Assembly (NCBI GenBank): GCA_029260575.1
Contig: JAJDDB010000004.1
Span: forward strand, 186,001 to 250,000
Direction of reading: 5' to 3'
From: Phycisphaerales bacterium
Lineage (GTDB): Bacteria; Planctomycetota; Phycisphaerae; Phycisphaerales; SM1A02
DNA length: 64,000 nt
Shown here piece by piece: positions 1 to 64,000 of this stretch. The position numbers and the translations under genes were made by a program. Position 1 is the stretch's first letter. Each line of letters starts with the position of its first letter. The notes beneath the pieces were generated by a model. The model searched no databases. It saw only the letters and a list, made by a program, of their open reading frames with translations, and was not told the origin of the DNA.

Positions 1-128
1 TTCTTCGTGGCCAGGTTCGTCGCGTCCCAGCCGCCGCCGGGGTTCTCCGCGTCGATGCGAACGTCGGTGAGCTTGTCGCTCACCTTGGCGCGATAGACGC
101 TCCCGATCTTGATGTCTGCCTTCTTCAT
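1..128 (-). CDS. small phage-associated protein, partial (C-terminus off the left edge)
   Basis: The first 42 codons are visible, starting at the CAT at 126-128 (ATG on the minus strand), with an AAAGGA ribosome binding site just upstream. The reading begins [20 protein letters not shown] and continues through a Gly-rich GGGWDATNL stretch. I associate this short beta-rich pattern with small conserved proteins of planctomycete prophages; the function is unknown. It follows the 74-aa gene at 189-413 on the same strand, so the two are probably co-transcribed away from the terminase genes. The rest lies outside the window. Confidence 0.6.
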
Positions 129-188
129 GTCGTATGTCCTTTCGAGCAATGGTGTGAAACGAAAACCCGCCGCTCAACGGCGGCGGGC

Positions 189-413
189 TCAGGGAATCTG
201 GTGGATGCTGACCTTGGCTCCGCATCGTGGACACGGAGCCGTGGTCGGTGGCCGGCTTGTCCGGCCGGCGGCGTAGGCGAGTTCAAGTGCCTCTTTGATG
301 CTCCAGGCCGCGAGGTCATGGAAGTCGAGGTCGTCGCTCCGCCGCGTGTCGAGCGTCGGCATGTCGAGAACGCGTTGGGCGATCTCCTCGAGCGTACGGT
401 CGCGGGTCGTCAT
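189..413 (-). CDS. small zinc-ribbon phage protein, paralogue of the gene at 47924-48151
   Basis: This 74-aa protein has an N-terminal helical part with the core PTLDTRRSD-LDFHD, then a predicted helix (KEALELAY), and a C-terminal CPRCG motif suggesting half of a zinc site. The start at 413 has an AAAGGAG site about 9 nt upstream. A protein of almost the same length and core motif is encoded at 47924-48151, also on the minus strand and also beside small regulatory genes. No biochemical role is known to me. The paralogy and position next to the packaging genes suggest a phage early or regulatory gene. Confidence 0.75.
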   Translation of the reverse strand: MTTRDRTLEEIAQRVLDMPTLDTRRSDDLDFHDLAAWSIKEALELAYAAGRTSRPPTTAPCPRCGAKVSIHQIP

Positions 414-538
414 GGCGTCGTGCTCCTTTCACGCACACAAGGGCATGACCTCGCGAACACATCAAGCCGGCTGCGCGAGGATTCGCCGACTGTGGGCAAC
501 TTCGCCGCGAAACTCGGCCACATCTGGCGGAGGGCGGC

Positions 539-778
539 GTGACGACGGAGCCCGATGTCAAACAGGGGCAACTGAACCCGGCTGCGATTGGCCCGGCGGA
601 CCTCGCGCGCCTGCTGTCCGCAGCGGCCGGCGTGCAGATCGATGAGGACGGAATACGCGACGACATCGATGCCGGCGCGCCGGTGAACCCGGACGGAACG
701 CTGAACCTCGTGCACTACGCCGCGTGGCTCGTGCGGCAACTGGCCGCGCAGGGAGGCGGGGCCCGTGGTGGCGATTGA
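539..778 (+). CDS. small packaging-type DNA-binding protein (putative small terminase)
   Basis: A 79-aa protein with a GTG start that directly precedes and overlaps the large terminase gene by 14 nt, the usual place for a small terminase. Residues about 17-66 align by eye with residues about 8-64 of the large terminase: both show an (D/E)LA(R/Q)LL pattern, a G..I.E...R.....AG..V core and a final Y.AWLV. The module therefore looks duplicated, once free and once fused to the ATPase. DNA recognition for packaging is inferred from context; no direct family assignment was possible. Confidence 0.6.
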   Translation: MTTEPDVKQGQLNPAAIGPADLARLLSAAAGVQIDEDGIRDDIDAGAPVNPDGTLNLVHYAAWLVRQLAAQGGGARGGD

Positions 779-3050
779 TCCACGCAACCTGCGCCCATCA
801 GAGCTGGCCCAACTGCTGAATTCGACGCCGTTGGGCGAGGTCATCGGCGAGCGGCAGCTTCGGCGGCACCGGACCCGCGCCGGCATGCGCGTGTCCTCCG
901 CGACGGAGCCGAGCCGGGTCGATCTGATTCGCTACGTCGCATGGCTCGTGCAGGAGCACCGGCGTCTGTCAGTCGAGCCCGATGGCCTGACCGGTTACGA
1001 CGCTCACCGTGAACGAGCCCGTGACCGGAGCATCGCGCTGTCGTTGTCGGGCCGGAACATCGGCGAACTTCCCGAGGTGGCTGATCGAGAACGGAAGGCG
1101 CGGGCAGAGAAGGACTTCCGGTTCTTCTGCGAGCTGTACTTCCCGCAAACGTTCACGCTCGAATGGTCGGACGACCATCTGAAGGTCATCGCGAAGATCG
1201 AGCAGGCCGTACTCGAGGGCGGGCTGTTCGCGATGGCCATGCCCCGTGGCAGCGGCAAGACGACGCTGTGCGAGATCGCGTGTCTCTGGGCGATCCTCAT
1301 CGGCGCCCGCGAGTTCGTGTGCCTGATCGGCGCCGACGAGGAGCACGCCGCGAACATGCTCGACTCGATCAAGGCGGAGCTCGAGAACAATGAACTGCTG
1401 CTGGCGGACTTCCCGGAGGTCGTCTACCCGATCCACTGCCTCGAAGGAATCCACCAGCGCGCTGGCGGCCAGCTCTTTGAGGGCAAGTCGACGAACATCG
1501 GCTGGACGGCGAAGGAGATCGCACTGCCGACCATCGCTGAATCGAAGGCCAGCGGCGCCATCATCCGTGTCGCCGGCATCACCGGGCGGATCCGCGGCAT
1601 GAAGCACAAGCGAGTGGACGGCCAGTCGGTGCGTCCATCGCTCGTTCTCATCGATGACCCGCAAACGGATGAGTCAGCTCGCTCACCATCACAGTGCGTG
1701 ACGCGCGAACGCATTCTCGCTGGCGCGATCCTCGGCCTCGCCGGGCCGGGCAAGAAGATCGCCGGCCTCATGACCATCACCGTCGTGAGACCCGACGACA
1801 TGGCCGATCGCTTGCTCGATCGCGAGAAACACCCACAGTGGCAAGGCGAGCGAACGCGAATGGTCTACTCGTTCCCCACAGACGAAGCGCTGTGGGCGCA
1901 GTATGCCGAACTGCGCGCCGACAGCCTCCGGAACGACGAAGGCATCCGTCGCGCGACCGAGTTCTATGGCGCGAATCAGACCGCGATGGATGAGGGCGCG
2001 TCCATCGCCTGGCCGGCGCGGTTCAACCATGACGAACTGTCCGCCGTCCAGCACGCGATGAACCTGAGGCTCCAGGACGAGGGTGCGTTCTGGGCGGAGT
2101 ACCAGAACGAGCCGCTCCCCGAAGACGAGCCGGATGAAGACCTGCTGACGGCGGATCAGATCGCCGGCAAGACGAACGGCCTCAAACGCAGCGAGATCCC
2201 GCTCGAGTGCTCGCACTTGACGATGTTCGTGGACGTTCAGGGGAGTGTGCTGTTCTACCTGGTCGCCGCCTGGACCGATCAGTTCACTGGGTACGTCATC
2301 GACTACGGCACGGAGCCGGATCAGAAGCAGCCACCCGGTACGTACTTCACGCTGCGCGACATCCGGCGCACGCTCGCTCTGGCGGCGCCACGCGCCGGGC
2401 AAGAAGGCGCGATCTACGCCGGGCTCGAGCGGCTCGCTGAGTCGAAGCTCGGGCGTGAATGGCGCCGCGACGACGGCGCGATGGTGCGCGTGGATCGCTG
2501 CCTGATCGACGCCAACTGGGGCGTCTCGACCGATGTGGTGTACCAGTTCTGTCGCCAATCACCGTTCGCTGGCGTCCTGCTGCCGTCACATGGGCGATAC
2601 GTCGGTGCATCGAGCATCCCGTTCTCCGAGTACAAGCGCAAGCGCGGCGATCGCGTCGGTCACAACTGGCGCGTTCCGAATGTCGCAGGCAAGCGCGCGG
2701 TGCGCCACGTTCTGTTCGACACGAACTTCTGGAAGTCGTTCGTGCAGGCGCGGCTCGGCGTGCCGGTCGGTGACCCCGGCTGTCTGTCACTCTTCGGGCG
2801 CAAGCCCGATCACCATCGCCTCCTGGCCGATCATCTGACGGCGGAGTACCGCGTCAAGACCGAGGGTCGCGGCCGAACGGTCGATGAGTGGAAGCTCCGC
2901 GCAGGTGGACTCGACAACCACTGGCTGGACTGCACGGTCGGCGCCGCGGTTGCGGCATCGATCCAGGGCGCGAGCCTGTTCGGTGGCGAGCGCCGGCAGC
3001 AGACACAGCGCCGGCTTCGTCTCTCTGAGATCCAGGAGGCGAAGCGATGA
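765..3050 (+). CDS. terL: phage terminase large subunit (ATPase and nuclease)
   Basis: A 761-aa protein, long for a large terminase, that would cut concatemeric DNA and drive it into the prohead. Walker A is PRGSGKTT at residues about 160-167, and a Walker B-like SLVLIDDP lies near residue 290. The C-terminal half carries acidic stretches of the RNase H-like nuclease type, FVDVQG and CLIDANWG. The first 65 residues form an extra domain similar to the free 79-aa protein just upstream, which may explain the length. The start is GTG at 765, overlapping the upstream gene; the stop overlaps the next gene as ATGA. Confidence 0.88.
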   Translation: MVAIDPRNLRPSELAQLLNSTPLGEVIGERQLRRHRTRAGMRVSSATEPSRVDLIRYVAWLVQEHRRLSVEPDGLTGYDAHRERARDRSIALSLSGRNIGELPEVADRERKARAEKDFRFFCELYFPQTFTLEWSDDHLKVIAKIEQAVLEGGLFAMAMPRGSGKTTLCEIACLWAILIGAREFVCLIGADEEHAANMLDSIKAELENNELLLADFPEVVYPIHCLEGIHQRAGGQLFEGKSTNIGWTAKEIALPTIAESKASGAIIRVAGITGRIRGMKHKRVDGQSVRPSLVLIDDPQTDESARSPSQCVTRERILAGAILGLAGPGKKIAGLMTITVVRPDDMADRLLDREKHPQWQGERTRMVYSFPTDEALWAQYAELRADSLRNDEGIRRATEFYGANQTAMDEGASIAWPARFNHDELSAVQHAMNLRLQDEGAFWAEYQNEPLPEDEPDEDLLTADQIAGKTNGLKRSEIPLECSHLTMFVDVQGSVLFYLVAAWTDQFTGYVIDYGTEPDQKQPPGTYFTLRDIRRTLALAAPRAGQEGAIYAGLERLAESKLGREWRRDDGAMVRVDRCLIDANWGVSTDVVYQFCRQSPFAGVLLPSHGRYVGASSIPFSEYKRKRGDRVGHNWRVPNVAGKRAVRHVLFDTNFWKSFVQARLGVPVGDPGCLSLFGRKPDHHRLLADHLTAEYRVKTEGRGRTVDEWKLRAGGLDNHWLDCTVGAAVAASIQGASLFGGERRQQTQRRLRLSEIQEAKR

Positions 3051-3277
3051 CCGCGATCGCCAACGCCACCAATCCGGAGCCTCCCGAGGACCGCGGGATC
3101 CTGTGTCCGAAGTGTGGCTGCGGACACTTCCGCGTGATCTACACGCGGAAGGCGGCTCGGGGCCGGCTGGTCCGGCGGCGCGAATGCCGACATTGTGGCC
3201 GACGGGTGACGACTACGGAGCAGTTGCTCGGCGCCGTATCCACGCCCTCAGACGATCGAGATCGGTCGGCCGAGTGA
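3047..3277 (+). CDS. zinc-ribbon phage protein
   Basis: A 76-aa protein starting in an ATGA overlap with the terminase stop. Two pairs of cysteines, CPKCG near residue 24 and CRHCG near residue 46, flank a basic segment (RRRE) and are followed by RRVTTTE. That layout resembles the N-terminal zinc ribbon of NrdR and, more loosely, Ogr/Delta-type phage activators. DNA binding or a transcriptional role is plausible but not shown. The coupling to the terminase suggests it is expressed with the packaging genes. Confidence 0.7.
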   Translation: MTAIANATNPEPPEDRGILCPKCGCGHFRVIYTRKAARGRLVRRRECRHCGRRVTTTEQLLGAVSTPSDDRDRSAE

Positions 3278-3371
3278 CAATCTTCGCGGTGAATGTCTAC
3301 ATGCGTAACAACCTGCGGTGACGGCGGTAATCTGCAGCGATTGGGTCCGCCCTCGTGACAGTACATGGTGG

Positions 3372-3578
3372 ATGGACGTCTTGGCTCCGCCGCCGAACGA
3401 CGACCAGCATCTCGCGCTCGAGCTGCGGCTGACGCCGCGCGATGATCGGGCAGATGCGGTCCAGGAGGCGTGGGTCGCACATCTCGAGGGGCGCAACCCC
3501 GCGAGAGCCGTCGCGACCTACGCCCAGCGAGAGCGACGGCACCGCGAGCGTCAACCAGCCATCGGATCGGTCCATTGA
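3372..3578 (+). CDS. small charged phage protein of unknown function
   Basis: A 68-aa protein if started at the ATG at 3372; a GTG at 3318 in the same frame would add 18 residues. It is rich in Arg, Glu and Asp, with the recognisable segment AVQEAWVAHLEG followed by a basic helix ending in ERRHRERQ. I associate this pattern with small proteins of planctomycete prophages between terminase and portal, but no function is known to me. It lies in the + strand packaging operon, 22 nt before the next gene. Confidence 0.5.
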   Translation: MDVLAPPPNDDQHLALELRLTPRDDRADAVQEAWVAHLEGRNPARAVATYAQRERRHRERQPAIGSVH

Positions 3579-3599
3579 CCGGTGCCGTAGGAGAGACCA

Positions 3600-3797
3600 G
3601 TGCCCGAACCGCTCGACGACAAGATCCGCCAGAACGCTGAGGGCCCGAAGAAGGCCTCAGGCGATGCCGGCAGCGTCGAGCAGCACGATCTGACAGACCA
3701 GATCGAGGCGGACCGCTACCTGAACTCGAAGGGCGCGGTCAAGAAGAAGGGGCTCGGGATCAAGGTGACCCGCGCCATCCCGCACGGAACCGTTTGA
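3600..3797 (+). CDS. small conserved phage protein upstream of the portal gene
   Basis: A 65-aa hydrophilic protein with a GTG start at 3600 and an AGGAGAGA ribosome binding site. Notable segments are DKIRQNAEGPKKASGD near the N-terminus and ADRYLNSK near the middle. It ends directly before the portal gene, with which its stop forms a TTGA overlap if the portal used the TTG at 3794. Its place between terminase and portal matches head-tail accessory or scaffold-type genes, but I cannot assign a family. Confidence 0.6.
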   Translation: MPEPLDDKIRQNAEGPKKASGDAGSVEQHDLTDQIEADRYLNSKGAVKKKGLGIKVTRAIPHGTV

Positions 3798-3811
3798 GGA
3801 CGCGAGCACGG

Positions 3812-5293
3812 ATGCTCACTCGACTCGTCAATGCACTGGCAGCTGCTCGCGCGCGGCACGACAGCGGCGTCCCCGACGCTGCGGACACCGCCAATGCGGC
3901 GACGCCGGTCATTGCCCTGCGGCCTCTTCGCGCCCGCTACGACGCGGCGGTGACCACGGACGGAAACCGCCGCCATTGGGCGAACGCGGACGGACTCAGT
4001 GCGGACTCGGCCACGAGTCCCGAGGTCCGGCGCGTCCTGCGCAACCGCGCCCGCTACGAGGTCGCCAACAACAGCTACGCACGCGGCATCGTGTGCACGC
4101 TCGCCAATGACGTAGTGGGCACCGGGCCGCGACTTCAGATGCTGACCGGAGACCCGGACGCCGATCGACGCATCGAGGCAGCCTTCAATGAGTGGGCGTG
4201 CGCGGTGAGCCTGGCGGCCAAGCTCCGCACGATGCGGATGGCCCGCGCCGAGTCGGGGGAGAACTTCGTCCTTCTGGCCCGCAATCCGCGGCATGCTTCC
4301 CCGGTGCAACTTGACGTCCGCCTCATCGAGGCTGACCAGGTCGCAACACCTGACCTCCGCGCGACCGATACCACGGCCATCGATGGCATCGTCTTTGACG
4401 AAGTCGGCAACCCGCTCGAGTACCACGTCCTGAAGCAGCACCCCGGCGACCTTCGCTGGGTGAGCGGTATGCAGTACGACCGCATCTCCGCCGACGTCAT
4501 TGTGCACTACTTCCGCGCCGACCGGCCCGGGCAGAGTCGCGGTATTCCCGACATCACGCCCGCGCTGCCGCTGTTTGCGCAGCTTCGACGATTCACGCTG
4601 GCGGTCATCGCCGCCGCGGAGACCGCAGCCGACTTCGCGGGCGTCCTCTACACCGACGCACCCGCGAACGGTGAAGCAGAGGACGTCGAGCCCATGGACG
4701 CCATCGAGCTGGAGCAGCGCATGCTGCTGACCATGCCCGGCGGCTGGAAGATGGCTCAGCTCAAGGCCGAGCAGCCGGCCACGACCTATGGAGAGTTCAA
4801 GCGCGAGATCCTCAATGAGATCGCGCGCTGTCTGAGCATGCCGTTCAACGTCGCGGCAGGCAATTCGTCGGGCTACAACTACGCCTCCGGGCGCCTTGAT
4901 CACCAGACCTACTTCAAGAGCATCCGAATCGAGCAGGCGCACATCGAGCGCACCGTGCTTGATCGGATCTTCGCAGCATGGCTGCAGGAGGCCGTCCTCG
5001 TCGAAGGGCTGCTTCCGCAATCGATGCGCACGCGCGACGCCGACGCTCGTCGCGAGAAGCACCAGTGGTTCTGGGACGGCACCGAGCACGTCGATCCGGC
5101 AAAGGAAGCGAACGCACAAGCGACTCGCCTTGCGAGCCGGACCACGTCACTGGCGCGCGAGTACGCGCGCCAGGGCCTCGATTGGGACGCAGAGCTGCAC
5201 CAGATCGCCAAGGAGCGCGAGCTCATGGCGTCTCTCGGTATCGCACCGGCTGACATGAACAGTGCCGGCCGAGATGAAGGACGAGGACGATGA
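3812..5293 (+). CDS. phage portal protein, lambda family
   Basis: A 493-aa protein forming the dodecameric DNA gate at the head vertex. The N-terminal half has RARYDAA and the segment NNSYARGIVCTLANDVVG, which are typical of lambda gpB-type portals, and a later part has YNYASGRLDHQ. I chose the ATG at 3812 because a GAGGA lies 11 nt upstream; a TTG at 3794 is possible. Length is close to lambda portals (about 530 aa). It is followed by the protease-capsid gene in an ATGA overlap. Confidence 0.88.
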   Translation: MLTRLVNALAAARARHDSGVPDAADTANAATPVIALRPLRARYDAAVTTDGNRRHWANADGLSADSATSPEVRRVLRNRARYEVANNSYARGIVCTLANDVVGTGPRLQMLTGDPDADRRIEAAFNEWACAVSLAAKLRTMRMARAESGENFVLLARNPRHASPVQLDVRLIEADQVATPDLRATDTTAIDGIVFDEVGNPLEYHVLKQHPGDLRWVSGMQYDRISADVIVHYFRADRPGQSRGIPDITPALPLFAQLRRFTLAVIAAAETAADFAGVLYTDAPANGEAEDVEPMDAIELEQRMLLTMPGGWKMAQLKAEQPATTYGEFKREILNEIARCLSMPFNVAAGNSSGYNYASGRLDHQTYFKSIRIEQAHIERTVLDRIFAAWLQEAVLVEGLLPQSMRTRDADARREKHQWFWDGTEHVDPAKEANAQATRLASRTTSLAREYARQGLDWDAELHQIAKERELMASLGIAPADMNSAGRDEGRGR

Positions 5294-7356
5294 CCGCGAA
5301 GACTGATCTGCCGGACATCCTGGCGATGGACTGTGAGGTCGCGATCGAAGCAGCGGCGCCGGCAACCGACGACGGGGGCGACTCCCTCCCTCGTTTCTCG
5401 ATGGTTGCCTACACCGGCGGCCCGATCCGGACGCTCGGATTCTCGTATCCCGTCGTCGTCAACCTCGATGGGATGTCGATCCCGACGCAGCGCCGACCCG
5501 TGCGATTCCAGCACTCGGCGTTCGAGGGCGTCGGCCACACGGAACGCATCGCCGTCGAAGACGGGCAGCTCGTCGCCGAGGGGCTCGTCTCCCGAGACAC
5601 CGCTGCTGCCCAGGAGATCGTCGCGAGCGGGAAGAAGGGCTTCCCCTGGCAGGCGTCGATCGGCGCGTCGGTGGACGAGCTCGAGTTCATCAAGCGCGAC
5701 GTCGCCGTGACCGTGAACGGCCGGAAGTTCAACGGCCCGATCTACGTCGCCCACAAGACGACTCTCAACGAAATCAGCTTCGTCGATCTCGGCGCGGACC
5801 AGCAGACGCGGGCCCGAATCGCTGCGCAGCACCACAAGGAGACGCAGGCCATGCCTGACCACCGGACCCCCGGCAATCCCCAGCCCACCGACACGGATGT
5901 TGCGGCCACTGCTCCCGAGCCGATCAGCGACAACGTGGCGACCGTGCCGGCCGAGCCCCATCGGAGCGGCAACATCACCGCCAGCGACCCCGCCGCCGAG
6001 ATCGATCAGATCACAGCCCGCGCCCGAGCGGAGTCGGATCGCCGCCAGCGGATCCAGTCAATGACGGCTGAGGTCCTGGCTCAGCGACCGGAACTCGCCG
6101 ACGACCTCGGCAAGCTCGCCCATGCAGCGCTCGAGGCGGGGTGGAAGCCGGACAAGTACCAGCTCGAGGTCATGCGTCTCAGCCGTTCTTACAACGGCGT
6201 CGGCGGACCGCGCCGGCAGGAGGACCGCCTCGACGGGTCGGTCATCGAGGCGGCGCTGTGCATTGCCGGCGGTCTCGAAACCGACGCGCTCGAGTCGCAG
6301 TTCGCCGATCGCACGCTCGACGCGGCGAACCGGCAGTACCGCCACGGACTCGGCCTGTGTGACACGCTACTGATGTTCGCCCAAGCCAATGGCTATCGCG
6401 GTGTCAGCCGCGGCAACCTGAAAGACCTGCTCCAGTTCGCCTTCACCGATGTGCAGGCGGCGGGCTTCAGCACGCTCAGCCTTCCGGGCATCCTGTCCAA
6501 CGTCGCGAACAAGTTCCTCCGAGCCGGATTCGAAGCCGTCGAGTCCACTTGGCGCGACATCGCGGCGCTCCGCTCGGTTCGCGACTTCAAGCAGGTGTCC
6601 AGCTACTCGCTGACGGGCGGCTTCGTCTACGAGGAGATCGCGCCTGGTGGCGAGCTGAAGCACGCGACTGTCGGTGAGACGGCGTACACGAATCAGGCCA
6701 AGACCTACGGCCGGATGTTCGGCATCGATCGTCGTGACCTGATCAACGACGACCTCGATGCGCTGACGGCGGTGCCGCGCCGACTCGGCCGCGGTGGTGC
6801 TCTCAAGCTCAACGAGGTCTTCTGGGCCGAGTTCCTCAGCAACGCTGCGTTCTTCACGGTCGGCAACAGCAACTACGCCGAGGGCGTGGGCACGGCACTC
6901 GGCATCGACGCGCTGACCCAGGCCGAGACGATGTTCCTCGATCAGACCGACCCGGACGGGCATCCGCTCGCCGTTGCCCCGGTGATCCTGCTCGTGCCCA
7001 ACGGACTCTACGTCCCGGCGACGCAGATCATGAACTCGACCGAGCTGCGTGACCCGTCCTCCACCAAGAAGACGCCGGTTGCGAACCCGCATGCGGGCAA
7101 GTTCCGCCCGGTGCGCTCGAGCTATCTGAACAACCCCAAGTACACCGGCGCCAGTGGACTGGCCTGGTACATCCTCGCCGACCCCGCCGACATGCCGGTC
7201 ATCGAGGTGGCCTTCCTTAACGGTCAGCAGCAGCCGACCGTCGAGAGCGCTGACGCCGACTTCAACAACCTCGGCATCCAGATGCGCGGCTACCACGACT
7301 TCGGTGTCGCGAAACAGGAGCCGCGCGGCGGCGTGAAGATGAAGGGCGAGGCGTAA
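5290..7356 (+). CDS. prohead protease fused to Mu gpT-like major capsid protein
   Basis: A single 688-aa reading frame contains two phage functions normally encoded by separate genes. Residues about 20-190 look like a prohead protease: an FSYPVVVNLDGMS region, a QHSAFEGVGHT region with the expected His, and a WQASIGASV region with the expected Ser. A Pro/Ala/Asp-rich linker follows (about 195-260), probably scaffold-like. Residues about 300-688 resemble the Mu gpT capsid protein, with GIDRRDLINDDL and KLNEVFWAEFLSN. Self-cleavage would release the mature coat subunit. The start overlaps the portal stop (ATGA). Confidence 0.82.
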   Translation: MTAKTDLPDILAMDCEVAIEAAAPATDDGGDSLPRFSMVAYTGGPIRTLGFSYPVVVNLDGMSIPTQRRPVRFQHSAFEGVGHTERIAVEDGQLVAEGLVSRDTAAAQEIVASGKKGFPWQASIGASVDELEFIKRDVAVTVNGRKFNGPIYVAHKTTLNEISFVDLGADQQTRARIAAQHHKETQAMPDHRTPGNPQPTDTDVAATAPEPISDNVATVPAEPHRSGNITASDPAAEIDQITARARAESDRRQRIQSMTAEVLAQRPELADDLGKLAHAALEAGWKPDKYQLEVMRLSRSYNGVGGPRRQEDRLDGSVIEAALCIAGGLETDALESQFADRTLDAANRQYRHGLGLCDTLLMFAQANGYRGVSRGNLKDLLQFAFTDVQAAGFSTLSLPGILSNVANKFLRAGFEAVESTWRDIAALRSVRDFKQVSSYSLTGGFVYEEIAPGGELKHATVGETAYTNQAKTYGRMFGIDRRDLINDDLDALTAVPRRLGRGGALKLNEVFWAEFLSNAAFFTVGNSNYAEGVGTALGIDALTQAETMFLDQTDPDGHPLAVAPVILLVPNGLYVPATQIMNSTELRDPSSTKKTPVANPHAGKFRPVRSSYLNNPKYTGASGLAWYILADPADMPVIEVAFLNGQQQPTVESADADFNNLGIQMRGYHDFGVAKQEPRGGVKMKGEA

Positions 7357-7403
7357 GCCACGCATCGCACTGAGGCCGTCACCACGTGAAGGAGCAGCCA
7401 ACC

Positions 7404-7745
7404 ATGGCCACCGCAACGTTCATCCAACAGGGCGACTCGATCGACTACACACCGGGCGCCGCCGTCGGCGCCGGGGACGTGGTCGTCCTCAACGATCTCA
7501 TCGGCGTCGCCAAGCGCGACATCCCTGCCAACACCCTCGGCTCGCTCGACGTTGCAGGCGTCTTCGAGTTCCCGAAGGCCAGCGGCGTGGGCACGGCGAT
7601 CGGCGCCGGGCTCGATGTCTTCTGGGACGCGGGCAACACCGAGGCCACCACAGACAGCGGCGGCGGCACCAACAAGAAGATCGGCCGAAGCGTGCTGGCG
7701 GCCGACGACGACGCGACTACGGTCCGGATCCGGCTGAGTCAGTAA
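7404..7745 (+). CDS. DUF2190-type capsid decoration protein
   Basis: A 113-aa protein that follows the capsid gene, as DUF2190 head-stabilising proteins commonly do. The start reads MATATFIQQGDSIDYTPG, followed by VGAGDVVVLNDLIGVA, the characteristic opening of this beta-barrel family. I placed the start at the ATG at 7404, with a GAAGGAG site upstream; an in-frame GTG at 7386 is an alternative. It probably sits on the outside of the head lattice. Confidence 0.82.
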   Translation: MATATFIQQGDSIDYTPGAAVGAGDVVVLNDLIGVAKRDIPANTLGSLDVAGVFEFPKASGVGTAIGAGLDVFWDAGNTEATTDSGGGTNKKIGRSVLAADDDATTVRIRLSQ

Positions 7746-7749
7746 CCCC

Positions 7750-8133
7750 ATGGCCGACCTCCTCGAACAAGGCGCTCAGTTCCTCGACGACCAACGTCAT
7801 GCCCACATGACGCGCACCGTCGTGTATCTGCGTGGCGGCTCGTTCGTCGAGGTCGTGGCCACTGTCGGCCAGACGACTTTCGAGCAGGCCGACGAGTTCG
7901 GCGGCATCCAGCGGCTCGAGTCGCGCGACTTCCTCATCCGGACCGGCGAGTTGATCCTCGACAGTGAAGTCGTGCTGCCGCAGGCCGGCGATCGCATCGA
8001 CGAGACGGTTGGCGACCAGGTGTTCGTCTACGAGGTCATGGCGCCCGGCTCGGAGCCCCCGTTCCGGTACAGCGACCCGTATCGCAAGGCGCTTCGCATT
8101 CACACCAAGCATGTCGCGACGGAGGCCGCATGA
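7750..8133 (+). CDS. head-tail connector-like protein
   Basis: A 127-aa, mostly beta protein located between the decoration protein and the tail terminator candidate. It contains RTVVYLRGG and later FRYSDPYRKALRIHTK, which I associate with head-completion or adaptor proteins of planctomycete prophages. The assignment rests mainly on gene order. It starts 4 nt after the previous stop and ends in an ATGA overlap with the next gene. Confidence 0.6.
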   Translation: MADLLEQGAQFLDDQRHAHMTRTVVYLRGGSFVEVVATVGQTTFEQADEFGGIQRLESRDFLIRTGELILDSEVVLPQAGDRIDETVGDQVFVYEVMAPGSEPPFRYSDPYRKALRIHTKHVATEAA

Positions 8134-8552
8134 GCGTCATCACTGACATCGCCGACGCGGTGACGGCGTCACTCAACGCCGGCACCTTCGCCGAGGACTT
8201 CACGGCCGAACGGCTCCACCAGCCATCGTTCGATCTGCCCGATTTGCAGACGCTCCGCGTGAGCGTTGTGCCGAAGTCGGTCGAGATCCGTAACGCCACG
8301 CGCCAACACTCGTTCTTCGACTGCGCAGTGGACGTCGGCATCCAGCAGAAGATCGATGACGACGCCCGCGTGGATGAACTGCTCGCACTGGCGGAAGAGA
8401 TCGCCGATCACCTGCGGCTGAAGCGGCTCACCGACTATCCGCAGGCCGCCTGGGTGGCGATCGATCACGACCCCGTCGTGTCATCTGAGCATCTGGACCA
8501 GCATCGGCAGCTCACCAGCGTGCTGACGGTGACCTATCGCGTGAAGCGGTGA
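8130..8552 (+). CDS. tail terminator-like protein
   Basis: A 140-aa protein whose position and length match tail-completion/terminator proteins that cap the tail tube. It opens with SVITDIADAVTASLNAG and has a central SFFDCAVDVGIQQK segment and a C-terminal LTVTYRVKR. No definite family hit can be claimed by eye. It overlaps the previous gene by 4 nt (ATGA), consistent with coupled translation. Confidence 0.55.
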   Translation: MSVITDIADAVTASLNAGTFAEDFTAERLHQPSFDLPDLQTLRVSVVPKSVEIRNATRQHSFFDCAVDVGIQQKIDDDARVDELLALAEEIADHLRLKRLTDYPQAAWVAIDHDPVVSSEHLDQHRQLTSVLTVTYRVKR

Positions 8553-8562
8553 GGAGTTGCTC

Positions 8563-8820
8563 GTGAACACGCCCATCATTCGCAAGGTCAACCTCAGCGG
8601 CGTCTTTCAGCCGCTCGCTGCCGAACGCACCGTGGGCACGTTCACGATCCGCAACCCCTCGGCCGACAACGCCGTGCTCCTCTGTGACGACGGCGTGACC
8701 GAACTGCCTATGGACCGGAGTCAGCAGTTCACGCTCGAGGGAGTCGACCTCTCGCACATCCAGGCCAAAGGCGGTCTGGGTGACTTTCTCATGGTCACCG
8801 GCGCGACGCGGACGGTGTAA
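8563..8820 (+). CDS. small tail-module protein of unknown function
   Basis: An 85-aa protein. A GAGGAG at 8551-8556 lies 6 nt before the GTG at 8563, which decides the start over the TTG at 8557. The sequence is a compact beta pattern with TFTIRNPS and FLMVTGATRTV and no obvious motif. It sits immediately before the tail tube gene, 12 nt from its start, and is probably a virion component or a tail assembly factor. Function unknown. Confidence 0.55.
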   Translation: MNTPIIRKVNLSGVFQPLAAERTVGTFTIRNPSADNAVLLCDDGVTELPMDRSQQFTLEGVDLSHIQAKGGLGDFLMVTGATRTV

Positions 8821-8832
8821 GGAGGTACAGCC

Positions 8833-9264
8833 GTGGCCATCAAGCTCGGCATGGAAGCTACGCTCAACTACAAGGTCGGCGGCCAGGACGGCGCCGGCTC
8901 ATGGCTTGAGCTCACCAACACGAAGGACGTCACGCTCTCGCTCGAAGCGGGCGAGGCGGACGTCACCACGCGCGGCAACGACGGCTGGCGTGCGATCGTC
9001 GCCACGCTCAAGGAGGCGAGTGTCGAGTTCGAGATGGTCTGGGACACCGGCGACGCCGGGTTCGACGCCATCAAGGACGCCTACCTCGGCAACGGCATCA
9101 TCGGTCTCCAGATCCTCGACGGCGACAGCGGCGAGGGCCTTCAGGCGGACTTCATGATCACGTCGTTCTCACGCTCCGAAGCGCTCGAAGAGGCGATCAT
9201 GGTCTCCGTCACCGCCAAGGTGACGTACTCGACGACGCCCCCGAGCTGGATCGGAGGCAGTTGA
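8833..9264 (+). CDS. major tail tube protein (TP901-1 type)
   Basis: A 143-aa protein with a GTG start and a GGAGG site at 8821-8825. The segment LTNTKDVTLSLEAGEADVTT and the following RGNDGWRAIVATLK are typical of TP901-1-like major tail subunits, which polymerise into the tail tube. Length is normal for the family. It precedes the assembly chaperone genes, the standard order in long-tailed phages. Confidence 0.85.
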   Translation: MAIKLGMEATLNYKVGGQDGAGSWLELTNTKDVTLSLEAGEADVTTRGNDGWRAIVATLKEASVEFEMVWDTGDAGFDAIKDAYLGNGIIGLQILDGDSGEGLQADFMITSFSRSEALEEAIMVSVTAKVTYSTTPPSWIGGS

Positions 9265-9267
9265 TCC

Positions 9268-9759
9268 ATGAAGACCTTCACGGACAACGCCGAGCGATCC
9301 TGGAACGTGTCGATCAACGTCGCCGCCGTCAAGCGGGTGCGCGACCTGGTCGGCGTCGATCTTCTGGAGATCGTGGAAGGCACGCTCATCGAGAAGCTGA
9401 TCCGCGACCCGATCCTGCTCTGCGACATCATCTACGCCGTCTGCAAGCCGCAGGCGGAAGAGCGCGAGCCTCCCGTCACCGACGAGGAGTTCGGCCGCGC
9501 CATGGCAGGCGATGCCATCGAGCACGCGACGACCGCGCTCCTGGAGGACCTCGTGTCTTTCTGCCCGAGCCCGAGGGACCGCGCGAACCTCGGGCGGGTG
9601 CTGGAAGCGACGACTCGAGTGATGGACAGGGCGCGCGATCTGATCGAGGAGAAGCTCGACAGCGGCGAGCTGGACCGGATGGCCGAGCTGGCACTCGCGA
9701 ATGCTGGCGACTCATCTGGCAGTGCGCCGGAATCGTCGGGATCGATCCGGGCCCCTTGA
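9268..9759 (+). CDS. tail assembly chaperone (upstream frame)
   Basis: A 163-aa acidic helical protein placed between the tail tube and tape measure genes, where lambda G and equivalent chaperones lie. The start reads MKTFTDNAERSWNVSINVAA with a central DLVGVDLLEIVEGTL. The ORF runs out in a low-complexity Ser/Ala/Pro tail (about residues 142-163), while the -1 frame opens into a conserved domain from about 9702. This suggests that the tail of this ORF is read only when no frameshift occurs. Confidence 0.72.
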   Translation: MKTFTDNAERSWNVSINVAAVKRVRDLVGVDLLEIVEGTLIEKLIRDPILLCDIIYAVCKPQAEEREPPVTDEEFGRAMAGDAIEHATTALLEDLVSFCPSPRDRANLGRVLEATTRVMDRARDLIEEKLDSGELDRMAELALANAGDSSGSAPESSGSIRAP

Positions 9760-9995
9760 CCCTTCGTGAACTGCTCGCGATGGCCGACGGGCGTCAGCGA
9801 TCGGAGTGGGCACGCAACTCGGCCCTCATGGCGCTGATCGCGAACACGCAGCGTGATCCCAAGAAGACTCGCGCGTTGCGGCCCAGCGACTTCGATCCGT
9901 TTGCACGCACGGCGTCGGCGACCCGGGTTGGCGTTGGCGTGCTGAAGACCGTGTTCATCGACAAGACGCTTCCGAAGGAGGCGCTCGCCAAATGA
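9696..9995 (+). CDS. tail assembly chaperone, -1 frame extension (candidate frameshift product)
   Basis: The frame one base behind the chaperone gene carries a conserved-looking domain beginning CWRLIWQCAGIVGIDPGPLT and continuing through LRELLAMADGRQRSEW and DPKKTRALRPSDFDPF. I know the W...G.....LTLREL.AM..GR pattern from tail proteins of related prophages. No ATG, GTG or TTG is available in this frame just upstream of the conserved start, so a -1 ribosomal shift out of the 9268 gene is the likely source. An internal ATG at 9780 would lose the conserved N-terminus. The left boundary given is approximate. Confidence 0.6.
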   Translation, partial: RECWRLIWQCAGIVGIDPGPLTLRELLAMADGRQRSEWARNSALMALIANTQRDPKKTRALRPSDFDPFARTASATRVGVGVLKTVFIDKTLPKEALAK

Positions 9996-9999
9996 CGCA

Positions 10000-10473
10000 A
10001 TGGGTGACCGGCTGATGATCGACATGCATATCCAGAGCCTGTTCTTCGATCGGCCGAAGGTGCGCCGGGCTGTGGATCACGCCAAGCGTCGGTCGCTGTC
10101 GAAAGCCGGCGCGTTCATTCGCCAGCGGGCTCGCACGTCAATCCGGAAACGGAAGCGATCCAGCCGACCAGGGGAGCCGCCTTCGAGTCACACCGGTCTC
10201 CTGCGGCGGTTCATCTTCTTTGGATACGACCGGCGCAGCGAGTCCGTCGTGGTTGGTCCGGTCGGCTTCAGGCGGTCGCGGGCGCCCAACGTACTCGAGT
10301 TCGGTGGGCGAACGACGGTCGTGACCCGCGGGCGACGCGGGTCTGGTCGCCGCAAGCAGAGCCGGACCGTCCGGATGGCGGCCCGACCGTACATGCGGCC
10401 GGCACTCGAGAAGGAACGCTCCAACCTGCCCGCTGTTTGGCGGAACAGCGTCCGCTCATCGAACGGAGGATGA
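10000..10473 (+). CDS. minor tail / virion morphogenesis protein
   Basis: A 157-aa very basic protein with three possible starts in frame (10000, 10015 and 10024). It contains SKAGAFIRQRARTSIR and SSHTGLLRRFIFFGYD, then a C-terminal RPYMRPALEKE. The pattern of basic helix, SxP/TGxLxxxI and a final RPYMRPAL is that of HK97 gp10-like or Mu virion morphogenesis proteins, which act at the head-tail joint. It sits unusually after the chaperones and right before the tape measure gene. Confidence 0.68.
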   Translation: MGDRLMIDMHIQSLFFDRPKVRRAVDHAKRRSLSKAGAFIRQRARTSIRKRKRSSRPGEPPSSHTGLLRRFIFFGYDRRSESVVVGPVGFRRSRAPNVLEFGGRTTVVTRGRRGSGRRKQSRTVRMAARPYMRPALEKERSNLPAVWRNSVRSSNGG

Positions 10474-10476
10474 CCC

Positions 10477-12819
10477 TTGGCCAACACCAGCGGCATCCGC
10501 GCCGGCCGCGCGTTCGTAGAACTTGGCGTCAGCGACAAGCTGACGGCCGGGCTCAGGCGCGCGCAGCGTCGCCTCCAGACATTCGGCAACAGTGTCCGCG
10601 CAATTGGCACGCGGTTGACCGCCATCAGTGCCGGCATTGGTGCTGGCTTCGCAATCTCCACGCGTGTGTTCGCTGGCTTCGACGATCGCATGCGCGTCGT
10701 CCGCGCCGTGACGGGCGCGACCGAGCAGCAGTTTGAGTCGCTGCGGGAAGAGGCGAAGCGCCTCGGCCGCACGACGTCGTTTACCGCTGGCCAGGTCGCC
10801 GAGGCCATGACCGAACTTGGCCGCGCCGGCTTTGATCCGCAGGCGATCCTCGACAGCACCGAAGCGGTGCTCGCGCTGTCCCGTGCGACGAGCACCGAGT
10901 TGCCGCGTGCGACCGAGATCGCAGGCGCGGCGCTTCGCGGTTTCAACCTGCCCGCCACCGAGATGGGCCGCATCTCTGACGTGCTCACCGCCACCGCGAA
11001 CAAGAGCGCCCAGACGCTTGAGGAACTGTTCGAGGCCTTCAAGCCGGTCGCGCCGCTCGCGGTCGAGGCCGGCGAGAGCATTGAGGACGTGGCTGCCGCG
11101 ATCGGCATCCTCGCCAACAACGGCATCAAGGGGAGCCTCGCCGGCAATGCACTGGCCCGGGCGTACAAGAACCTCGCCAACGAGTCACGGCAGGCCGAGC
11201 TTCGCCGGATCGGCGTAGAGGCCGTGGACGCTGCGGGCAACCTCCGGCCATTGGCCGACATCATCAACGATCTGGCCAAGGCCACACAGGGACTCGGCTC
11301 GGCAGAGCGCCTGGCCATCTTCGAGTCATTGTTCGGGCGCGGCCAGGCGGCAGCGCTCAAGCTGGCTTCGTCAGGCCAGGCCTTCGACACGCTTCGGAAT
11401 GAGATCCAGCGTTCCGCAGGGATCGCGGTGCAGACCGCCGACCAGATGGATGCCGGGATCGGCGGTGCGTTCCGACGGCTGCTCTCTGCCGCCGAGGGAA
11501 TCGCCATTGCCATCGGGGAAGCGATCGAGCAGCCCGTGCGCCGGGCGGCCGATGCCTTGGCCAAGATCGCGGGATGGATCACCAAGGTCGTCAATCGCAA
11601 CCGCGAGCTCATCGCGACGATCGCCAAGGTCACCGCGATCATGCTGGGCGTGGGGATCGCGCTCGTCGTCGCCGGGGCTGCGATCGTCGGGCTCGGTGCT
11701 GTCTTCGGGTCGCTGGCCACGGTCATCGCGGGCGTGGGCACAGCCCTCGGCGTCATCGCCTCTGTCCTTGGCGCCCTGCTGTCTCCCATCGGGCTGATCG
11801 TGGCCGCCGTGGTCGGCCTCGGCGCGGCACTGATCATCTCGACTGGCGTGGCCGGCGACGCGCTCGAATGGCTCGGCGATCAGTTCGGCAAGCTCCGCGA
11901 GCGAGCCACGAAGGTCGTTCAGGGGATCACGGACGCCCTGGCCGCCGGTGACGTGGCACTCGCCGCCGAGATCCTCTGGCTCTCGCTCAAGCTGATCTGG
12001 CAGAAGGGCGTGGCGGCGCTCAACTCGGTCTGGCTTTCCGCCCGGAACTTCTTCATCACGACCGCGCAGAAGATGTGGTTCGGCGCCCTCGCAGCGGCGC
12101 AGATCGTCTGGCACGCGCTGGAGGTCGCGTGGATCGAGACCACCGCGTTCCTCTCGAAGACATGGACACGTTTCGCCACCGGCTTCAAGAAGATCTGGGA
12201 GAGCGCGACGTCGTTCGTTGCCAAGCGAATGTTGGAGATCCAGGGCCTCTTCGACTCGTCGCTGGATGTGGATGCGGCGAAGCAGGCGGTTGATGACCAG
12301 CTCGACTCGCGTCTGGCGGAACTCGATTCGGAGGGACAACGAGCGCTCGACGAACGTGAACGTCGGCGGCAGCGTCAGCGTGACCAGTCGGCCGACCTGA
12401 ACGAGGGCACACTCGCCGAGATCGGCCGCCAGTTCGAGGAGGCGCAGGAGAAGCTGCGCCAGGCCACCGACGACAAGATCGAGGAGACCCAACGCGAACT
12501 CGATGCCGCCCGAGCGAAGCTGGACGAAGCGATCGAACGCGCCCGCCGTCAACGCGAGGAGGGCGACGAGGATGCCGGTCCGGCGGCGCGAGGCACACCG
12601 CAAGACCTGCTCGATGAACTCCAGGAGCGCATCGCTGGCCTCGGTCAGACGATCGCTCGTGGTGTGACCGTGCGAGGCACGTTCAACGCGGCCGCCGCCC
12701 AAGGGCTCCTCGGCGGAGCGGACGCACAGGAGCGGACCGCGACCGCCACCGAACAGACCGCACGCAACACGAAACGGCTCGTCGATGCCGCGAGGAACGG
12801 AGGTCTGGCGTTCACGTAG
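10477..12819 (+). CDS. phage tail tape measure protein
   Basis: A 780-aa protein that sets tail length. The start is TTG at 10477 with GGAGGA 6 nt upstream. Residues about 65-330 form the TP901-type core (DDRMRVVRAVTGATEQQF, LGRTTSFTAGQVAEAMTELG, ANNGIKGSLAGNALARAYKN). A strongly hydrophobic, Gly/Ala/Val-rich region at about 380-455 gives several membrane-like segments, and the last 200 residues are a charged coiled coil rich in Glu, Arg and Gln. At about 780 residues and roughly 1.5 Angstrom per residue, a tail of around 120 nm is a rough expectation. Confidence 0.88.
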   Translation: MANTSGIRAGRAFVELGVSDKLTAGLRRAQRRLQTFGNSVRAIGTRLTAISAGIGAGFAISTRVFAGFDDRMRVVRAVTGATEQQFESLREEAKRLGRTTSFTAGQVAEAMTELGRAGFDPQAILDSTEAVLALSRATSTELPRATEIAGAALRGFNLPATEMGRISDVLTATANKSAQTLEELFEAFKPVAPLAVEAGESIEDVAAAIGILANNGIKGSLAGNALARAYKNLANESRQAELRRIGVEAVDAAGNLRPLADIINDLAKATQGLGSAERLAIFESLFGRGQAAALKLASSGQAFDTLRNEIQRSAGIAVQTADQMDAGIGGAFRRLLSAAEGIAIAIGEAIEQPVRRAADALAKIAGWITKVVNRNRELIATIAKVTAIMLGVGIALVVAGAAIVGLGAVFGSLATVIAGVGTALGVIASVLGALLSPIGLIVAAVVGLGAALIISTGVAGDALEWLGDQFGKLRERATKVVQGITDALAAGDVALAAEILWLSLKLIWQKGVAALNSVWLSARNFFITTAQKMWFGALAAAQIVWHALEVAWIETTAFLSKTWTRFATGFKKIWESATSFVAKRMLEIQGLFDSSLDVDAAKQAVDDQLDSRLAELDSEGQRALDERERRRQRQRDQSADLNEGTLAEIGRQFEEAQEKLRQATDDKIEETQRELDAARAKLDEAIERARRQREEGDEDAGPAARGTPQDLLDELQERIAGLGQTIARGVTVRGTFNAAAAQGLLGGADAQERTATATEQTARNTKRLVDAARNGGLAFT

Positions 12820-12831
12820 CGCCCAACTGCC

Positions 12832-13638
12832 ATGCCCGTCGTCGTTGAAGAGAAGTTCGACAGCCGCCTCTCGGTCGCCGGTGACAACCCGAGCGTCGAG
12901 CTGCGGTACGTCGTCTTCGGGACGAGCGATGACCTCGAAGCCAAGAGCGAACTGGCCACGGCCTCGCCCACGACCTACGACGACCTCCCGCGCCAGTCGA
13001 TCCAGATCGAGCCGTTGGCCAACGACATCTGGGACGGGTCCGTCCGCTACGGCATCACGGAAGGCAACGACCCGCCGCAAACCGGTGAGTCCTCGTTCGC
13101 CTTCGACACAGGCGGCGGCACTCAGCACATCACGCAGAGCCGCGCGACGATCAACTCGTACGCGCCGTCCGGCGAGACGGCGCCGGACTTCCAGGGCGCG
13201 ATCGGTGTCACGGACAACGGCGTCGAAGGCGTGGACGTCACCGTGCCCGTCTACCAGTTCTCGGAGACGCACTATCTCGATGACGCCGTCGTGACGCCCG
13301 CCTACAAGGGCACGCTGTTCGGCCTCACCGGCACCGTCAACAGCGGCTCGTTCAAGGGCCTGGCCGAAGGCGAGTGTCTGTTCCTCGGTGCGTCCGGTTC
13401 GAAGCGTGGCATCGGCGACTGGGAGATCACCTTCCGCTTCGCGGGCAGCCCCAACGTGACCGGTCTGTCGGTCGGACCGATCACCGGGATCAGCAAGAAG
13501 GGCTGGGAGTACCTCTGGGTTCGGTACGCAGAGGTCGAGGATGAGGGCGCCCAGGTCCTGGTCAAGCGCCCCGTCGCCGCTTACGTCGAGCGAGCGTACG
13601 ACTCCGGCAACTTCGCCGCACTGGGGATCGGAACATGA
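12832..13638 (+). CDS. tail-tip or distal tail protein
   Basis: A 268-aa beta-rich protein directly after the tape measure gene, where distal tail or baseplate hub genes lie. It opens with MPVVVEEKFDSRLSVAG and has QSRATINSYAPSGETAPDF and a C-terminal GWEYLWVRY segment. The start ATG lies 12 nt after the tape measure stop. No enzymatic motif is visible. The role is inferred from position and composition. Confidence 0.6.
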   Translation: MPVVVEEKFDSRLSVAGDNPSVELRYVVFGTSDDLEAKSELATASPTTYDDLPRQSIQIEPLANDIWDGSVRYGITEGNDPPQTGESSFAFDTGGGTQHITQSRATINSYAPSGETAPDFQGAIGVTDNGVEGVDVTVPVYQFSETHYLDDAVVTPAYKGTLFGLTGTVNSGSFKGLAEGECLFLGASGSKRGIGDWEITFRFAGSPNVTGLSVGPITGISKKGWEYLWVRYAEVEDEGAQVLVKRPVAAYVERAYDSGNFAALGIGT

Positions 13639-14642
13639 CCGGCGATCTGCGCAAAGTACGGACGGGCGACCCGCTCCGCATCCCGGCGCCGACGTACAAC
13701 GCGTTCGTGGACGCGGCACATCTGGCACGCCGCATCGACTCCGATACCGGTGCCGGCCCGGCGCTGCGTGGGCCGAATGAGCACCTGATCCTGGTGCGCA
13801 ACGAGTCCGGCACCGACCTCCCGCGGTTCGGCATTCTCGGCATCGATCGCCCGATCATCGAGCCGGGGCCGGAAGGCAACACCGACGAGTTCAAGCGACG
13901 CGCGGCGCTGATCGGCGCGGCGATCACGCCAACCGACGAGTACGTCGGCCGTTTCGTCGTGGCGCGCGAACCGATCGCGGCTGGCAAGATCGGCTGGTCG
14001 GTGATCCGGGGCGTCACGCCCGCGATGGTCAACGTCATCGACGACGAGCACTCGCACGCTGACACGTACCCGGACGAGCAGGCACTTCGAAGCGGCTTCA
14101 CCGGCGCGGCTCGCATCCTCTGGAAGGAGCCGGGCTCAGGGGAACTGCTCGCGCTGATCGAGATGGGGCCGGCGGATCGGGATCGGATCGGCGCCCGGCT
14201 TGGATCGGCGACGCTGATCGAAGGCCGGACCTTCGGCTGGCTCTACGAGTGGGAAGAGGTCCGCCTGGACGGCGACTCATTCAGTTCGACGTTCGGGCAG
14301 TACATCCGGCCCGGCGGCTCGGCTGCCGAAGGTTGGCTGGCATCCAACGGCGACCCGACGAAGCTCGCGTTCAACCGCTACGAGGCGCACCTCTCGGTGA
14401 TCCACTCGCAAGGCGGTGGGACCGAAGGATTCGCCAATGGCGCCGCTTGCCTGATCCCCGGCGCGCTGGAGAACTGCCCGCCACGGCGGGCGGCCGTGCC
14501 CATGCTCCATCCGATTCCTGAGGACGTTGTGGTCGAGCTGCGGGCCGAGCGCACGTTTCAGGCAGAGACGCGGTTCGTGTTCGAGGCGCTGAATCCGATC
14601 GTGCTCTGCGACATGGACGTCCCGGAGTCGTGGTATGGCTGA
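13635..14642 (+). CDS. tail or baseplate protein of unknown fold
   Basis: A 335-aa protein with an ATGA overlap with the previous tail gene. It reads MTGDLRKVRTGDPLRIPAPT at the start, contains LGIDRPIIEPGPEGN and a C-terminal half rich in Gly, Trp and aromatic residues. I associate the opening with structural proteins next to tail tips in planctomycete phages, but no family is certain. It overlaps the methyltransferase gene downstream by 8 nt, so it is part of the same translational unit. Confidence 0.55.
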   Translation: MTGDLRKVRTGDPLRIPAPTYNAFVDAAHLARRIDSDTGAGPALRGPNEHLILVRNESGTDLPRFGILGIDRPIIEPGPEGNTDEFKRRAALIGAAITPTDEYVGRFVVAREPIAAGKIGWSVIRGVTPAMVNVIDDEHSHADTYPDEQALRSGFTGAARILWKEPGSGELLALIEMGPADRDRIGARLGSATLIEGRTFGWLYEWEEVRLDGDSFSSTFGQYIRPGGSAAEGWLASNGDPTKLAFNRYEAHLSVIHSQGGGTEGFANGAACLIPGALENCPPRRAAVPMLHPIPEDVVVELRAERTFQAETRFVFEALNPIVLCDMDVPESWYG

Positions 14643-15201
14643 TCCGCGGACACAGTCAAACACAATCGTGCGCCGGCGCGAGGCTGAGCGCGCCAAGTAC
14701 GTGAGGCTCGCCGCCGAGCGTCAGGGGTACGGCGCGACCAACCACGGCCGCCACGCCTACGCGACGGTGATCGAGTGGCAACCGAGGTTCGTCGTGGACT
14801 TCGGTTGCGGCGACAACGCGTTCATGCGCGAGCTGCGCCGGCGCCACATCGACGGGCTGGGCATCGACTTCGTCAACGAGCAGGCAGACATCGTCGCGGC
14901 GATGCACTGCGTTCCGCTCGCCAATGGCATTGCGGATGTCGTGACGTCGTTCGACGCGCTCGAACATCTGCTACCGGAGGACGTCGATCCGGTGCTCGCG
15001 GAGATGCGCCGACTCGGGCGCTCGGGTGGCTACTTCATCTTCTCGATCTCCACCCGGCCGAGTCGGATCACGGTCGATGGTGCGAATCTGCATCCGACTG
15101 TTCGGACGCAGGACTGGTGGGTCGATCGGATCTCTCGCGTGGGCCGAGTCGAGTCGGCTGGCTTGCGCGGACGCTACATCACAGGGACGTGGCATGCGTG
15201 A
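14635..15201 (+). CDS. class I SAM-dependent methyltransferase
   Basis: A 188-aa protein with the SAM-binding motif VVDFGCGDNAF near residues 52-62 followed by GLGIDFV and a VVTSFDALEHL motif typical of small-molecule or protein methyltransferases of the Methyltransf_11 kind. There is no DPPY or NPPF motif, so DNA methylation is unlikely. It overlaps the previous tail gene by 8 nt and the next gene by 8 nt. It is a phage-borne enzyme embedded in the tail operon; the substrate is unknown, and a tail or cell-surface component is a reasonable guess. Confidence 0.75.
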   Translation: MADPRTQSNTIVRRREAERAKYVRLAAERQGYGATNHGRHAYATVIEWQPRFVVDFGCGDNAFMRELRRRHIDGLGIDFVNEQADIVAAMHCVPLANGIADVVTSFDALEHLLPEDVDPVLAEMRRLGRSGGYFIFSISTRPSRITVDGANLHPTVRTQDWWVDRISRVGRVESAGLRGRYITGTWHA

Positions 15202-16060
15202 TCATGACGGAGACATCGCGGCGTTGCAGGCGGGCCTGCACCTCAAACGACCGGCCAAGAGCGGCGTACGCCTCTACACCACGGACTTCGACAGCATCTC
15301 GCTGGCCGACTTCTACCGTGGGCGACAGGCGTTCCTCGTCCTGTCGGGGCCGTCGCTCGCGGAGCACGATCTGTCCCAGCTCAACACACGCGGCATCGTG
15401 ACGATGGGCGTGAACAACTCGTGGTCGGTGCACCGTCCAACGCTCTGGACTTGCGTCGATTCGCCGGGGCGGTTCATCGACACAGGCTGGAAGGATCCGG
15501 GCATCCTGAAGTTCGTGCCGATGTCGGCCTGGAACGGCCGGCTCCGGATTCAAAAGCCGAACGGCACCATGAAGCCGAGCGCCTTCCGCGTGAAGCAGAT
15601 GCCTTCCGTCCTGCTCTACCGGCGCGGCGAGCACTTCGACCACAGGCGCTTCCTGGACGAGGACACGGTCTGCTGGGGCAACAACGGTGCGAAGAAGGAC
15701 TCGCTTGGCATCAAGGGCAAGCGGTCCGTGATGCTCGTGGCGCTGCGGCTCCTGCACTACCTCGGGTTCCGCACGGTGTATCTGGTCGGCGCGGACTTCA
15801 AGATGGCCGACGACCAGAAGTACGCGTTCGACGAGTCGCGAACCAACGCCGCCATCCGCCACAACAACGTCCTCTACGACGCGCTCAACCAGCGCTTCGC
15901 CGCGATGCGAGACTACTTCAGGCAGTCGAAGTTCACCGTCCTGAACTGCACGCCGGACAGCGGGCTGACCGCGTTCAACCATCTCCCGTTCGACGAGGCG
16001 ATCCGGAAGGCCTCGGCCGAGTGCGGCAAGCCGGTGAACACGAAGGGCTGGTACTCATGA
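15194..16060 (+). CDS. DUF115-like protein (putative glycosyl or pyrophosphokinase fold)
   Basis: A 288-aa protein starting at the ATG at 15194, which overlaps the methyltransferase by 8 nt. The motif FLVLSGPSLAEHD near residue 47 matches the GPSL signature of DUF115/MAF-like and some sialyltransferase-like enzymes, followed by GIVTMGVNNS. A later YLVGADFKMA has the form of a second conserved strand. The expected activity is transfer to a sugar or a related surface group. It ends in an ATGA overlap with the Hint-domain gene. Confidence 0.6.
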   Translation: MRDHDGDIAALQAGLHLKRPAKSGVRLYTTDFDSISLADFYRGRQAFLVLSGPSLAEHDLSQLNTRGIVTMGVNNSWSVHRPTLWTCVDSPGRFIDTGWKDPGILKFVPMSAWNGRLRIQKPNGTMKPSAFRVKQMPSVLLYRRGEHFDHRRFLDEDTVCWGNNGAKKDSLGIKGKRSVMLVALRLLHYLGFRTVYLVGADFKMADDQKYAFDESRTNAAIRHNNVLYDALNQRFAAMRDYFRQSKFTVLNCTPDSGLTAFNHLPFDEAIRKASAECGKPVNTKGWYS

Positions 16061-17304
16061 CCACCGAAGGACCGAAGTACTTCCTCTATATCCCCGTCTG
16101 GGCGACGACGCAGCAGCCACCGGGAAGTGGCACGTCCAGCCTGAGCAGTAGCGAGAGTCCCAGCTCGAGCGAGACGGACACGCCAGCGACACCGAGCTCG
16201 ACAGAAACGGCGTCGAGTTCGACGGAGAGCAGCACCGAGACGGCCACGCCATCAAGCAGCCCGTCGAACTCGTCAATGAGCACCGAGGGCACGGAGTCAT
16301 CGAGCGGTGGTGGCGGCACTTCGGGTGGTGGAACATCCGGTGGAGGCGGAACGTCAGGCGGCGGAGGCACCTCGGGTGGTGGCGGTACCTCTGGTGGTGG
16401 TTCATCTGGCAGCGGCGGCAGCTCGTCCGGGAGCAGTGCGAGCTCGACCGAGGGCAGCCCCTCTTCGTCGGGGAGCATGTCGTCCGGTAGCAGTTCATCG
16501 CAGAGCAGCAGCTCATCCGAATCAAGCAGCGCGTCCTCTGGGAGTGGCAGCGGCTCGTCGGGCAGCGGAAGCGGGTCCGGCAGTGGCAGTGGGAGCGGTT
16601 CCGGATCGAGCAACTGCCTGTTGTGTGGCACGCTTGTCACGATGGCGGACGGTCGGCGCGTGCCGATCGAGTCACTCAACCCGGGTGACATGCTGCGCTC
16701 GGTATCGCTGCCCGGACTCAAGACAGACGTTCCATTCCGCGCGCAGTACGAATGGCTCTCGACGTGGGGACTGGAGGGCGCGACCGTGCGCGACGGCCGC
16801 GTTGCCGAAGTGCGTCTCGGCGAACACGACGGCTTCTACCTCATCAACCGCCGTATCAAGGCGACGTTCGAGCACCCGTTCCTGGTGCGCCGTGACGAGG
16901 CATGGGGCTTCTGCTCGGCCGAGTTGCTCAAGGTGGGTGACTACCTGACGACGCTCGTGGACGGTCAGCTCGACGAGGAGCGCCTCGACGCAATCGAACG
17001 CATCGACGGCGCCGTGCGGACCGTGGCGATCCACATCCCAGGCACGAACACGTACTTGGCCGAAGGCGTGTGGACACACAACGACGCAAAGTCGTCGGAC
17101 CCAGCCGCGGGAGTATCCGCCCAATCGAGCGGGCCAGGCTTCTCCAACTCCGGGGGAAGCGGAACGGGCCCGAGCCTCTCTGTCTTGTCGAGCTCGTCGT
17201 CCAGCGAATCGAGCAGCGGCAGCAAGTCGAGCGGGTCAAGCTTCTCGTCGTCTGGCGAGAGTTCGGTCGTCATCAGCAATACGGGCGAGAGCACGGTGGA
17301 ATAG
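16057..17304 (+). CDS. Ser/Gly-rich tail-module protein with internal Hint (intein-like) domain
   Basis: A 415-aa protein (the in-frame opening further upstream belongs to the previous gene's shadow). Residues 1-25 are a short conserved head, 26-185 are low complexity (Ser/Thr/Glu, then GGGTSGGG repeats, then SGSGSG). A Hint domain spans residues 187-342: Cys187 starts CLLCGTLVTMADG, a block-B TFEHPF follows, and the domain ends with VWTHN (His341-Asn342). A second Ser-rich tail runs to the end. Asn342 is followed by Asp, not Cys/Ser/Thr, which fits a bacterial intein-like domain that cleaves rather than splices. It closes the phage tail operon. Confidence 0.85.
   Translation: MTTEGPKYFLYIPVWATTQQPPGSGTSSLSSSESPSSSETDTPATPSSTETASSSTESSTETATPSSSPSNSSMSTEGTESSSGGGGTSGGGTSGGGGTSGGGGTSGGGGTSGGGSSGSGGSSSGSSASSTEGSPSSSGSMSSGSSSSQSSSSSESSSASSGSGSGSSGSGSGSGSGSGSGSGSSNCLLCGTLVTMADGRRVPIESLNPGDMLRSVSLPGLKTDVPFRAQYEWLSTWGLEGATVRDGRVAEVRLGEHDGFYLINRRIKATFEHPFLVRRDEAWGFCSAELLKVGDYLTTLVDGQLDEERLDAIERIDGAVRTVAIHIPGTNTYLAEGVWTHNDAKSSDPAAGVSAQSSGPGFSNSGGSGTGPSLSVLSSSSSSESSSGSKSSGSSFSSSGESSVVISNTGESTVE
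16305..16610 (+). repeat. degenerate GGGTSGGG / SGSG coding repeats
   Basis: This stretch codes for about eight Gly-Gly-Gly-Thr-Ser-type units and then Ser-Gly dipeptides. Codons for the same residue differ between units (GGT, GGC, GGA; TCG, TCT, TCC), so the amino-acid pattern is kept while the DNA is not identical. This argues for selection on a flexible linker just before the Hint domain. Confidence 0.8.
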
Positions 17305-17623
17305 TGCTTCTTGGGCGCCCAGACCCAGCGGCCGTGTCACTCCGACCGTCAAATCGACAAAGAATCTCTGCACTTTCTCTGGGCCAGGTGACGTGTCTCT
17401 CGGTGCGTACGTGCCTCCCAGGCGGGTCCCGTTAGCGATCCGGACGCTTCTGGCAAACCTGGGAGGCGGCATGTCGACGCAGGGCACGGTCGGTGCCTGG
17501 GCTTCCGTTCGGCTCCAGGCGACCGCCGATCGCACATTGACAACGCGCGCCTCAGCAGCCTGACCACGCGGACGAGTCCGCCCTGGTGACGCTGTCGGTG
17601 CGCACCCGCGAAAGGAATGAAAC
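17305..17623. other. intergenic gap at the end of the phage module with a long-spaced inverted repeat
   Basis: This 319-bp gap separates the phage genes from the desaturase. It contains a perfect 10-bp inverted repeat, GCCTCCCAGG at 17413-17422 and its complement at 17458-17467, with a 35-nt spacer. A short palindrome TGGGCGCCCA lies at 17314-17323. No T-run follows either, so a standard terminator is not supported. A TTGACA at 17537-17542 has no good -10 partner. It may contain the prophage boundary. Confidence 0.5.
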
Positions 17624-18907
17624 ATGGCTAGTTTGACGACGCCCGTGCGCGCCGATCGAGAGCCCGATCGGCGCGACGAAGTATCAATGCGGCTCCAGGC
17701 CGGCGGTGTGGCCGGCCGCCTTGCTGATCGGTTCGTGACGCTCGTCTGCGGCCTCGCACCCTCAGACCAGAGGCCGCTGATGGTTTGGACGCGCCACACC
17801 TTCTATGCGGCGGTGCTCCTGTGGCTGCTCGGCGGCACGGCCGGATCGGCGCTCATCATGCTGTACCTGCCGATCTGGGCATGGCCACTTCTTGCGATCA
17901 CGCTCTTCATCACGACCGCCGGCGCGCGGGCGGGCATGCTCACCATCATGCACGACGCGATCCACATGTCGGTCGAGCACAAGCGTCCCGCGGTCCGGTG
18001 GTTCTTTGATGCCATCGGTCACCTCATGAGCACGGCGTTGTTCGTGATCGGCCAGACGCCTTATCGCGAGGGGCACGTCGGCAAGCGCGGCCATCACAAT
18101 GCCCGCATCTTCGCCACCCTCGACGATGAAGACGTGCGATTCATCTGGAGCCTTGGCTTCAAGCCGGGGATGTCCGAACGCGAATTGTGGCGGCGATTCC
18201 GGAAGCTGCGGTGGCATCCCTGGTACCACTGGACTTACCTGAAGGCCCGCTTCGAGAGCCAGATTCTCCAGGGCGCGTGGGCACGCCGTCTTGCGGTCGC
18301 CGCGTTCTGGCTCGTCCTGTTCGGGCTCGCGGCCGCCAACGGCTGGCTCATCGTGCTTCTCGTCGCGTGGGTGCTGCCCGTCACGGTCCTCTTCCAGCGG
18401 GTCGCGCTTGAGCAGTTCCTCGGTGAACACCGCTGGCTTGGCGGCCACGCCCCGGACGCTCCGACGCGCAACCTGCCGGTCAAGCTTAGCGCCGGACGGT
18501 TCGCGCTTGACGCCCCGCCAACTCCATCGGCGTCCCGCATCCGCAGCACGCTCGCGTGGATCGCTTGGTGGATCAAGCTGCTGACGGTCCACGTCCGGTT
18601 CCGTGCCCTCGTTGTCTGGGGCGACCTGGCCCACCACGACGAGCACCACGCGCACGGGCTCATGAAGATCTATCGGCGCGGGCATCGCCTGCCCCGATGG
18701 GCACAGCCCGAGATCGCGTGGATGAATATGGCGTACGGCCGCCGGCTCTATGAGGAGTACAAGCGGCCCGAGGACCCGGAGTTGAACGCATTCTGGAACG
18801 CTCCGGACCCCATCGCCGCAACGTTCGCGATGCTCAGTTCGCTCAACCCCGACGAGGTCGGCGAACCCGACTTCGACGGACTCGGACCCGGCATGATCGT
18901 GATGTAG
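17624..18907 (+). CDS. membrane fatty acid desaturase
   Basis: A 427-aa integral membrane di-iron enzyme that would introduce a double bond in acyl chains. Three histidine clusters are visible: MHDAIHM near residue 110, GKRGHHNARI near residue 152 and LAHHDEHHAHG near residue 335. Hydrophobic segments at about 60-105 and 225-260 frame them. Length is typical. The start ATG at 17624 follows GAAAGGA by about 10 nt. It reads as a host gene directly beside the phage module; carriage by the phage cannot be excluded. Confidence 0.82.
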   Translation: MASLTTPVRADREPDRRDEVSMRLQAGGVAGRLADRFVTLVCGLAPSDQRPLMVWTRHTFYAAVLLWLLGGTAGSALIMLYLPIWAWPLLAITLFITTAGARAGMLTIMHDAIHMSVEHKRPAVRWFFDAIGHLMSTALFVIGQTPYREGHVGKRGHHNARIFATLDDEDVRFIWSLGFKPGMSERELWRRFRKLRWHPWYHWTYLKARFESQILQGAWARRLAVAAFWLVLFGLAAANGWLIVLLVAWVLPVTVLFQRVALEQFLGEHRWLGGHAPDAPTRNLPVKLSAGRFALDAPPTPSASRIRSTLAWIAWWIKLLTVHVRFRALVVWGDLAHHDEHHAHGLMKIYRRGHRLPRWAQPEIAWMNMAYGRRLYEEYKRPEDPELNAFWNAPDPIAATFAMLSSLNPDEVGEPDFDGLGPGMIVM

Positions 18908-19012
18908 CCCCGCGTCCGCTGTTCTCGCCCTCACCTACCTCCCACGTGGTCGGCCAACGCCGATCACGTGGCTTTCGTCTGCACATTCCGCCCAAGCCAA
19001 GGAGCCAGATCG

Positions 19013-20011
19013 ATGAAGCACAATCCCCTCCTCCCCGTCTCCGCCGTGCTCTGCTGGAGTATGGCGTTTGCCTTCAACGGCGCGGCGCTCGCGACCGGCC
19101 TCTCCCCGACCGCGATCATCGCTGGCCGCATGTTCATCGCGGCGGCAGGGTTCATTCTGCTGTTTCGCGCGCATGTCATCCGCTACCAATCGCTCCCCCT
19201 CCGTGCGTGGCCGCGCCTCCTCGCCACCTCGGTGGTCGGCCTGATCATCTATCACTTTGCGCTGCTGTACGGTCAGCGTTTCGTCAGTGCGAGTGCGGCG
19301 GCCGTGGTCGTCATGACATCACCGGTTTGGGCGACAGCGATCAGCGTCTTGATTCGACATGAGCGTCTGACTCGAGGCCGCGTTGCGGGGCTCGCGCTCG
19401 CGACGGCAGGAGCGGTCACAGTGCTCAGCGCTGGCGGAATCGTCACTGCAGTACCGCCGCTGCACGCCACGATCGTCCTGATTGGCGCGCCAATCTCACT
19501 CGCCCTCTTCACGATCATGGCGAAACCGCTGCTCAAGCACGGCAGCGCGAATGTAACGGGCCAGTTGATCATCGTCGCGACGATTCCGATGGTGATCTTT
19601 GCGGCGATGGGCTCCGGCCTTGCGATCGCTCCCGGCGGGTCGTGGATCACAGGAACTCTGGCTGTCGGTGGGCTCGGACTCGTGAGCACGCTTCTCGGAT
19701 ACATGCTGTGGTTCGCCGGCGTTGACGCGGTCACGCGGACCGGGGGTACAGCCGCACAGGTGACAGCGTACCAATACCTTCTGCCAGTCTTCGGTGGCAT
19801 CTCCGCGTGGATCCTACTCGGTGAACCTCTCGGCTGGCGATTCGCCCTCGGGACGATGCTAGCGGTCCTCGGTGCGTACTTCGTCGTCGCGCGCCGTGGC
19901 GCCGCCGTGACGAACACCGCTCCGGAGTCCACCCTGCGCGTTTGCGTTGCCTGCCCGCATCAATCCCCCACGCGGGAATGTCCGTTTGTTCAATACTCCA
20001 ACCACGATTAG
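19013..20011 (+). CDS. EamA/DMT-family exporter
   Basis: A 332-aa protein with about ten hydrophobic segments in two EamA halves, for example SAVLCWSMAFAFNGAALATG at the start and GGLGLVSTLLGYMLWFAGVD in the second half. The ATG at 19013 has AAGGAG 8 nt upstream. Members move metabolites or amino acids outward across the inner membrane; the substrate cannot be read. The last 40 residues are a hydrophilic tail with several Cys, unusual for the family. It ends 12 nt before the sigma factor gene. Confidence 0.85.
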   Translation: MKHNPLLPVSAVLCWSMAFAFNGAALATGLSPTAIIAGRMFIAAAGFILLFRAHVIRYQSLPLRAWPRLLATSVVGLIIYHFALLYGQRFVSASAAAVVVMTSPVWATAISVLIRHERLTRGRVAGLALATAGAVTVLSAGGIVTAVPPLHATIVLIGAPISLALFTIMAKPLLKHGSANVTGQLIIVATIPMVIFAAMGSGLAIAPGGSWITGTLAVGGLGLVSTLLGYMLWFAGVDAVTRTGGTAAQVTAYQYLLPVFGGISAWILLGEPLGWRFALGTMLAVLGAYFVVARRGAAVTNTAPESTLRVCVACPHQSPTRECPFVQYSNHD

Positions 20012-20023
20012 GATTAGAGACCA

Positions 20024-20701
20024 ATGCCTGACACCTTTGAACATAGCGTGACTGCGGCTCTCGACGCGATCCGCAACGGCGAATGTGACGCCAAGGAGGC
20101 GCTCATCGCGAGCATCTACGATCATCTCCGACGTCTTGCGTATCTTCGGATGCGCGGGCGCATGGCAGGACACACGCTGCAACCGACCGCGCTCGTCAAC
20201 GAAGCGCTGATGCCCTTCTTGAACACTGACGTGCTTGTGGACCACGCCGATCGGAAGGAACTCGTCGGGGCCGTATCGGTCGCTATGAAGAACGTGTTGA
20301 TCGACCACTACCGCGCGAAGCGTCGATACAAGCGCGGCGGCGACCGAACCCGTGAACTGCACGAACTCGACAAGCTGCGAGCGGCCGATGCCTCTCCGAG
20401 CACCGACGCCGCACCGGGAAGTAACGACCCGGATGTCCTCGACCGCATGCTCGCATGGTTCCACGAGCAAGGCTTTGACATCGAGCATCTTGATGAAGCG
20501 CTCGACGACCTGCGCCGGGTCGACGAACGTTGGTTCTTCGTATGCATGCTACGCTTCTTCGCCGGGTATACTCACGAACTCACCGCAGCAACGCTCGGTG
20601 TGTCGCTGAGGACGGCTAAGGACGACTGGAAGCAGGCGAAAGCGTGGCTCCGGGTCCGGCTGGGGGAGGTCGATGGACTCCATCACACTAAGGGAGCGTG
20701 A
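20024..20701 (+). CDS. ECF-type RNA polymerase sigma factor (planctomycete ECF subfamily)
   Basis: A 225-aa sigma factor of the Sigma70_ECF (PF07638) kind. Region 2 shows LRRLAYLRMRGR and LQPTALVNEAL, then VLIDHYRAKRRYKRGG; region 4 shows TAATLGVSLRTAKDDWKQAKAWL at the C-terminus. It overlaps the kinase gene by 29 nt, so the two are co-translated. In this bacterial group such sigma factors are commonly paired with a Ser/Thr kinase rather than an anti-sigma factor, suggesting control by phosphorylation. Confidence 0.9.
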   Translation: MPDTFEHSVTAALDAIRNGECDAKEALIASIYDHLRRLAYLRMRGRMAGHTLQPTALVNEALMPFLNTDVLVDHADRKELVGAVSVAMKNVLIDHYRAKRRYKRGGDRTRELHELDKLRAADASPSTDAAPGSNDPDVLDRMLAWFHEQGFDIEHLDEALDDLRRVDERWFFVCMLRFFAGYTHELTAATLGVSLRTAKDDWKQAKAWLRVRLGEVDGLHHTKGA

Positions 20702-23700
20702 AGCGGTCTCAATCTTTCGTCGCGCGTGCGACCTTCGCGGCGATGCGCGTGCGCGGTTTCTTGACACGGCATGCGAAACTGACAGAACGCTCCGCGCCAG
20801 AGTCGATGCCCTGCTCGCTGCCCGAAGCGATAGCGCCGACGCCGTCAGTGGCGAGAGCGTTGCCGGACATCCATTGCGAATCGAGTTCGATCCAGCGCTT
20901 TCAAATGAGTCCATCGTTGGCGATCGTTACGAGCTTGTAAGTGAGCTCGGCACTGGCTCATTCGGACGCGTGTGGCAAGCGTGGGACAAGACCAATAGGG
21001 GATGGGTCGCACTGAAAATCCTCTACCGATGGGCTGACTCGGCGAAACTCGAGACACGCGCGCGGCATGAAGTACAGCTTCAGTTCGGCATCCGCCACGC
21101 CAATGTGGTACGAGTCCTCGACGCCGGGCATGATTCGAAGCTGGACATCCACTTCATCGTCATGGAATTGTGCTGTCGGAGCGTTGATGAGCCTGAGCGG
21201 GCAGGCGGCGAGCGGCCCGCTGTGGCGGTCGGTTCGAGTCTTTGGACCGACGCATTGCACGATGGCGCCTTCGGTGCGCCGCGGTACACACCGCGCGATG
21301 TGGTCAGCGTCATGTGCGAGGTGTGTGAGGGTGTTGCGGAAGCCCATCGAAAGGGTCGTGCTCACGGTGACATCAGCCCGGGCAATGTGCTGATAGCGCC
21401 TTCGGGCGCCGACGAGACGCACGGACCGGCTATGGTCGCGGACTTTGGATTCGCACGTCACAACGACGATGCCGACGACGGGGTACTAGGTGGCGGTCTC
21501 GGCACACCCGGATTCGCCGCGCCCGAGCGTGCTGAGGGTCCAAGCCCACAGACGGACATCTTTAGCCTCGGCGCGCTAATGTACTTCTTGCTCGAGGGCG
21601 AGCGGCCCTATCGCTCAACCGGTCAGACTGACGACGAAGCACACGAGATTGCCGAGCGGATTCGTGACGGTGAACCACCGCGGTCGTTCACCAGGAACGT
21701 GCCGCCTGCGCTGCGCGGAATCTGTTTGAAATCAATGGCGAGCCGAGAAGAAGATCGATATCGCGACGTCACCAGTCTGCAGGTGGAATTGCAAGCCTAT
21801 CTGGCGTTCCGTCCGACGTCGTTTGATACGTCGTGGCGCACCCGCGTTGCACTTGCGTATCGTCGCTCGCGAGCGCCCATCCACGTGGGCAGTCTCGCGC
21901 TCGTGATCATCGTCGTCGCGACCGTGCTGTACTTGACGAGTCTGTTCAACAAGAACCGGCAGCTCGAGCAGCGACGCGTGGCTGCACTGACGACTGTCGT
22001 GAACGCGCACATAGATCAGGGGCGGCGCCAGCTCGTTGCTGGCGACTTGTTGCCAGCGATGTGGTATCTTGTGGAGGCGCTGCGCGAGGCGGAGGGCGAG
22101 GAGATAAGCGCCGTTCCGACACGCGTTCTCCTTGGTGAGGTCTCCCGCCGCCTTCCCCTCATGGCCACGATCCCATTCAACGACGACATCGCCGACATGC
22201 GAGTGGACGATGGAGGCGACCGAGTCGTGGTGCGCACTTTCGGAGGCAGCGTTCGCTGTTTCTCGGCTGAAACCGGGGAGGAGATCTGTGCGATCACCAC
22301 AGATGGCGTGGATCACATCGACGGATTTGACTTATCTCCGACCGGCGATCGTGTGGTCACGTTCTCGTGGGACGAGGATTATGTGCGCCTCTGGGATGCT
22401 GAGACCGGTACGCCAATAGCCGAGACGATCGAGACCGGATCACGTGTACGCTGCGTGCGGATGGCGCGATTCGACGAGCTGTCCACGTTCATGCGTTCGA
22501 CCGAGCGGCCGAGCGTGCGGTGCTTCGCCACCGGTCACGAGGACGGCATCGTCCGTATCTGGAGTGCGATAGACGGTGCAGCTATTTGGAATATTCCGCT
22601 CGGTCACGCACCGATCAACGGGTTGGAGTTCTCGCCAGACGGAACGATCCTTGCCGTTTGGGGCGGAAGCGGACATCTCGGCTTCTTCGAATGCAATCCG
22701 AATCGCACGGGCGCCACGATCCACGAGTTATTCGAGTTGGGTACGTCCGCCTCAGGACGCTTCAGCTCCGACGGCTCGATATTCGCCGCCATACACGCGG
22801 TCAAGGTCGTTTCACTGTGGAATGCCCGATCTGGCACCGGGCTCGCGCTGTTGTCCGACTTGGAAGACATAGGGCGAGATCCTGTGGAGGTCGGCCCGAG
22901 TTGGCTGCTTCCTCCCCTCGCAGCACCCACCGCGGATGGCAAGGCAGTCCTGACCGCGCGACTGCGGCCCGTCGGTGTCGATGACGCCGCTGCCGGGCGA
23001 GATCCGGTGTCGCTCGTTGTGCGCTGGGATGTGGCGACTCGAGCGTCGCACGTCCTTGAGACCGTGCCCGACCGGCCGGTCGCAGCGCTTGCGTGCTCGC
23101 CGGACGGTCGCCTCTTCGCCGTCGGCGGCGAGGATCCCGTGATTCGAGTCTATCGACAGGCATGGCAGGAGCCGTTACTCGTGGCCGAGTTGCACGGCCA
23201 TCAGCGGACCGTGGAGTCGCTCGTGTTTGCGCAGCGCGGTGACCGGCTCGTCTCCATGGGTGCGGATAGGACAGTCCGCGTCTGGGATACTTCGGAGGAG
23301 AAGATCCAGGTCCAGGCCATGCCTGAGCCGCTGCGCCAGCCGGCACTGGCAGTGAGCGCGGACGGCCACAGAGCCGTGGTTGAGGATGGATCGGGTGCTC
23401 CGAAGTTGGTCGACGTGAGAACCAGAAATGTGATCACATTAGCTGGGCATCGAGGCCCCATAGACATCGCCGCGTTCAGCCCCGACGGGGCGCTCGTGGC
23501 TACGGGCGCGACGTTTCGAGAGCGTGGACGCGAAGCGCGCATCATCATGTGGGACGCGGAATCCGGCGAACGAATCGGCGCGATCGAGCCGGGTCTCTTC
23601 AAGGCGCCCGAGGGGGGATGGAGTGGAAGTTGGAACAGTAGTATGGCCTTCAGCCATGATGGGCAGCATCTCACTATCGGTGTCCAGAACATGTTTGGCC

Positions 23701-24473
23701 TGGTATTCGATGCACACACGCTGGAGCAGAGAGGCGTCGTGGCTGTGGCGAGCATGCCGCCGCCTCGCACGAGAAGCACTAAACAACTCCTCGCTATGAC
23801 GAGCCAGCCGCTGGCTGACATAGGGATCGGCCACGACATGCCCGTTCCGATTCTCACTGCAGGAGCAGACGGTGCGACAGTAGTGTCCGCGGGCTTTGAC
23901 GCATCAGTACGCCTTTGGGACGTGGACTCTGGAACTCTTCAACAAACGCTCACCGGCCCACATCGCTACAGCATTGACGCTGTCGCGATCAATGCAAGTG
24001 GGACGCGATGTGTAGCAGCAGATAAGGATCTTCTCGCGTGTTGGGAGATCGCCCCATCCGGCGCGACGCTCCTGTGGAGCAGACGCCGTCCCACCGTGAC
24101 AGCGCTGGCATTCTCTCAGCAGGGCTTGCTTGCGGCCGGTTGCAGCAGCGGTGCCGTGTCGCTCCATGCGGCTGATAACGGGCGCCTCCTTCTTGAGCGA
24201 ACACTAGACGACGGCGCAATCCGCGAACTGCACTTCACGCCCGACGGCGCTACGGTGACAGCACTGACGACAGCGGGACGGCTACGGCAGTGGCATATCC
24301 AATCCGAGCGGCGAACTTTCGCCGAACTGCTGCGGTTCAGGGATCGCAACATCCCGCTCCGCCTGCGCTCGGGTGCTCTAGAGGAAAACGTCCTCGTCTT
24401 CAAACGATCCGATCGCACAGTTGCACGCACGACCTTGGGACCGCGTCTTCCCCCAGGCGAGATCGGCGACTGA
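20673..24473 (+). CDS. Ser/Thr protein kinase with membrane segment and WD40 propeller
   Basis: A 1266-aa sensor kinase. The kinase domain spans residues about 85-380: glycine loop GTGSFGRVW (93-101), VALK with Lys115, a catalytic loop HGDISPGNVL (231-240, HGD in place of HRD) and ADFGFA (256-261). One membrane helix lies at about 404-425. The rest, about 490-1230, is a string of WD40 blades with repeated W-D ends such as VRLWDAETG, VRVWDTSEE and VRLWDVDSG. The propeller would face the periplasm. It overlaps the upstream sigma gene by 29 nt, which points to a shared signalling pathway. Confidence 0.9.
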   Translation: MDSITLREREAVSIFRRACDLRGDARARFLDTACETDRTLRARVDALLAARSDSADAVSGESVAGHPLRIEFDPALSNESIVGDRYELVSELGTGSFGRVWQAWDKTNRGWVALKILYRWADSAKLETRARHEVQLQFGIRHANVVRVLDAGHDSKLDIHFIVMELCCRSVDEPERAGGERPAVAVGSSLWTDALHDGAFGAPRYTPRDVVSVMCEVCEGVAEAHRKGRAHGDISPGNVLIAPSGADETHGPAMVADFGFARHNDDADDGVLGGGLGTPGFAAPERAEGPSPQTDIFSLGALMYFLLEGERPYRSTGQTDDEAHEIAERIRDGEPPRSFTRNVPPALRGICLKSMASREEDRYRDVTSLQVELQAYLAFRPTSFDTSWRTRVALAYRRSRAPIHVGSLALVIIVVATVLYLTSLFNKNRQLEQRRVAALTTVVNAHIDQGRRQLVAGDLLPAMWYLVEALREAEGEEISAVPTRVLLGEVSRRLPLMATIPFNDDIADMRVDDGGDRVVVRTFGGSVRCFSAETGEEICAITTDGVDHIDGFDLSPTGDRVVTFSWDEDYVRLWDAETGTPIAETIETGSRVRCVRMARFDELSTFMRSTERPSVRCFATGHEDGIVRIWSAIDGAAIWNIPLGHAPINGLEFSPDGTILAVWGGSGHLGFFECNPNRTGATIHELFELGTSASGRFSSDGSIFAAIHAVKVVSLWNARSGTGLALLSDLEDIGRDPVEVGPSWLLPPLAAPTADGKAVLTARLRPVGVDDAAAGRDPVSLVVRWDVATRASHVLETVPDRPVAALACSPDGRLFAVGGEDPVIRVYRQAWQEPLLVAELHGHQRTVESLVFAQRGDRLVSMGADRTVRVWDTSEEKIQVQAMPEPLRQPALAVSADGHRAVVEDGSGAPKLVDVRTRNVITLAGHRGPIDIAAFSPDGALVATGATFRERGREARIIMWDAESGERIGAIEPGLFKAPEGGWSGSWNSSMAFSHDGQHLTIGVQNMFGLVFDAHTLEQRGVVAVASMPPPRTRSTKQLLAMTSQPLADIGIGHDMPVPILTAGADGATVVSAGFDASVRLWDVDSGTLQQTLTGPHRYSIDAVAINASGTRCVAADKDLLACWEIAPSGATLLWSRRRPTVTALAFSQQGLLAAGCSSGAVSLHAADNGRLLLERTLDDGAIRELHFTPDGATVTALTTAGRLRQWHIQSERRTFAELLRFRDRNIPLRLRSGALEENVLVFKRSDRTVARTTLGPRLPPGEIGD

Positions 24474-24480
24474 ACACCAA

Positions 24481-27400
24481 CTACTCATCGATCCGCTCCA
24501 ACTCGATAGTCGAGCGAGAGTGGATTGCGCGCGTGGAGGAGGCCAGCGACGACTCCATGACGAACACGTACTTCACGACCTCGCCGCGTTCCGGGTCCCA
24601 GTCAATTAACTCCTGGGAAACACCGCTTGATCGCAGCTGTGACGAGCGGACACTCGCGATCTGGCGCAGTACTCCCTGACCCTCGATCAGGGCACGACCG
24701 CCCGTGGTCTCCTTGATGGTATAAGAGACGTCATGGAAGACCTCTCCGTCTTTGTCCCACGGAGCGGTTGCGCTCCACGTCTCGCCGACGAGCGCAGATC
24801 CAGCCTCGGATCGAACCCCGAAGCACGGCCTATACTCAAGGTCGTACGCCACCTCGGGGCCCGCCCGGCCCGCGATTTGCCACTGTGCGTCGACGATCCG
24901 GCCACTGGTGTCGAGTTCGAGGACGAGTGCGTCGGGCAGGCGGTCGGTCTGGTGTTCCTCGGGCGCCGCATCCCCTGTACGCTTGCTCGCACGTGCACGC
25001 TGCACTCTCACCTCGGCCCGTGCCCCCTTCGGAGTTGCTTCGACGATACGGATGGTGAAGTCGCGTTCGCTCTCGACGACGCGCCGCGCCGCCTCATCCG
25101 GCCCGTCGCGCCCGACCGGTACCAGTGAGTCCCGGCGCCGCAGCCTGTAACTCACGACGCGCCCTTGTTCGAGATTCGGCCTCAGGTTAACCATCGTCCC
25201 GTAGCTCACCGTCGGCAGTGATGCGGCCGCGTCCGTTCGCGTCAGACGTAGCGACCACTCGAAGTCGCCGCCGATTTCGATGTTCCCTACCCGAGAGCGG
25301 TTGGCCATTACGGCATTGGTGTCGAGCCTGCGCAGAATCCCTGTCTCGTCGCGCTCGACGTGGCCACTGACACGCAGTGCGTTCGTACCACCGCTCTCGT
25401 CCTCGTTCTCCGCGCTTCCGGAGAGTTCGATCGTGGTCGCTGTCCTACCTGCGACGCGAATGCGCTGGCTAATCTCGATCGGGATTTCCGACCCGTCACG
25501 CAACGGGAACCGCACGGTGTCGGACCGAGCCTCCCCAGGCACCGCCGTGATCGGTTCCACTGAGAGGAGTGGAGCAAACCAGAACCCGACTTGGCGAGAA
25601 TCCTCGAACCCGCTCATCACCTCCGGGAAGGGGAGCGAGGCGAGCAGCGTACCGTCGTGCGCGCGTCGAACCAGAACTGGAGTCTCGACGAACTTCTGCA
25701 TCGCCGCGGCAATTGCCGGCTCGACCGTGCAGCGATCGGCGTTCGTCGAATCGAATACGACACGTGCGTCGTCCCTCGCCCATGTGCACAGGATCGGATC
25801 GAGCCACATCTCCACGAGCGTGGGCTCACCCGGCGCGTCGATATCGCGCACGTGCAGATTCGCCTCGAGCACAACGTGCGTTTCCCGGCCCACACCCTGC
25901 GAAGTTCCCTGACGCATAAAGGGCACGAACTTGTGTCGAAAGACGAGCTGATACGATCGAGTCGCGTTCGCGCCGCTCCCCTGCGCCGGCGCTGACCTAT
26001 GCGACGTCGGGGCATCGATCGCTGCCTGCGATTGCTTCACTCTTGCGGCTCGCCCCTCGGCGCCGCCTAGGTACATGATCACGGCTAGGTCACCGTCGTC
26101 CGCTTCCCGGATCCAAGCGACGAGGGGCCGCAGCCGGTCGTGCTTCGCGTGGGCGTGCGCCGCAGCACGGGCCGCCAATGCCTGCGACTCATCGCGCTCG
26201 ACGTCATCGACCGTCCGGCGAATGGCCGCCAGCATCCTATCGACTTCTACAGGCAGTTCCAGCGATGCATACGCATCGGCGACGTCAACTAGGAGCGATA
26301 CGATGCCCGAACTCGCTGGCTCCTGCTCGATCAGCAACTCGACCTCGCCGAATCGGCGCCGAGCATCTGAAACATCGCCGCGCGCCATCTGAATCCGCGC
26401 GCACCAAAGGCGAGCCTCGATCGCGCTCCTGCGAAACGTCTCACGGCGCATCGCCTCGATCTTGCGCTCTAAGCCTTCCAGGTCGTATCCCATGTCGGCG
26501 CTCGCCTCAGCAAACTCAGTTGTAGTCGCGCGCACTTCCTCAGCTATACGAAAGGCCTCATCCTGTTCTCCCCGTGCGGCGAGCACCTTCGAGAGAGCGA
26601 GCTGTACTGACGGTCGATGGATACTCGGTTGCATCAATGACAGCGTATTTCGCCCGTTCTCGATGTCGCCGTGCTCGAGTTCAGCCTCCGCAACGGTCCT
26701 GAGAGCGAAGGCGCGCGTGAGGTCATCGTCCTGTGTTCGAGCAGCGAGGGTCCGCGCCGTAGCAAGACTGGACACCGCCCCGGATTCGTCGCCGGCCTCG
26801 AACTGCGCAGCTGCGATATCGATCCATGCTCGGTGGCCGTGTTGGCTCCGAGCCTCCGGGCCGAGCTGCGCGATAACGTCGTGTGCCGCCGCAAGGTCAT
26901 TCAACCGGCCATAGAGGACAGCGATCTGCGCGATATCGTCGTCGAAGTCATCGGAGAACATCGCTGCCATGTCCGCCGGCGTCGCCCGACGCAGCATCGC
27001 CAGCGCACGATCCGCATTCCGTCGTGCGCGATCGGTCTCTCCTGCAACGATCAATGCATCCGCAATCATGCGGAACGAGAATGCTGATGGCTGAAGCAGA
27101 TGGATCGACCCGGCCTCTTCTTCGGCGAGGGCGTGCTCGCCTACCAGCGCGAGAATGGTGGCTACCTCTGTCCGGATCGTTGTTTGGTGGAGCGGGTTCT
27201 CGATCAGCGAGCAGGCTTCTCGAGCAGCTTGAGCGGCGTGCCGCGCCCGCACGACATCGCCCGTCGCGAGCCACTGGCGCGTGAAGTGGCACAGGTAGAG
27301 CGCCCTGAGGTACGGCTCGGCTTGACGCAAGGCTGCTGCTTCGGCGCGGTTAAGCAACTCAGGCGAGCGCGTCTGATCCTTTACATCAACTGCCGCTTCG

Positions 27401-27567
27401 CAGACGGTGTACAGCGCGGCCATTGTTTGGTCATCTTCCGGCCGCCCATCGATGATCTCGATTGCACGATCGAGCCACCAACCGGGTTCTTCAGCGGAGG
27501 TGCCAGCCTTGGCAACGCCGACGAGGAGCAAGAGCACAGCGCCACCGATTGCACTTCGCAGTCTCAT
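24481..27567 (-). CDS. large secreted TPR-type protein
   Basis: A 1028-aa protein; the start at 27567 gives a signal peptide (MRLRSAIGGAVLLLLVGVAKA). Residues about 40-480 are an Ala/Arg/Glu-rich helical array with repeated TPR-like patterns (for example AFSFRMIADALIVAGETDRA). The C-terminal half, about 520-1028, is beta-rich with charged stretches and no recognised enzyme motif. It ends 7 nt from the end of the kinase gene in a convergent arrangement. A role in the periplasm is inferred. A longer version beginning at 27591 is less likely. Confidence 0.7.
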   Translation of the reverse strand: MRLRSAIGGAVLLLLVGVAKAGTSAEEPGWWLDRAIEIIDGRPEDDQTMAALYTVCEAAVDVKDQTRSPELLNRAEAAALRQAEPYLRALYLCHFTRQWLATGDVVRARHAAQAAREACSLIENPLHQTTIRTEVATILALVGEHALAEEEAGSIHLLQPSAFSFRMIADALIVAGETDRARRNADRALAMLRRATPADMAAMFSDDFDDDIAQIAVLYGRLNDLAAAHDVIAQLGPEARSQHGHRAWIDIAAAQFEAGDESGAVSSLATARTLAARTQDDDLTRAFALRTVAEAELEHGDIENGRNTLSLMQPSIHRPSVQLALSKVLAARGEQDEAFRIAEEVRATTTEFAEASADMGYDLEGLERKIEAMRRETFRRSAIEARLWCARIQMARGDVSDARRRFGEVELLIEQEPASSGIVSLLVDVADAYASLELPVEVDRMLAAIRRTVDDVERDESQALAARAAAHAHAKHDRLRPLVAWIREADDGDLAVIMYLGGAEGRAARVKQSQAAIDAPTSHRSAPAQGSGANATRSYQLVFRHKFVPFMRQGTSQGVGRETHVVLEANLHVRDIDAPGEPTLVEMWLDPILCTWARDDARVVFDSTNADRCTVEPAIAAAMQKFVETPVLVRRAHDGTLLASLPFPEVMSGFEDSRQVGFWFAPLLSVEPITAVPGEARSDTVRFPLRDGSEIPIEISQRIRVAGRTATTIELSGSAENEDESGGTNALRVSGHVERDETGILRRLDTNAVMANRSRVGNIEIGGDFEWSLRLTRTDAAASLPTVSYGTMVNLRPNLEQGRVVSYRLRRRDSLVPVGRDGPDEAARRVVESERDFTIRIVEATPKGARAEVRVQRARASKRTGDAAPEEHQTDRLPDALVLELDTSGRIVDAQWQIAGRAGPEVAYDLEYRPCFGVRSEAGSALVGETWSATAPWDKDGEVFHDVSYTIKETTGGRALIEGQGVLRQIASVRSSQLRSSGVSQELIDWDPERGEVVKYVFVMESSLASSTRAIHSRSTIELERIDE

Positions 27568-28005
27568 GACCAGAACTCCGTGAGGGAACACGGATTCTAT
27601 CCGTCACCACGAGCGAGTTTGTCCTTACGCGGGTGCCGACTCGTCGGATTGGCTGTAAACCGATTCAGCCAAACCTGAGTCAGGTCCGAATTCCGAGGAT
27701 CTAACGGTTCGAAACGGTTGGGATCGGGGAGCTTTCTGTTAACCAGCGGGTCGCCAGTTTCGAAGCTGGCGACTCGCGGTCGTTTGGGCAGGGTGACCCA
27801 ACTCCAAATTCAGCAGCGACTTGCGGCGACGTTGACGCTGCCCGGTCGTTGTCGCGCCGAAGCCTCCCGAGCCAGTGGGTCACGAGCAGGACGCGAACCG
27901 AGAGCGCTGCCCTCTCGCGTCTCTGGTTCTCTCACCTCGACCGGTTAACAGGTGGGCCAGCCATCCAGAGGACTCCCACGACGTCACCGACGATCTCTTC
28001 CCGAG
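27568..28005. other. intergenic region with palindromic repeat block
   Basis: This 438-bp gap has no convincing gene. It carries GTTGGGATCGGGGAGCTTTC at 27717-27736, CTGTTAACCAG at 27736-27746, a perfect 8-bp hairpin GTCGCCAG/CTGGCGAC at 27750-27757/27766-27773, and GGTTAACAGGT at 27943-27953. Related elements occur again on the other side of the neighbouring gene at 28.66-28.76 kb. Confidence 0.6.
27746..27773. repeat. hairpin-forming repeat unit, copy 1
   Basis: Arms 27750-27757 and 27766-27773 pair perfectly (8 bp) around the loop TTTCGAAG. The left part, 27746-27766, matches 28657-28677 at 17 of 21 positions, so this is one copy of a small repeat family. No T-run follows, so it is not an obvious terminator. 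Confidence 0.6.
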
Positions 28006-28485
28006 CTATTCCCGTGAGCCTGTCTGCCGCTGCCACAGACCCACCTGGACGCCGCCGAGAATGTAGATCGCCCAGGTACCGGTGTCGCCTTGTTCGGTAG
28101 GAGGATAGGCGATCACTGCCCCTGCTGCTTCGGCCTCCATGACGGCTTTCGCGATGTCATCAACTGCCAGATACGTCCGGATGATCGGCTGTTCGTGGTC
28201 GGCCAGCGGCGCGCGCACTGCGATCCGACTCCCGCCGGGCGCCTCCGCAACGCGGGCGCCTCCGAGATCGGCCACCCCCGGACCAAATGACAACCCGAGT
28301 ACTCGCTCGAAGGCCGCGCACTGCTCATCGACATCGCCGCACACGATCTCCACATAGTGAACCCGTGCGTCCGACCGTCCTTCCTGATTTGGCATACTCG
28401 TCGTATGGCAACCGGTGAGCAGAACGACCGCAGTCGCGAGGGTGGCCCAAGTCCACATTGTACGTCTGATCATTGCCGTCTCCAT
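28006..28485 (-). CDS. VOC (glyoxalase-like) lipoprotein
   Basis: A 159-aa protein. The N-terminus has a lipoprotein signal: MIRRTMW, a hydrophobic stretch ATLATAVVLLTGC, with Cys as the lipidation site. The mature part is a single VOC domain (VHYVEIVCGDVDEQCAAFER ... YLAVDDIAKAVMEAEAAGA). An alternative start at 28473 has GGAGA 6 nt upstream and is nearly as good. VOC domains bind metals and small molecules; here the substrate is unknown. The gene is isolated and flanked by the repeat blocks. Confidence 0.75.
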   Translation of the reverse strand: METAMIRRTMWTWATLATAVVLLTGCHTTSMPNQEGRSDARVHYVEIVCGDVDEQCAAFERVLGLSFGPGVADLGGARVAEAPGGSRIAVRAPLADHEQPIIRTYLAVDDIAKAVMEAEAAGAVIAYPPTEQGDTGTWAIYILGGVQVGLWQRQTGSRE

Positions 28486-28989
28486 ACTTCTCCCTCTGAG
28501 GCCGCAAAGTGTCGCGGGCGGCGTGAGGTGTGTCAAACGAGAGGCTGGCAACGGTTGATCTCGTCCGGTGAGGCTCCCAGCCGTCAGGCCGCCGTCCGGC
28601 TTACGCAGTCCCCGAGAATTTCGAAGGGCCCTCCATTCGGACCTCTCCGTCAGTCTGCGAGTCGCCGGTCTTGAAGCCATTGACGCTCGCCGCTCCCAAT
28701 GGCTTGAGACCGTTGGGTTCGGGGAGCTTTCCCGTATATCGCGGAATCTGACCTGTTAACCAGTTAACTGACAGCGCTGAGGCAGAGATGCCTGGGCGTT
28801 TTGTCGTAACCGGCCACCGGCAAAGGTTTACGGCGATCGTGGCAGTGGGGCGTCAAGTTTCGTTTCCGTTTCTGAGAGTTGAGGGTGCCGACCCGAACCC
28901 TTCAGGGTTACGATCGGACCCTTGAATTGAATCGCGAACTCTCGGAGTCTCAGAATGTCTATTGACGGTTACGTTAACAAGCGAGTTGT
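28486..28989. other. intergenic region with second repeat block
   Basis: This 504-bp gap lies between the VOC gene and hsdR. It holds a relative of the hairpin repeat at 28657-28677, the motif GTTGGGTTCGGGGAGCTTTC at 28712-28731 (19 of 20 identical to 27717-27736), a CCCAAtGG...CCgTTGGG dyad around 28694-28716, and ACCTGTTAACC at 28751-28761 next to CAGTTAACTG. No gene is supported. Confidence 0.6.
28712..28731 (+). repeat. 20-bp direct repeat, second copy (first at 27717-27736)
   Basis: The two copies differ at one base and lie 995 bp apart, bracketing the VOC gene. Each is close to a CTGTTAACCAG element (27736-27746 and 28753-28763). Confidence 0.65.
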
Positions 28990-31900
28990 TTAGACCGCTC
29001 GACGCTGGCTTCCCGTCTCCTCTGACTCATTGCCTTTCTTTCCGACAATCTGCTCATAGACCTCTTGCCGGAGGGTCGATTCGACAAGTCGTTGAAAATC
29101 CTTATCTCCCATGAACCGATTGAAGATGTCTTCGTTCTGTTCCATACGATCAATGAATAAGCCTTCAAGAGCCTTGCTAAAGACATACTTAAAATTGTCG
29201 ATGGTGTTAGCGGCTGCAGCTTCCTGTAGTTCTTCACTTGCAAGAGCGTCCTCCCGCACAGAATCGAGAAATAATTGGTCCGCTGGCTTGAACTCGGTTC
29301 CAAATCGCTCATTGAGCAATTCAATCAGAGTTGAAAGCTCTACTTCAACACCACCCGGTCTCCCTGTCCCGACATCGGCCGGCCCTTTCAGTTCGCCGCC
29401 CACACCCGATTGCAACGCGATGTCGCTATCTGCGATCCGCTGCAACCTATAGAACTTGAGCGCCACCTCGTCATCAAACTGATACACCGGTCCGGAATCC
29501 GGCCGTGGCAGCTTCTTCAACAGGAATCGACCATAGGCATAGAGCTTCTCAAGGTCAGAATCCTCGTAGGGAATAACCTGCGATAGAAACGAGTAAAGCC
29601 CGCGAAATGCTGTCAGGATCGCACGAAACTTTTCCTGTGCTTCCGCCTTCGCGTCCTGCCACTCATCCTCTGGCATGGTCCCTTTGACCTCATCGCGCAG
29701 CGATCTAAACCTGCCGACTGCAACATCGAGAATCGCATTCATCTTCGCATGATCGCTCGTCGACTGCTTCGCCTTACGCACGAAGAATACCCTGCAGAAC
29801 TCTTCAACCTCGTCTGTCGTGAACACACCCGAGGCCTCCAACTCTGCTTGCAGCGCGTACATGCGGGATGGGTCGGCTTCATCGCCGACCGTCGTCACTT
29901 CGTAGTAGTCCTGAAACGCCTTGAGAATCTCATCACGGTCGTTGTGAAAGTCGAGTACGAACGTATCTTCCTTACCCGCGTGCGTGCGATTAAGGCGTGA
30001 GAGGGTCTGCACCGCCTGGATGCCTGACAAGCGCTTATCGACATACATCGTGTGCAGAAGTGGCTGATCAAATCCGGTCTGAAACTTATCCGCTGCGATC
30101 AGAATCTGGTATTCCTCGGTATCGAACTGGCGGGGAATCTCTCTGCCTGCAATGCCGTTGTTCATGTTGCTCTCGGTGTAAGAGAGCGATGAATCCAAAT
30201 CATCCTGCACCGTGCCGGAGAATGCCACGAGCGTATCAATATCGGTGTAACCCTTTTCGCTGATGTATGCATCGAACTTCTGTTTGTAGCGCACCGCGTG
30301 CAAGCGTGAGCCGGTCACCACCATCGCTTTGGCTTTGCCGCCGATCTTGTGGCGTGTGTGCGTGCGGAAGTGTTCGACCATCACCTGCACCTTCTGCTCC
30401 AGGTTGTGCGGGTGCATCTGCATGAACCTCGCCAGCGCCTGCGCTGCCTTGCGCTTCTCGACTTGCGGGTCATCTTCTGCCTGTTTGATCAGCCCGAAGT
30501 AGGTCTTGTAGGTTGTGTAATTCTTGAGCACATCGAGTATGAATCCCTCCTCAATCGCCTGCCGCATGGAATAGAGGTGAAACGCAACCGGCTTTCCTTC
30601 ACCCCCATGCACTCCAAACACTTCGAGTGTCTTGTGTTTGGGCGTGGCGGTGAACGCAAAGAAACTAATGTTCGGCTGCCTGGGCCGCTTCTTCATTTCC
30701 TTGATAATCGCTTCCTGATAATCCTCCAGTTCCTCTGCCTCGGCCTGTTCTCTGGCCTTGGCTTTGATTTCATCCGCTGCCAGCACGGCCTTGAGCTCCG
30801 CTGCAGTCTCGCCCGATTGTGATGAGTGCGCTTCATCCACAATCACCGCAAAGCGTTTGCCGGGCAGCGTGGGTGCATCCTCATCGGGCAAGGGCAACCC
30901 CTGTGCTTTGGCCTCTTCCTCTGCCTGTTTACGAATCTGGTCGGTCACATATGGAAACTTCTGGAGTGTGGTGATGATGATCGGCACGCCGCCGCGCAGG
31001 GCTGCTGCGAGCTGGGCAGTGTTTTCATCGATCTTCTGCACCACACCATGTTTGTGCTCAAACTGATAAATCGTGTCTTGCAACTGCTGATCGAGAACGA
31101 CGCGGTCGGTAATCACCACGACTGAATCAAAGATCTTCTTGTCATGTTCATCGTGGAGAAACGCGAGACGATGGGCGAGCCAGCCGATCGAGTTGCTCTT
31201 GCCGCTGCCTGCTGAGTGCTGAATCAGATAGTTCTGGCCAGGCCCGCGATATCGGGCATCGTGTTCGAGTTTGCGCACCGCATCAAGCTGGTGGTAGCGC
31301 GGGAAGATCATTGTTTCCTTCTTGATTAACCTTCCGCCAACTCGCCGCTCCTTCACTTCGAGGTGCAGGAATCGCGAGAGAATGTCCATGAGCGAATCAC
31401 GCTGCCACACTTCTTCCCACAGATACCACGTGCGGTGCTTGCCGATGCGCTCAGGGTTACCAGCCCCAGTTCCATTTAGCCCTGAGCCAAGATTGAACGG
31501 CAGAAAGAATGTGCCCGGCCCTTTGAGCTGTGTGGTCATGAACACCCAGTCGGGGTCGAGCGCAAAGTGAACAATCGCGCGTTTCTTGAACAGAAAGATC
31601 AATTCGCGCGGGTCGCGATCATGCATGTACTGATGCCGGGCATGATTCACATTCTGCCCCGTCATCGGGTTCTTGAGTTCTGCGGTGACGATGGGCAGGC
31701 CGTTGAGCGACAGCAGCAGATCAATCGAGTTTTCGTTCTTGGCCGAATACTTCACCTGCCGCGTGACGGTGAGGATGTTCGACTCGTACAGCGCGAGCGT
31801 ATCGGGGTTCAGGGCGTGGGCTGGCCTGAAGTATGCAATCGAAAACTGTTTGCCGAAGCACTTGAAGCCATGTCGCAGACAATCGAGCAGGCCGCGCGCT

Positions 31901-32142
31901 GGGGCGTCAAGCACCTTGCACAGTTCATCGATGAAGATTTCTTCCGTAGCAGAGCCATGCAGTTTTTCGATCGCTGCCCAGTTGGCTGCTTGCGTTTGTT
32001 TTATGAACGTAATGAGGATGGTCGGGTCGAGTGCGCGTTCACGATCGAAGTTAATCGGATTGCCGCTGATGTAGCCGCCACTTCTGAGGAGATGGTCTTC
32101 GATGGCGGTTTCGAAGGATAGTTCTTTGTAGGCATCACTCAT
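28990..32142 (-). CDS. hsdR: type I restriction enzyme R subunit
   Basis: A 1050-aa motor and nuclease subunit that translocates unmodified DNA and cuts it at a distance. The N-terminal nuclease core has NSIDLLLSLNGLPIVTAELK (Asp and E-L-K). The SF2 helicase part shows QHSAGSGKSNS (Walker A) and VDEAHSSQSG (DEAH box), then a FTATPKH motif. Length is normal. It is the last gene of the minus-strand hsdM-hsdS-hsdR operon, 28 nt after hsdS. No frameshift is visible. Confidence 0.95.
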   Translation of the reverse strand: MSDAYKELSFETAIEDHLLRSGGYISGNPINFDRERALDPTILITFIKQTQAANWAAIEKLHGSATEEIFIDELCKVLDAPARGLLDCLRHGFKCFGKQFSIAYFRPAHALNPDTLALYESNILTVTRQVKYSAKNENSIDLLLSLNGLPIVTAELKNPMTGQNVNHARHQYMHDRDPRELIFLFKKRAIVHFALDPDWVFMTTQLKGPGTFFLPFNLGSGLNGTGAGNPERIGKHRTWYLWEEVWQRDSLMDILSRFLHLEVKERRVGGRLIKKETMIFPRYHQLDAVRKLEHDARYRGPGQNYLIQHSAGSGKSNSIGWLAHRLAFLHDEHDKKIFDSVVVITDRVVLDQQLQDTIYQFEHKHGVVQKIDENTAQLAAALRGGVPIIITTLQKFPYVTDQIRKQAEEEAKAQGLPLPDEDAPTLPGKRFAVIVDEAHSSQSGETAAELKAVLAADEIKAKAREQAEAEELEDYQEAIIKEMKKRPRQPNISFFAFTATPKHKTLEVFGVHGGEGKPVAFHLYSMRQAIEEGFILDVLKNYTTYKTYFGLIKQAEDDPQVEKRKAAQALARFMQMHPHNLEQKVQVMVEHFRTHTRHKIGGKAKAMVVTGSRLHAVRYKQKFDAYISEKGYTDIDTLVAFSGTVQDDLDSSLSYTESNMNNGIAGREIPRQFDTEEYQILIAADKFQTGFDQPLLHTMYVDKRLSGIQAVQTLSRLNRTHAGKEDTFVLDFHNDRDEILKAFQDYYEVTTVGDEADPSRMYALQAELEASGVFTTDEVEEFCRVFFVRKAKQSTSDHAKMNAILDVAVGRFRSLRDEVKGTMPEDEWQDAKAEAQEKFRAILTAFRGLYSFLSQVIPYEDSDLEKLYAYGRFLLKKLPRPDSGPVYQFDDEVALKFYRLQRIADSDIALQSGVGGELKGPADVGTGRPGGVEVELSTLIELLNERFGTEFKPADQLFLDSVREDALASEELQEAAAANTIDNFKYVFSKALEGLFIDRMEQNEDIFNRFMGDKDFQRLVESTLRQEVYEQIVGKKGNESEETGSQRRAV

Positions 32143-32170
32143 TACGCGGTTCTCACTCGGTCATCGATCG

Positions 32171-34168
32171 TCATGTAAAGAGATCAGGTTGGCGGGTTGG
32201 TTTGCCGAAGCCGCGCGGGATCAATGGACTTTTCTCAAGTTTGCGAAGATCGCTTTGCCAAGCGAGCAGTGATCGTTCTGCTTTCTTCGGGTGCCATCGC
32301 ACCAGGACTTCCTCAAGGATGGCATCGTGCGACGGTTCGAGACCAAGAATAAGAAGGTCGTTCCACGCGCAGTAAAGTGTCGCGTACGACTCACATTGTT
32401 CGCGCGACTTGTGTTGCATGAAAATGAGAACTTCGTCAATTCGCTGCATGCGTGTGCCATACAACGAATCGAATGTATGTCGATGGTGACCTGCATGATC
32501 GAGCTCGTGATAGCTGTACCCTTCATCTGTGCTGCCAGTCTCTTCAAACCACCCTCGCTCTTGCGCAACGCCATTGGCACGTTCGATTAGGTCGAGATCG
32601 CGTGGCCCAGCAGCATCGCGTACAAAGTCAGCGTTCAGTTCATCGAGTTCAGCATGATAATGACAGAGGCATGTTGCCTTGTGCCGTTTGGTGCGCCTCA
32701 AAGTGCCCTCAGCATTGAATCGTGCAACAATCTCGGCATCGAGAACTGCTGCGGCTGTACCCGATGCCACAGAGTCGATGGTCGTGATGGCTGGTGCAAC
32801 CGCGCTTGAGCGCACATCAATCTTCCCCGTGACCGCAGCAGAGATTAAGGCGGAACGGTACTCGGTGAGATGGGTGATGGCGGCGTCTGCGAGGGCTGTT
32901 GAGTTGTTGAGGCGCCGGGATTCGGAATCAAGCCGCGCCGCGATTTCGTCCTGCTCAGGTCGCGGTGGGAACGGAAAGCGGTAGACGCGAAGTTTCTCGC
33001 CGGTCAGGTGCGGAATGGTATTGGGGTTTCCCCCGGAAACGAAAACGTTTCCGTGCGCTCCCGTGTGCATGATGTAGAACAGGAACCGAGGGTTGTCTCG
33101 TTCCGGATCGCGCGGTCGGAGCCGATGAAGTGCCTTCTGGAAACCGCATCTCGGTAACTGTCCTTGCCAGAAGGCAGCACGGCCGACCTCGCCGCCCTCG
33201 CATACGACCAAGTCGCCATGCGTCAGAGTGAACCGTTCATACTGACGCTCCTCAATGTCCATTTCTGGAAGATCGTCGGTGTTGATCGAATCCCATTGTA
33301 CGTCGATGTTCCGCAGGTACGGTACCAAGTGCGATCGCGTGATCTTCTTTTCGTCGAGCATCTTGCCAAGTTCGACGCGGTACCGAGAGTAAAACGGTGG
33401 CACTTCCCAATGCTCCGGCACATCGCCGAGCCAGTCGATGCCGGATGGTTTCATTCTTGCATTGGGGTTGAGGCCTTTGGTGACTGCGTGGCTGATGAGT
33501 GCGGTTCGTTTTTCCTTGAGCAGTTCAATGAGTCGCCGCTTCTTATCGATGAGCGAATCGATCTTCCCCGTCTCCCGCCGCAAAAACGCCGCGATACTTT
33601 GTTGTTCGGCGAAGGGGGGCACGGGGAACATCGCGCTCGTCAAGCCGTCGCGCGGAATGCCGAAACGTGTGACGCCGTTCGCTCGCACGCGAAACTGGTC
33701 GCGAATCGCATGCGACAGAAACGCTCGGAACAGGTACTCCCCGTCCGATTGCCCGGCATGGGGACGGATGAGAGCAAGGTGGTATCCGCACAGGACATCA
33801 TCAAACTCCTGATCGACGCATGCAGGCACTGCGATGTCGTCCCATGCTTCGGAATCCTTCGTGACGATCACATCGCCGGGCTGGAGACTGAATCGCTTGA
33901 TCTTGTCGCTCGATGCACTCGCGGCCATGAAGTTGATGTCGTCGGTTATGTAGTCGTTGTAGTACACATCGACGTAGTTGCAGAGCCGGACCGCGTCTTC
34001 ATCTTCGGCGGTCTTCTTATCGACATTGCTGTTGCGAACGTCAGCGATGTGCTTGAGTTTGCGCACTTCCCAATGTTCCGGCACATGGCCGAGCCATTCC
34101 ACACCACTGGGTTTGTAGTATGGGTATGGCTGGAAGCGTTGGGTGGTGGTGGTTGCGGTGGTGGTCAC
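32171..34168 (-). CDS. hsdS: type I restriction specificity subunit with C-terminal extension
   Basis: A 665-aa protein that selects the DNA target. Two target-recognition halves are seen, each starting with a PSG.(E/D)WLG.VPEHWEV motif (residues about 15-35 and 240-260), with long helical spacers ending in EKRTALISHAVTKGL and TEYRSALISAAVTGK. The HsdS part ends near residue 450; usual length is 400-480. Residues about 470-665 form a further His-rich helical domain (for example EQCESYATLYCAWNDLLILG) that I do not recognise. The 3' end of hsdM overlaps its start by 4 nt. Confidence 0.92.
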   Translation of the reverse strand: MTTTATTTTQRFQPYPYYKPSGVEWLGHVPEHWEVRKLKHIADVRNSNVDKKTAEDEDAVRLCNYVDVYYNDYITDDINFMAASASSDKIKRFSLQPGDVIVTKDSEAWDDIAVPACVDQEFDDVLCGYHLALIRPHAGQSDGEYLFRAFLSHAIRDQFRVRANGVTRFGIPRDGLTSAMFPVPPFAEQQSIAAFLRRETGKIDSLIDKKRRLIELLKEKRTALISHAVTKGLNPNARMKPSGIDWLGDVPEHWEVPPFYSRYRVELGKMLDEKKITRSHLVPYLRNIDVQWDSINTDDLPEMDIEERQYERFTLTHGDLVVCEGGEVGRAAFWQGQLPRCGFQKALHRLRPRDPERDNPRFLFYIMHTGAHGNVFVSGGNPNTIPHLTGEKLRVYRFPFPPRPEQDEIAARLDSESRRLNNSTALADAAITHLTEYRSALISAAVTGKIDVRSSAVAPAITTIDSVASGTAAAVLDAEIVARFNAEGTLRRTKRHKATCLCHYHAELDELNADFVRDAAGPRDLDLIERANGVAQERGWFEETGSTDEGYSYHELDHAGHHRHTFDSLYGTRMQRIDEVLIFMQHKSREQCESYATLYCAWNDLLILGLEPSHDAILEEVLVRWHPKKAERSLLAWQSDLRKLEKSPLIPRGFGKPTRQPDLFT

Positions 34169-36291
34169 GAGGCGATGACCTGACGGAGTTCTGTGATGAT
34201 GGCTGTTTCGAGGGCTGCGATTTCTGCTTCGATCTCGTTCAGTGGCCGAGGTGGCTGATAGATGTAGAAGTGGCGATTGAGGGGGATTTCGTAGCCGACG
34301 AGGCCCACGAGGCCGTCTTTGTGGTCGAGTTTGGTGCGGTCGATCCAGGCGTCTGCGACGAACGGCTGCACCTCGCGTGCGAAGTAGGTGTCTATATCCT
34401 CGGCGAATGGGACGTATTCGTAATCGCGCAGATCGGTGTCGGCCTCGGGGTGGCCGTCTTTGTCCAGGCAGATCGCAGCGTTGTCATCACGTTCGCCGAG
34501 TGCTTTGACGATGGCCTTCTTGAGCGGGGCACTGAGTGTGGTGGCGGGGCTGGACTTTTTGCAGGCTGCTGCGAGGTCCTTGAGGAACTCCTTGCGGTCC
34601 ATCCATATGTGATTCAACTCCAGCGATTGCAGCAGTTCAACGATCTGATCCTGTTGCGTTGTACCTTCTGTTTCGGCAGCTGCTTTGGCCTTTTTGTCCT
34701 TCTTCTTGCTGACCGCGAGATTCCTGAACGCAGTGATCTCGCGGAGGGCTTCAATGCCTTCTACCGTGACCTGAAATTTCAGGCGGAGCGGCCGTTCGAT
34801 AGTGATCTTGCGGTAGGCGAAGTCGGTGTTGTCGAAGATTTTGCTCGCGATGACGGTTTTGGTATCGCCGTTGGATTGCACCGTGCGCGAATCTTCGTGC
34901 TTAAACTCGCCATAGACCTGGGTGAGTTCGGCGATGTGGTCAGGGAGGTTAGGTTCATCTTCCGTTGGTTCGCCGATGCGGTTGCGTTTGTCGCCGAGCG
35001 ACTTGCGCATCTTGAGGTAGAACTCGACAGCATTGATGAGCTGCACTTTGCCTGTGCGGTGAGCGGCTTTGCGGTTGGTAACGATCCAGATGTAGGTGAA
35101 TATGCCGGTGTTGTAAAAGAGTTGGTTGGGGAGTGCGATGATGGCATCAAGCCAGTCATTTTCGATGATCCACCTGCGGATTTCTGATTCGCCTGAGCCT
35201 GCATCGCCAGTGAAAAGTGGTGAGCCGTTGAAGACGATCGCAATGCGCGAGCCATTCTTGTCCGTGTCTTTTCGTTTGGAGAGCATGTGTTGCAGGAAGA
35301 GGAATGAGCCATCGTTGATACGTGGTGTGCCGGCGCCGAAGCGGCCTGCGTAACCATCGTTGGCGTGTTCTGCCTCGACTTTGTCTTTCTCGGGCTTCCA
35401 TTCCACGCCGAACGGTGGGTTGGCGAGCATGTAGTCGAACTTTTCGCGAGGAAAGCCATCTTCCGTTTCGCCATCGCCGAGAACATCGCCAAAAACAATG
35501 TGTTCAATGGAGTGGCCTTTGACAAGCATGTCTGAGCCGCAGATGGCGTAGGACTCGTCGTTGTAATCCTGGCCGAAGATTTCTGGGCGTGTGTCCGGGT
35601 AATACTCGTGAAGGTAATCTTCCGCTGTTGCGAGCATGCCGCCGGTGCCGCACGTTGGGTCGTAGATTGATGGGGCGAAGCCCTTCTTGATGAGGCGGTC
35701 ACCATCGCCCGTGAAAAGGATATTCACCATGAGGTGAATGACTTCACGCGGTGTGAAGTGATCGCCTGCGGTTTCGTTGGCATCTTCGTTGTACTTGCGG
35801 ATGAGGTCTTCGAAGATGTAGCCCATTTCCTGTGGCGGCACCCTGTTGGGGTGGAAGTCAATCTTCGCAAACTCCTGCATAATCAGGTAGAGGCGATTAG
35901 CTTTGTCGAGTTTCTCGATCTGCTCGTGGAATTTGAAATGATCGAGAATTGTGCGTGCCTTCGGTGAGAAGGACTGCATGTACTTGGTGAGGTTGGCGGC
36001 GAGATTGTTGGGGTCAGCAGCGAGCGAAGTGAAGTCGAGCTTGCTGGTGTTGTGAAACTGCTGACCTGCGACCTTGTTGAGAATCTTCTCGCGGGCCTCA
36101 TCAGGCTTGTCTTTGTGTTTGGCTGCGGCGTCGAGCACCTTCGCTCGCGTTGGCGCGAGGACGCAGTCGAGGCGGCGGAGGACGGTCATAGGGAGGACGA
36201 CTTTGCCGTATTGATTGGGCTTGTAGGGCCCGCGCAATAGGTTCGCAATCGCGAAAATGAAGTTGACCTTATCACTAAACTGCGACTTCAT
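34165..36291 (-). CDS. hsdM: type I restriction-modification methyltransferase subunit
   Basis: A 708-aa N6-adenine methyltransferase. The SAM-binding motif is YDPTCGTGGMLA and the catalytic motif is LANPPFGVEW. The N-terminal helical HsdM domain reads KVNFIFAIANLLRGPYKPNQ. It is somewhat longer than the common 500-aa HsdM because of a C-terminal part (about 500-708) with a Lys-rich spacer. It leads the operon and overlaps hsdS by 4 nt. With HsdS it modifies host DNA and with HsdR restricts foreign DNA. Confidence 0.95.
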   Translation of the reverse strand: MKSQFSDKVNFIFAIANLLRGPYKPNQYGKVVLPMTVLRRLDCVLAPTRAKVLDAAAKHKDKPDEAREKILNKVAGQQFHNTSKLDFTSLAADPNNLAANLTKYMQSFSPKARTILDHFKFHEQIEKLDKANRLYLIMQEFAKIDFHPNRVPPQEMGYIFEDLIRKYNEDANETAGDHFTPREVIHLMVNILFTGDGDRLIKKGFAPSIYDPTCGTGGMLATAEDYLHEYYPDTRPEIFGQDYNDESYAICGSDMLVKGHSIEHIVFGDVLGDGETEDGFPREKFDYMLANPPFGVEWKPEKDKVEAEHANDGYAGRFGAGTPRINDGSFLFLQHMLSKRKDTDKNGSRIAIVFNGSPLFTGDAGSGESEIRRWIIENDWLDAIIALPNQLFYNTGIFTYIWIVTNRKAAHRTGKVQLINAVEFYLKMRKSLGDKRNRIGEPTEDEPNLPDHIAELTQVYGEFKHEDSRTVQSNGDTKTVIASKIFDNTDFAYRKITIERPLRLKFQVTVEGIEALREITAFRNLAVSKKKDKKAKAAAETEGTTQQDQIVELLQSLELNHIWMDRKEFLKDLAAACKKSSPATTLSAPLKKAIVKALGERDDNAAICLDKDGHPEADTDLRDYEYVPFAEDIDTYFAREVQPFVADAWIDRTKLDHKDGLVGLVGYEIPLNRHFYIYQPPRPLNEIEAEIAALETAIITELRQVIAS

Positions 36292-36570
36292 TGATCACCC
36301 TCAACGTTGGATCGTCATCCTGACAGGACCAACCTGCATGATATAGCTGGGCGGGTCGTTCGTGCCAGAATCTGGAAACGAGCAACGTCAGGGTGCCGGC
36401 ACGCCGAATGTGGAAAGCCGGTCCGAAGGGGCCACACTCCGCAGCAACAAATGCCAGAATCCCTAGCATTCAAGTGCTATGCAAGTATGGGCTGGTCGTC
36501 TTCAGCATCGCTCACTTGAGCAATGATGATTGTTGCATGTAGATGACAGTTTTGAATACGAGGTAAACAA

Positions 36571-37761
36571 GTGTCAACGCCGTCGGTGAACGATGACAGG
36601 CGACGGGTGCTCTGGCCTCGGAAGCCGCTGATCGAAGGATTCTCAATATTCCGCACGCCACGTGAGTGGAAGCCGGGTGAGAGTCTCGACTACATGCCAA
36701 ATCCGGACACCAGCTGGGGTGTGCCACCATCGTACAAGTGCTATGCGCCAACAGATGACGACATCGAGATTCTCGCACAAGCGTTTCCTGATTCCGACTC
36801 ACTTGATCCGTCGTGGCCCAACATTGAGGCGAGACTCATTCTGGCTGGGCACAAACGCGACGAACTTATCTGGCTGAATGCACCAACGCTGATTGCGTTG
36901 CTGGGCAAGACGCTGCAGCCTCTTGAGTCGCCGACGTACGCGCCCACAGAAAGCGAAGCGAAGATCAATGCGCCGAACTCATTGGATGCGATCGAGGACA
37001 TGGGCCTGCGTCAGAAGTCGAAGGAGTGCTGGGTTGCAGCGATGCGGCTGCGCGCGTTGATTGACGAGATAAAAAGGTGGACGAGTGAATGGTGGTCGGA
37101 TGGCGATACGGATCCGGGATATGCGCTTCGCCTTCATTGGCATGCGGAACAGCACATCAAAACATTGGTTGCGCACCATGCAAAGTCCCCGAGTTTCGAG
37201 GGTGGGGTGGAGACGGCTCTTAAGCATTTTCCTCAGCCGCCGTCAGGAATCATGCAGCCGCCGTGGCAAGAGGACAAAGCGGCGATGCTCGAAGCATTCG
37301 ACAATGCGAATGAGCTGACCGAACTTCAAGGCGAGCTCTTTCAATTGGCGGAGCGTATTGAGACAGCGCCTTCCACAGCGTTTCATTTAGACGATGTGAA
37401 CGCGCCCAGTGAATCCGATCGCGACATTGATATTGAAGTGGATTCCGTCAATGGAGGTCCAACGGAGAATAAAGTCGAAAAGCCTGCCGACGGTCCAGCA
37501 GAACCGAACCTCTTCTACTGGCATGGTGAAGAGTACGCGATCCCACCTCGTCAGTGGCGGCTGCTCAATTTCATGTGGGCTCGCGAGAAAGTACCTCTTG
37601 GTGAAGTTGAGAAGCAGGTCTGGGATCTTGAAGTTGTCCGCACATCAACGGTGAGCAGCACAGTGAGCAAGTTGAACAAGTGTCTCGAGAGCGCCGGATG
37701 TCCTGTCTATCTGTCCGTCAAGAGCGGCTTTCTAACGTGGAAAAACAGAGCTGAGGACTAG
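36571..37761 (+). CDS. unknown protein with C-terminal winged-helix-like domain
   Basis: A 396-aa protein with a GTG start at 36571 and GAGG 8 nt upstream. It is transcribed divergently from hsdM with a 279-bp shared upstream region. The N-terminal two thirds are hydrophilic, rich in Trp and Pro, with no known motif. The last 90 residues (EYAIPPRQWRLLNFMWAREK through VSSTVSKLNKCLESAG) look like a winged helix-turn-helix. A regulator of the restriction operon or an independent accessory factor is possible; this is inference from position. Confidence 0.6.
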   Translation: MSTPSVNDDRRRVLWPRKPLIEGFSIFRTPREWKPGESLDYMPNPDTSWGVPPSYKCYAPTDDDIEILAQAFPDSDSLDPSWPNIEARLILAGHKRDELIWLNAPTLIALLGKTLQPLESPTYAPTESEAKINAPNSLDAIEDMGLRQKSKECWVAAMRLRALIDEIKRWTSEWWSDGDTDPGYALRLHWHAEQHIKTLVAHHAKSPSFEGGVETALKHFPQPPSGIMQPPWQEDKAAMLEAFDNANELTELQGELFQLAERIETAPSTAFHLDDVNAPSESDRDIDIEVDSVNGGPTENKVEKPADGPAEPNLFYWHGEEYAIPPRQWRLLNFMWAREKVPLGEVEKQVWDLEVVRTSTVSSTVSKLNKCLESAGCPVYLSVKSGFLTWKNRAED

Positions 37762-37848
37762 CTGCCTCACACGCAGCTTTTTGGAAGGTGTTTCGCAACC
37801 TGTCACTGGAAAAATGTGTCGCGAAAAAGTTATTCGCGGAGCATTTTC

Positions 37849-38010
37849 ATGGAACGGATTCCAAGATCACCAGTGGACCTGATCCCGGACGCGGACTCGA
37901 TTCGAGATCGGCTCTCCGAATTGAATCGCGAGGCTGAGCTGTTACGTCGTCTTCTCCGGGTCGCTGAACAAGCAGAAAAACACACACCAGCACAGGTCGA
38001 GAAGCCATGA
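37849..38010 (+). CDS. small helical protein, first gene of the recombinase operon
   Basis: A 53-aa protein starting at the ATG at 37849 with GGAG upstream. It contains a predicted amphipathic helix (IRDRLSELNREAELLRRLLR). It overlaps the next gene by 4 nt (ATGA) and so opens a chain of overlapped genes that leads to the large serine recombinase. I see this type of small helical protein as a common companion of DUF2924-recombinase operons, but the role is unknown. Confidence 0.6.
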   Translation: MERIPRSPVDLIPDADSIRDRLSELNREAELLRRLLRVAEQAEKHTPAQVEKP

Positions 38011-38240
38011 AGTCTCCTGGCTGTTCGACCAGCGGCGATCTCCCCGCCATCCTCGCCCGCGGCGTTCGCCGTCTGGCCGAGCGTGCGGCACTGTTTGGCC
38101 AGACTGCCGCTGACTCGCGCGAATGTGCCGGAATCTCCTCAGAATCCAGCTACATCGGCCTTGCTGAGTCGCGAGACATCGACGTGTATGGACCACTGGT
38201 TAACAGCCGCGAGACGGCTGAGATCGGAGGTTCATCATGA
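38007..38240 (+). CDS. small protein of unknown function in the recombinase operon
   Basis: A 77-aa protein that overlaps its neighbours on both sides by 4 nt (ATGA), the strongest evidence that it is real. It contains LARGVRRLAERAALFGQTAA and a hydrophilic C-terminus with no recognised motif. A CTGGTTAACAG element (38195-38205), also found at 27.7 and 28.75 kb in reverse, lies inside its coding region. Confidence 0.5.
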   Translation: MKSPGCSTSGDLPAILARGVRRLAERAALFGQTAADSRECAGISSESSYIGLAESRDIDVYGPLVNSRETAEIGGSS

Positions 38241-38737
38241 ACATCAACAAGGAACTGGCAGCGCTGCAGCGCAGCACGCCCAAGGAACTGCGCGAGCAGT
38301 ACGAGGCGGTCTTCGGCGAGCCGACGCGCTCGGGCAACAAGCCATTCCTCATCAAGCGCATCGCCTGGCGCATGCAGGCCAACGCCGAAGGCGATCTCAG
38401 TGATCGAGCGCGCCAACGTGCAGAGGAACTGGCCAACGATTCGGACCTGCGACTGTCGCCGCCAATGTCGCCCAGCGTGATCGGCACGATCAACGGAGCG
38501 GGCCGCAGTGGGGGAACGCATCACCTGCACGACAAACGCCTGCCACCGCCTGGCGCTGTGCTCACACGCACGTACAAGGGTGATGAACTGCAGGTCAACG
38601 TGCTGAATGACGGCTTCGAGTTCGAAGGCGAGCGTCACAAGTCATTGAGCGCTGTGGCCAAGGCGATAACCGGCTCGCATTGCAATGGTTTCTTGTTCTT
38701 CGGCCTCACCAACGGCAGTAAGGGGACGAACTCATGA
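38237..38737 (+). CDS. DUF2924 protein
   Basis: A 166-aa protein of the DUF2924 family. The N-terminus reads ELAALQRSTPKELREQYEAV and PFLIKRIAWRMQA, and the C-terminal half has PGAVLTRTYKGDELQVNVL and SLSAVAKAITGSHCNGFLFF, the hallmark of the family. DUF2924 genes commonly sit directly before a large serine recombinase, as here, where the two overlap by 4 nt. A role as a recombination accessory is inferred. Confidence 0.85.
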   Translation: MNINKELAALQRSTPKELREQYEAVFGEPTRSGNKPFLIKRIAWRMQANAEGDLSDRARQRAEELANDSDLRLSPPMSPSVIGTINGAGRSGGTHHLHDKRLPPPGAVLTRTYKGDELQVNVLNDGFEFEGERHKSLSAVAKAITGSHCNGFLFFGLTNGSKGTNS

Positions 38738-40269
38738 TCGCCCCGGCAACCACTCAAGTCCGATGCGCGGTGTACACGCGCAAGAGCACCGATGAGGGCC
38801 TCAGCGCCGAGTTCACATCGCTAGATGCACAGCGTGAATCAGGCGAGGCGTACATCGCGAGCCAGAGGTCTGAAGGCTGGAAATGTCTGAGCACGCGCTA
38901 CGACGACGGCGGCTTCACAGGGGGGAACACGAAGCGCCCTGCATTACAGCAACTGCTTGATGACGTTCGCGCAGGTCAGATCGACGTGGTGGTCATCTAC
39001 AAACTCGACCGGCTCTCGCGGTCGTTGTTCGACTTTCTCGCGATGATGACGCTGCTGGAGCAGCACAACGTCTCGCTCGTCTCCGTGACGCAGCGTTTCG
39101 ATACGAGCTCATCGATGGGCCGCTTGATGCTGAACATCCTGCTGTCGTTCGCGCAATTCGAACGTGAGATGGTATCGGATCGCACACGTGACAAGATCGC
39201 TGCCACACGACGCAAAGGGAAGTGGACGGGTGGACGGCCGCTGCTCGGCTACGACGTTGATCGTGCAGGGCCGAGTCCGAAGATCGTCGTCAACGAGGAT
39301 GAAGCCGAGCAGGTCCGGCAGATCTTTCGGCTGTATCTCGAGCGCGGATCGCTGCTGGAAACCGTGAAGGAACTGCGCACGCGCGGCTGGACGACGAAGT
39401 GCTGGGAGACGAAGGCCGGTAAGCCGATGGGTGGACGACCGATCGACAAAGGCCAGCTTTTCAACCTGCTCACGAACGTGACGTACATCGGCAAGGTGCG
39501 CTACCGCGAGGAAGTCCACGAAGGGGAGCACGATGCGATCATCGTCTTGGAACTGTGGCAGCAGGTGCAAGCGCAGCTGAAACGCAATGGCCAAAGCGGC
39601 GCACCACACCTTCGCAACAAGCACGGCGCGATCCTCAAGGGTCTCCTTCAATGCAAGCACTGCGGCTGCGCAATGACACACAAGTTCACGACCAAGGGAA
39701 CGCGCCGATATCGCTACTACACGTGCGTCAACGCAGACAAGAACGGCTGGGATCAGTGCCCGACGAAGTCCATCGCGGCCGGTGAAGTGGAACGGTTCGT
39801 CGTCGAGCAGATTTGTGGCATCGGCAGCGATGAGAATCTCGTACGGCAGACGTTCGAACAGGTGAACCAGCAGGGCGAACAGCAGGCAACAGAATTGAAT
39901 GCTGAACGCGGCGTCCTGCGGCGACAGCTCCGGCGCGACGAAGCGATGCTGCCTCAAGCCACACAAGCTGATCATCAGGCTGACCTACACGATCGCATTG
40001 CCACGGCACAGCGACGACTGTCGGACATTGCCCGACAACTCGAATCAATCGCCATGGGCCAGATCAGCGAATCCGATGTCGCGCAGGCATTGATGGACTT
40101 CGACCCATTGTGGAATGCACTTACGCAGGCAGAGCGATGGCGCGTGATGCAGTTGCTCATTGAACGAGTTGAGTACGACGGCGCAGAGGGTGAGATCACA
40201 ATCACGTTCAAGCCGACCGGCATTGCGTCGTTGCGCGATGAATTGCAAGCAACGGAGACTGCCGCATGA
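38734..40269 (+). CDS. large serine recombinase
   Basis: A 511-aa site-specific recombinase. The catalytic domain has AVYTRKSTDEG with nucleophile Ser18 and KLDRLSRSLFDF. A recombinase domain follows (WTGGRPLLGYDV), then a zinc ribbon (LQCKHCGCAM ... YYTCVNAD), a coiled coil at about 375-430 and a C-terminal cap (ALTQAERWRVMQLLIERVEY). This is the layout of integrase-type serine recombinases that move phages and integrative elements. It is likely the enzyme that inserted the island. Both ends overlap neighbours by 4 nt. Confidence 0.93.
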   Translation: MIAPATTQVRCAVYTRKSTDEGLSAEFTSLDAQRESGEAYIASQRSEGWKCLSTRYDDGGFTGGNTKRPALQQLLDDVRAGQIDVVVIYKLDRLSRSLFDFLAMMTLLEQHNVSLVSVTQRFDTSSSMGRLMLNILLSFAQFEREMVSDRTRDKIAATRRKGKWTGGRPLLGYDVDRAGPSPKIVVNEDEAEQVRQIFRLYLERGSLLETVKELRTRGWTTKCWETKAGKPMGGRPIDKGQLFNLLTNVTYIGKVRYREEVHEGEHDAIIVLELWQQVQAQLKRNGQSGAPHLRNKHGAILKGLLQCKHCGCAMTHKFTTKGTRRYRYYTCVNADKNGWDQCPTKSIAAGEVERFVVEQICGIGSDENLVRQTFEQVNQQGEQQATELNAERGVLRRQLRRDEAMLPQATQADHQADLHDRIATAQRRLSDIARQLESIAMGQISESDVAQALMDFDPLWNALTQAERWRVMQLLIERVEYDGAEGEITITFKPTGIASLRDELQATETAA

Positions 40270-40742
40270 CAACTGTCACAAAGAACAACAACGGTCTCGT
40301 CGTAACCAAAAAGATCAATGTCGGCATCGGTCGCGGCAAGCGGAAGCGCATCCGAGAGGGTGCGAAATCCGACTTGTCGTCCGGACGAACGCCTCGTGTC
40401 TCGCGGTTGATGGCGCTGGCGATCCGACTGGACAAGCTCGTGCTCGACGGCGAGGTCAGCGACTTTGCTGAGATTGCACGACTCGGCCATGTGACGCGTG
40501 CTCGCGTAACGCAAATCACCAACTTGCTCAACCTCGCACCGGACATTCAGGAAGCGCTGCTGTTTATGCCGCGCGTGATGTCGGGCCGCGATCCAATCTC
40601 AGAACGCGAACTCCGACCGATCGCAGCAGAACTTGAATGGTTCAAGCAGCGCGACGCATGGAACACTCTTCTTCAATCAAAAACCAACATGAGGACAGAC
40701 TCAAATGATTGCACGGATGCGAGACCAACTAACGGACGCTGA
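40266..40742 (+). CDS. helix-turn-helix protein downstream of the recombinase
   Basis: A 158-aa basic protein that overlaps the recombinase stop by 4 nt. The central part, FAEIARLGHVTRARVTQITN followed by LLNLAPDIQEALLF, is a ParB-like helix-turn-helix that I associate with proteins found after DUF2924-recombinase pairs. The N-terminus is rich in Lys and Arg. It probably binds DNA, perhaps as a directionality or partner factor of the recombinase. Its 3' end overlaps the next gene by 38 nt. Confidence 0.72.
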   Translation: MTTVTKNNNGLVVTKKINVGIGRGKRKRIREGAKSDLSSGRTPRVSRLMALAIRLDKLVLDGEVSDFAEIARLGHVTRARVTQITNLLNLAPDIQEALLFMPRVMSGRDPISERELRPIAAELEWFKQRDAWNTLLQSKTNMRTDSNDCTDARPTNGR

Positions 40743-41025
40743 TCTGGTTGAGTACGTCGTAATGGTAGATGACGCGGAAGGCGTTGCCTGCATTGAGCAA
40801 ATTGTCAATGAAGCTCTGGAACGAGCGCTATATCGCGGCGGCAACCTTGGTCTGTCTATCAAAGTCGAGGACGAGACGACCGACCACTTCAGGATATGGC
40901 GCTTCGTCGGCCAAGTCGGTTTCATCGACGACTTCGGCCTGAAGCTGTTCGTGCAACTCACAGAGCACTTTGACGGGCCAATTACGGTGGATCGCAATCC
41001 ATGTTCATATCGATGGCATGGTTGA
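40705..41025 (+). CDS. small acidic protein of unknown function
   Basis: A 106-aa protein starting at the ATG at 40705, with GAGGA inside the preceding gene about 10 nt upstream. It contains EYVVMVDDAEGVACIEQIVN and an acidic, aromatic C-terminal half with IWRFVGQVGFIDDFG. The overlap with the preceding gene and the clear ribosome binding site support translation. No family or function is recognised. Confidence 0.5.
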   Translation: MIARMRDQLTDADLVEYVVMVDDAEGVACIEQIVNEALERALYRGGNLGLSIKVEDETTDHFRIWRFVGQVGFIDDFGLKLFVQLTEHFDGPITVDRNPCSYRWHG

Positions 41026-41036
41026 GAAGGAACCAA

Positions 41037-41477
41037 ATGGTTAAGCAACCGCAAAGCAAATGCTCTAGCAAACGCAAAGCGAACGCTTTTGCAAAAGCAA
41101 TGCGACAGGATTGCGAACGCATCACTGGCAACCACGCGACTTCGCGGGAAACCGTGGATATCGCGATTTACAACTTCGAGGGTGACAGGATGTCGCCCAA
41201 ACATCACATGCAGGGAATGTTCGAGCGCGTTCAACCCAGATGGCCAAAAGAACGGGCAACTGAAATGATGACCCGCTGCAGACTGAATCACGATCAATTC
41301 CGGGCAACGTCCACACTGACGACCCGGGCCGTGACTCTATCTAGGGGCTGCAGCCATGTGTCGTGTGAAAGCGCGGCACATGCCACGGACCGTGATCAAC
41401 CGCCGTCACGGAGGGTCGCTCCTGAATGTTCGTCTGTGCAGTCACTGCTGTGCGCACTGAGCGCGCCGTTTGGCTGA
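41037..41477 (+). CDS. possible small basic protein
   Basis: A 146-aa frame starting at an ATG with AAGGA 5 nt upstream. The first 90 residues have a plausible composition (KRKANAFAKAMRQDCERI, then HHMQGMFERVQPRWPKER), but the C-terminal 50 residues are rich in Ser, Cys and Arg and look like read-through into non-coding DNA. It may be a degraded gene. If it is not real, the stretch 41026-41710 holds no gene. Confidence 0.35.
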   Translation: MVKQPQSKCSSKRKANAFAKAMRQDCERITGNHATSRETVDIAIYNFEGDRMSPKHHMQGMFERVQPRWPKERATEMMTRCRLNHDQFRATSTLTTRAVTLSRGCSHVSCESAAHATDRDQPPSRRVAPECSSVQSLLCALSAPFG

Positions 41478-41710
41478 ATTTCAAGCAAGGACGTAGCAGG
41501 AGACGCATGGATGCGCAGAGCCGAGACTCTTCAGGGTCACGGCATAAAGGGGCGGGTGCGCCCACAGCGAATCGAGAAGGTTGAAATGACTTCAATCTCA
41601 CCTCAAATGATCAAGAATGTCGGCTCGCTTTCCTGCATCTGGACTTTGTACTAATCGGATCGCGTAGAACAAGTATGCAGGAATGCGCCATCGCGAAAGG
41701 ACTCGCGCAC

Positions 41711-42976
41711 ATGAAAATTGAAAGCTGGCCGCTTGAGCGGTTAACACCATACGCCAACAACCCGCGGATCAATGACAACGCTGTGGATGCAGTGGTGGCG
41801 TCCATTCGTGAGTTCGGGTTCCGCGTGCCGATCGTGGTGGATGACGACGGCACGATCGTGGCGGGACACACGCGCCTCAAGGCTGCCCGCAAATTGGGTC
41901 TGGACAAAGTTCCTGTGCACGTTGCCAAGGAACTCACCGACGCGCAGATCAAAGCGTTTCGGCTTGCGGATAACCGCACCGCGCAGAACTCGTTGTGGGA
42001 CGACGAAGCGCTGGCTGCAGAAATACAGCGTTTGCAGGAACTCGACTTTGATCTTGAACTGACCGCATTCGATGCAGATGAGATCACGCGCCTGCTGGAT
42101 AGCACGGCTGCGCCAGCCGAACTGAACGATCCGGACATCGTGCCCGAACCGCCGGCCGATCCGGTCAGCGAACTCGGCGTAATTTACGAACTCGGTGAAC
42201 ACCGACTGCTGTGCGGCGACTCCACCGATGCGAAACAAGTCCGCCAACTCATGAATGGCGAACGCGCGATTCTGTTTGCGACTGACCCGCCATACCTCGT
42301 GAACTACGACGGCACCAACCATCCCGGCAAGTCAAAGCAGGTCGAGAAGGAGAAGAACAAGGACTGGTCGGACTCGTACGCGATCACGTGGGACGACGCA
42401 GATGCCAATCCCGATCTCTACGACCACTTCGTCGGTGTTGCCATTGCTGAAGCGATTGATCCGAACGCAGCTTGGTACTGCTGGCACGCATCACGACGAC
42501 AGGCAATGGTTGAAGGCGTCTGGCAGAAGCATGGCGCGTTCGTGCATCAGCAGATCATATGGGCCAAGGACCGCGGCATCCTCACGCGCTCGTGGTATCT
42601 CTGGGGCCACGAGCCGTGTTTCATGGGGTGGATCAAGGGGAACAAACCGCCGCGCATCAGCGACGACTACCCACGGACTGTGTGGGAGATTCCAACCATC
42701 AAGGTCGGCGAGAAGACTGATCACCCGACATCCAAGCCCATCGAAGTGTTCGCGATCCCCATGCGCCAACACACGAAAGTCGGTGAACTCTGCTACGAGC
42801 CATTTGCGGGAAGCGGCTCACAGATCATTGCCGCAGAGTCGTTGAACCGCCGGTGCTACGCAATAGAGATCAGTCCGGCGTATGTGGATGTGTGCAGGCG
42901 TCGGTGGGCGGAATATGTACACGGCGAGGGCTGTGACTGGCAGACGCTGACGCCGGAAGCGGGGCGGCTCACATGA
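41711..42976 (+). CDS. ParB-like nuclease domain / DNA methyltransferase fusion
   Basis: A 421-aa phage-type modification enzyme. Residues about 1-110 are a ParB/sulfiredoxin-like domain (LTPYANNPRINDNAVDAVVA, VAGHTRLKAARKLG). The methyltransferase follows with the catalytic DPPYLVNYDG motif before the SAM motif FAGSGSQIIAAE, the beta-class order of N4-cytosine/N6-adenine enzymes. I placed the start at 41711, where AAAGGA lies 8 nt upstream. Such genes are common in phages and may protect DNA from host restriction, relevant beside the type I system. The next gene overlaps by 4 nt. Confidence 0.9.
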   Translation: MKIESWPLERLTPYANNPRINDNAVDAVVASIREFGFRVPIVVDDDGTIVAGHTRLKAARKLGLDKVPVHVAKELTDAQIKAFRLADNRTAQNSLWDDEALAAEIQRLQELDFDLELTAFDADEITRLLDSTAAPAELNDPDIVPEPPADPVSELGVIYELGEHRLLCGDSTDAKQVRQLMNGERAILFATDPPYLVNYDGTNHPGKSKQVEKEKNKDWSDSYAITWDDADANPDLYDHFVGVAIAEAIDPNAAWYCWHASRRQAMVEGVWQKHGAFVHQQIIWAKDRGILTRSWYLWGHEPCFMGWIKGNKPPRISDDYPRTVWEIPTIKVGEKTDHPTSKPIEVFAIPMRQHTKVGELCYEPFAGSGSQIIAAESLNRRCYAIEISPAYVDVCRRRWAEYVHGEGCDWQTLTPEAGRLT

Positions 42977-43284
42977 ACCTCGCGCGCCGCATCAACATGT
43001 TGGAAGATCGCCTGAGGATCGATGAGTCCGGCGAGGTGCCGTTCGAATTGCGGCTCATCGCATTTCGGATCATGTTTTCTGCGCTCCACGCGCATGACCG
43101 CGGACGCCGAACCTGTCCATGCTGCAATCGCGGCCTGCAACACATCCTGGACATTCTCAATACCGACGAAGCGGCATTCAGGCTCTACATCGATCGTGAG
43201 ATGGAGACGTTCGCTCCCTACGTCTTCACAGAACCGAATTGGACACCGATCGACGGGTTTTCTGCACAGGAGTCCGTCGCATGA
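42973..43284 (+). CDS. small protein with N-terminal L-RRI-LE-R motif and zinc pair
   Basis: A 103-aa protein that overlaps the methyltransferase by 4 nt and the next gene by 4 nt. It opens with MNLARRINMLEDRLR, a short amphipathic helix also seen in the next gene and in the gene at 44398. A CPCC motif (RRTCPCCNRG) near residue 47 could bind zinc. It belongs to a string of small phage-type genes ahead of the terminase-like protein. Function unknown. Confidence 0.6.
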   Translation: MNLARRINMLEDRLRIDESGEVPFELRLIAFRIMFSALHAHDRGRRTCPCCNRGLQHILDILNTDEAAFRLYIDREMETFAPYVFTEPNWTPIDGFSAQESVA

Positions 43285-43673
43285 TGCTCACAAAACGCAT
43301 CTCGACGCTGGAACAGCGACTCCGTCCGATTCAGCGTGATCGCCTCTACGACAACACACCGGAGCGCGCGCTGTGGTTCACCGGCATGCTGATCAACGAT
43401 CTGGATCGATGGCATGAGTTGACTGCTGAGGAGCGACGCATGCTGTTCTTTGTGCTGGGCGACAACGGATTCACCGAATCGCGCTTCAGAGAGTTCGTGC
43501 AGTGGCAACGCGACATGCACGAGCAAGGCGAGCTTCGGCGTCACTACGGCTGGCATGGTGAATACCACGAACTGATGGGCCTGAACGACGAGCGTTCAGA
43601 TGTCCTCGGCCACCGCACACAAGTTATTCCCGGTTGGGGCGCGCATCACTTCTTTGACGGTACACAACCATGA
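43281..43673 (+). CDS. small protein with N-terminal LTKRISTLEQRL motif
   Basis: A 130-aa protein starting at the ATG at 43281 (ATGA overlap with the previous stop). The first helix, MMLTKRISTLEQRLR, is similar to those of the neighbours at 42973 and 44398. A helical middle part (ALWFTGMLINDLDRWHELTA) and an aromatic, His-rich C-terminus follow. It ends in an ATGA overlap with the zinc-ribbon gene. No family recognised. Confidence 0.6.
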   Translation: MMLTKRISTLEQRLRPIQRDRLYDNTPERALWFTGMLINDLDRWHELTAEERRMLFFVLGDNGFTESRFREFVQWQRDMHEQGELRRHYGWHGEYHELMGLNDERSDVLGHRTQVIPGWGAHHFFDGTQP

Positions 43674-43906
43674 AACTCACGACCGAATCAATCACAACGG
43701 AACTGAAACCCGGCGATCGCCTGCCCAACCTCGGCGCATCGCGACTACCGGTGTACTTGTACCCGCGCCCACGGTGTCCCGAATGCGGTGGAACGAGGCT
43801 CAACAAGTACAGATCCCTCGCAGATCAGGGTGATGGGAGCGCTCTTTGGTGGGTCAAATGCGCTGATGACGACTGTGCTGCGAAGTTCAAAGTGCTGCTG
43901 GAGTAA
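43670..43906 (+). CDS. small zinc-ribbon protein
   Basis: A 78-aa protein that overlaps the previous gene by 4 nt. The pattern CPECGGTRLNKYRS near residue 36 and CADDDCAAKF near residue 63 gives two Cys pairs typical of a zinc ribbon. A nucleic-acid-binding or transcription-accessory role is plausible. It is part of the same tight + strand operon. Confidence 0.62.
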   Translation: MKLTTESITTELKPGDRLPNLGASRLPVYLYPRPRCPECGGTRLNKYRSLADQGDGSALWWVKCADDDCAAKFKVLLE

Positions 43907-43993
43907 AGCCAACGCGGTTGTGTTCCAGTGAGTGGAACGAATAAGCAAGGTGAGTCTCTTTGGAGCCGCCAATTTTTCCGTGGGAAACGAACC

Positions 43994-44419
43994 ATGCCTC
44001 GCAAACGCAAAGATGAACTGCCTGCCAAACAGGAGCGTGCACTGCTCGCGCTGCTCAATGAACCGTCGATCGAGAAGGCGTCATCAGCAGCGGGCGTGCA
44101 CCAGCGCACGATGTATCGCTGGCTGAAGCAGCCGGCGTTCGAATCGAAGTATCGCAAATGCCGACGTGACGCCTTCGGCCAGGCTGTGGGTCTCATGGCG
44201 AAGTACGCCACGCTCGCGGTGAACACGCTGGCCAAGGCGATGGCCGATCCGGAAGCGCCCTATCACGTCAAGGTGAGCGCTGCGACGGCTGTGCTTCGCT
44301 TCGGTCGCGAGGGAATTGAGCTGGACGATCTGGCTGCAAGGATCGCTGTGCTGGAAGCAGCAGCAGACGAGATCAGCACCAGCAAGGAGTCGCGCGCGTG
44401 TCTACACACCGCCGCCTAG
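43994..44419 (+). CDS. small terminase-like helix-turn-helix protein
   Basis: A 141-aa protein starting at the ATG at 43994. The N-terminal third is a helix-turn-helix (KQERALLALLNEPSIEKASS, AAGVHQRTMYRWLKQPAF), followed by a helical body (VSAATAVLRFGREGIELDDL) and a coiled C-terminus. This layout is typical of phage small terminase-type DNA-recognition proteins. No large terminase follows it here. It overlaps the next gene by 22 nt. Confidence 0.65.
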   Translation: MPRKRKDELPAKQERALLALLNEPSIEKASSAAGVHQRTMYRWLKQPAFESKYRKCRRDAFGQAVGLMAKYATLAVNTLAKAMADPEAPYHVKVSAATAVLRFGREGIELDDLAARIAVLEAAADEISTSKESRACLHTAA

Positions 44420-44649
44420 CCAGATTGGAACGACGCTATGTTGATTTGTGCCGTAAACATGAATGGCAGCCATCGCCGGCTCAACGAGATGCGCTCTTTG
44501 CCAAGGTCGAGAACATCGATGCAGCTGCTGCTGTGCGTGAAGCCAAAGCCAAGTTCGGCGAAGACAGCCCGGAGTACACCGCGGCAATGGAGCGATGGAT
44601 CGAACTCGGCCTCGCCGCGTTCGAATCTGTCGCAATTGCGAGCACTTAG
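44398..44649 (+). CDS. small helical protein with N-terminal RLARLERRY motif
   Basis: An 83-aa protein with a GTG start inside the terminase-like gene. The opening MSTHRRLARLERRYVD resembles the first helices of the proteins at 42973 and 43281. The rest is helical (AVREAKAKFGEDSPEYTAAM). It converges on the Doc toxin gene, and their stop codons overlap. Function unknown. Confidence 0.55.
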   Translation: MSTHRRLARLERRYVDLCRKHEWQPSPAQRDALFAKVENIDAAAAVREAKAKFGEDSPEYTAAMERWIELGLAAFESVAIAST

Positions 44650-45029
44650 ACGCCAGCCCACTGCCGGAGTCGAATAGCGATGGCGGCTTTATCGTGTTTG
44701 CCCGACGCGACCTCCAACACGAAGCCCGAAAGTTCATTGTGGTCGGCGTCGATTGATACGTCGTTCAGTTCAAGAAAGACGATGGACGCGACCAAGCCGG
44801 CTCGCTTGTTGCCATCCACAAATGGATGGTTCCGGACGATGTGGAACAGGTAGGCCGCGGCCATCTCGAAGAGGTCTGTATGAAAATACTGACCATCCAT
44901 GCCAGATCGAGGCGTCTCGACCGCTGAGATCAGGAGTCCTTCATCGCGGAGACCATCTTCGCCACCGTAGCGGTCGATTTGATCGCGATGGATTGCCAAT
45001 ACTTCAAGTACCTCCAGAAACTCAGGCAC
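44646..45029 (-). CDS. doc: Doc/Fic-type toxin (death on curing)
   Basis: A 127-aa toxin of the Doc branch of the Fic fold. The signature HPFVDGNKRAG (near residue 66) has the catalytic His, the Asp and the anion-binding GNKR. Family members phosphorylate elongation factor Tu and stop translation. The start is GTG, 6 nt after the antitoxin stop, so the two are co-transcribed. Length matches P1 Doc (126 aa). The pairing with an AbrB-like rather than a Phd antitoxin is notable. Confidence 0.9.
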   Translation of the reverse strand: MPEFLEVLEVLAIHRDQIDRYGGEDGLRDEGLLISAVETPRSGMDGQYFHTDLFEMAAAYLFHIVRNHPFVDGNKRAGLVASIVFLELNDVSIDADHNELSGFVLEVASGKHDKAAIAIRLRQWAGV

Positions 45030-45035
45030 GAGTGC

Positions 45036-45263
45036 TTACTCGGCCAGCTTCTTGAGTGTCTTGCCATAGCGGCGATTGGTCTTCTTCAGCGCGGTCTTGA
45101 ACTTCTCCTGGCGCGCGGGATCGGTGACTGGCTCGATGGTCAGCTTCGTTCCGTCTGTCGAGACGTTAAGCAACGTGTCGGGACCGATGTTCAACAGTTC
45201 GAGAATCGCCTTCTCGATCACGATGGCGTGGCTGTTGCCATGTTTGGTCAGGGTCTTGACCAT
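45036..45263 (-). CDS. AbrB/MazE-type antitoxin
   Basis: A 75-aa protein with a very good ribosome binding site (TTGGAGG, about 7 nt before the ATG at 45263), which rules out the longer start at 45326. The SpoVT-AbrB swapped-hairpin pattern is visible in VKTLTKHGNSHAIVIEKAIL and NVSTDGTKLTIEP. The C-terminal 25 residues are Lys-rich and likely bind the toxin. As in other such pairs, it probably represses its own promoter in the 345-bp upstream region. Confidence 0.85.
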   Translation of the reverse strand: MVKTLTKHGNSHAIVIEKAILELLNIGPDTLLNVSTDGTKLTIEPVTDPARQEKFKTALKKTNRRYGKTLKKLAE

Positions 45264-45608
45264 TTGGTGACCTCCAAGTCTGTCATTCCATTGTAAGAAC
45301 ATCGTATATACGAATCCACTCGGCAAGTGGTTCTTCGGCGATTGACCGCGATTCCGGCCATCAGGTGAGCAGAAGCTCGATTATCGGGCCTCCGGCCCCA
45401 ATAACGCCCCGTGTGGCCACGTAAGCCGCCCGGGCGACTCTTGGCAGCCATCCTCGCGACCACGCCTGAGGACGCCACAGTGGGCGATCCTGTGGCCACG
45501 TCGCAAGACTCGCGCCCTGTTAAACATTCGCGATCATGGTTGCTTCTGTGTCGATCGTGGTCCATTCTGTCGTCAACCGTTCGGTCGACGACAGCGCAGG
45601 AGGTCCAA
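45264..45608. promoter_or_regulatory. divergent control region between antitoxin and recombinase
   Basis: This 345-bp gap is read outward on both sides. It contains a dyad at 45381-45404 (TTATcGGGCC tcc GGCCCcaATAA) and two direct copies of TGTGGCCACGT at 45412-45422 and 45491-45501, 79 bp apart. Both are candidates for operator or recombinase sites. A GGAGG lies about 8 nt before the recombinase ATG. No clear -35/-10 pair was identified. Confidence 0.45.
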
Positions 45609-46322
45609 ATGGCTCGAAACGGCACGAAATGCCACCCACATGGAAAAACGGCAGCGGTCGGCTACATCCGCGTCTCGACCGCTGAGCAGGCCAAGGATGG
45701 CGTCGGCCTGGACACACAGCGACACAAGATCATCGCCTATGCCAAACTCCACGACTTGGAACCCGTGACCATTCATGCAGATGAAGGGCGCAGCGGTAAG
45801 AGCACGGAGAAGCGATCGGGATTGGCTGCAGCGCTTGATGAAGCATGCGAGCGGCAGGGGGCAGTTGTCGTCTACTCGCTGTCGCGCTTGGCGCGCTCCA
45901 CACGCGACGCCATCAACATCGCTGAGCGGCTGGAGAAGGCGGGCGCGAACCTTGTGTCCATCACCGAGAACATTGACACCACGACACCGATCGGCCGGTT
46001 CTTCTTCACGACGATGGCGGCGCTCGCCCAACTCGAACGCGATGTGATCGGCCAGCGCACTGCGGATGCCCTCGCGCACAAGAAGGCCAACGGTGAACGG
46101 ATCAGTGGGATCATTCCGTACGGCTTCGACCTTGCAGCTGACGGGAAGCGCCTGGTCGAGAACCCAGCGGAGCAGAAGACGATCGCCACGATCGTGGAGC
46201 TGCGGTCAAAGGGACTCAGTGCTCGTGCAATCATCGCTGAACTGCTGCAGCGCGAACTCAAGCCTCCGCGCGGAGCGAAGTGGCATGTGAGCACTGTGAT
46301 GACGATTAGCCGCCGGCCGTGA
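45609..46322 (+). CDS. small serine recombinase (resolvase/invertase family)
   Basis: A 237-aa site-specific recombinase; the ATG at 45609 is preceded by GGAGG. The catalytic part has AAVGYIRVSTAEQ with Ser23, LDTQRHKIIAYA, VVVYSLSRLARS and TTMAALAQLERDVIGQR. A short C-terminal DNA-binding part ends in a helix-turn-helix (LRSKGLSARAIIAELLQR). It lacks the zinc ribbon and coiled coil of the recombinase at 38734. It could resolve or invert DNA in the island. Confidence 0.9.
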   Translation: MARNGTKCHPHGKTAAVGYIRVSTAEQAKDGVGLDTQRHKIIAYAKLHDLEPVTIHADEGRSGKSTEKRSGLAAALDEACERQGAVVVYSLSRLARSTRDAINIAERLEKAGANLVSITENIDTTTPIGRFFFTTMAALAQLERDVIGQRTADALAHKKANGERISGIIPYGFDLAADGKRLVENPAEQKTIATIVELRSKGLSARAIIAELLQRELKPPRGAKWHVSTVMTISRRP

Positions 46323-46339
46323 TCGCCGACGTGTACGTC

Positions 46340-47041
46340 TCACTGACTTGGCCAGAAGACAATCCCGGTCACGCCAATGTTCTGACCGAGTGGATTGCAT
46401 CGGTCCAGGATGTGTCGGCTGCGGCAACTCCAGCCTTCACCGACGGCGTCAATCAGTTGCTGATCAAGCTCGCCGGGGCGCTGAAACACGAGTGCCAGCA
46501 ACATCAGTCGATCGCGAGAGTCCGTATACATCTCCAGCAGCTTGTTGCGATCGCTCACAACCTGCCGAATGTTGTTCGAGGCGTAGTTGCCGGTGGTGCG
46601 TCCATACTCATCCGTAGCCACGCCCGCATAGTCTTTCTCGCCAGTGGTGATCCAGCGCTGCCAAACTGGTTTTGCTTCAAGGACGACGAGGATGTCTTCT
46701 CCGAATGCGTCTCGCTCGAAACTGTAGACGATGTCCGGACGGGCACCAGCAACGAGATCAGTTACCTGCGCGGATGCGTTCGAATAGAACTCAGCAAGCC
46801 AACCTGTGATCTCATCTTCGACCCGACCTCGAGCGGCTTGTCCGCGAAACTCGGGCGTGCATAGCAATCCGGTGCGACGACGATACTTGTCACATTCAGG
46901 TCGGCTGTTGGAAACGCATTCCATGTGTTCAAGCAAAGCCAGTATCGAGTCTGCAAGCACTTCAGGTTCGTAGAAGGCTGCGGCATATTCTCGCAGGCGA
47001 GTGCGCGCAGTGGACTCGGTTGCGGGGGTACTCATGGCCAT
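46340..47041 (-). CDS. PD-(D/E)XK nuclease-like protein
   Basis: A 233-aa protein whose core RPDIVYSFERD (Pro102-Asp103) and VVLEAKPVW (Glu122-Ala-Lys124) gives a PD-X18-EAK signature of restriction-type nucleases. The N-terminal 90 residues are helical and the C-terminus has LMLLALVFQRPGELDQQL. It converges with the recombinase gene (17 bp apart) and follows the wHTH gene on the minus strand. A restriction-like or defence role is likely but the target is unknown. The start with GAGAGG upstream favours 47041. Confidence 0.65.
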   Translation of the reverse strand: MAMSTPATESTARTRLREYAAAFYEPEVLADSILALLEHMECVSNSRPECDKYRRRTGLLCTPEFRGQAARGRVEDEITGWLAEFYSNASAQVTDLVAGARPDIVYSFERDAFGEDILVVLEAKPVWQRWITTGEKDYAGVATDEYGRTTGNYASNNIRQVVSDRNKLLEMYTDSRDRLMLLALVFQRPGELDQQLIDAVGEGWSCRSRHILDRCNPLGQNIGVTGIVFWPSQ

Positions 47042-47160
47042 GACTCACCTCTCGCGGCTCGAAGCTACCTTCGAATATACCGCGCAGAGCAAGTGTCATG
47101 CCGGAGAAAAGCGGGGCCGATCGGCTCCCGCGTGAAGAGGTGTATTTTGGCAACTGACAG

Positions 47161-47523
47161 TCAGCTAGATTTGGTTCGAGATTGTTCCTCGAGCAAGGCG
47201 TGGAACTCGCACATCGCATCCTCGAACACCGCCGGCCCGTTGGCGAAGCAGCGGCGATAGCGGGTGACGACGCATCCTCGTTCCTTCAGGAATGCGAGGG
47301 CGACGGCTACCTGCGTGTGGGGAAGGCGCGCTCGTTCTGCAAGCTCTTCAAGTGTGAAGCCCTCATTGTCGTCTGACTCATCGACGGCGTGCGCAATCGA
47401 TTCGAATGAACTCTGCGAGCAGCGGTGCACATATGGCTTGCCTCGACCCGGGGCAGGCGTAACGGAGCGGACGAGATGCTTGTCCTGGACTGCAAATATC
47501 TCATCGCGTTCATCGGCGACCAT
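47161..47523 (-). CDS. winged-helix DNA-binding protein
   Basis: A 120-aa protein. Residues about 50-95 form a winged helix (FTLEELAERARLPHTQVAVA, LAFLKERGCVVTRYRR). The N-terminus is basic and may be flexible. It lies 3 nt after the HARE-HTH gene and is probably co-transcribed with it and with the nuclease gene downstream. It likely regulates island genes. Confidence 0.7.
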   Translation of the reverse strand: MVADERDEIFAVQDKHLVRSVTPAPGRGKPYVHRCSQSSFESIAHAVDESDDNEGFTLEELAERARLPHTQVAVALAFLKERGCVVTRYRRCFANGPAVFEDAMCEFHALLEEQSRTKSS

Positions 47524-47526
47524 GAA

Positions 47527-47868
47527 TCACGCTCCTTTCCGAAGCGTGAACTGCCCGCGACCCGCTTTCACGAAGCGCGCCTCTTTGCCCTTGGTGTCGA
47601 TCTCGCGCACCATCGCCGAGTAGAGCGTGGCGTGCGGCGTTGCGCCCTTCGTCTTCCAGCCCGCCTTGATCACGCGCTCGGTGATCTCCTTGGCGTTGAG
47701 CGGCTGCTTCGACTTTCGCAGCACGTCGGCGGCAAGATCGATCCCGCTGGCTCGTTTCGCCTTGGCAGGCTTGCGCGACTTCAACGCGGTCTTCTTCTTG
47801 CGTGTGTTGCTGGCGCTCGATCGTTTGCGAGGGGTCTTCTTCTTGGTCGTTCGCTTCTTCGTGGCCAT
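47527..47868 (-). CDS. HARE-HTH-like winged helix protein with Lys/Arg-rich tail
   Basis: A 113-aa protein started at the ATG at 47868. Residues 1-42 are a highly basic tail (MATKKRTTKKKTPRKRSS). The rest is a HARE-HTH-type winged helix (DLAADVLRKSKQPLNAKEIT, ERVIKAGWKTKGATPHATLY, FTLRKG). The family is thought to sense modified DNA and occurs in phages and restriction-related loci, a fitting neighbour here. The basic tail resembles nucleoid or histone-like tails of planctomycetes. Confidence 0.8.
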   Translation of the reverse strand: MATKKRTTKKKTPRKRSSASNTRKKKTALKSRKPAKAKRASGIDLAADVLRKSKQPLNAKEITERVIKAGWKTKGATPHATLYSAMVREIDTKGKEARFVKAGRGQFTLRKGA

Positions 47869-47923
47869 GTCATTGCTCCTTGTTGGTTGGTGATGAAACA
47901 CAAACGCCCGCACGGGGCGGGCG

Positions 47924-48151
47924 TTACTTGATGGTCTTGATGTCGATTGTTCTGCCGCAGGCCGGACACTCGAACCGTCTTGGCCCGGTGTCTCGTTGGC
48001 CCGCTTCGAAGGCCCGCTCCAGCGCCTCCTTCACCCTCCACACCGCAATGTCGTGAAAGTCGAGGCTGTCGCTTCGTCGGGTATCGAGCGTGGGGATGTC
48101 CAGCACTTCTCGGGCAATCGAGGTCATGATGTCATCTCGCTTGGTGGTCAT
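47924..48151 (-). CDS. small zinc-ribbon phage protein, paralogue of the gene at 189-413
   Basis: A 75-aa protein that shares the core PTLDTRRSD-LDFHD, a KEALE helix and a C-terminal CPACG pair with the 74-aa protein at 189-413. GAGGAGGA precedes the ATG at 48151. It lies between the HARE-HTH gene and the 84-aa gene on the minus strand. The two copies, 47 kb apart and in the same orientation, suggest that both regions derive from related phages. Confidence 0.75.
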   Translation of the reverse strand: MTTKRDDIMTSIAREVLDIPTLDTRRSDSLDFHDIAVWRVKEALERAFEAGQRDTGPRRFECPACGRTIDIKTIK

Positions 48152-48161
48152 GTCATCCTCC

Positions 48162-48416
48162 TCAGCAACCCGCGACGCGGTCTATCATCTCGAACACGTC
48201 GTGAATCATGGAGTTCGTGGCGTTGGGCTCGCCCTTCTTCGACTCGCCGTAGACGATCTTGGCGGCGTTCCAGGCGACGCCGTATCGATCCTCGCGGCTG
48301 TCGTTCCGATCGATGTGGATCGCGACATCGTGAGCGCAGAGAACTGCGCCTCGCTCGGTTCGCTTGATGACCAAGTCGTCGTGGTCGCCTTCGATAGTGA
48401 TCTGCTTGATCTGCAT
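48162..48416 (-). CDS. small phage-type protein of unknown function
   Basis: An 84-aa protein with AAGGA before the ATG at 48416, which is preferred to the longer start at 48485. It is beta-rich at the start (MQIKQITIEGDHDDLVIK, HDVAIHIDRND) and helical at the end. It leads the minus-strand operon of small regulators (this gene, the 75-aa gene, HARE-HTH, wHTH and probably the nuclease). No family recognised. Confidence 0.6.
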   Translation of the reverse strand: MQIKQITIEGDHDDLVIKRTERGAVLCAHDVAIHIDRNDSREDRYGVAWNAAKIVYGESKKGEPNATNSMIHDVFEMIDRVAGC

Positions 48417-48893
48417 GGCTGTGTCCTTCCTGCGGCTGCTCATGGCCGCATTGCATGTACACATACGCCATAGTTCTGGCCACATAGCAAGGCGACTAGG
48501 GCCTGTATTTGCAGGTAATTCCGCAGATTCTCGACATCAATACAGCGATGCTGGCAGCGTGGCCCAGATTCTGGAAGCTACCCTGCTGATGCGGCGCAAG
48601 CCGGGCGTCGAAGGTGGAAGATGAGGCGCGGCAAACAGGAAGTCGAGCAGTTTGTCACGATCTCGCTGAATCGTGGTCGCCACGTGAGTTCGCTGACGAG
48701 GCCTGACCTATACGAGACATTCCGCACTTCGGCACCATTCGGCAATAAGGACTCGGGACCGAATAGTCGGGTTGACTTCAGTACGATTGAGAAACTTGCG
48801 TGCAAAGAGCGAACGGGGAGCACACCCTTGCAGGTGCACCCCCATCGTTCTATTGCAGACCTGATTACATTCTTGTCATCGAGAATTGAATCT
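48417..48893. other. intergenic region without a supported gene
   Basis: This 477-bp stretch separates the island operon from the propeller gene. A small hairpin (CCTG tatttg CAGG) lies near 48503-48516. A + strand open frame at 48621-49100 overlaps the propeller gene antisense and has no ribosome binding site or recognised motif. Coding character drops and GC falls from here rightward. Confidence 0.5.
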
Positions 48894-51701
48894 TCATGGA
48901 CAAGGTCGGCAACGCCAAACACCTCGACCGTAGGTCAATGCGTACAAGTACACGGAGTCAAAGTGGAGCTCAGTAACAGGAACTGCTGGTACACGGCCTT
49001 GGAATGGATGCCACGACGTTCCACCGTCCGAGCTGTGGTATATGCCGCGACTCGTGCCGAGCGCAAACGTCTCGTGCCGGATCGGGTGAATAGCGAGTGA
49101 AATGAAAGTCTCGTTGATGTCGGACGAGGTGTAAATCGTTGCCCAAGACATGGATGCATAGTCGAATCGACCAACAGCACTTTGTGACAGCGCGTAGATA
49201 GCGAGATCCGTTTCTGCTTGCACCAGCAGGCGTGACACGAATAAATCGTCGCTTGGAATTGACCACTGTCCTAGTGATGTGAATGCACCGGTTGTACTGA
49301 AATCGCGCTCGAAGAGCTCTCCGTCACTTGTAATTGCAAACGCACGATCGTCATCGTCGGGATGAAAGCAGATCGCGTAGAATGGTTCGCTATGCGTTGC
49401 CTCTATCGTTGAGTCTATTGGCGCAACATCATCAAGCGGCAACCTGATTGCCCGTATGATTGATCCGGAGCCGTTGGGGTTCTGCGCGCCGAGAAGGACA
49501 AGTCGCTCGGTATCGTCGGCCCGCATTGCGAAGGGACCGGGCACATTCCTCTGATAGATGCCTGTCTCGGGAAAATAGAGTCCCGTGTCTGGAATCGAAG
49601 CAATTTCGTCCGACAAGAATTGAAATGCTGGAACGTCGATGAAACCATTGGACATTTCGAGGTCTAGTTGGGCGAGTCGGCCCGTTCTGTTCTGCGGATC
49701 GTCACCACGACGCATGTTGATTGCATAGATTCGTTGATCGGTATCCGAATCGGGGAACACGAACGTGGTCTCATGGGCGTGTCGGGCACTTCGATCTGGA
49801 CCATTGAACAGAAACTGCCAACGATCATCGAAGTCGTCTGTGAGGACGAACCCCGTGTGGTCAGTGGTGCCAATACATAGGCCCTCACTCACGAATCCGT
49901 GGCGAAACTCACTTGTAACCAACCCAACTGCATAGTTCGTACCTCTGGTGGTTGCGGGGACCGTGTGCGCTAGGCTCATGCTCGGCCAAGTGGAACCACC
50001 ATTGATTGACGAGAAAATCCCGCCATCGGACGCGAGGTAGACGAGGTCTTGAACTTCAGGGTCAAATTCAATCCAGTGCTCGTCTTCGTGCGGAATCGAT
50101 CGACTACTCCAGGTGGCACCGCCGTCCGTACTTTCTAGGAGTCCAACCGAACCTACAAGAAGGTGCATTGGGTCAAACGGATCGATAGCAACGCAGAAAC
50201 TCCACTCCTCACTTTGTCGAGGGTCCAAATCTGAACGGCGGACGTTCCCGCCCCAAAGTGCGCCCAATGCATCGTTCACAGTCGGGTCATTAGCATTCGC
50301 AATGAAAGGGACACCGCGTTGCCATGTGCCGGCAGCACCATCGCCACTCAAATGGCTGACGCAAACCTCAGTACCGAATCGGACAACAATTGAACGTGCT
50401 GTGCTGTCTTGTGGATTGCCACTGGCGTCTCTTGAACCAAGTGCGATCGAGATTGAATCGATGTTTGAAACTGTACTGTCATAGTTGAGGACTGGTGCCG
50501 AACTCCAATCCGCACCCGCTGTGAAGCTCTTGTAGATGCCTTCTCCACGTACACCAAGGTACACCACTGAAGAATCATCGGGATCAACCGCAACATCGAG
50601 ACAGTCACCCGAGTAGAGCTGCGACCATGACGCTACCGTGTTCGACTGCCGCCAGAGTCCTGTTGAAGTTGCTGCTAACACAACATCTGTATTGGCAGGA
50701 TGGACCCAGAGACGGTGTACAACTCCCATTCCCGGCTGATGAATTTCCTGCCACGCTGCGCCGCGATCTGTGGAGCGAAAGATCTCCGACGTAACGATCG
50801 TCGATGTGCCTCTCAGAAGCTTCAAGGATGTTGCACCGTACAGGACGCGTCCATCACTCGGCGCAACTGCCATTGTTCGGAATCGCAGGTTGCCAAGTCG
50901 ATCAGTCAAGGGCCGCCAGTCGCGGCTTGGGTAGTCGCCAATGTTGTCGAGTCTCCAGATGCCACCGTTGGCTGAGACAGCAAAGAGACTCCGTCGGTCA
51001 GACGTATCTATAACAATCTGCCGCATTGCTCCGCTAATGTGATTTGGTCCCAAATTCCTCCATGTATAGTCGCCGCAGGGTGGCTCGGGCGTTCCAGGAC
51101 AAATCACAATGTCTAAGTCAATGATGAGTTCATTGATGATCCTGTCCGCGATCGTTTGCCTGAAAATGAAACGCCCGGTTCGAAACGGCGCATCCTCGAT
51201 GTCACTATCGAGCTTTTTCATAGCCTCAACATGTTGCGGCACTAACGAGTACATTTTCCGGATGCCCGCCGCATCAAGCATCAGTCGAGGCTGAAACGTC
51301 ACCAACATCTTGTTGTCGGTAAGCAACCCACGCAACTTGGTTGTGCCAAGAGGAATGCGAAGAGTTGATTTTTCAACAAGAAACTTCCGAGCCTCGCCCG
51401 ACAACACCTGCGCGAGAGCGTCGGGATCACTCGAGTCGAACTCAAGAATCATCCCCGCCAGGCCATCGCCCTGCACAGTGATCTCCCACTCCAAGTCAAA
51501 CGGAGGGCCTGGGCAACCGGGACAACAGTCAATCTGTTCACAGCCGACTGGAACATCCGGGATGTCGAAGTCAATCCAAGGGCGATCAATTAAGTCGTCG
51601 ATACAGAGTCGCTCGACGATCCGTGCAGCGTCGCACAGACTCGTTGTCGCTCCGATACCGATTAGGCAGGCAACCAATACACGCACAATACTCGTCGTCA
51701 T
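48894..51701 (-). CDS. secreted Asp-box (BNR) beta-propeller protein
   Basis: A 935-aa exported protein. The start at 51701 gives the signal peptide TTSIVRVLVACLIGIGATTS; AAAGGGG lies about 9 nt upstream. After about 190 residues the body is a propeller with repeated Asp-box motifs such as STDRGAAW, ESTDGGATW and SSDGGTSW, as in sortilin/VPS10-like and sialidase-type propellers. It ends YGRGVWRCRPCP. Roles include binding or glycan-related activity; no catalytic residue set can be claimed. It is divergent from the ASCH gene. Confidence 0.82.
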   Translation of the reverse strand: MTTSIVRVLVACLIGIGATTSLCDAARIVERLCIDDLIDRPWIDFDIPDVPVGCEQIDCCPGCPGPPFDLEWEITVQGDGLAGMILEFDSSDPDALAQVLSGEARKFLVEKSTLRIPLGTTKLRGLLTDNKMLVTFQPRLMLDAAGIRKMYSLVPQHVEAMKKLDSDIEDAPFRTGRFIFRQTIADRIINELIIDLDIVICPGTPEPPCGDYTWRNLGPNHISGAMRQIVIDTSDRRSLFAVSANGGIWRLDNIGDYPSRDWRPLTDRLGNLRFRTMAVAPSDGRVLYGATSLKLLRGTSTIVTSEIFRSTDRGAAWQEIHQPGMGVVHRLWVHPANTDVVLAATSTGLWRQSNTVASWSQLYSGDCLDVAVDPDDSSVVYLGVRGEGIYKSFTAGADWSSAPVLNYDSTVSNIDSISIALGSRDASGNPQDSTARSIVVRFGTEVCVSHLSGDGAAGTWQRGVPFIANANDPTVNDALGALWGGNVRRSDLDPRQSEEWSFCVAIDPFDPMHLLVGSVGLLESTDGGATWSSRSIPHEDEHWIEFDPEVQDLVYLASDGGIFSSINGGSTWPSMSLAHTVPATTRGTNYAVGLVTSEFRHGFVSEGLCIGTTDHTGFVLTDDFDDRWQFLFNGPDRSARHAHETTFVFPDSDTDQRIYAINMRRGDDPQNRTGRLAQLDLEMSNGFIDVPAFQFLSDEIASIPDTGLYFPETGIYQRNVPGPFAMRADDTERLVLLGAQNPNGSGSIIRAIRLPLDDVAPIDSTIEATHSEPFYAICFHPDDDDRAFAITSDGELFERDFSTTGAFTSLGQWSIPSDDLFVSRLLVQAETDLAIYALSQSAVGRFDYASMSWATIYTSSDINETFISLAIHPIRHETFALGTSRGIYHSSDGGTSWHPFQGRVPAVPVTELHFDSVYLYALTYGRGVWRCRPCP

Positions 51702-51949
51702 TACAAGACCCCTTTCACAGAAAAATGTTGCGACCGCGGGTTGCATCATCCGCGTTTCAGAAGGCGCAATTGCGCTCTCTAACAGGATAATGAATGGCAT
51801 GCAGGTCACTGCCAAAAAATCGAAGCTACGAAGCAACGATTGTCCCACTTGGTCGTGATTGATTCGAGGTAAGACTTTGGATAGACAACTGTTACAATGG
51901 CGGATAGGACCGTTAGTCCAACTCTGAATTGAATTGCGCGATACTACAA

Positions 51950-52360
51950 ATGCAACAGCAGTATCCAACACGTGGCCTTGTCATTGCCGAGCCGTGGATC
52001 GACTACATCCTTCAGGGAACCAAGGACTGGGAGATTCGAAGCAGCAATTGCAAGATTCGAGGGCCTATTGCACTGATTCGAAAAGGCTCAGGACGAGTCG
52101 AAGGCGTGGCCAACATGAAAGGGACAGTTGGCCCGCTGTCGCTTGAGCAATTGAGGCAGAATGTTCATCGTCACCGTGTTCCCACCGACCAACTTGTGAA
52201 TGTGCTGGGACGATACAAGTCACCGATGGCATGGGTGCTGGAAAACGTTCGTCGGCTCGATTCAGCGATTCCCTACATGCACTCTCCTGGCGCAGTGATT
52301 TGGGTAAAGCTTGATCACAGCGCGATTGACGAAATCAGATTGACACTTGAGACTTTGTAA
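51950..52360 (+). CDS. ASCH-domain protein
   Basis: A 136-aa protein starting at the ATG at 51950. The pattern TRGLVIAEPWIDYILQGTKD followed by WEIRSS and GPIALIRKG matches ASCH domains, a PUA-like RNA- or nucleotide-binding fold. It lies 17 nt before a secreted nuclease-like gene on the same strand. ASCH proteins are linked to RNA processing and to defence islands. The role here is not known. Confidence 0.8.
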   Translation: MQQQYPTRGLVIAEPWIDYILQGTKDWEIRSSNCKIRGPIALIRKGSGRVEGVANMKGTVGPLSLEQLRQNVHRHRVPTDQLVNVLGRYKSPMAWVLENVRRLDSAIPYMHSPGAVIWVKLDHSAIDEIRLTLETL

Positions 52361-52377
52361 TCGGTAGAAGGTTGAAC

Positions 52378-53466
52378 ATGAGCTTTAGGCCAATTCCATT
52401 CCGAAGCTTCGTATTAGTTCTTGGCATCCTGCTGTCGATTGGTGGAACTGCATCAGCCAACGACGGTGCTGTAACGGTCGTCATGTGGAATGTGGAGAGC
52501 GGGGACGCAAACATCCAGACCATCGCAGAAAAGGCTGGAAGATTCACTGGCGTTGACATCCTCGGCTTGAGCGAAGTCGAAGCCGAGCTTTGGAGTCATT
52601 CAATCAGCGGTGCACTTACTCGGGCGGAAAGAGAGATCTTCAAGGCCGTCACAGGAACTACGGGAAGATCTGATCGCCTTGCGGTGGTCTATGACGATTC
52701 AGAGCTCGATCTCATTGGTGTTGATGAACTCCACGACATCAATCCTGGGGGACGAGTCCGCTCGCCTCTGGTGTGTCACTTCAGGCACACGGAGAGCGAC
52801 ACGCCCTTCCTCTTCTGTGTGAACCATCTCTATCGCAGTCGCGATGCAGAACGCCATGAGCAGGCTCGTCAACTGAACGAATGGATCAAGCAACAATCGA
52901 TGCCCGTAATCGTCGGTGGCGATATGAACTTCGACTGGTCCGTTGCCAACAACGGGCAGCACCGCGATAAGGGGTTCGACAATCTCACATCAGGAGGTGT
53001 AGTCAATTGGGTGCGGCCGGCGAATATCATCAAGACACATTCATCGAATTACAACAGCATCCTGGACTTCATCTTCGTAACGCCAAACGGGCCGTGGAAG
53101 ATTGAGAGCGCCGAGATCATTGTGGAGGATGGTGACTTCCCCGACACGGGCTGGACGAGCGATCACAGGCCAGTGTCGGCTGTCTTTCGAATCGACTCCG
53201 GCGCGCCATCGAAGGCACCCACTGGGACTGCAACAACCCCGCCTCCTCAACAGCAGTCAGTCTCGCAGCTACAGTCTGCACTGAGCAATCTTGAGCAGGC
53301 GATCGAGTCTCTTCAGGCAGAAACCGAGAAGCTTAACGAGCAAGACCCACGTGAACGGTCACTACGACGGTCCATCTTCGGGCGGCTGGAGCGAATGCGG
53401 CGCGATGCGGAGAGCATCAAAGAATTGATCGAGGAACGATTGGGTGATTCGGATTCCAGCAACTGA
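52378..53466 (+). CDS. secreted endonuclease/exonuclease/phosphatase (DNase I-like)
   Basis: A 362-aa protein with a signal peptide (FVLVLGILLSIGGTASA). The metal-dependent EEP core has VVMWNVESGD, DILGLSEVE (catalytic Glu), VIVGGDMNFDW (Asp and Asn), and TSDHRPVSAVF (Asp-His pair). A C-terminal Gln/Glu-rich coiled coil follows from about residue 295. It would cleave nucleic acid or phosphoesters outside the cytoplasm. AGAAGG lies before the ATG at 52378. Confidence 0.88.
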   Translation: MSFRPIPFRSFVLVLGILLSIGGTASANDGAVTVVMWNVESGDANIQTIAEKAGRFTGVDILGLSEVEAELWSHSISGALTRAEREIFKAVTGTTGRSDRLAVVYDDSELDLIGVDELHDINPGGRVRSPLVCHFRHTESDTPFLFCVNHLYRSRDAERHEQARQLNEWIKQQSMPVIVGGDMNFDWSVANNGQHRDKGFDNLTSGGVVNWVRPANIIKTHSSNYNSILDFIFVTPNGPWKIESAEIIVEDGDFPDTGWTSDHRPVSAVFRIDSGAPSKAPTGTATTPPPQQQSVSQLQSALSNLEQAIESLQAETEKLNEQDPRERSLRRSIFGRLERMRRDAESIKELIEERLGDSDSSN

Positions 53467-53485
53467 ACATCGCCGGCTCGCGAAC

Positions 53486-53677
53486 ATGATGATCGACCAT
53501 CTGGGGTCATTAGAACTGCATGTCGAAGTGTGGCGTTCCGCTTCGGACGACGACTGGTGCGAACTCGTCGGCATTGACACATGCAGTCACGAGTCCTGGA
53601 CCGTCGAATCTGATGACCTGTACATTGGAGTCTGTATGCTTGCAGATCAGATCGGTCTTGATCTGAGTGATGGATGA
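53486..53677 (+). CDS. small acidic protein of unknown function
   Basis: A 63-aa acidic protein starting at the ATG at 53486, 19 nt after the nuclease stop. It is beta-like with LGSLELHVEVWRSASDDDW and DDLYIGVCMLADQIGLD. It overlaps the next gene by 8 nt, supporting translation. No family recognised. Confidence 0.5.
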   Translation: MMIDHLGSLELHVEVWRSASDDDWCELVGIDTCSHESWTVESDDLYIGVCMLADQIGLDLSDG

Positions 53678-54197
53678 AGTCTTGAGTACCACGTTCCAGT
53701 TGCGAGTTCCGGTTTCTGAACTGCGTTCTCTTGCTGCGCGCTATTCATACAAGGGAGAAGATCGAATAATCGGTGAGGTTGTACCTCGAATAAGAGTAGC
53801 CGGCTGTCTCTCGACCGCTGACCTTGTCGAGTTGGGGACGTGGAAGTCGCCGCGCATCCGCTCGCGCGTAGCCAGCAATTCGGACGAGTTGACAACGGAG
53901 GCAACACGAGTAGCACTTTCCACCAATTCAGAAGAATTGCGCATTAAGGTGCTCCTTGCGCTGTTCGGTGTCGGATGGCCTGTGGCGTCCGTGATTCTTC
54001 ATCTGTGCCACTGCGAGGACTATCCGATTCTCGACTTTAGGGCGCTTTGGTCATTGCAAACACCTGTGCCGAAGCAGTACACGTTTGAATTCTGGAATGC
54101 CTACACGGCGTGTTGTAGGCGGTTGGCGCAGAAACATTCTCTGAGCATGCGCGATTTGGATCGAGCGCTTTGGCAGTACTCGAAGGAGAATGCGTAA
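53670..54197 (+). CDS. helix-hairpin-helix-like protein
   Basis: A 175-aa protein. The central segment LLALFGVGWPVASVILHLCH followed by YPILDFRALWSL resembles a helix-hairpin-helix of the DNA glycosylase type, with Asp in the position of a catalytic acid. I have seen this segment as a recurring family but cannot name it. The rest is helical. The gene lies between the small acidic protein and the nuclease on the same strand. Confidence 0.55.
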   Translation: MDEVLSTTFQLRVPVSELRSLAARYSYKGEDRIIGEVVPRIRVAGCLSTADLVELGTWKSPRIRSRVASNSDELTTEATRVALSTNSEELRIKVLLALFGVGWPVASVILHLCHCEDYPILDFRALWSLQTPVPKQYTFEFWNAYTACCRRLAQKHSLSMRDLDRALWQYSKENA

Positions 54198-54266
54198 TCT
54201 GCTGCGTCGCCGAGTTCGATTCGGGATGAGTCGCGGTCCTTGAATTAGTTGGATTTGGAGATTGCA

Positions 54267-55241
54267 ATGTTAAAAGCGGCCCTCCACTCAAAGCTATTTC
54301 AGCTTGACTCGAATTGGTCCCGGATCGAAGACATCTTGACCGGCGACTTCTTTGGTGTGCTGAACTACCTCCCACGACAAATCTGCTTGGCGCATTTTGT
54401 AACGGCCTTGTTCTATGAAAACCGGGATTCCACGCAGCCGAGTCTGAGCGAAGCGGATTGGGAGGCCTCTGAGATTCGATTCTGGCCTCGTTTTGATGCA
54501 AGTGGTGAGGTAGTGGAGCCGGATGTCGTCCTGATAACAGATAAGTTCATCGTCGTCATAGAAGTGAAGCTCGATAGTGGCTTAGGGGACAGTCAGCCCA
54601 AACGCGAAATACTCGCTGGGCGAAATCTGGCTATCGATTACGGCCTCTCGTTCGAAGCAGTGTATTACCTTGTGATTGCGCGCTCAAAGCCAGACGTTGA
54701 TCTGAGCTTACAAGCCACTGCAGAACTGAGACATGAGATGAAGGGGCGATTGCTCCACCTGTATTGGTGGCAGGTTGCGGCGATTGCCGAGTCATGGCAG
54801 CAGGAACAGTTTGCCATGCAGCTTGAAGACGGGCAGTCCCGAATGATCGACGATCTCGTCGCAGCACTCCGGCGACGGCGTTCACTAATGTTCAGCGGGT
54901 TCGCGTTTCCTCATCTTCAACTCGTTCAACACAAGCGGTCACGATACTTCTGCCCACCGGCGTTCGCAGGATTCACAATTCTGGATGAAAATCCAGTGAG
55001 GCTCATTCATGGCCAAGTGTTTTCTCGATTCAATGGTTTCCTCGTAGGTGCTTGTGCGCCGCCAGGGCCATCACGAACCCACAGCGGCGTGTTCCTCCAT
55101 TCACGATTCAAGGGGTACGAATCCTTGGCTCGTTACATTGTGCAAGCAAACGAAAGTGTCTTCACAGCACCATCTTTCGAAGGTTTTCTCAGGGGAAGCC
55201 AAATGACTCGTTCTCAGCGCACACTTGAATTACAGAGATAG
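54267..55241 (+). CDS. PD-(D/E)XK nuclease-like protein
   Basis: A 324-aa protein started at the ATG at 54267. The core EPDVVLITDKFIVVIEVKLD has Pro85-Asp86 and Glu99-Val-Lys101, a clear PD-(D/E)XK signature. The N-terminal part is helical (FFGVLNYLPRQICLAHFVTA), and the C-terminal half is mixed with many Arg and aromatic residues. It is followed 22 nt later by an unknown gene, probably in one operon. A defence or restriction role is inferred. Confidence 0.72.
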   Translation: MLKAALHSKLFQLDSNWSRIEDILTGDFFGVLNYLPRQICLAHFVTALFYENRDSTQPSLSEADWEASEIRFWPRFDASGEVVEPDVVLITDKFIVVIEVKLDSGLGDSQPKREILAGRNLAIDYGLSFEAVYYLVIARSKPDVDLSLQATAELRHEMKGRLLHLYWWQVAAIAESWQQEQFAMQLEDGQSRMIDDLVAALRRRRSLMFSGFAFPHLQLVQHKRSRYFCPPAFAGFTILDENPVRLIHGQVFSRFNGFLVGACAPPGPSRTHSGVFLHSRFKGYESLARYIVQANESVFTAPSFEGFLRGSQMTRSQRTLELQR

Positions 55242-55263
55242 TCTTGACGGGAAGGTAAAACGA

Positions 55264-55950
55264 ATGGCAAAGATCCAAGATCGTGAACAGAATCTCTTCA
55301 ATGCGATGGACACACTCGCCCAGTTCTACGATGAAATCGAGACGTTTCTGTCGATCCTGATGAGTCAAATGGAACGTTCCGGATACACGAGTAAAGCCGA
55401 GCGGTTACGTCCGGGCACATTCACGACGAAAAACCTGACACGGCGATTGTTGGCGACGGCCACAATCGTGTACGCCAAGGCTCAAGGAGCCGCAGAAGAG
55501 TTCCTTGAAGATGATGAGGCTGAAGAGGAAGAACTCGAAGTGGCAAAATCCGGAAAGGAGGAAATACTGATTACTCCGGACTTGCGCATTCCGTTCGTTC
55601 ACATCAGTCTATATGCACCCCGCGTCATTCCCAGCGTGTCGAATCTAACATCGCCGGCGATCCAGTACGGTGCGGTTGGGCAGTTGTCGTTCCTGGAGCG
55701 TCGAACGAACGAACCTGCTTCGCCGAACTCACCTTCACTGTCGCTGAGCAATCTCGCGAATATCCGCTTTCAGTCCGCGAAAAAGATCAATGACCAAGTG
55801 AGCGTGCCGTGCTACCGGCCGAAACGGATGAAGAAGTACAAGCTCGTGGGTCAACTCGTTGGATTCGAGAATCAACGCCTTCTTGACATTGACAGCCAAG
55901 AGAAGATTCGACAAATCAGCAAGGCAATCGTCGCGGCTTCTGAACAATAG
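55264..55950 (+). CDS. unknown protein coupled to the nuclease gene
   Basis: A 228-aa protein started at the ATG at 55264. The first 60 residues are helical (ETFLSILMSQMERSGYTSKA), followed by a very acidic patch (FLEDDEAEEEELEVAK) and a beta-rich C-terminal half. No motif is recognised. It has the same orientation as the PD-(D/E)XK gene and may form a two-gene unit with it. Confidence 0.6.
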   Translation: MAKIQDREQNLFNAMDTLAQFYDEIETFLSILMSQMERSGYTSKAERLRPGTFTTKNLTRRLLATATIVYAKAQGAAEEFLEDDEAEEEELEVAKSGKEEILITPDLRIPFVHISLYAPRVIPSVSNLTSPAIQYGAVGQLSFLERRTNEPASPNSPSLSLSNLANIRFQSAKKINDQVSVPCYRPKRMKKYKLVGQLVGFENQRLLDIDSQEKIRQISKAIVAASEQ

Positions 55951-56329
55951 CTGCGATGTCACCTGCTTTCGTTGGCGAAGACCGTTCGCTCATCGCACGT
56001 GGACCGTGCGAAACCCAATTCACAAACTCGTCTCTCGCTGTAGTGACTCTCGGCCACCCTGCGCAAGTACGGTGCATCAATGAATTGACGCGCCGTGGAT
56101 CATGACTGTCAGATATGGTCGCATGGATTGGCCGGCAATTATCGTTACAGGAGAGTCGTAGTAAGTCGTTTATTGGTCAATTGTTGCTGTGATGCTCGAT
56201 CCCGGAATATAACAGTGCATTCTCAGGTCTTGCCGTCGGCATTCGCTTGCTCTACATTTGCTCTGCCAAACGACGAGCTCGTCTTTCGCAAGACGGCATT
56301 CGGTTAACCGCAGCTAGGGGGTATTTTAA
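55951..56329. other. intergenic region without a supported gene
   Basis: This 379-bp gap has low GC and many stop codons in all frames. A perfect CGGTTAACCG palindrome lies at about 56301-56310, just upstream of the next ribosome binding site (TAGGGGG). It probably holds the promoter of the following gene. Confidence 0.5.
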
Positions 56330-56782
56330 TTGACCAACAAGCCGGATGAAAAATGGGCACGCAGGATCATGGAGATCGCGAAGAGCGCTGGTTTCGATCG
56401 AGTCGCGGTTCATCCTGAGCACGAGCATTTGATCGTTCCATTAAGCCTACCTAATGGGCGACACCAAAATGTGTACGTACAGGTTAAAGGGCAGACTCCG
56501 CGAGGCGATGCGATGCTTACTTTCTTCTCACCGTGTCGGGAGGTTGACGAGGAGTCTTTCCTCACATCAGAAACAGAACTCGCATGGAATCTCTTGCGCA
56601 AGAATGAAGAGATTTCGTTCGGAAGATTCGCGATCTGGCGTCATGAGGATCATTACATGTTAATGGTCAGTTGTGATCACATCGAACGTACGATGGATCC
56701 TGAAGAATTTGAAGCGATGGTGAAGTACGTTGGAGTCATTGCGGATGAGTTTGAGGAATCGACAGGTGAAGACAAGTTCTAA
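56330..56782 (+). CDS. unknown protein, possible CesT/YbjN-like fold
   Basis: A 150-aa protein with a TTG start at 56330 and TAGGGGG 8 nt upstream. The pattern of an N-terminal helix, a beta meander (HEHLIVPLSLPNGRHQNVYV, ISFGRFAIWRHEDHYMLMVS) and a C-terminal helix (MDPEEFEAMVKYVGVIADEF) resembles the CesT/YbjN chaperone-like fold. The function is not known. It stands alone between two intergenic gaps. Confidence 0.55.
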   Translation: MTNKPDEKWARRIMEIAKSAGFDRVAVHPEHEHLIVPLSLPNGRHQNVYVQVKGQTPRGDAMLTFFSPCREVDEESFLTSETELAWNLLRKNEEISFGRFAIWRHEDHYMLMVSCDHIERTMDPEEFEAMVKYVGVIADEFEESTGEDKF

Positions 56783-56827
56783 CAGCTGTCGTTTCAATCA
56801 ATCTTGATATGCTAGTTGAGACCGAGG

Positions 56828-57571
56828 CTATTCAGTATGCAATTCTGGGTTCACCCAGATTGCTTCGGCAGCTTCGAGAAATGAACCTTCCTCCATCACA
56901 GCGTTCCGAAATCGACATCCTCCGGCACGTACTACTAAACAAAACTCTTGCCAGAATCGCAGGCAGACATACACCTGCGTAAGTGGCACCTTGCGATTTG
57001 GAAGCGATTCATCCAGTTCCGCCGTTATCGTTCCTTCGTGAATCTCGGCAGCGGCGAAACCTGATTCCAAGTCGAGATCAGCAATCGTTGATGCGACTCG
57101 CATGTAGTCTTCGCGGCTCACTTGAAGCCGTGCTCGATCCTCTCCTTCGTTGAATTCTCGAAGCGACGATCCACTGATTCCGTATTGACGGTTGCCAGGA
57201 TCGCGGAATTGGCCGGCCCATTTGTTGCGATGTTGGCCGAATGAGGCAGGTGCTGATTGTCCTGCGACCCATTCGGAACCGAGTTCATTGCCGGGTCCCA
57301 CATCCCCAGGCGTTTGAAGTCCATACAAGGTGGGTCGTCGTACACCAGTTCGAGCAGGGGAGCGCCACTCACCAGCTTCCTCTACAAGTCGTCCCTCAAT
57401 GGCGTGCAGCCTGCTGACGATTCTGCCAATAGCCTCAGCCCGTTCTGGAGTCTCTTGCATCAGAGCAAGTAGATCGTCGATTGCAGACCGAATCTCGTGC
57501 CAAATGGCATTTGGTCGTGGGCCAGACGGCTTTGTCGCTCTTGAGCTTTGAGTGGATTCAGGATTCTTCAT
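56828..57571 (-). CDS. hydrophilic protein of unknown function
   Basis: A 247-aa protein; I chose the start at 57571 over the Cys-rich extension to 57613. Residues about 25-75 are helical (WHEIRSAIDDLLALMQETPE), a Gly/Pro-rich loop region follows to about 150, and the C-terminus is mixed (YMRVASTIADLDLESGFAAA, VYVCLRFWQEFCLVVRAGGC). No family recognised. It is divergent from the membrane/coiled-coil operon at 57748. Confidence 0.5.
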   Translation of the reverse strand: MKNPESTQSSRATKPSGPRPNAIWHEIRSAIDDLLALMQETPERAEAIGRIVSRLHAIEGRLVEEAGEWRSPARTGVRRPTLYGLQTPGDVGPGNELGSEWVAGQSAPASFGQHRNKWAGQFRDPGNRQYGISGSSLREFNEGEDRARLQVSREDYMRVASTIADLDLESGFAAAEIHEGTITAELDESLPNRKVPLTQVYVCLRFWQEFCLVVRAGGCRFRNAVMEEGSFLEAAEAIWVNPELHTE

Positions 57572-57639
57572 GGGGCACATCGGTTGACACGTCCTTGTAG
57601 CTCCGGTGGGCACAAATGTGTGGCCTGCGTATTCTGATC

Positions 57640-57747
57640 GTCAAAAGAATAGCGTCTAATACGCGCAGACGCCACCAAAGTCCAAAAAAACATAAATTTT
57701 TTATCAGAAACGATTGACAAGACCCACAGATTTTATATTTTGTGGGC
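57640..57747 (+). promoter_or_regulatory. AT-rich upstream region of the membrane/coiled-coil operon
   Basis: A TTGACA at 57714-57719 is followed by TATATT at 57734-57739 (14-nt spacing, shorter than ideal) within a visibly AT-rich stretch. If used, transcription would begin only a few bases before the ATG at 57748, which would favour the later ATG at 57787. This is a prediction by eye. Confidence 0.35.
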
Positions 57748-59109
57748 ATGGCACATATTCCTCATCAATCAGTGACACATGAACGAATGGTGGTTGCCAG
57801 AATCGTGAAGCAGATTCGTTCGGTAATTGTATGGGTTCCAACGGTGGCCGCACTTATGGCTGCCTCACTGGCCTTCGGTGCGACGGATCCTGTGCCGGGT
57901 GAGGGGCGGATAGATTTCGGTAGTGATCAAGTCAGCGAAGTGGGTCAACTCGCTCATGAGCTAGACGCGCCGTTAGTTCAGTGGCGCTTGCAGGCACCTG
58001 GCGATACGGCATCTGACGCTGATGGGCAATGGCACTCGTATGGTCTTCAATCCGTATTGGTTCTGCGGCAGGAAGAAGCAACTGGTGAAATCGAACAGAT
58101 TCTGCTTGGTGCTCATGACATCAATTCTGTCCAAGGGCCATTACTCGTAATCGTTGAGCGCAATAGTCTGTCAACTGATCAGTCGGCCAACTCGGCGAGA
58201 TCGCAGAGTCTGGAATTCTGGTTGGTTCAATCTGTTTCATCACGCATTGTGATTGCTGGATTGGATACGAATTCACACTCCCAAGTCATAAGCGCTGAGT
58301 TCGGCAACGAGCCAGACAGAGCTTCCAATGTTGAGGTGTTGTCAGATTTGCCTTTGCGATCTGTTGTAAACGGAAGCGAATCATCCATTCCAATGAGCAA
58401 GTATGAGCCAGTTATTCAGAGTGGCTCAACCGAATCGTCTGCCGCCGGAGTGACACCAGTTGATGAGGACGAGTCAATCAAGAATCGAAATGGTGTTTCA
58501 ACGAGCGATCTTGTTTTCACAGAGTCGTCGGATCCGCGAACAACTAGTCACAGTGATACGACTCCATCGCATCAAGCCCTGGACAACAAAACGGCATCCG
58601 TTCGAGCGATCAGAAGCGATGGGTGGTCAAAGGTCCTCGGTGGGATCTTGGTCGCTGTTTTCGGCCTCGTGGCTGCGGTGTTGCTCGTTGGTCTCATTAT
58701 TTCAATCTTGGCAGGACTTTGGAATACGTTTCGACGCTGGTGGACAGACACGGTTCCATCGCAACAAAATATTCGCACTGGAGCCGTAGAAACGATACTC
58801 CCGTCAACAGCTATGCCAATTCCAGCTGCGATCTCGGCAGCCGAACCAAACAAGAAAATAGAAGTGCCGACGCCGACTAAGCCTCATGCTGTGGCGATCC
58901 GCTCAACATGTGCACCAGTCCCTTCGGAGCCTGCGATATCCGCCAATCAGAATCTAGCCAATTCGGCCAGTACTCCTCCCATCGAATCTGAATGGGAGCA
59001 CGGCTGGGAAACCGGTCAACGACTCGGTGGGTCTCGACGCATTCTTCGCGTATCTCTTTATGACAAGCTGACAAGGAAACGAGTCCCCACCAGGAGGAAT
59101 GGCAAATGA
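57748..59109 (+). CDS. exported/membrane protein, first gene of coiled-coil operon
   Basis: A 453-aa protein (440 aa if it starts at 57787). A signal or anchor segment, VIVWVPTVAALMAASLAFGA, lies near the N-terminus, then a beta-rich external domain (about 50-190), an acidic Ser/Thr linker, and a long membrane segment, LGGILVAVFGLVAAVLLVGL, at about residue 300-325. The last 110 residues, probably cytoplasmic, are hydrophilic with a final SRRILRVSLYDKLTRKR. It overlaps the next gene by 4 nt (ATGA). No known family. Confidence 0.6.
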   Translation: MAHIPHQSVTHERMVVARIVKQIRSVIVWVPTVAALMAASLAFGATDPVPGEGRIDFGSDQVSEVGQLAHELDAPLVQWRLQAPGDTASDADGQWHSYGLQSVLVLRQEEATGEIEQILLGAHDINSVQGPLLVIVERNSLSTDQSANSARSQSLEFWLVQSVSSRIVIAGLDTNSHSQVISAEFGNEPDRASNVEVLSDLPLRSVVNGSESSIPMSKYEPVIQSGSTESSAAGVTPVDEDESIKNRNGVSTSDLVFTESSDPRTTSHSDTTPSHQALDNKTASVRAIRSDGWSKVLGGILVAVFGLVAAVLLVGLIISILAGLWNTFRRWWTDTVPSQQNIRTGAVETILPSTAMPIPAAISAAEPNKKIEVPTPTKPHAVAIRSTCAPVPSEPAISANQNLANSASTPPIESEWEHGWETGQRLGGSRRILRVSLYDKLTRKRVPTRRNGK

Positions 59110-61409
59110 AGCTTTCCAACGGCAAGAAATGGTTTTCGATTGTGATGCTCATTATTGTCGGAGCGCTTGAACTGTTCATCATCCGCGCAGAGTACGGATT
59201 CCTGAATATGACCACGAATCCGACTGTCGCAGTGATCTTCGGTCTAAGTCTGATTGCTGCAACTCTGCTTTTCCTGGAGGTGCTAAAGTTTCCTCTCGCC
59301 TGGTTCATGCACATTGTGCGTCCAATGTGGCAAAAGGGAGTGATTCTGCTTCTCATTGGTGTCCTCGGACTTGCAACCGTTGAAACAATCGTCACTGGCA
59401 CGTCAAAGACATACGAGTTGTCCATTCAGCCAGCGATCGAGGCCAACACTCGCATCCGCGAACTAGAAGAAGGCATTGCACAACGCAGTGAACAGAACGC
59501 CAATCTCGAACGTTGGAATGGCGATCTCGAAGCAGCTGTTGCAACAATCGACACTTCTGTGGATGCGCGGATTCGCAGGTTAGAAGAGGATCGTAGCGCG
59601 CAACTTGAGCAGGTTGACCATGAACTAGCCCTGCTTCGTGGTGTAGGGCAAAGTTCCGTTGATGTCGATGATCGAGTTGCTGAACTTCGGCGGCAGATCA
59701 CTCACATCGAGTCTTCATTCGCCTCCACTGACAGCACAGCATCAGGTCTCGTTGCATCGTTGGCAAATGACGAAAGGGCGATAAACCAGAGATTAACGGA
59801 GGAGCTCCAATCGTATAAATTAACGATCGCGAATGAGCAGTCTCGCATCGATGAACAAATCATTGCCGCACAAGATAAATTTGACGACTCTCTGGTTTCT
59901 GCTCGCGATCAAAATCGTGAGCGCGTTGAAACAGTTGACTCTCGGCTCGCAAAATTGGGCAAGCAGCGAGCTGAACTTGATGAGCAGCGAAAGAACGAGA
60001 TCGACGAGCATTATGCGAACGATCGTCCGTTCTACAATCTCGCGGACAAACTGGAAAAGACGAATCGTCGATTTGATGCCAGAATAGCTGCTGTCGACCA
60101 AGAAAGCGATCAACTTCGAAGTGAACGCAAAGACCTACTGAACACGGCTGCACTCGATGAGATCCGTGAAGAAGGGCAAAGTCGAATTGATAAGATTCGA
60201 GCAGAGGGCACACGCCGGATTGAGTCAATCCAAAGTCAATATGACGAATTGCGCGGTAATATTACAACTGAGCTTTCGGCGATTCGCGAGCGTCGCCAGG
60301 CAATCGAGCGTGATCAGTTAACGGCAGCGATGTCAGCCCGATCAGATTCAACGGGTGAGATCAACCGATTGAATGAAGAGATCAAGCTTATCCTCTCAGA
60401 TGCAGAGCAGAAGCAACAAACTGCAGAAGCAAATAATGCTCCGGCAATTCAGGAAAAGCTCGGGGAACGTGAGAGGATTCGCGGAAGATTTGCAGGCCTT
60501 ATCTCCACTGAGCGACAACAACGAGATGCAAGCATCGAGAGCCGCCGGCAATCCGCATTAACGCCAGTCGAGTCGCAGAGGCTTCAGATGGAGAACGAGG
60601 AGAAGAGCCTCGCCGCGCGTGCTGAGATTTCTCAACTGCATTCGACCGCGAGTGAGTCAAAGCGCCAATCAATCGTTTATCAGTTGTCCAGGCTTTTCGC
60701 TAAGACCGATACACCGACGGATGAAGAGGTTCAATTCACGCTCAAGACTGTGCTCCCGATTGTTGCGTTCGTCGTAGCCTATGTACCGGTCTTCGGATTC
60801 AAGATGGGGTTGTGTGCCTTGTACGGAACAGGGCGTCGTCGATCAATCTCGGAGATTAAACACAAACTGGCAGCCCGTGAGGAAAGACTAGCAGCCGAAG
60901 CGATACGTGAGCGGGATGAGGTATCAAGCGAGCTGGAGTCCGCCAAGAAAGGTGCTGAGCGACGCATTGCAGAAACTGAGCAACGAGCCAATCGAGAAAT
61001 GGCAGCTGTTGAACGTCGCGCAAGAAAAGAGATCGACGCCGCCACTGCTCGTGAAACACAAACTAAGAAGGATGCGCTGACAACTGCCCATAAGGAAGTT
61101 GCGTCTGAAATCGATTCCCTGAACAAGGAGAACGAGAGTCTTTCTAAATCTACTGAGCATTACGCTCTGCGCATCAACGACCAAGAGCAACTCATCGATC
61201 GTAAGGATCAACAGTTGGCCAAGCTGCAATCTCTGCTCGCGGAAAAAGACCGCGAGATTCGAGAATCGCGACAAGAGTTTCAGGCTTGGGTCATAGGGAA
61301 TCCAACGCTGACAATTCTTGAGGAACACCGCGAGAAGACTCCCAACAACCCTGTGAATGTCAACGGACGAACGTACAAGATTGATCAAAACGGTCTCACA
61401 GCAAGCTAA
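59106..61409 (+). CDS. membrane-anchored long coiled-coil protein
   Basis: A 767-aa protein. Three N-terminal membrane helices (about 10-28, 41-60, 78-96) are followed by a coiled coil to about residue 540 (for example NTRIRELEEGIAQRSEQNAN), a fourth membrane helix (VLPIVAFVVAYVPVFGFKMG, about 547-570), a second coiled coil (590-720) and a small beta-like end (NPVNVNGRTYKIDQNG). It starts within the stop of the upstream membrane gene. The composition suggests a large membrane scaffold or signalling assembly; the function is unknown. Confidence 0.65.
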   Translation: MKLSNGKKWFSIVMLIIVGALELFIIRAEYGFLNMTTNPTVAVIFGLSLIAATLLFLEVLKFPLAWFMHIVRPMWQKGVILLLIGVLGLATVETIVTGTSKTYELSIQPAIEANTRIRELEEGIAQRSEQNANLERWNGDLEAAVATIDTSVDARIRRLEEDRSAQLEQVDHELALLRGVGQSSVDVDDRVAELRRQITHIESSFASTDSTASGLVASLANDERAINQRLTEELQSYKLTIANEQSRIDEQIIAAQDKFDDSLVSARDQNRERVETVDSRLAKLGKQRAELDEQRKNEIDEHYANDRPFYNLADKLEKTNRRFDARIAAVDQESDQLRSERKDLLNTAALDEIREEGQSRIDKIRAEGTRRIESIQSQYDELRGNITTELSAIRERRQAIERDQLTAAMSARSDSTGEINRLNEEIKLILSDAEQKQQTAEANNAPAIQEKLGERERIRGRFAGLISTERQQRDASIESRRQSALTPVESQRLQMENEEKSLAARAEISQLHSTASESKRQSIVYQLSRLFAKTDTPTDEEVQFTLKTVLPIVAFVVAYVPVFGFKMGLCALYGTGRRRSISEIKHKLAAREERLAAEAIRERDEVSSELESAKKGAERRIAETEQRANREMAAVERRARKEIDAATARETQTKKDALTTAHKEVASEIDSLNKENESLSKSTEHYALRINDQEQLIDRKDQQLAKLQSLLAEKDREIRESRQEFQAWVIGNPTLTILEEHREKTPNNPVNVNGRTYKIDQNGLTAS

Positions 61410-61840
61410 CTATCAAGATCAAACAGTGTTCGATTCACTAGGCTTTTATTCTGCAATAGGACAAGGCATCAGATTCTTCGAAAAGCCGACATTTGCCACA
61501 TCGTGATTTTTCGATCGGCAGCCAAGCCACAATTCATCTAGCCGACCGCGATGTGAGGTTGGATGTGACTGGTTGATCGGGGTCAGTTGTTGCTCTCAGC
61601 TCGACACCACGAGCCAAGGGGCAGGGATCATTGAAATCCAACTCGTTTTGTGGATCGCCTTCCTGTTCAAAAACTCTATCGCACGGAAGTCGAACCGTTG
61701 CGAGGGTAGGGGGGCGGACGGAGAGAGGTTGGATGTCATCCAGAAGCGGGTGCAATCGCTCGCTCGGACACCGAAAAGTGCTGTGCATCGATACGAGCGC
61801 GCAATGATCGATTTGAAATCCTCTGATCGTGACTTCGGCT
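61410..61840. other. intergenic region downstream of the coiled-coil operon
   Basis: This 431-bp gap has no supported gene. Open frames here on both strands overlap the transposase antisense or lack ribosome binding sites. No terminal inverted repeat of the neighbouring transposase was recognised, though the right-hand element end may lie here. Confidence 0.45.
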
Positions 61841-62575
61841 TCACGCCGCAGCGAGGTAGTAGTGCCGGAGTAATCCGCCCAGCCGTTCGTCGCAGTGGAG
61901 TTCGTCTGGTGGAAGCGGCGATGCTCGCGCAGGCCACTCGCCTTTCAATGGCAGATTGCCAAGTGACTGGTGGGGGCGCTGTGTGTTGTAGTAGTCCACG
62001 AACTCGCGGACCAGGAAATCGAGATGCCGCTGACCGAAGGCGACAAAGTGGTCCAGGCATTCCTGCTGCAGCGTCTGGATGAACCGCTCGGCATAGGCAT
62101 TGAGGTTCGGTGAGACGGGTGTGATGGCGTGTCCGGTGACACCGCGAAGACTTAACTCGTGATCGAAGCGTGGACTGAAGTTGAGGTCGTTGTCACGAAT
62201 GATAAAGGTGGGGGCGTTCGGATCGCCTCTCAGGCGATCGACAAACGCCACCGCCTGCTCCGCGCACCAGTCACCGTTGGAGTGGAATGTGCATGGGCTG
62301 GCCCAGACGCGCCTGCTCGCGATATTGATGAAGATCAGCACTCGGGCGAATCGAAACCCTGTTGTCGTCCAGATACGCTTGGTCACGATGTCACACGCCC
62401 AGAGTGTTTGGCCGTGACGCTTAAGGAATTGATCCCACGTGTTCTCCGATCGATGTGGCGTAGGATCGTGGCCGTGATCGCGAAGGATGTTGTAGACAGT
62501 CGTCCGGCTGATCTTGTGAATGCCGAGCTTTCTCAATTCACCGAGAATGCGGGTACAGTTGTATGACTTCACCAT
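61841..62575 (-). pseudogene. IS-type transposase, 5'-truncated (DDE integrase core)
   Basis: A 244-aa remnant of a DDE transposase with the rve core: WACDI (first Asp), TFIIRDNDLNF (second Asp) and NAYAERFIQTLQQECLD (Glu). The C-terminal FVDYYNTQRPHQSLGNLPLK is typical. The N-terminal helix-turn-helix is cut: the frame begins close to CTRILGELRKLGI, which in full-length relatives is preceded by about 80-100 residues. No upstream reading frame supplies them. It appears to be an inactive fragment of an insertion sequence. Confidence 0.8.
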
Positions 62576-62846
62576 TTGAACAAATCACAATATCAAGCCC
62601 AAGACTCGCGGGATGGACGGTGGCATCAGGTCCAACGTGGTGCGATTTCAGGTTGCGCAATCTGAAATCAAATGGTGTAACTCGCTGGATAAATTGATCT
62701 TATGTGTCCGTGAGTCATTTAGATTTCGCCCAGAAAAACCCTCGTAATGCGTATCTGAGGTCCTAGAATGTGGGGATTGCGTGTGGGCAACGCCGATCTC
62801 CATTGAGAGGCATCAGAAATCGCTATACTCGGACTTTCGTAAGAGG

Positions 62847-63656
62847 ATGAATCCGCAGGACCTGACCAATTCGAACCGCTCTAATCAAACGGACGTGCTA
62901 ATGGCCAATCAATCGGCTCAAACTCGCCAATACAGGCCGATACTTGGCGTGATGCAACCTCCGGATGACATACTTGCTGATGACTCGCTCCCGCATCGCA
63001 CGTATTGGTGCAGCAGTGGTCTTGTAAGGCTTGTCATTAGTTTGGGGCGCCTCACTCAATACCATTCACTTGTCATTCCGGGTACACACGCAAGCTATGT
63101 TGAATCCATCGGCGAAATGCTGCTCGATGGTGTTCCGAGCGAACACATATCGGCTGCTCTTTCAGTTTCGCATCGCGTAGTGTGTGAAGCAACTGGAAAT
63201 CAAGTGCTTGGGCAAATCCTCTTTGAGCATGGGAATTCTGGAGATCGCTCAATTTCGCGCTACGGCACTCACATTGCCCATATGCATTCGCTGTGCATCG
63301 CCAACCACAATGATTTCTCCCATGCGATTCGTCAATCCTTAGTTGAAGACAAATCATGGGTGCGTGTTTCTGGGTGGCGAGAGTTGTCTGATTTGGCACG
63401 CGACGAGATTGAGTACTGTTTCATTCAGCTGTCACCCAAAGAAGCGTGGTGTAGAGAAGTAACGAGCCACGACAACCTGCCGAAGCAATATTTGAGACGA
63501 CTTGTTTATTATTGCCTTCAGGAAACAGGCCACGCCTTACTGCCGTCAAACTGGCTGTGGAGATCTGCTGGCGACATGCAAGATGCGGTTTCTGAGGCAA
63601 CAACACTGCGTAGATTATCGTCCGATGATTCGATAGTCCACGCAACTCGTCGTTAG
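62847..63656 (+). CDS. unknown protein
   Basis: A 269-aa protein if started at the ATG at 62847 (AAGAGG upstream but very close); 62781 and 62901 are alternatives. It contains VRLVISLGRLTQYHSLVIPG, a Cys/His-containing middle part and ARDEIEYCFIQLSPKEAWC. No domain recognised. The composition resembles other genes in this lower-GC part of the window. Its neighbours are the broken transposase and the partial gene at the right edge. Confidence 0.5.
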   Translation: MNPQDLTNSNRSNQTDVLMANQSAQTRQYRPILGVMQPPDDILADDSLPHRTYWCSSGLVRLVISLGRLTQYHSLVIPGTHASYVESIGEMLLDGVPSEHISAALSVSHRVVCEATGNQVLGQILFEHGNSGDRSISRYGTHIAHMHSLCIANHNDFSHAIRQSLVEDKSWVRVSGWRELSDLARDEIEYCFIQLSPKEAWCREVTSHDNLPKQYLRRLVYYCLQETGHALLPSNWLWRSAGDMQDAVSEATTLRRLSSDDSIVHATRR

Positions 63657-63794
63657 TCTTACTCCTATTGCCTAGCCACAACATTCCACTTGACACGTCG
63701 ATCAGTCTCACTTGAAATACTGCTGTTGAGCTTGCAACTCACATGGAGCTTGTGAGTTGTTTCTCTGTGAGAGCTGTGTGGCAAGGGGCTGAAT

Positions 63795-64000
63795 TTGCAT
63801 AACGACAGAATTGAAGAAACCGCGGCAGAGCCGGTAGTTGAAGCCGGGCAGTGGCGATCACATCTTCGAGATCGACTCTTTTTTCAGAAGCAGCTCGAGC
63901 AAATGCTTCCCGCGATCTCTGAATTCTTTTCATTGGACAAAGATACGTTCGCCGGATACTCATTTCGAGGGCTTGAGCTAGGTCCAAAGAAGCGCACCCC
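63795..64000 (+). CDS. partial gene at the right edge
   Basis: An open frame from a TTG at 63795 with AAGGGG about 7 nt upstream runs past the window end. It reads LHNDRIEETAAEPVVEAGQW, then a helical part with FFQKQLEQMLPAISEFFSLD, and then GLELGPKKRT. Composition and ribosome binding site support coding on this strand. The start codon is uncertain. No family can be named from 68 residues. Confidence 0.5.
   Translation, partial: MHNDRIEETAAEPVVEAGQWRSHLRDRLFFQKQLEQMLPAISEFFSLDKDTFAGYSFRGLELGPKKRT

Follow-up and report, generated by a model that had tools for sequence, protein, structure and literature searches.

A Hint domain closes a prophage late operon

Why would a phage late protein carry a Hint domain between two flexible arms? 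The gene that raises this question is the last of a prophage late operon in the window (the whole 64-kb stretch of DNA analyzed here), where the order of genes is terminase, portal, capsid/protease, head-tail joining, tail tube, tape measure, c8, c3, c2, c1 and the Hint gene:

765-9995, plus strand: head and tail-tube part of the late operon (Pfam/PHROG matches and gene calls), which holds the next five features
765-3050, plus strand: terminase large subunit
3812-5293, plus strand: portal
5290-7356, plus strand: capsid/protease
7750-8133, plus strand: head-tail joining
8833-9264, plus strand: tail tube
10477-12819, plus strand: tail tape measure protein (PhageMin_Tail E = 4e-49; PHROG 1533 E = 1e-90)
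12832-13638, plus strand: c8, conserved late protein 3' of the tape measure gene (no Pfam match; weak PHROG match, E = 0.008)
13635-14642, plus strand: c3, late protein of unknown fold, its N-terminal part fused to the arm-Hint-arm module in other phages
14635-15201, plus strand: c2, SAM methyltransferase-like (Pfam Methyltransf_11 E = 2.8e-11)
15194-16060, plus strand: c1, sialyltransferase/MptE-like, possible glycosyltransferase, adjoining the Hint gene upstream (PHROG 4603 E = 3.6e-9, obtained with a longer ORF starting at 15026)
16057-17304, plus strand: Hint-bearing Ser/Gly-rich late protein of 415 residues (translation and gene order)

The initial annotation had called the protein part of a phage tail module; gene order bears out a phage late protein, whereas the tail, as against elsewhere in the virion, is a putative location. 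The ATG of the Hint gene overlaps the stop codon of c1 (ATGA, 16057-16060), which suggests translational coupling of the Hint gene. The scripted gene caller split this low-complexity ORF, and the start at 16057 is taken from the initial annotation's coordinates, the ATGA overlap and a conserved anchor peptide.

Among the neighboring genes, c1 falls below the cut-offs of Pfam CST-I and MptE-like and matches a PDB sialyltransferase at E = 0.03, c2 is shorter in two related loci (L036 and L037), and c3 gave no match in cultured phages and an AlphaFold2 model so poor (pLDDT 54.6) that it was set aside. Early phage genes lie upstream of the window, including a recombinase-like gene recognized by eye only, and the next gene after the Hint gene, a fatty-acid desaturase at 17624, looks like a host gene, as do the genes beyond it. 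The best candidates for prophage att repeats matched over 11-12 bases only; a scan of 15900-18000 revealed no promoter-like site and two terminator-like sites, both on the minus strand (0.8 expected); and Rfam and tRNA searches of the 64-kb window found nothing.

The protein itself is laid out as follows:

16078-16104, plus strand: anchor peptide YFLYIPVWA, residues 8-16, common to Hint-bearing and Hint-less homologues
16105-16614, plus strand: N-arm, a low-complexity Ser/Gly/Thr/Pro linker up to Asn186 (position -1), with no Lys and no Cys
16615-17082, plus strand: Hint domain, residues 187-342, with block A Cys187, block B T270-x-E-H273 and C-terminal His341-Asn342
17083-17301, plus strand: C-arm, Ser-rich, beginning with Asp343 (position +1), with two lysines, K345 and K390
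17224-17244, plus strand: motif K390-S-S-G-S-S-F, conserved, missing in five Hint-less homologues

Distribution and genomic context of relatives

The Hint domain occurs in 15 of the 101 genomes searched, counting its own, where a second copy with a Hint domain 87% identical lies on another contig. A GTDB contig scan found 95 relatives, 80 of which were kept, and IMG/VR contributed 49 Hint loci. The record titles of the GTDB relatives mostly name Phycisphaerae, Phycisphaerales, Phycisphaeraceae or Planctomycetes; the few titled Rhizobiaceae, Cyanobacteria, Leptolyngbya, Nevskiales or Dehalococcoidia are perhaps misassigned.

Upstream context was scored for 113 of the 129 GTDB and IMG/VR loci, the remaining 16 having too little upstream sequence. 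In 98 of the 113, c1 is the nearest upstream profile match (within 1600 bases), nine carry the module as a c3 fusion, and six show neither (L095, L124, L128, L130, L158 and L181). Inspection by eye found the gene cut off upstream of the Hint domain in L095, L124 and L130, and more of the N-arm kept, with late genes missing, in L128 and L158; all five look like prophage remnants. A host rather than a phage gene was considered and rejected on the same counts (98/113 with c1 upstream, 9/113 fused to c3).

The Hint domain is intact and of the bacterial intein-like type

The translation of 16057-17304 contains every residue that the initial annotation had pointed out, namely Cys187, the TFEHPF block (T270, H273) and His341-Asn342 followed by Asp343. 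That annotation had also proposed an HMM search against Hint and bacterial intein-like (BIL) families, which gave a divided answer: matches of the single sequence are weak (Pfam Intein_splicing E = 0.0045, below its cut-off; NCBIfam intein_Nterm E = 0.016 against the isolated domain; PHROGs only E = 0.057 for the window Hint), whereas a profile built from 18 relatives picks out 2LWY, a BIL domain of solved structure, as its best sequence-profile match in the PDB (E = 5e-6).

The AlphaFold2 model of the domain is confident (pLDDT 93.1, pTM 0.87), and its best structural match is the BIL2 domain of T. thermophila (6y75; Foldseek E = 6e-9, Z = 20.6, rmsd 1.4 Å over 136 residues). DnaB inteins (Z = 19.3-19.6, with Ssp DnaB at 19.6), the C. 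thermocellum BIL (2lwy, 19.0) and the Hedgehog Hint domain 1at0 (17.7) are also strong matches, with entries within one Z unit counted as tied, and Z ranges from 14.8 to 20.6 across 50 Hint/intein entries among the matches listed. By its predicted horseshoe β fold, the window domain would thus be a member of the Hint (Hedgehog/intein) superfamily. BFVD includes models with similar folds, from phage proteins whose names refer to fibronectin type III, PASTA or collagen repeats.

Of 143 unique hits, four match the profile only in part and were left out; conservation was read from the other 139, unique full domains that are not independent, as clustering leaves 27 representatives. Cys1 and block B TxEH are present in all 139 and the terminal His-Asn in 138, while dN/dS in six pairs (0.07, 0.07, 0.08, 0.09, 0.12 and 0.25) indicates purifying selection; conservation on this scale together with these ratios makes a chance origin very unlikely. 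Family profile, predicted fold and conservation therefore all back a complete Hint domain of the bacterial intein-like type between two flexible arms, as first annotated. The initial annotation had taken an inactive relic without block-B residues as counting against its reading, but TFEHPF is itself block B, so that these residues are present. A few degenerate copies do exist: L110 ends in His-His, L016 is truncated and ends in His-Ser, and L095 has lost the N-arm and the lysine motif. With active residues nearly invariant and dN/dS at 0.07-0.25, however, there is only the faintest likelihood that the domain is inactive and persists solely as a structural spacer.

In its class-defining features (block A Cys, block B T-x-x-H, C-terminal His-Asn and a non-nucleophile, Asp343, at +1) the window domain agrees with type A BILs. 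A class 1 intein has Cys, Ser or Thr at +1, where the window has Asp343 and its relatives have Asp in 127 of 139 domains, Thr in six, Ala in two, Gln in two, Tyr in one and Leu in one; given Asp at +1 and low-complexity flanks, a canonical intein was rejected. So was a toxin pre-domain (PT-HINT), since only the Ser-rich arm and no toxin domain lies 3' of the Hint domain in the window; Pfam PT-HINT at E ≤ 0.01 matches 15 of 27 A4 members and does not match the window domain.

The structural match to 1at0 raises the possibility of Hedgehog-like chemistry, in which the N-arm thioester would be transferred to an amine, an alcohol or a sterol-like molecule of the host envelope or virion and the arm anchored in this way. 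Two relatives would suit it, with hardly any C-extein to splice: the L181 Hint domain, 32% identical, is followed by six residues after the Asn, and that of Dickeya phage AD1 by ten. Against it, where Hedgehog Hog domains have a sterol-recognition region, reading of the window protein finds only the Ser-rich low-complexity arm, with no further folded region after the domain. Hedgehog is not known to need the C-terminal Asn, which is kept here in 138 of 139 domains, and we regard such transfer as very unlikely.

A lysine motif tracks the Hint domain

Whereas the residue at +1 varies, a lysine further along the C-arm is conserved. K-x-S-G-S-S is found in 134 of 139 C-arms, with Arg or His never in place of the Lys, and at least one Lys in 138 (exactly one in 74), so that a lysine is available in the C-extein as in BIL2. 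Four of the five C-arms without the motif retain a Lys (L115, L148, L162 and L181), and the fifth, which has none, belongs to the broken copy L095. The stricter pattern [SG]K[SG]SGSS[FM] was not found outside Hint-bearing frames among the open frames of the fetched loci.

The N-arms contain no Lys and no Cys in 20,046 residues of 108 unique arms; the absence of Lys could partly reflect G+C-rich low-complexity coding and is weak evidence by itself. The C-arms lack Cys likewise (133 unique arms, 11,579 residues). Cysteine content was dropped as an argument, the comparison being one Cys in five Hint-less arms with none in Hint-bearing ones, which is too few.

The arms bear directly on the main rival to the reading that we favor. 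The Hint domain could simply cut at Cys187 by hydrolysis and after Asn342 by cyclization, trimming or releasing the arms during virion maturation, with K-x-S-G-S-S serving as a docking, glycosylation or packaging signal. Asp at +1 in 127 of 139 domains agrees with this, as does Asn at -1 in 136 of the 140 domains whose match starts at profile position 1; an Asn at -1 favors cleavage in intein fusions. Type A BILs, moreover, are described as giving mainly cleavage products (PMC4031507, PMC7664689). Cleavage alone nevertheless leaves the conservation of Lys rather than Arg in the C-arm, the absence of Lys from N-arms and the absence of the motif from the Hint-less clade without explanation, and we consider it the less likely reading, though the strongest of the alternatives.

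Natural variants separate the module from its neighbors

Five complete homologues that follow c1 (L207, L217, L232, L239 and L241) retain the anchor peptide, the GPGGSGPGG linker and the C-terminal end and have neither Hint domain nor K-x-S-G-S-S. A c1 tree of 53 rows unites them with two partial loci in one clade (100/98), nested within a larger starred group whose other members bear Hint. If the root is correct (the tree was midpoint-rooted, with four long-branched outside rows), the Hint-less state is most simply read as one loss.

A fusion of the module to c3 is seen in nine other loci, some of them near-identical, where c1 and c2 are absent from the fetched stretch; three loci (L106, L109 and L166) hold two Hint modules, one behind each piece of a split c3. 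The c3-fusion loci contain 11 unique Hint modules, and the Lys motif is present in every one, with D, Q or A at +1. We regard the arm-Hint-arm module as portable: its carriers are the anchor-peptide protein, c3 and, in those three loci, each piece of a split c3.

These variants do not support the putative glycosyltransferase c1 as a needed partner of the Hint domain, for c1 occurs without Hint (five loci) and Hint with neither c1 nor c2 in the sequence fetched (nine c3 fusions), which makes glycosylation a separate trait. In L038 and L039, genes with a DXD sugar-transferase domain (PF04488) follow the Hint gene; judging from these and from c1, the Ser-rich arms may be glycosylated.

The Hint-less homologues also offer a natural likeness to the product of another route, non-canonical splicing, whereby Asn342 would cyclize and the freed α-amine of Asp343 would attack the thioester, joining the N-arm head-to-tail to the C-arm without the Hint domain. 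They share the N-terminus and C-terminal end that such a product would have, and Thr stands at +1 in six of 139 domains. They are not simple Hint deletions, however, the KSSGSS part being gone as well, and +1 is variable within the family (D, T, A, Q, Y, L). An attack by the freed α-amine has been proposed for type A BILs, which end in His-Asn, lack a +1 nucleophile and mainly cleave, and one BIL spliced only once its +1 residue was changed to Cys (PMC4031507); contrary to that paper, a review denies A-type BILs the ability to join their flanks (PMC7765530). We rate head-to-tail splicing as improbable, ranking next after plain cleavage.

A proposed model of acyl transfer to a C-arm lysine

We propose, at a probability of roughly 45%, that the protein is a virion-arm precursor in which a type-A-like BIL domain passes the N-arm to a lysine of the C-arm, thereby cross-linking or branching fibers. 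An N-S shift at Cys187 would hold the N-arm, with its anchor peptide and Ser/Gly linker, as a thioester, which would then be attacked, most likely, by the ε-amine of K390 of the same or a neighboring chain; cyclization of Asn342 would part the Hint domain from the C-arm. This would yield a Ser/Gly fiber, branched or cross-linked through isopeptide bonds, from which the Hint domain has been expelled.

Variation at +1 alongside retention of the C-arm lysine favors acyl transfer to Lys, and the motif follows the Hint domain, missing from five of five complete Hint-less homologues and present in 11 of 11 c3-fusion modules; K390 is our proposed candidate for the acyl acceptor. A precedent is at hand in BIL2, whose splicing is reported to link the C-terminus of the N-extein to a lysine in the C-extein domain through an isopeptide bond, with no ATP required (PMC8616854). 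The initial annotation had mentioned cross-linking in passing, an idea that fits the C-arm Lys motif, its absence in Hint-less homologues and the structural match to the isopeptide-forming BIL2.

Several observations on the lysine and its surroundings point the other way. The distance from the Asn to the motif Lys ranges from 21 to 58 residues and thus sets no fixed geometry; SGSS(F/M), the conserved stretch after this Lys, could equally mark a docking or modification site; and K345 is a second lysine in the window C-arm. On the wider model, Asp at +1 in 127 of 139 domains is left without explanation, and the six domains with Thr at that position could splice in the usual way. The Hint-less clade represents a single event, its C-arm otherwise rearranged, and an Alexandravirus relative has no motif.

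Relation to known systems and significance

The closest structural counterpart, BIL2 of the T. thermophila BUBL1 polyubiquitin locus (6y75, 6tmm), likewise sits between two extein domains. BIL2 is eukaryotic and flanked by folded ubiquitin-like domains, however, whereas the window domain belongs to a phage protein with low-complexity arms, the two being 24% identical in the structural alignment. With type A BILs such as that of Clostridium thermocellum (2lwy) it shares Cys1, TxxH, His-Asn and, in the window, the lack of a canonical +1 nucleophile. The BILs covered in a review sit in hypervariable regions of bacterial proteins (PMC7765530); the window domain instead belongs to a phage late protein, in which it is accompanied by an anchor peptide, Asn at -1 and a Lys motif in the C-arm.

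Among phages, the nearest case is a collagen-like tail protein of Alexandravirus, the genus of both Hint-bearing phages examined (Dickeya phage AD1 and Erwinia phage pEa_SNUABM_32), which is similarly repeat-rich, with Cys, HEHP and His-Asn, and 30% identical over 159 residues. It differs in having collagen repeats, a region of uncertain fold and a terminal Hint domain that is preceded by Gly at -1 and followed, from Thr at +1 on, by ten residues after the Asn, without KxSGSS. In 51 records from Erwinia and Dickeya phages a related Hint domain ends a collagen-repeat protein (the best 20 of the 51 at 30-32% identity), annotated as a putative tail protein in AD1, as a virion structural protein in SNUABM_32 and as hypothetical in many others.

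Inteins in phage enzymes, for example phiCbK TerL, belong to the same fold superfamily, and earlier reports place phage Hint/intein insertions in terminase, ribonucleotide reductase, helicase and metallophosphatase (PMC3556154, PMC5259590, PMC5526547, PMC8790156, PMC12613952). Unlike these, the window Hint is flanked by flexible arms rather than set in an enzyme that would have to be restored. Searches of the open PMC literature, outside which most subscription papers fall, found no account of virion arms that bear a Hint domain. Fold and chemistry are known already, and it is the phage-arm setting, the portability of the module and the lysine motif that are new within the scope of these searches.

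Acyl transfer to the C-arm lysine predicts one product, for which the Hint-less relatives and the c3 fusions provide natural controls. On a broader scale, we suggest tentatively, at somewhat less than even odds, that these phages build branched or cross-linked surface fibers by isopeptide protein splicing, an ATP-free stapling of the virion coat carried out by a portable module. If so, BIL domains would gain a defined job in phage assembly. Covalent linking of virion proteins is known from the cross-links of capsid chainmail, beside which the arm-Hint-arm module would provide an ATP-free way to the same end.

Variation in Hint gene context among relatives

In one phage subgroup (L038, L039 and L040), the Hint gene is followed downstream by genes for glycosyltransferases that carry a DXD sugar-binding domain, assigned by Pfam in the first two loci and by blastp clustering only in the third:

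L038 10600-11894, two glycosyltransferase genes, DXD domain
L039 9428-10036, glycosyltransferase gene, DXD domain
L040 4089-4766, glycosyltransferase gene

In two Alexandravirus loci, L284 and L285, the Hint domain lies at the C terminus of a collagen-like tail protein, and further collagen-like tail genes come after it in both loci:

L284 5026-6465, collagen-like tail protein with Hint domain
L285 5026-6465, collagen-like tail protein with Hint domain

In L095, L124, L130 and L158, the Hint gene adjoins genes other than the late operon, which by eye are recombinase-like or host-like, and the first three Hint genes are truncated on their upstream side; these four loci thus seem to be internally deleted prophage remnants. 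Several viral contigs, including L183, L184, L189 and L212, end directly after the sialyltransferase/MptE-like gene c1 or within the Ser/Gly arm, perhaps because the assembly broke off in repeats or the contigs were trimmed at gene boundaries, and Ser/Gly-arm proteins may therefore be undercounted.

Other elements of the window

Besides the prophage bearing the Hint gene, the window holds another phage-like stretch (38237-48416), which looks like a partial prophage of similar kind, and three long neighbouring ORFs that, by eye, resemble a putative restriction-modification operon:

28990-36291 (-), ORF trio
38734, serine recombinase
41711, ParB/DNA methylase
43994, HTH protein
47924-48151 (-), small protein similar to that at 189-413 (-)

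Paired Hint modules in split c3

In L106, L109 and L166, the arm-Hint-arm module divides the gene for the late protein c3 into two pieces, the second of which bears another Hint module, and the two Hint domains could be a trans-acting pair.
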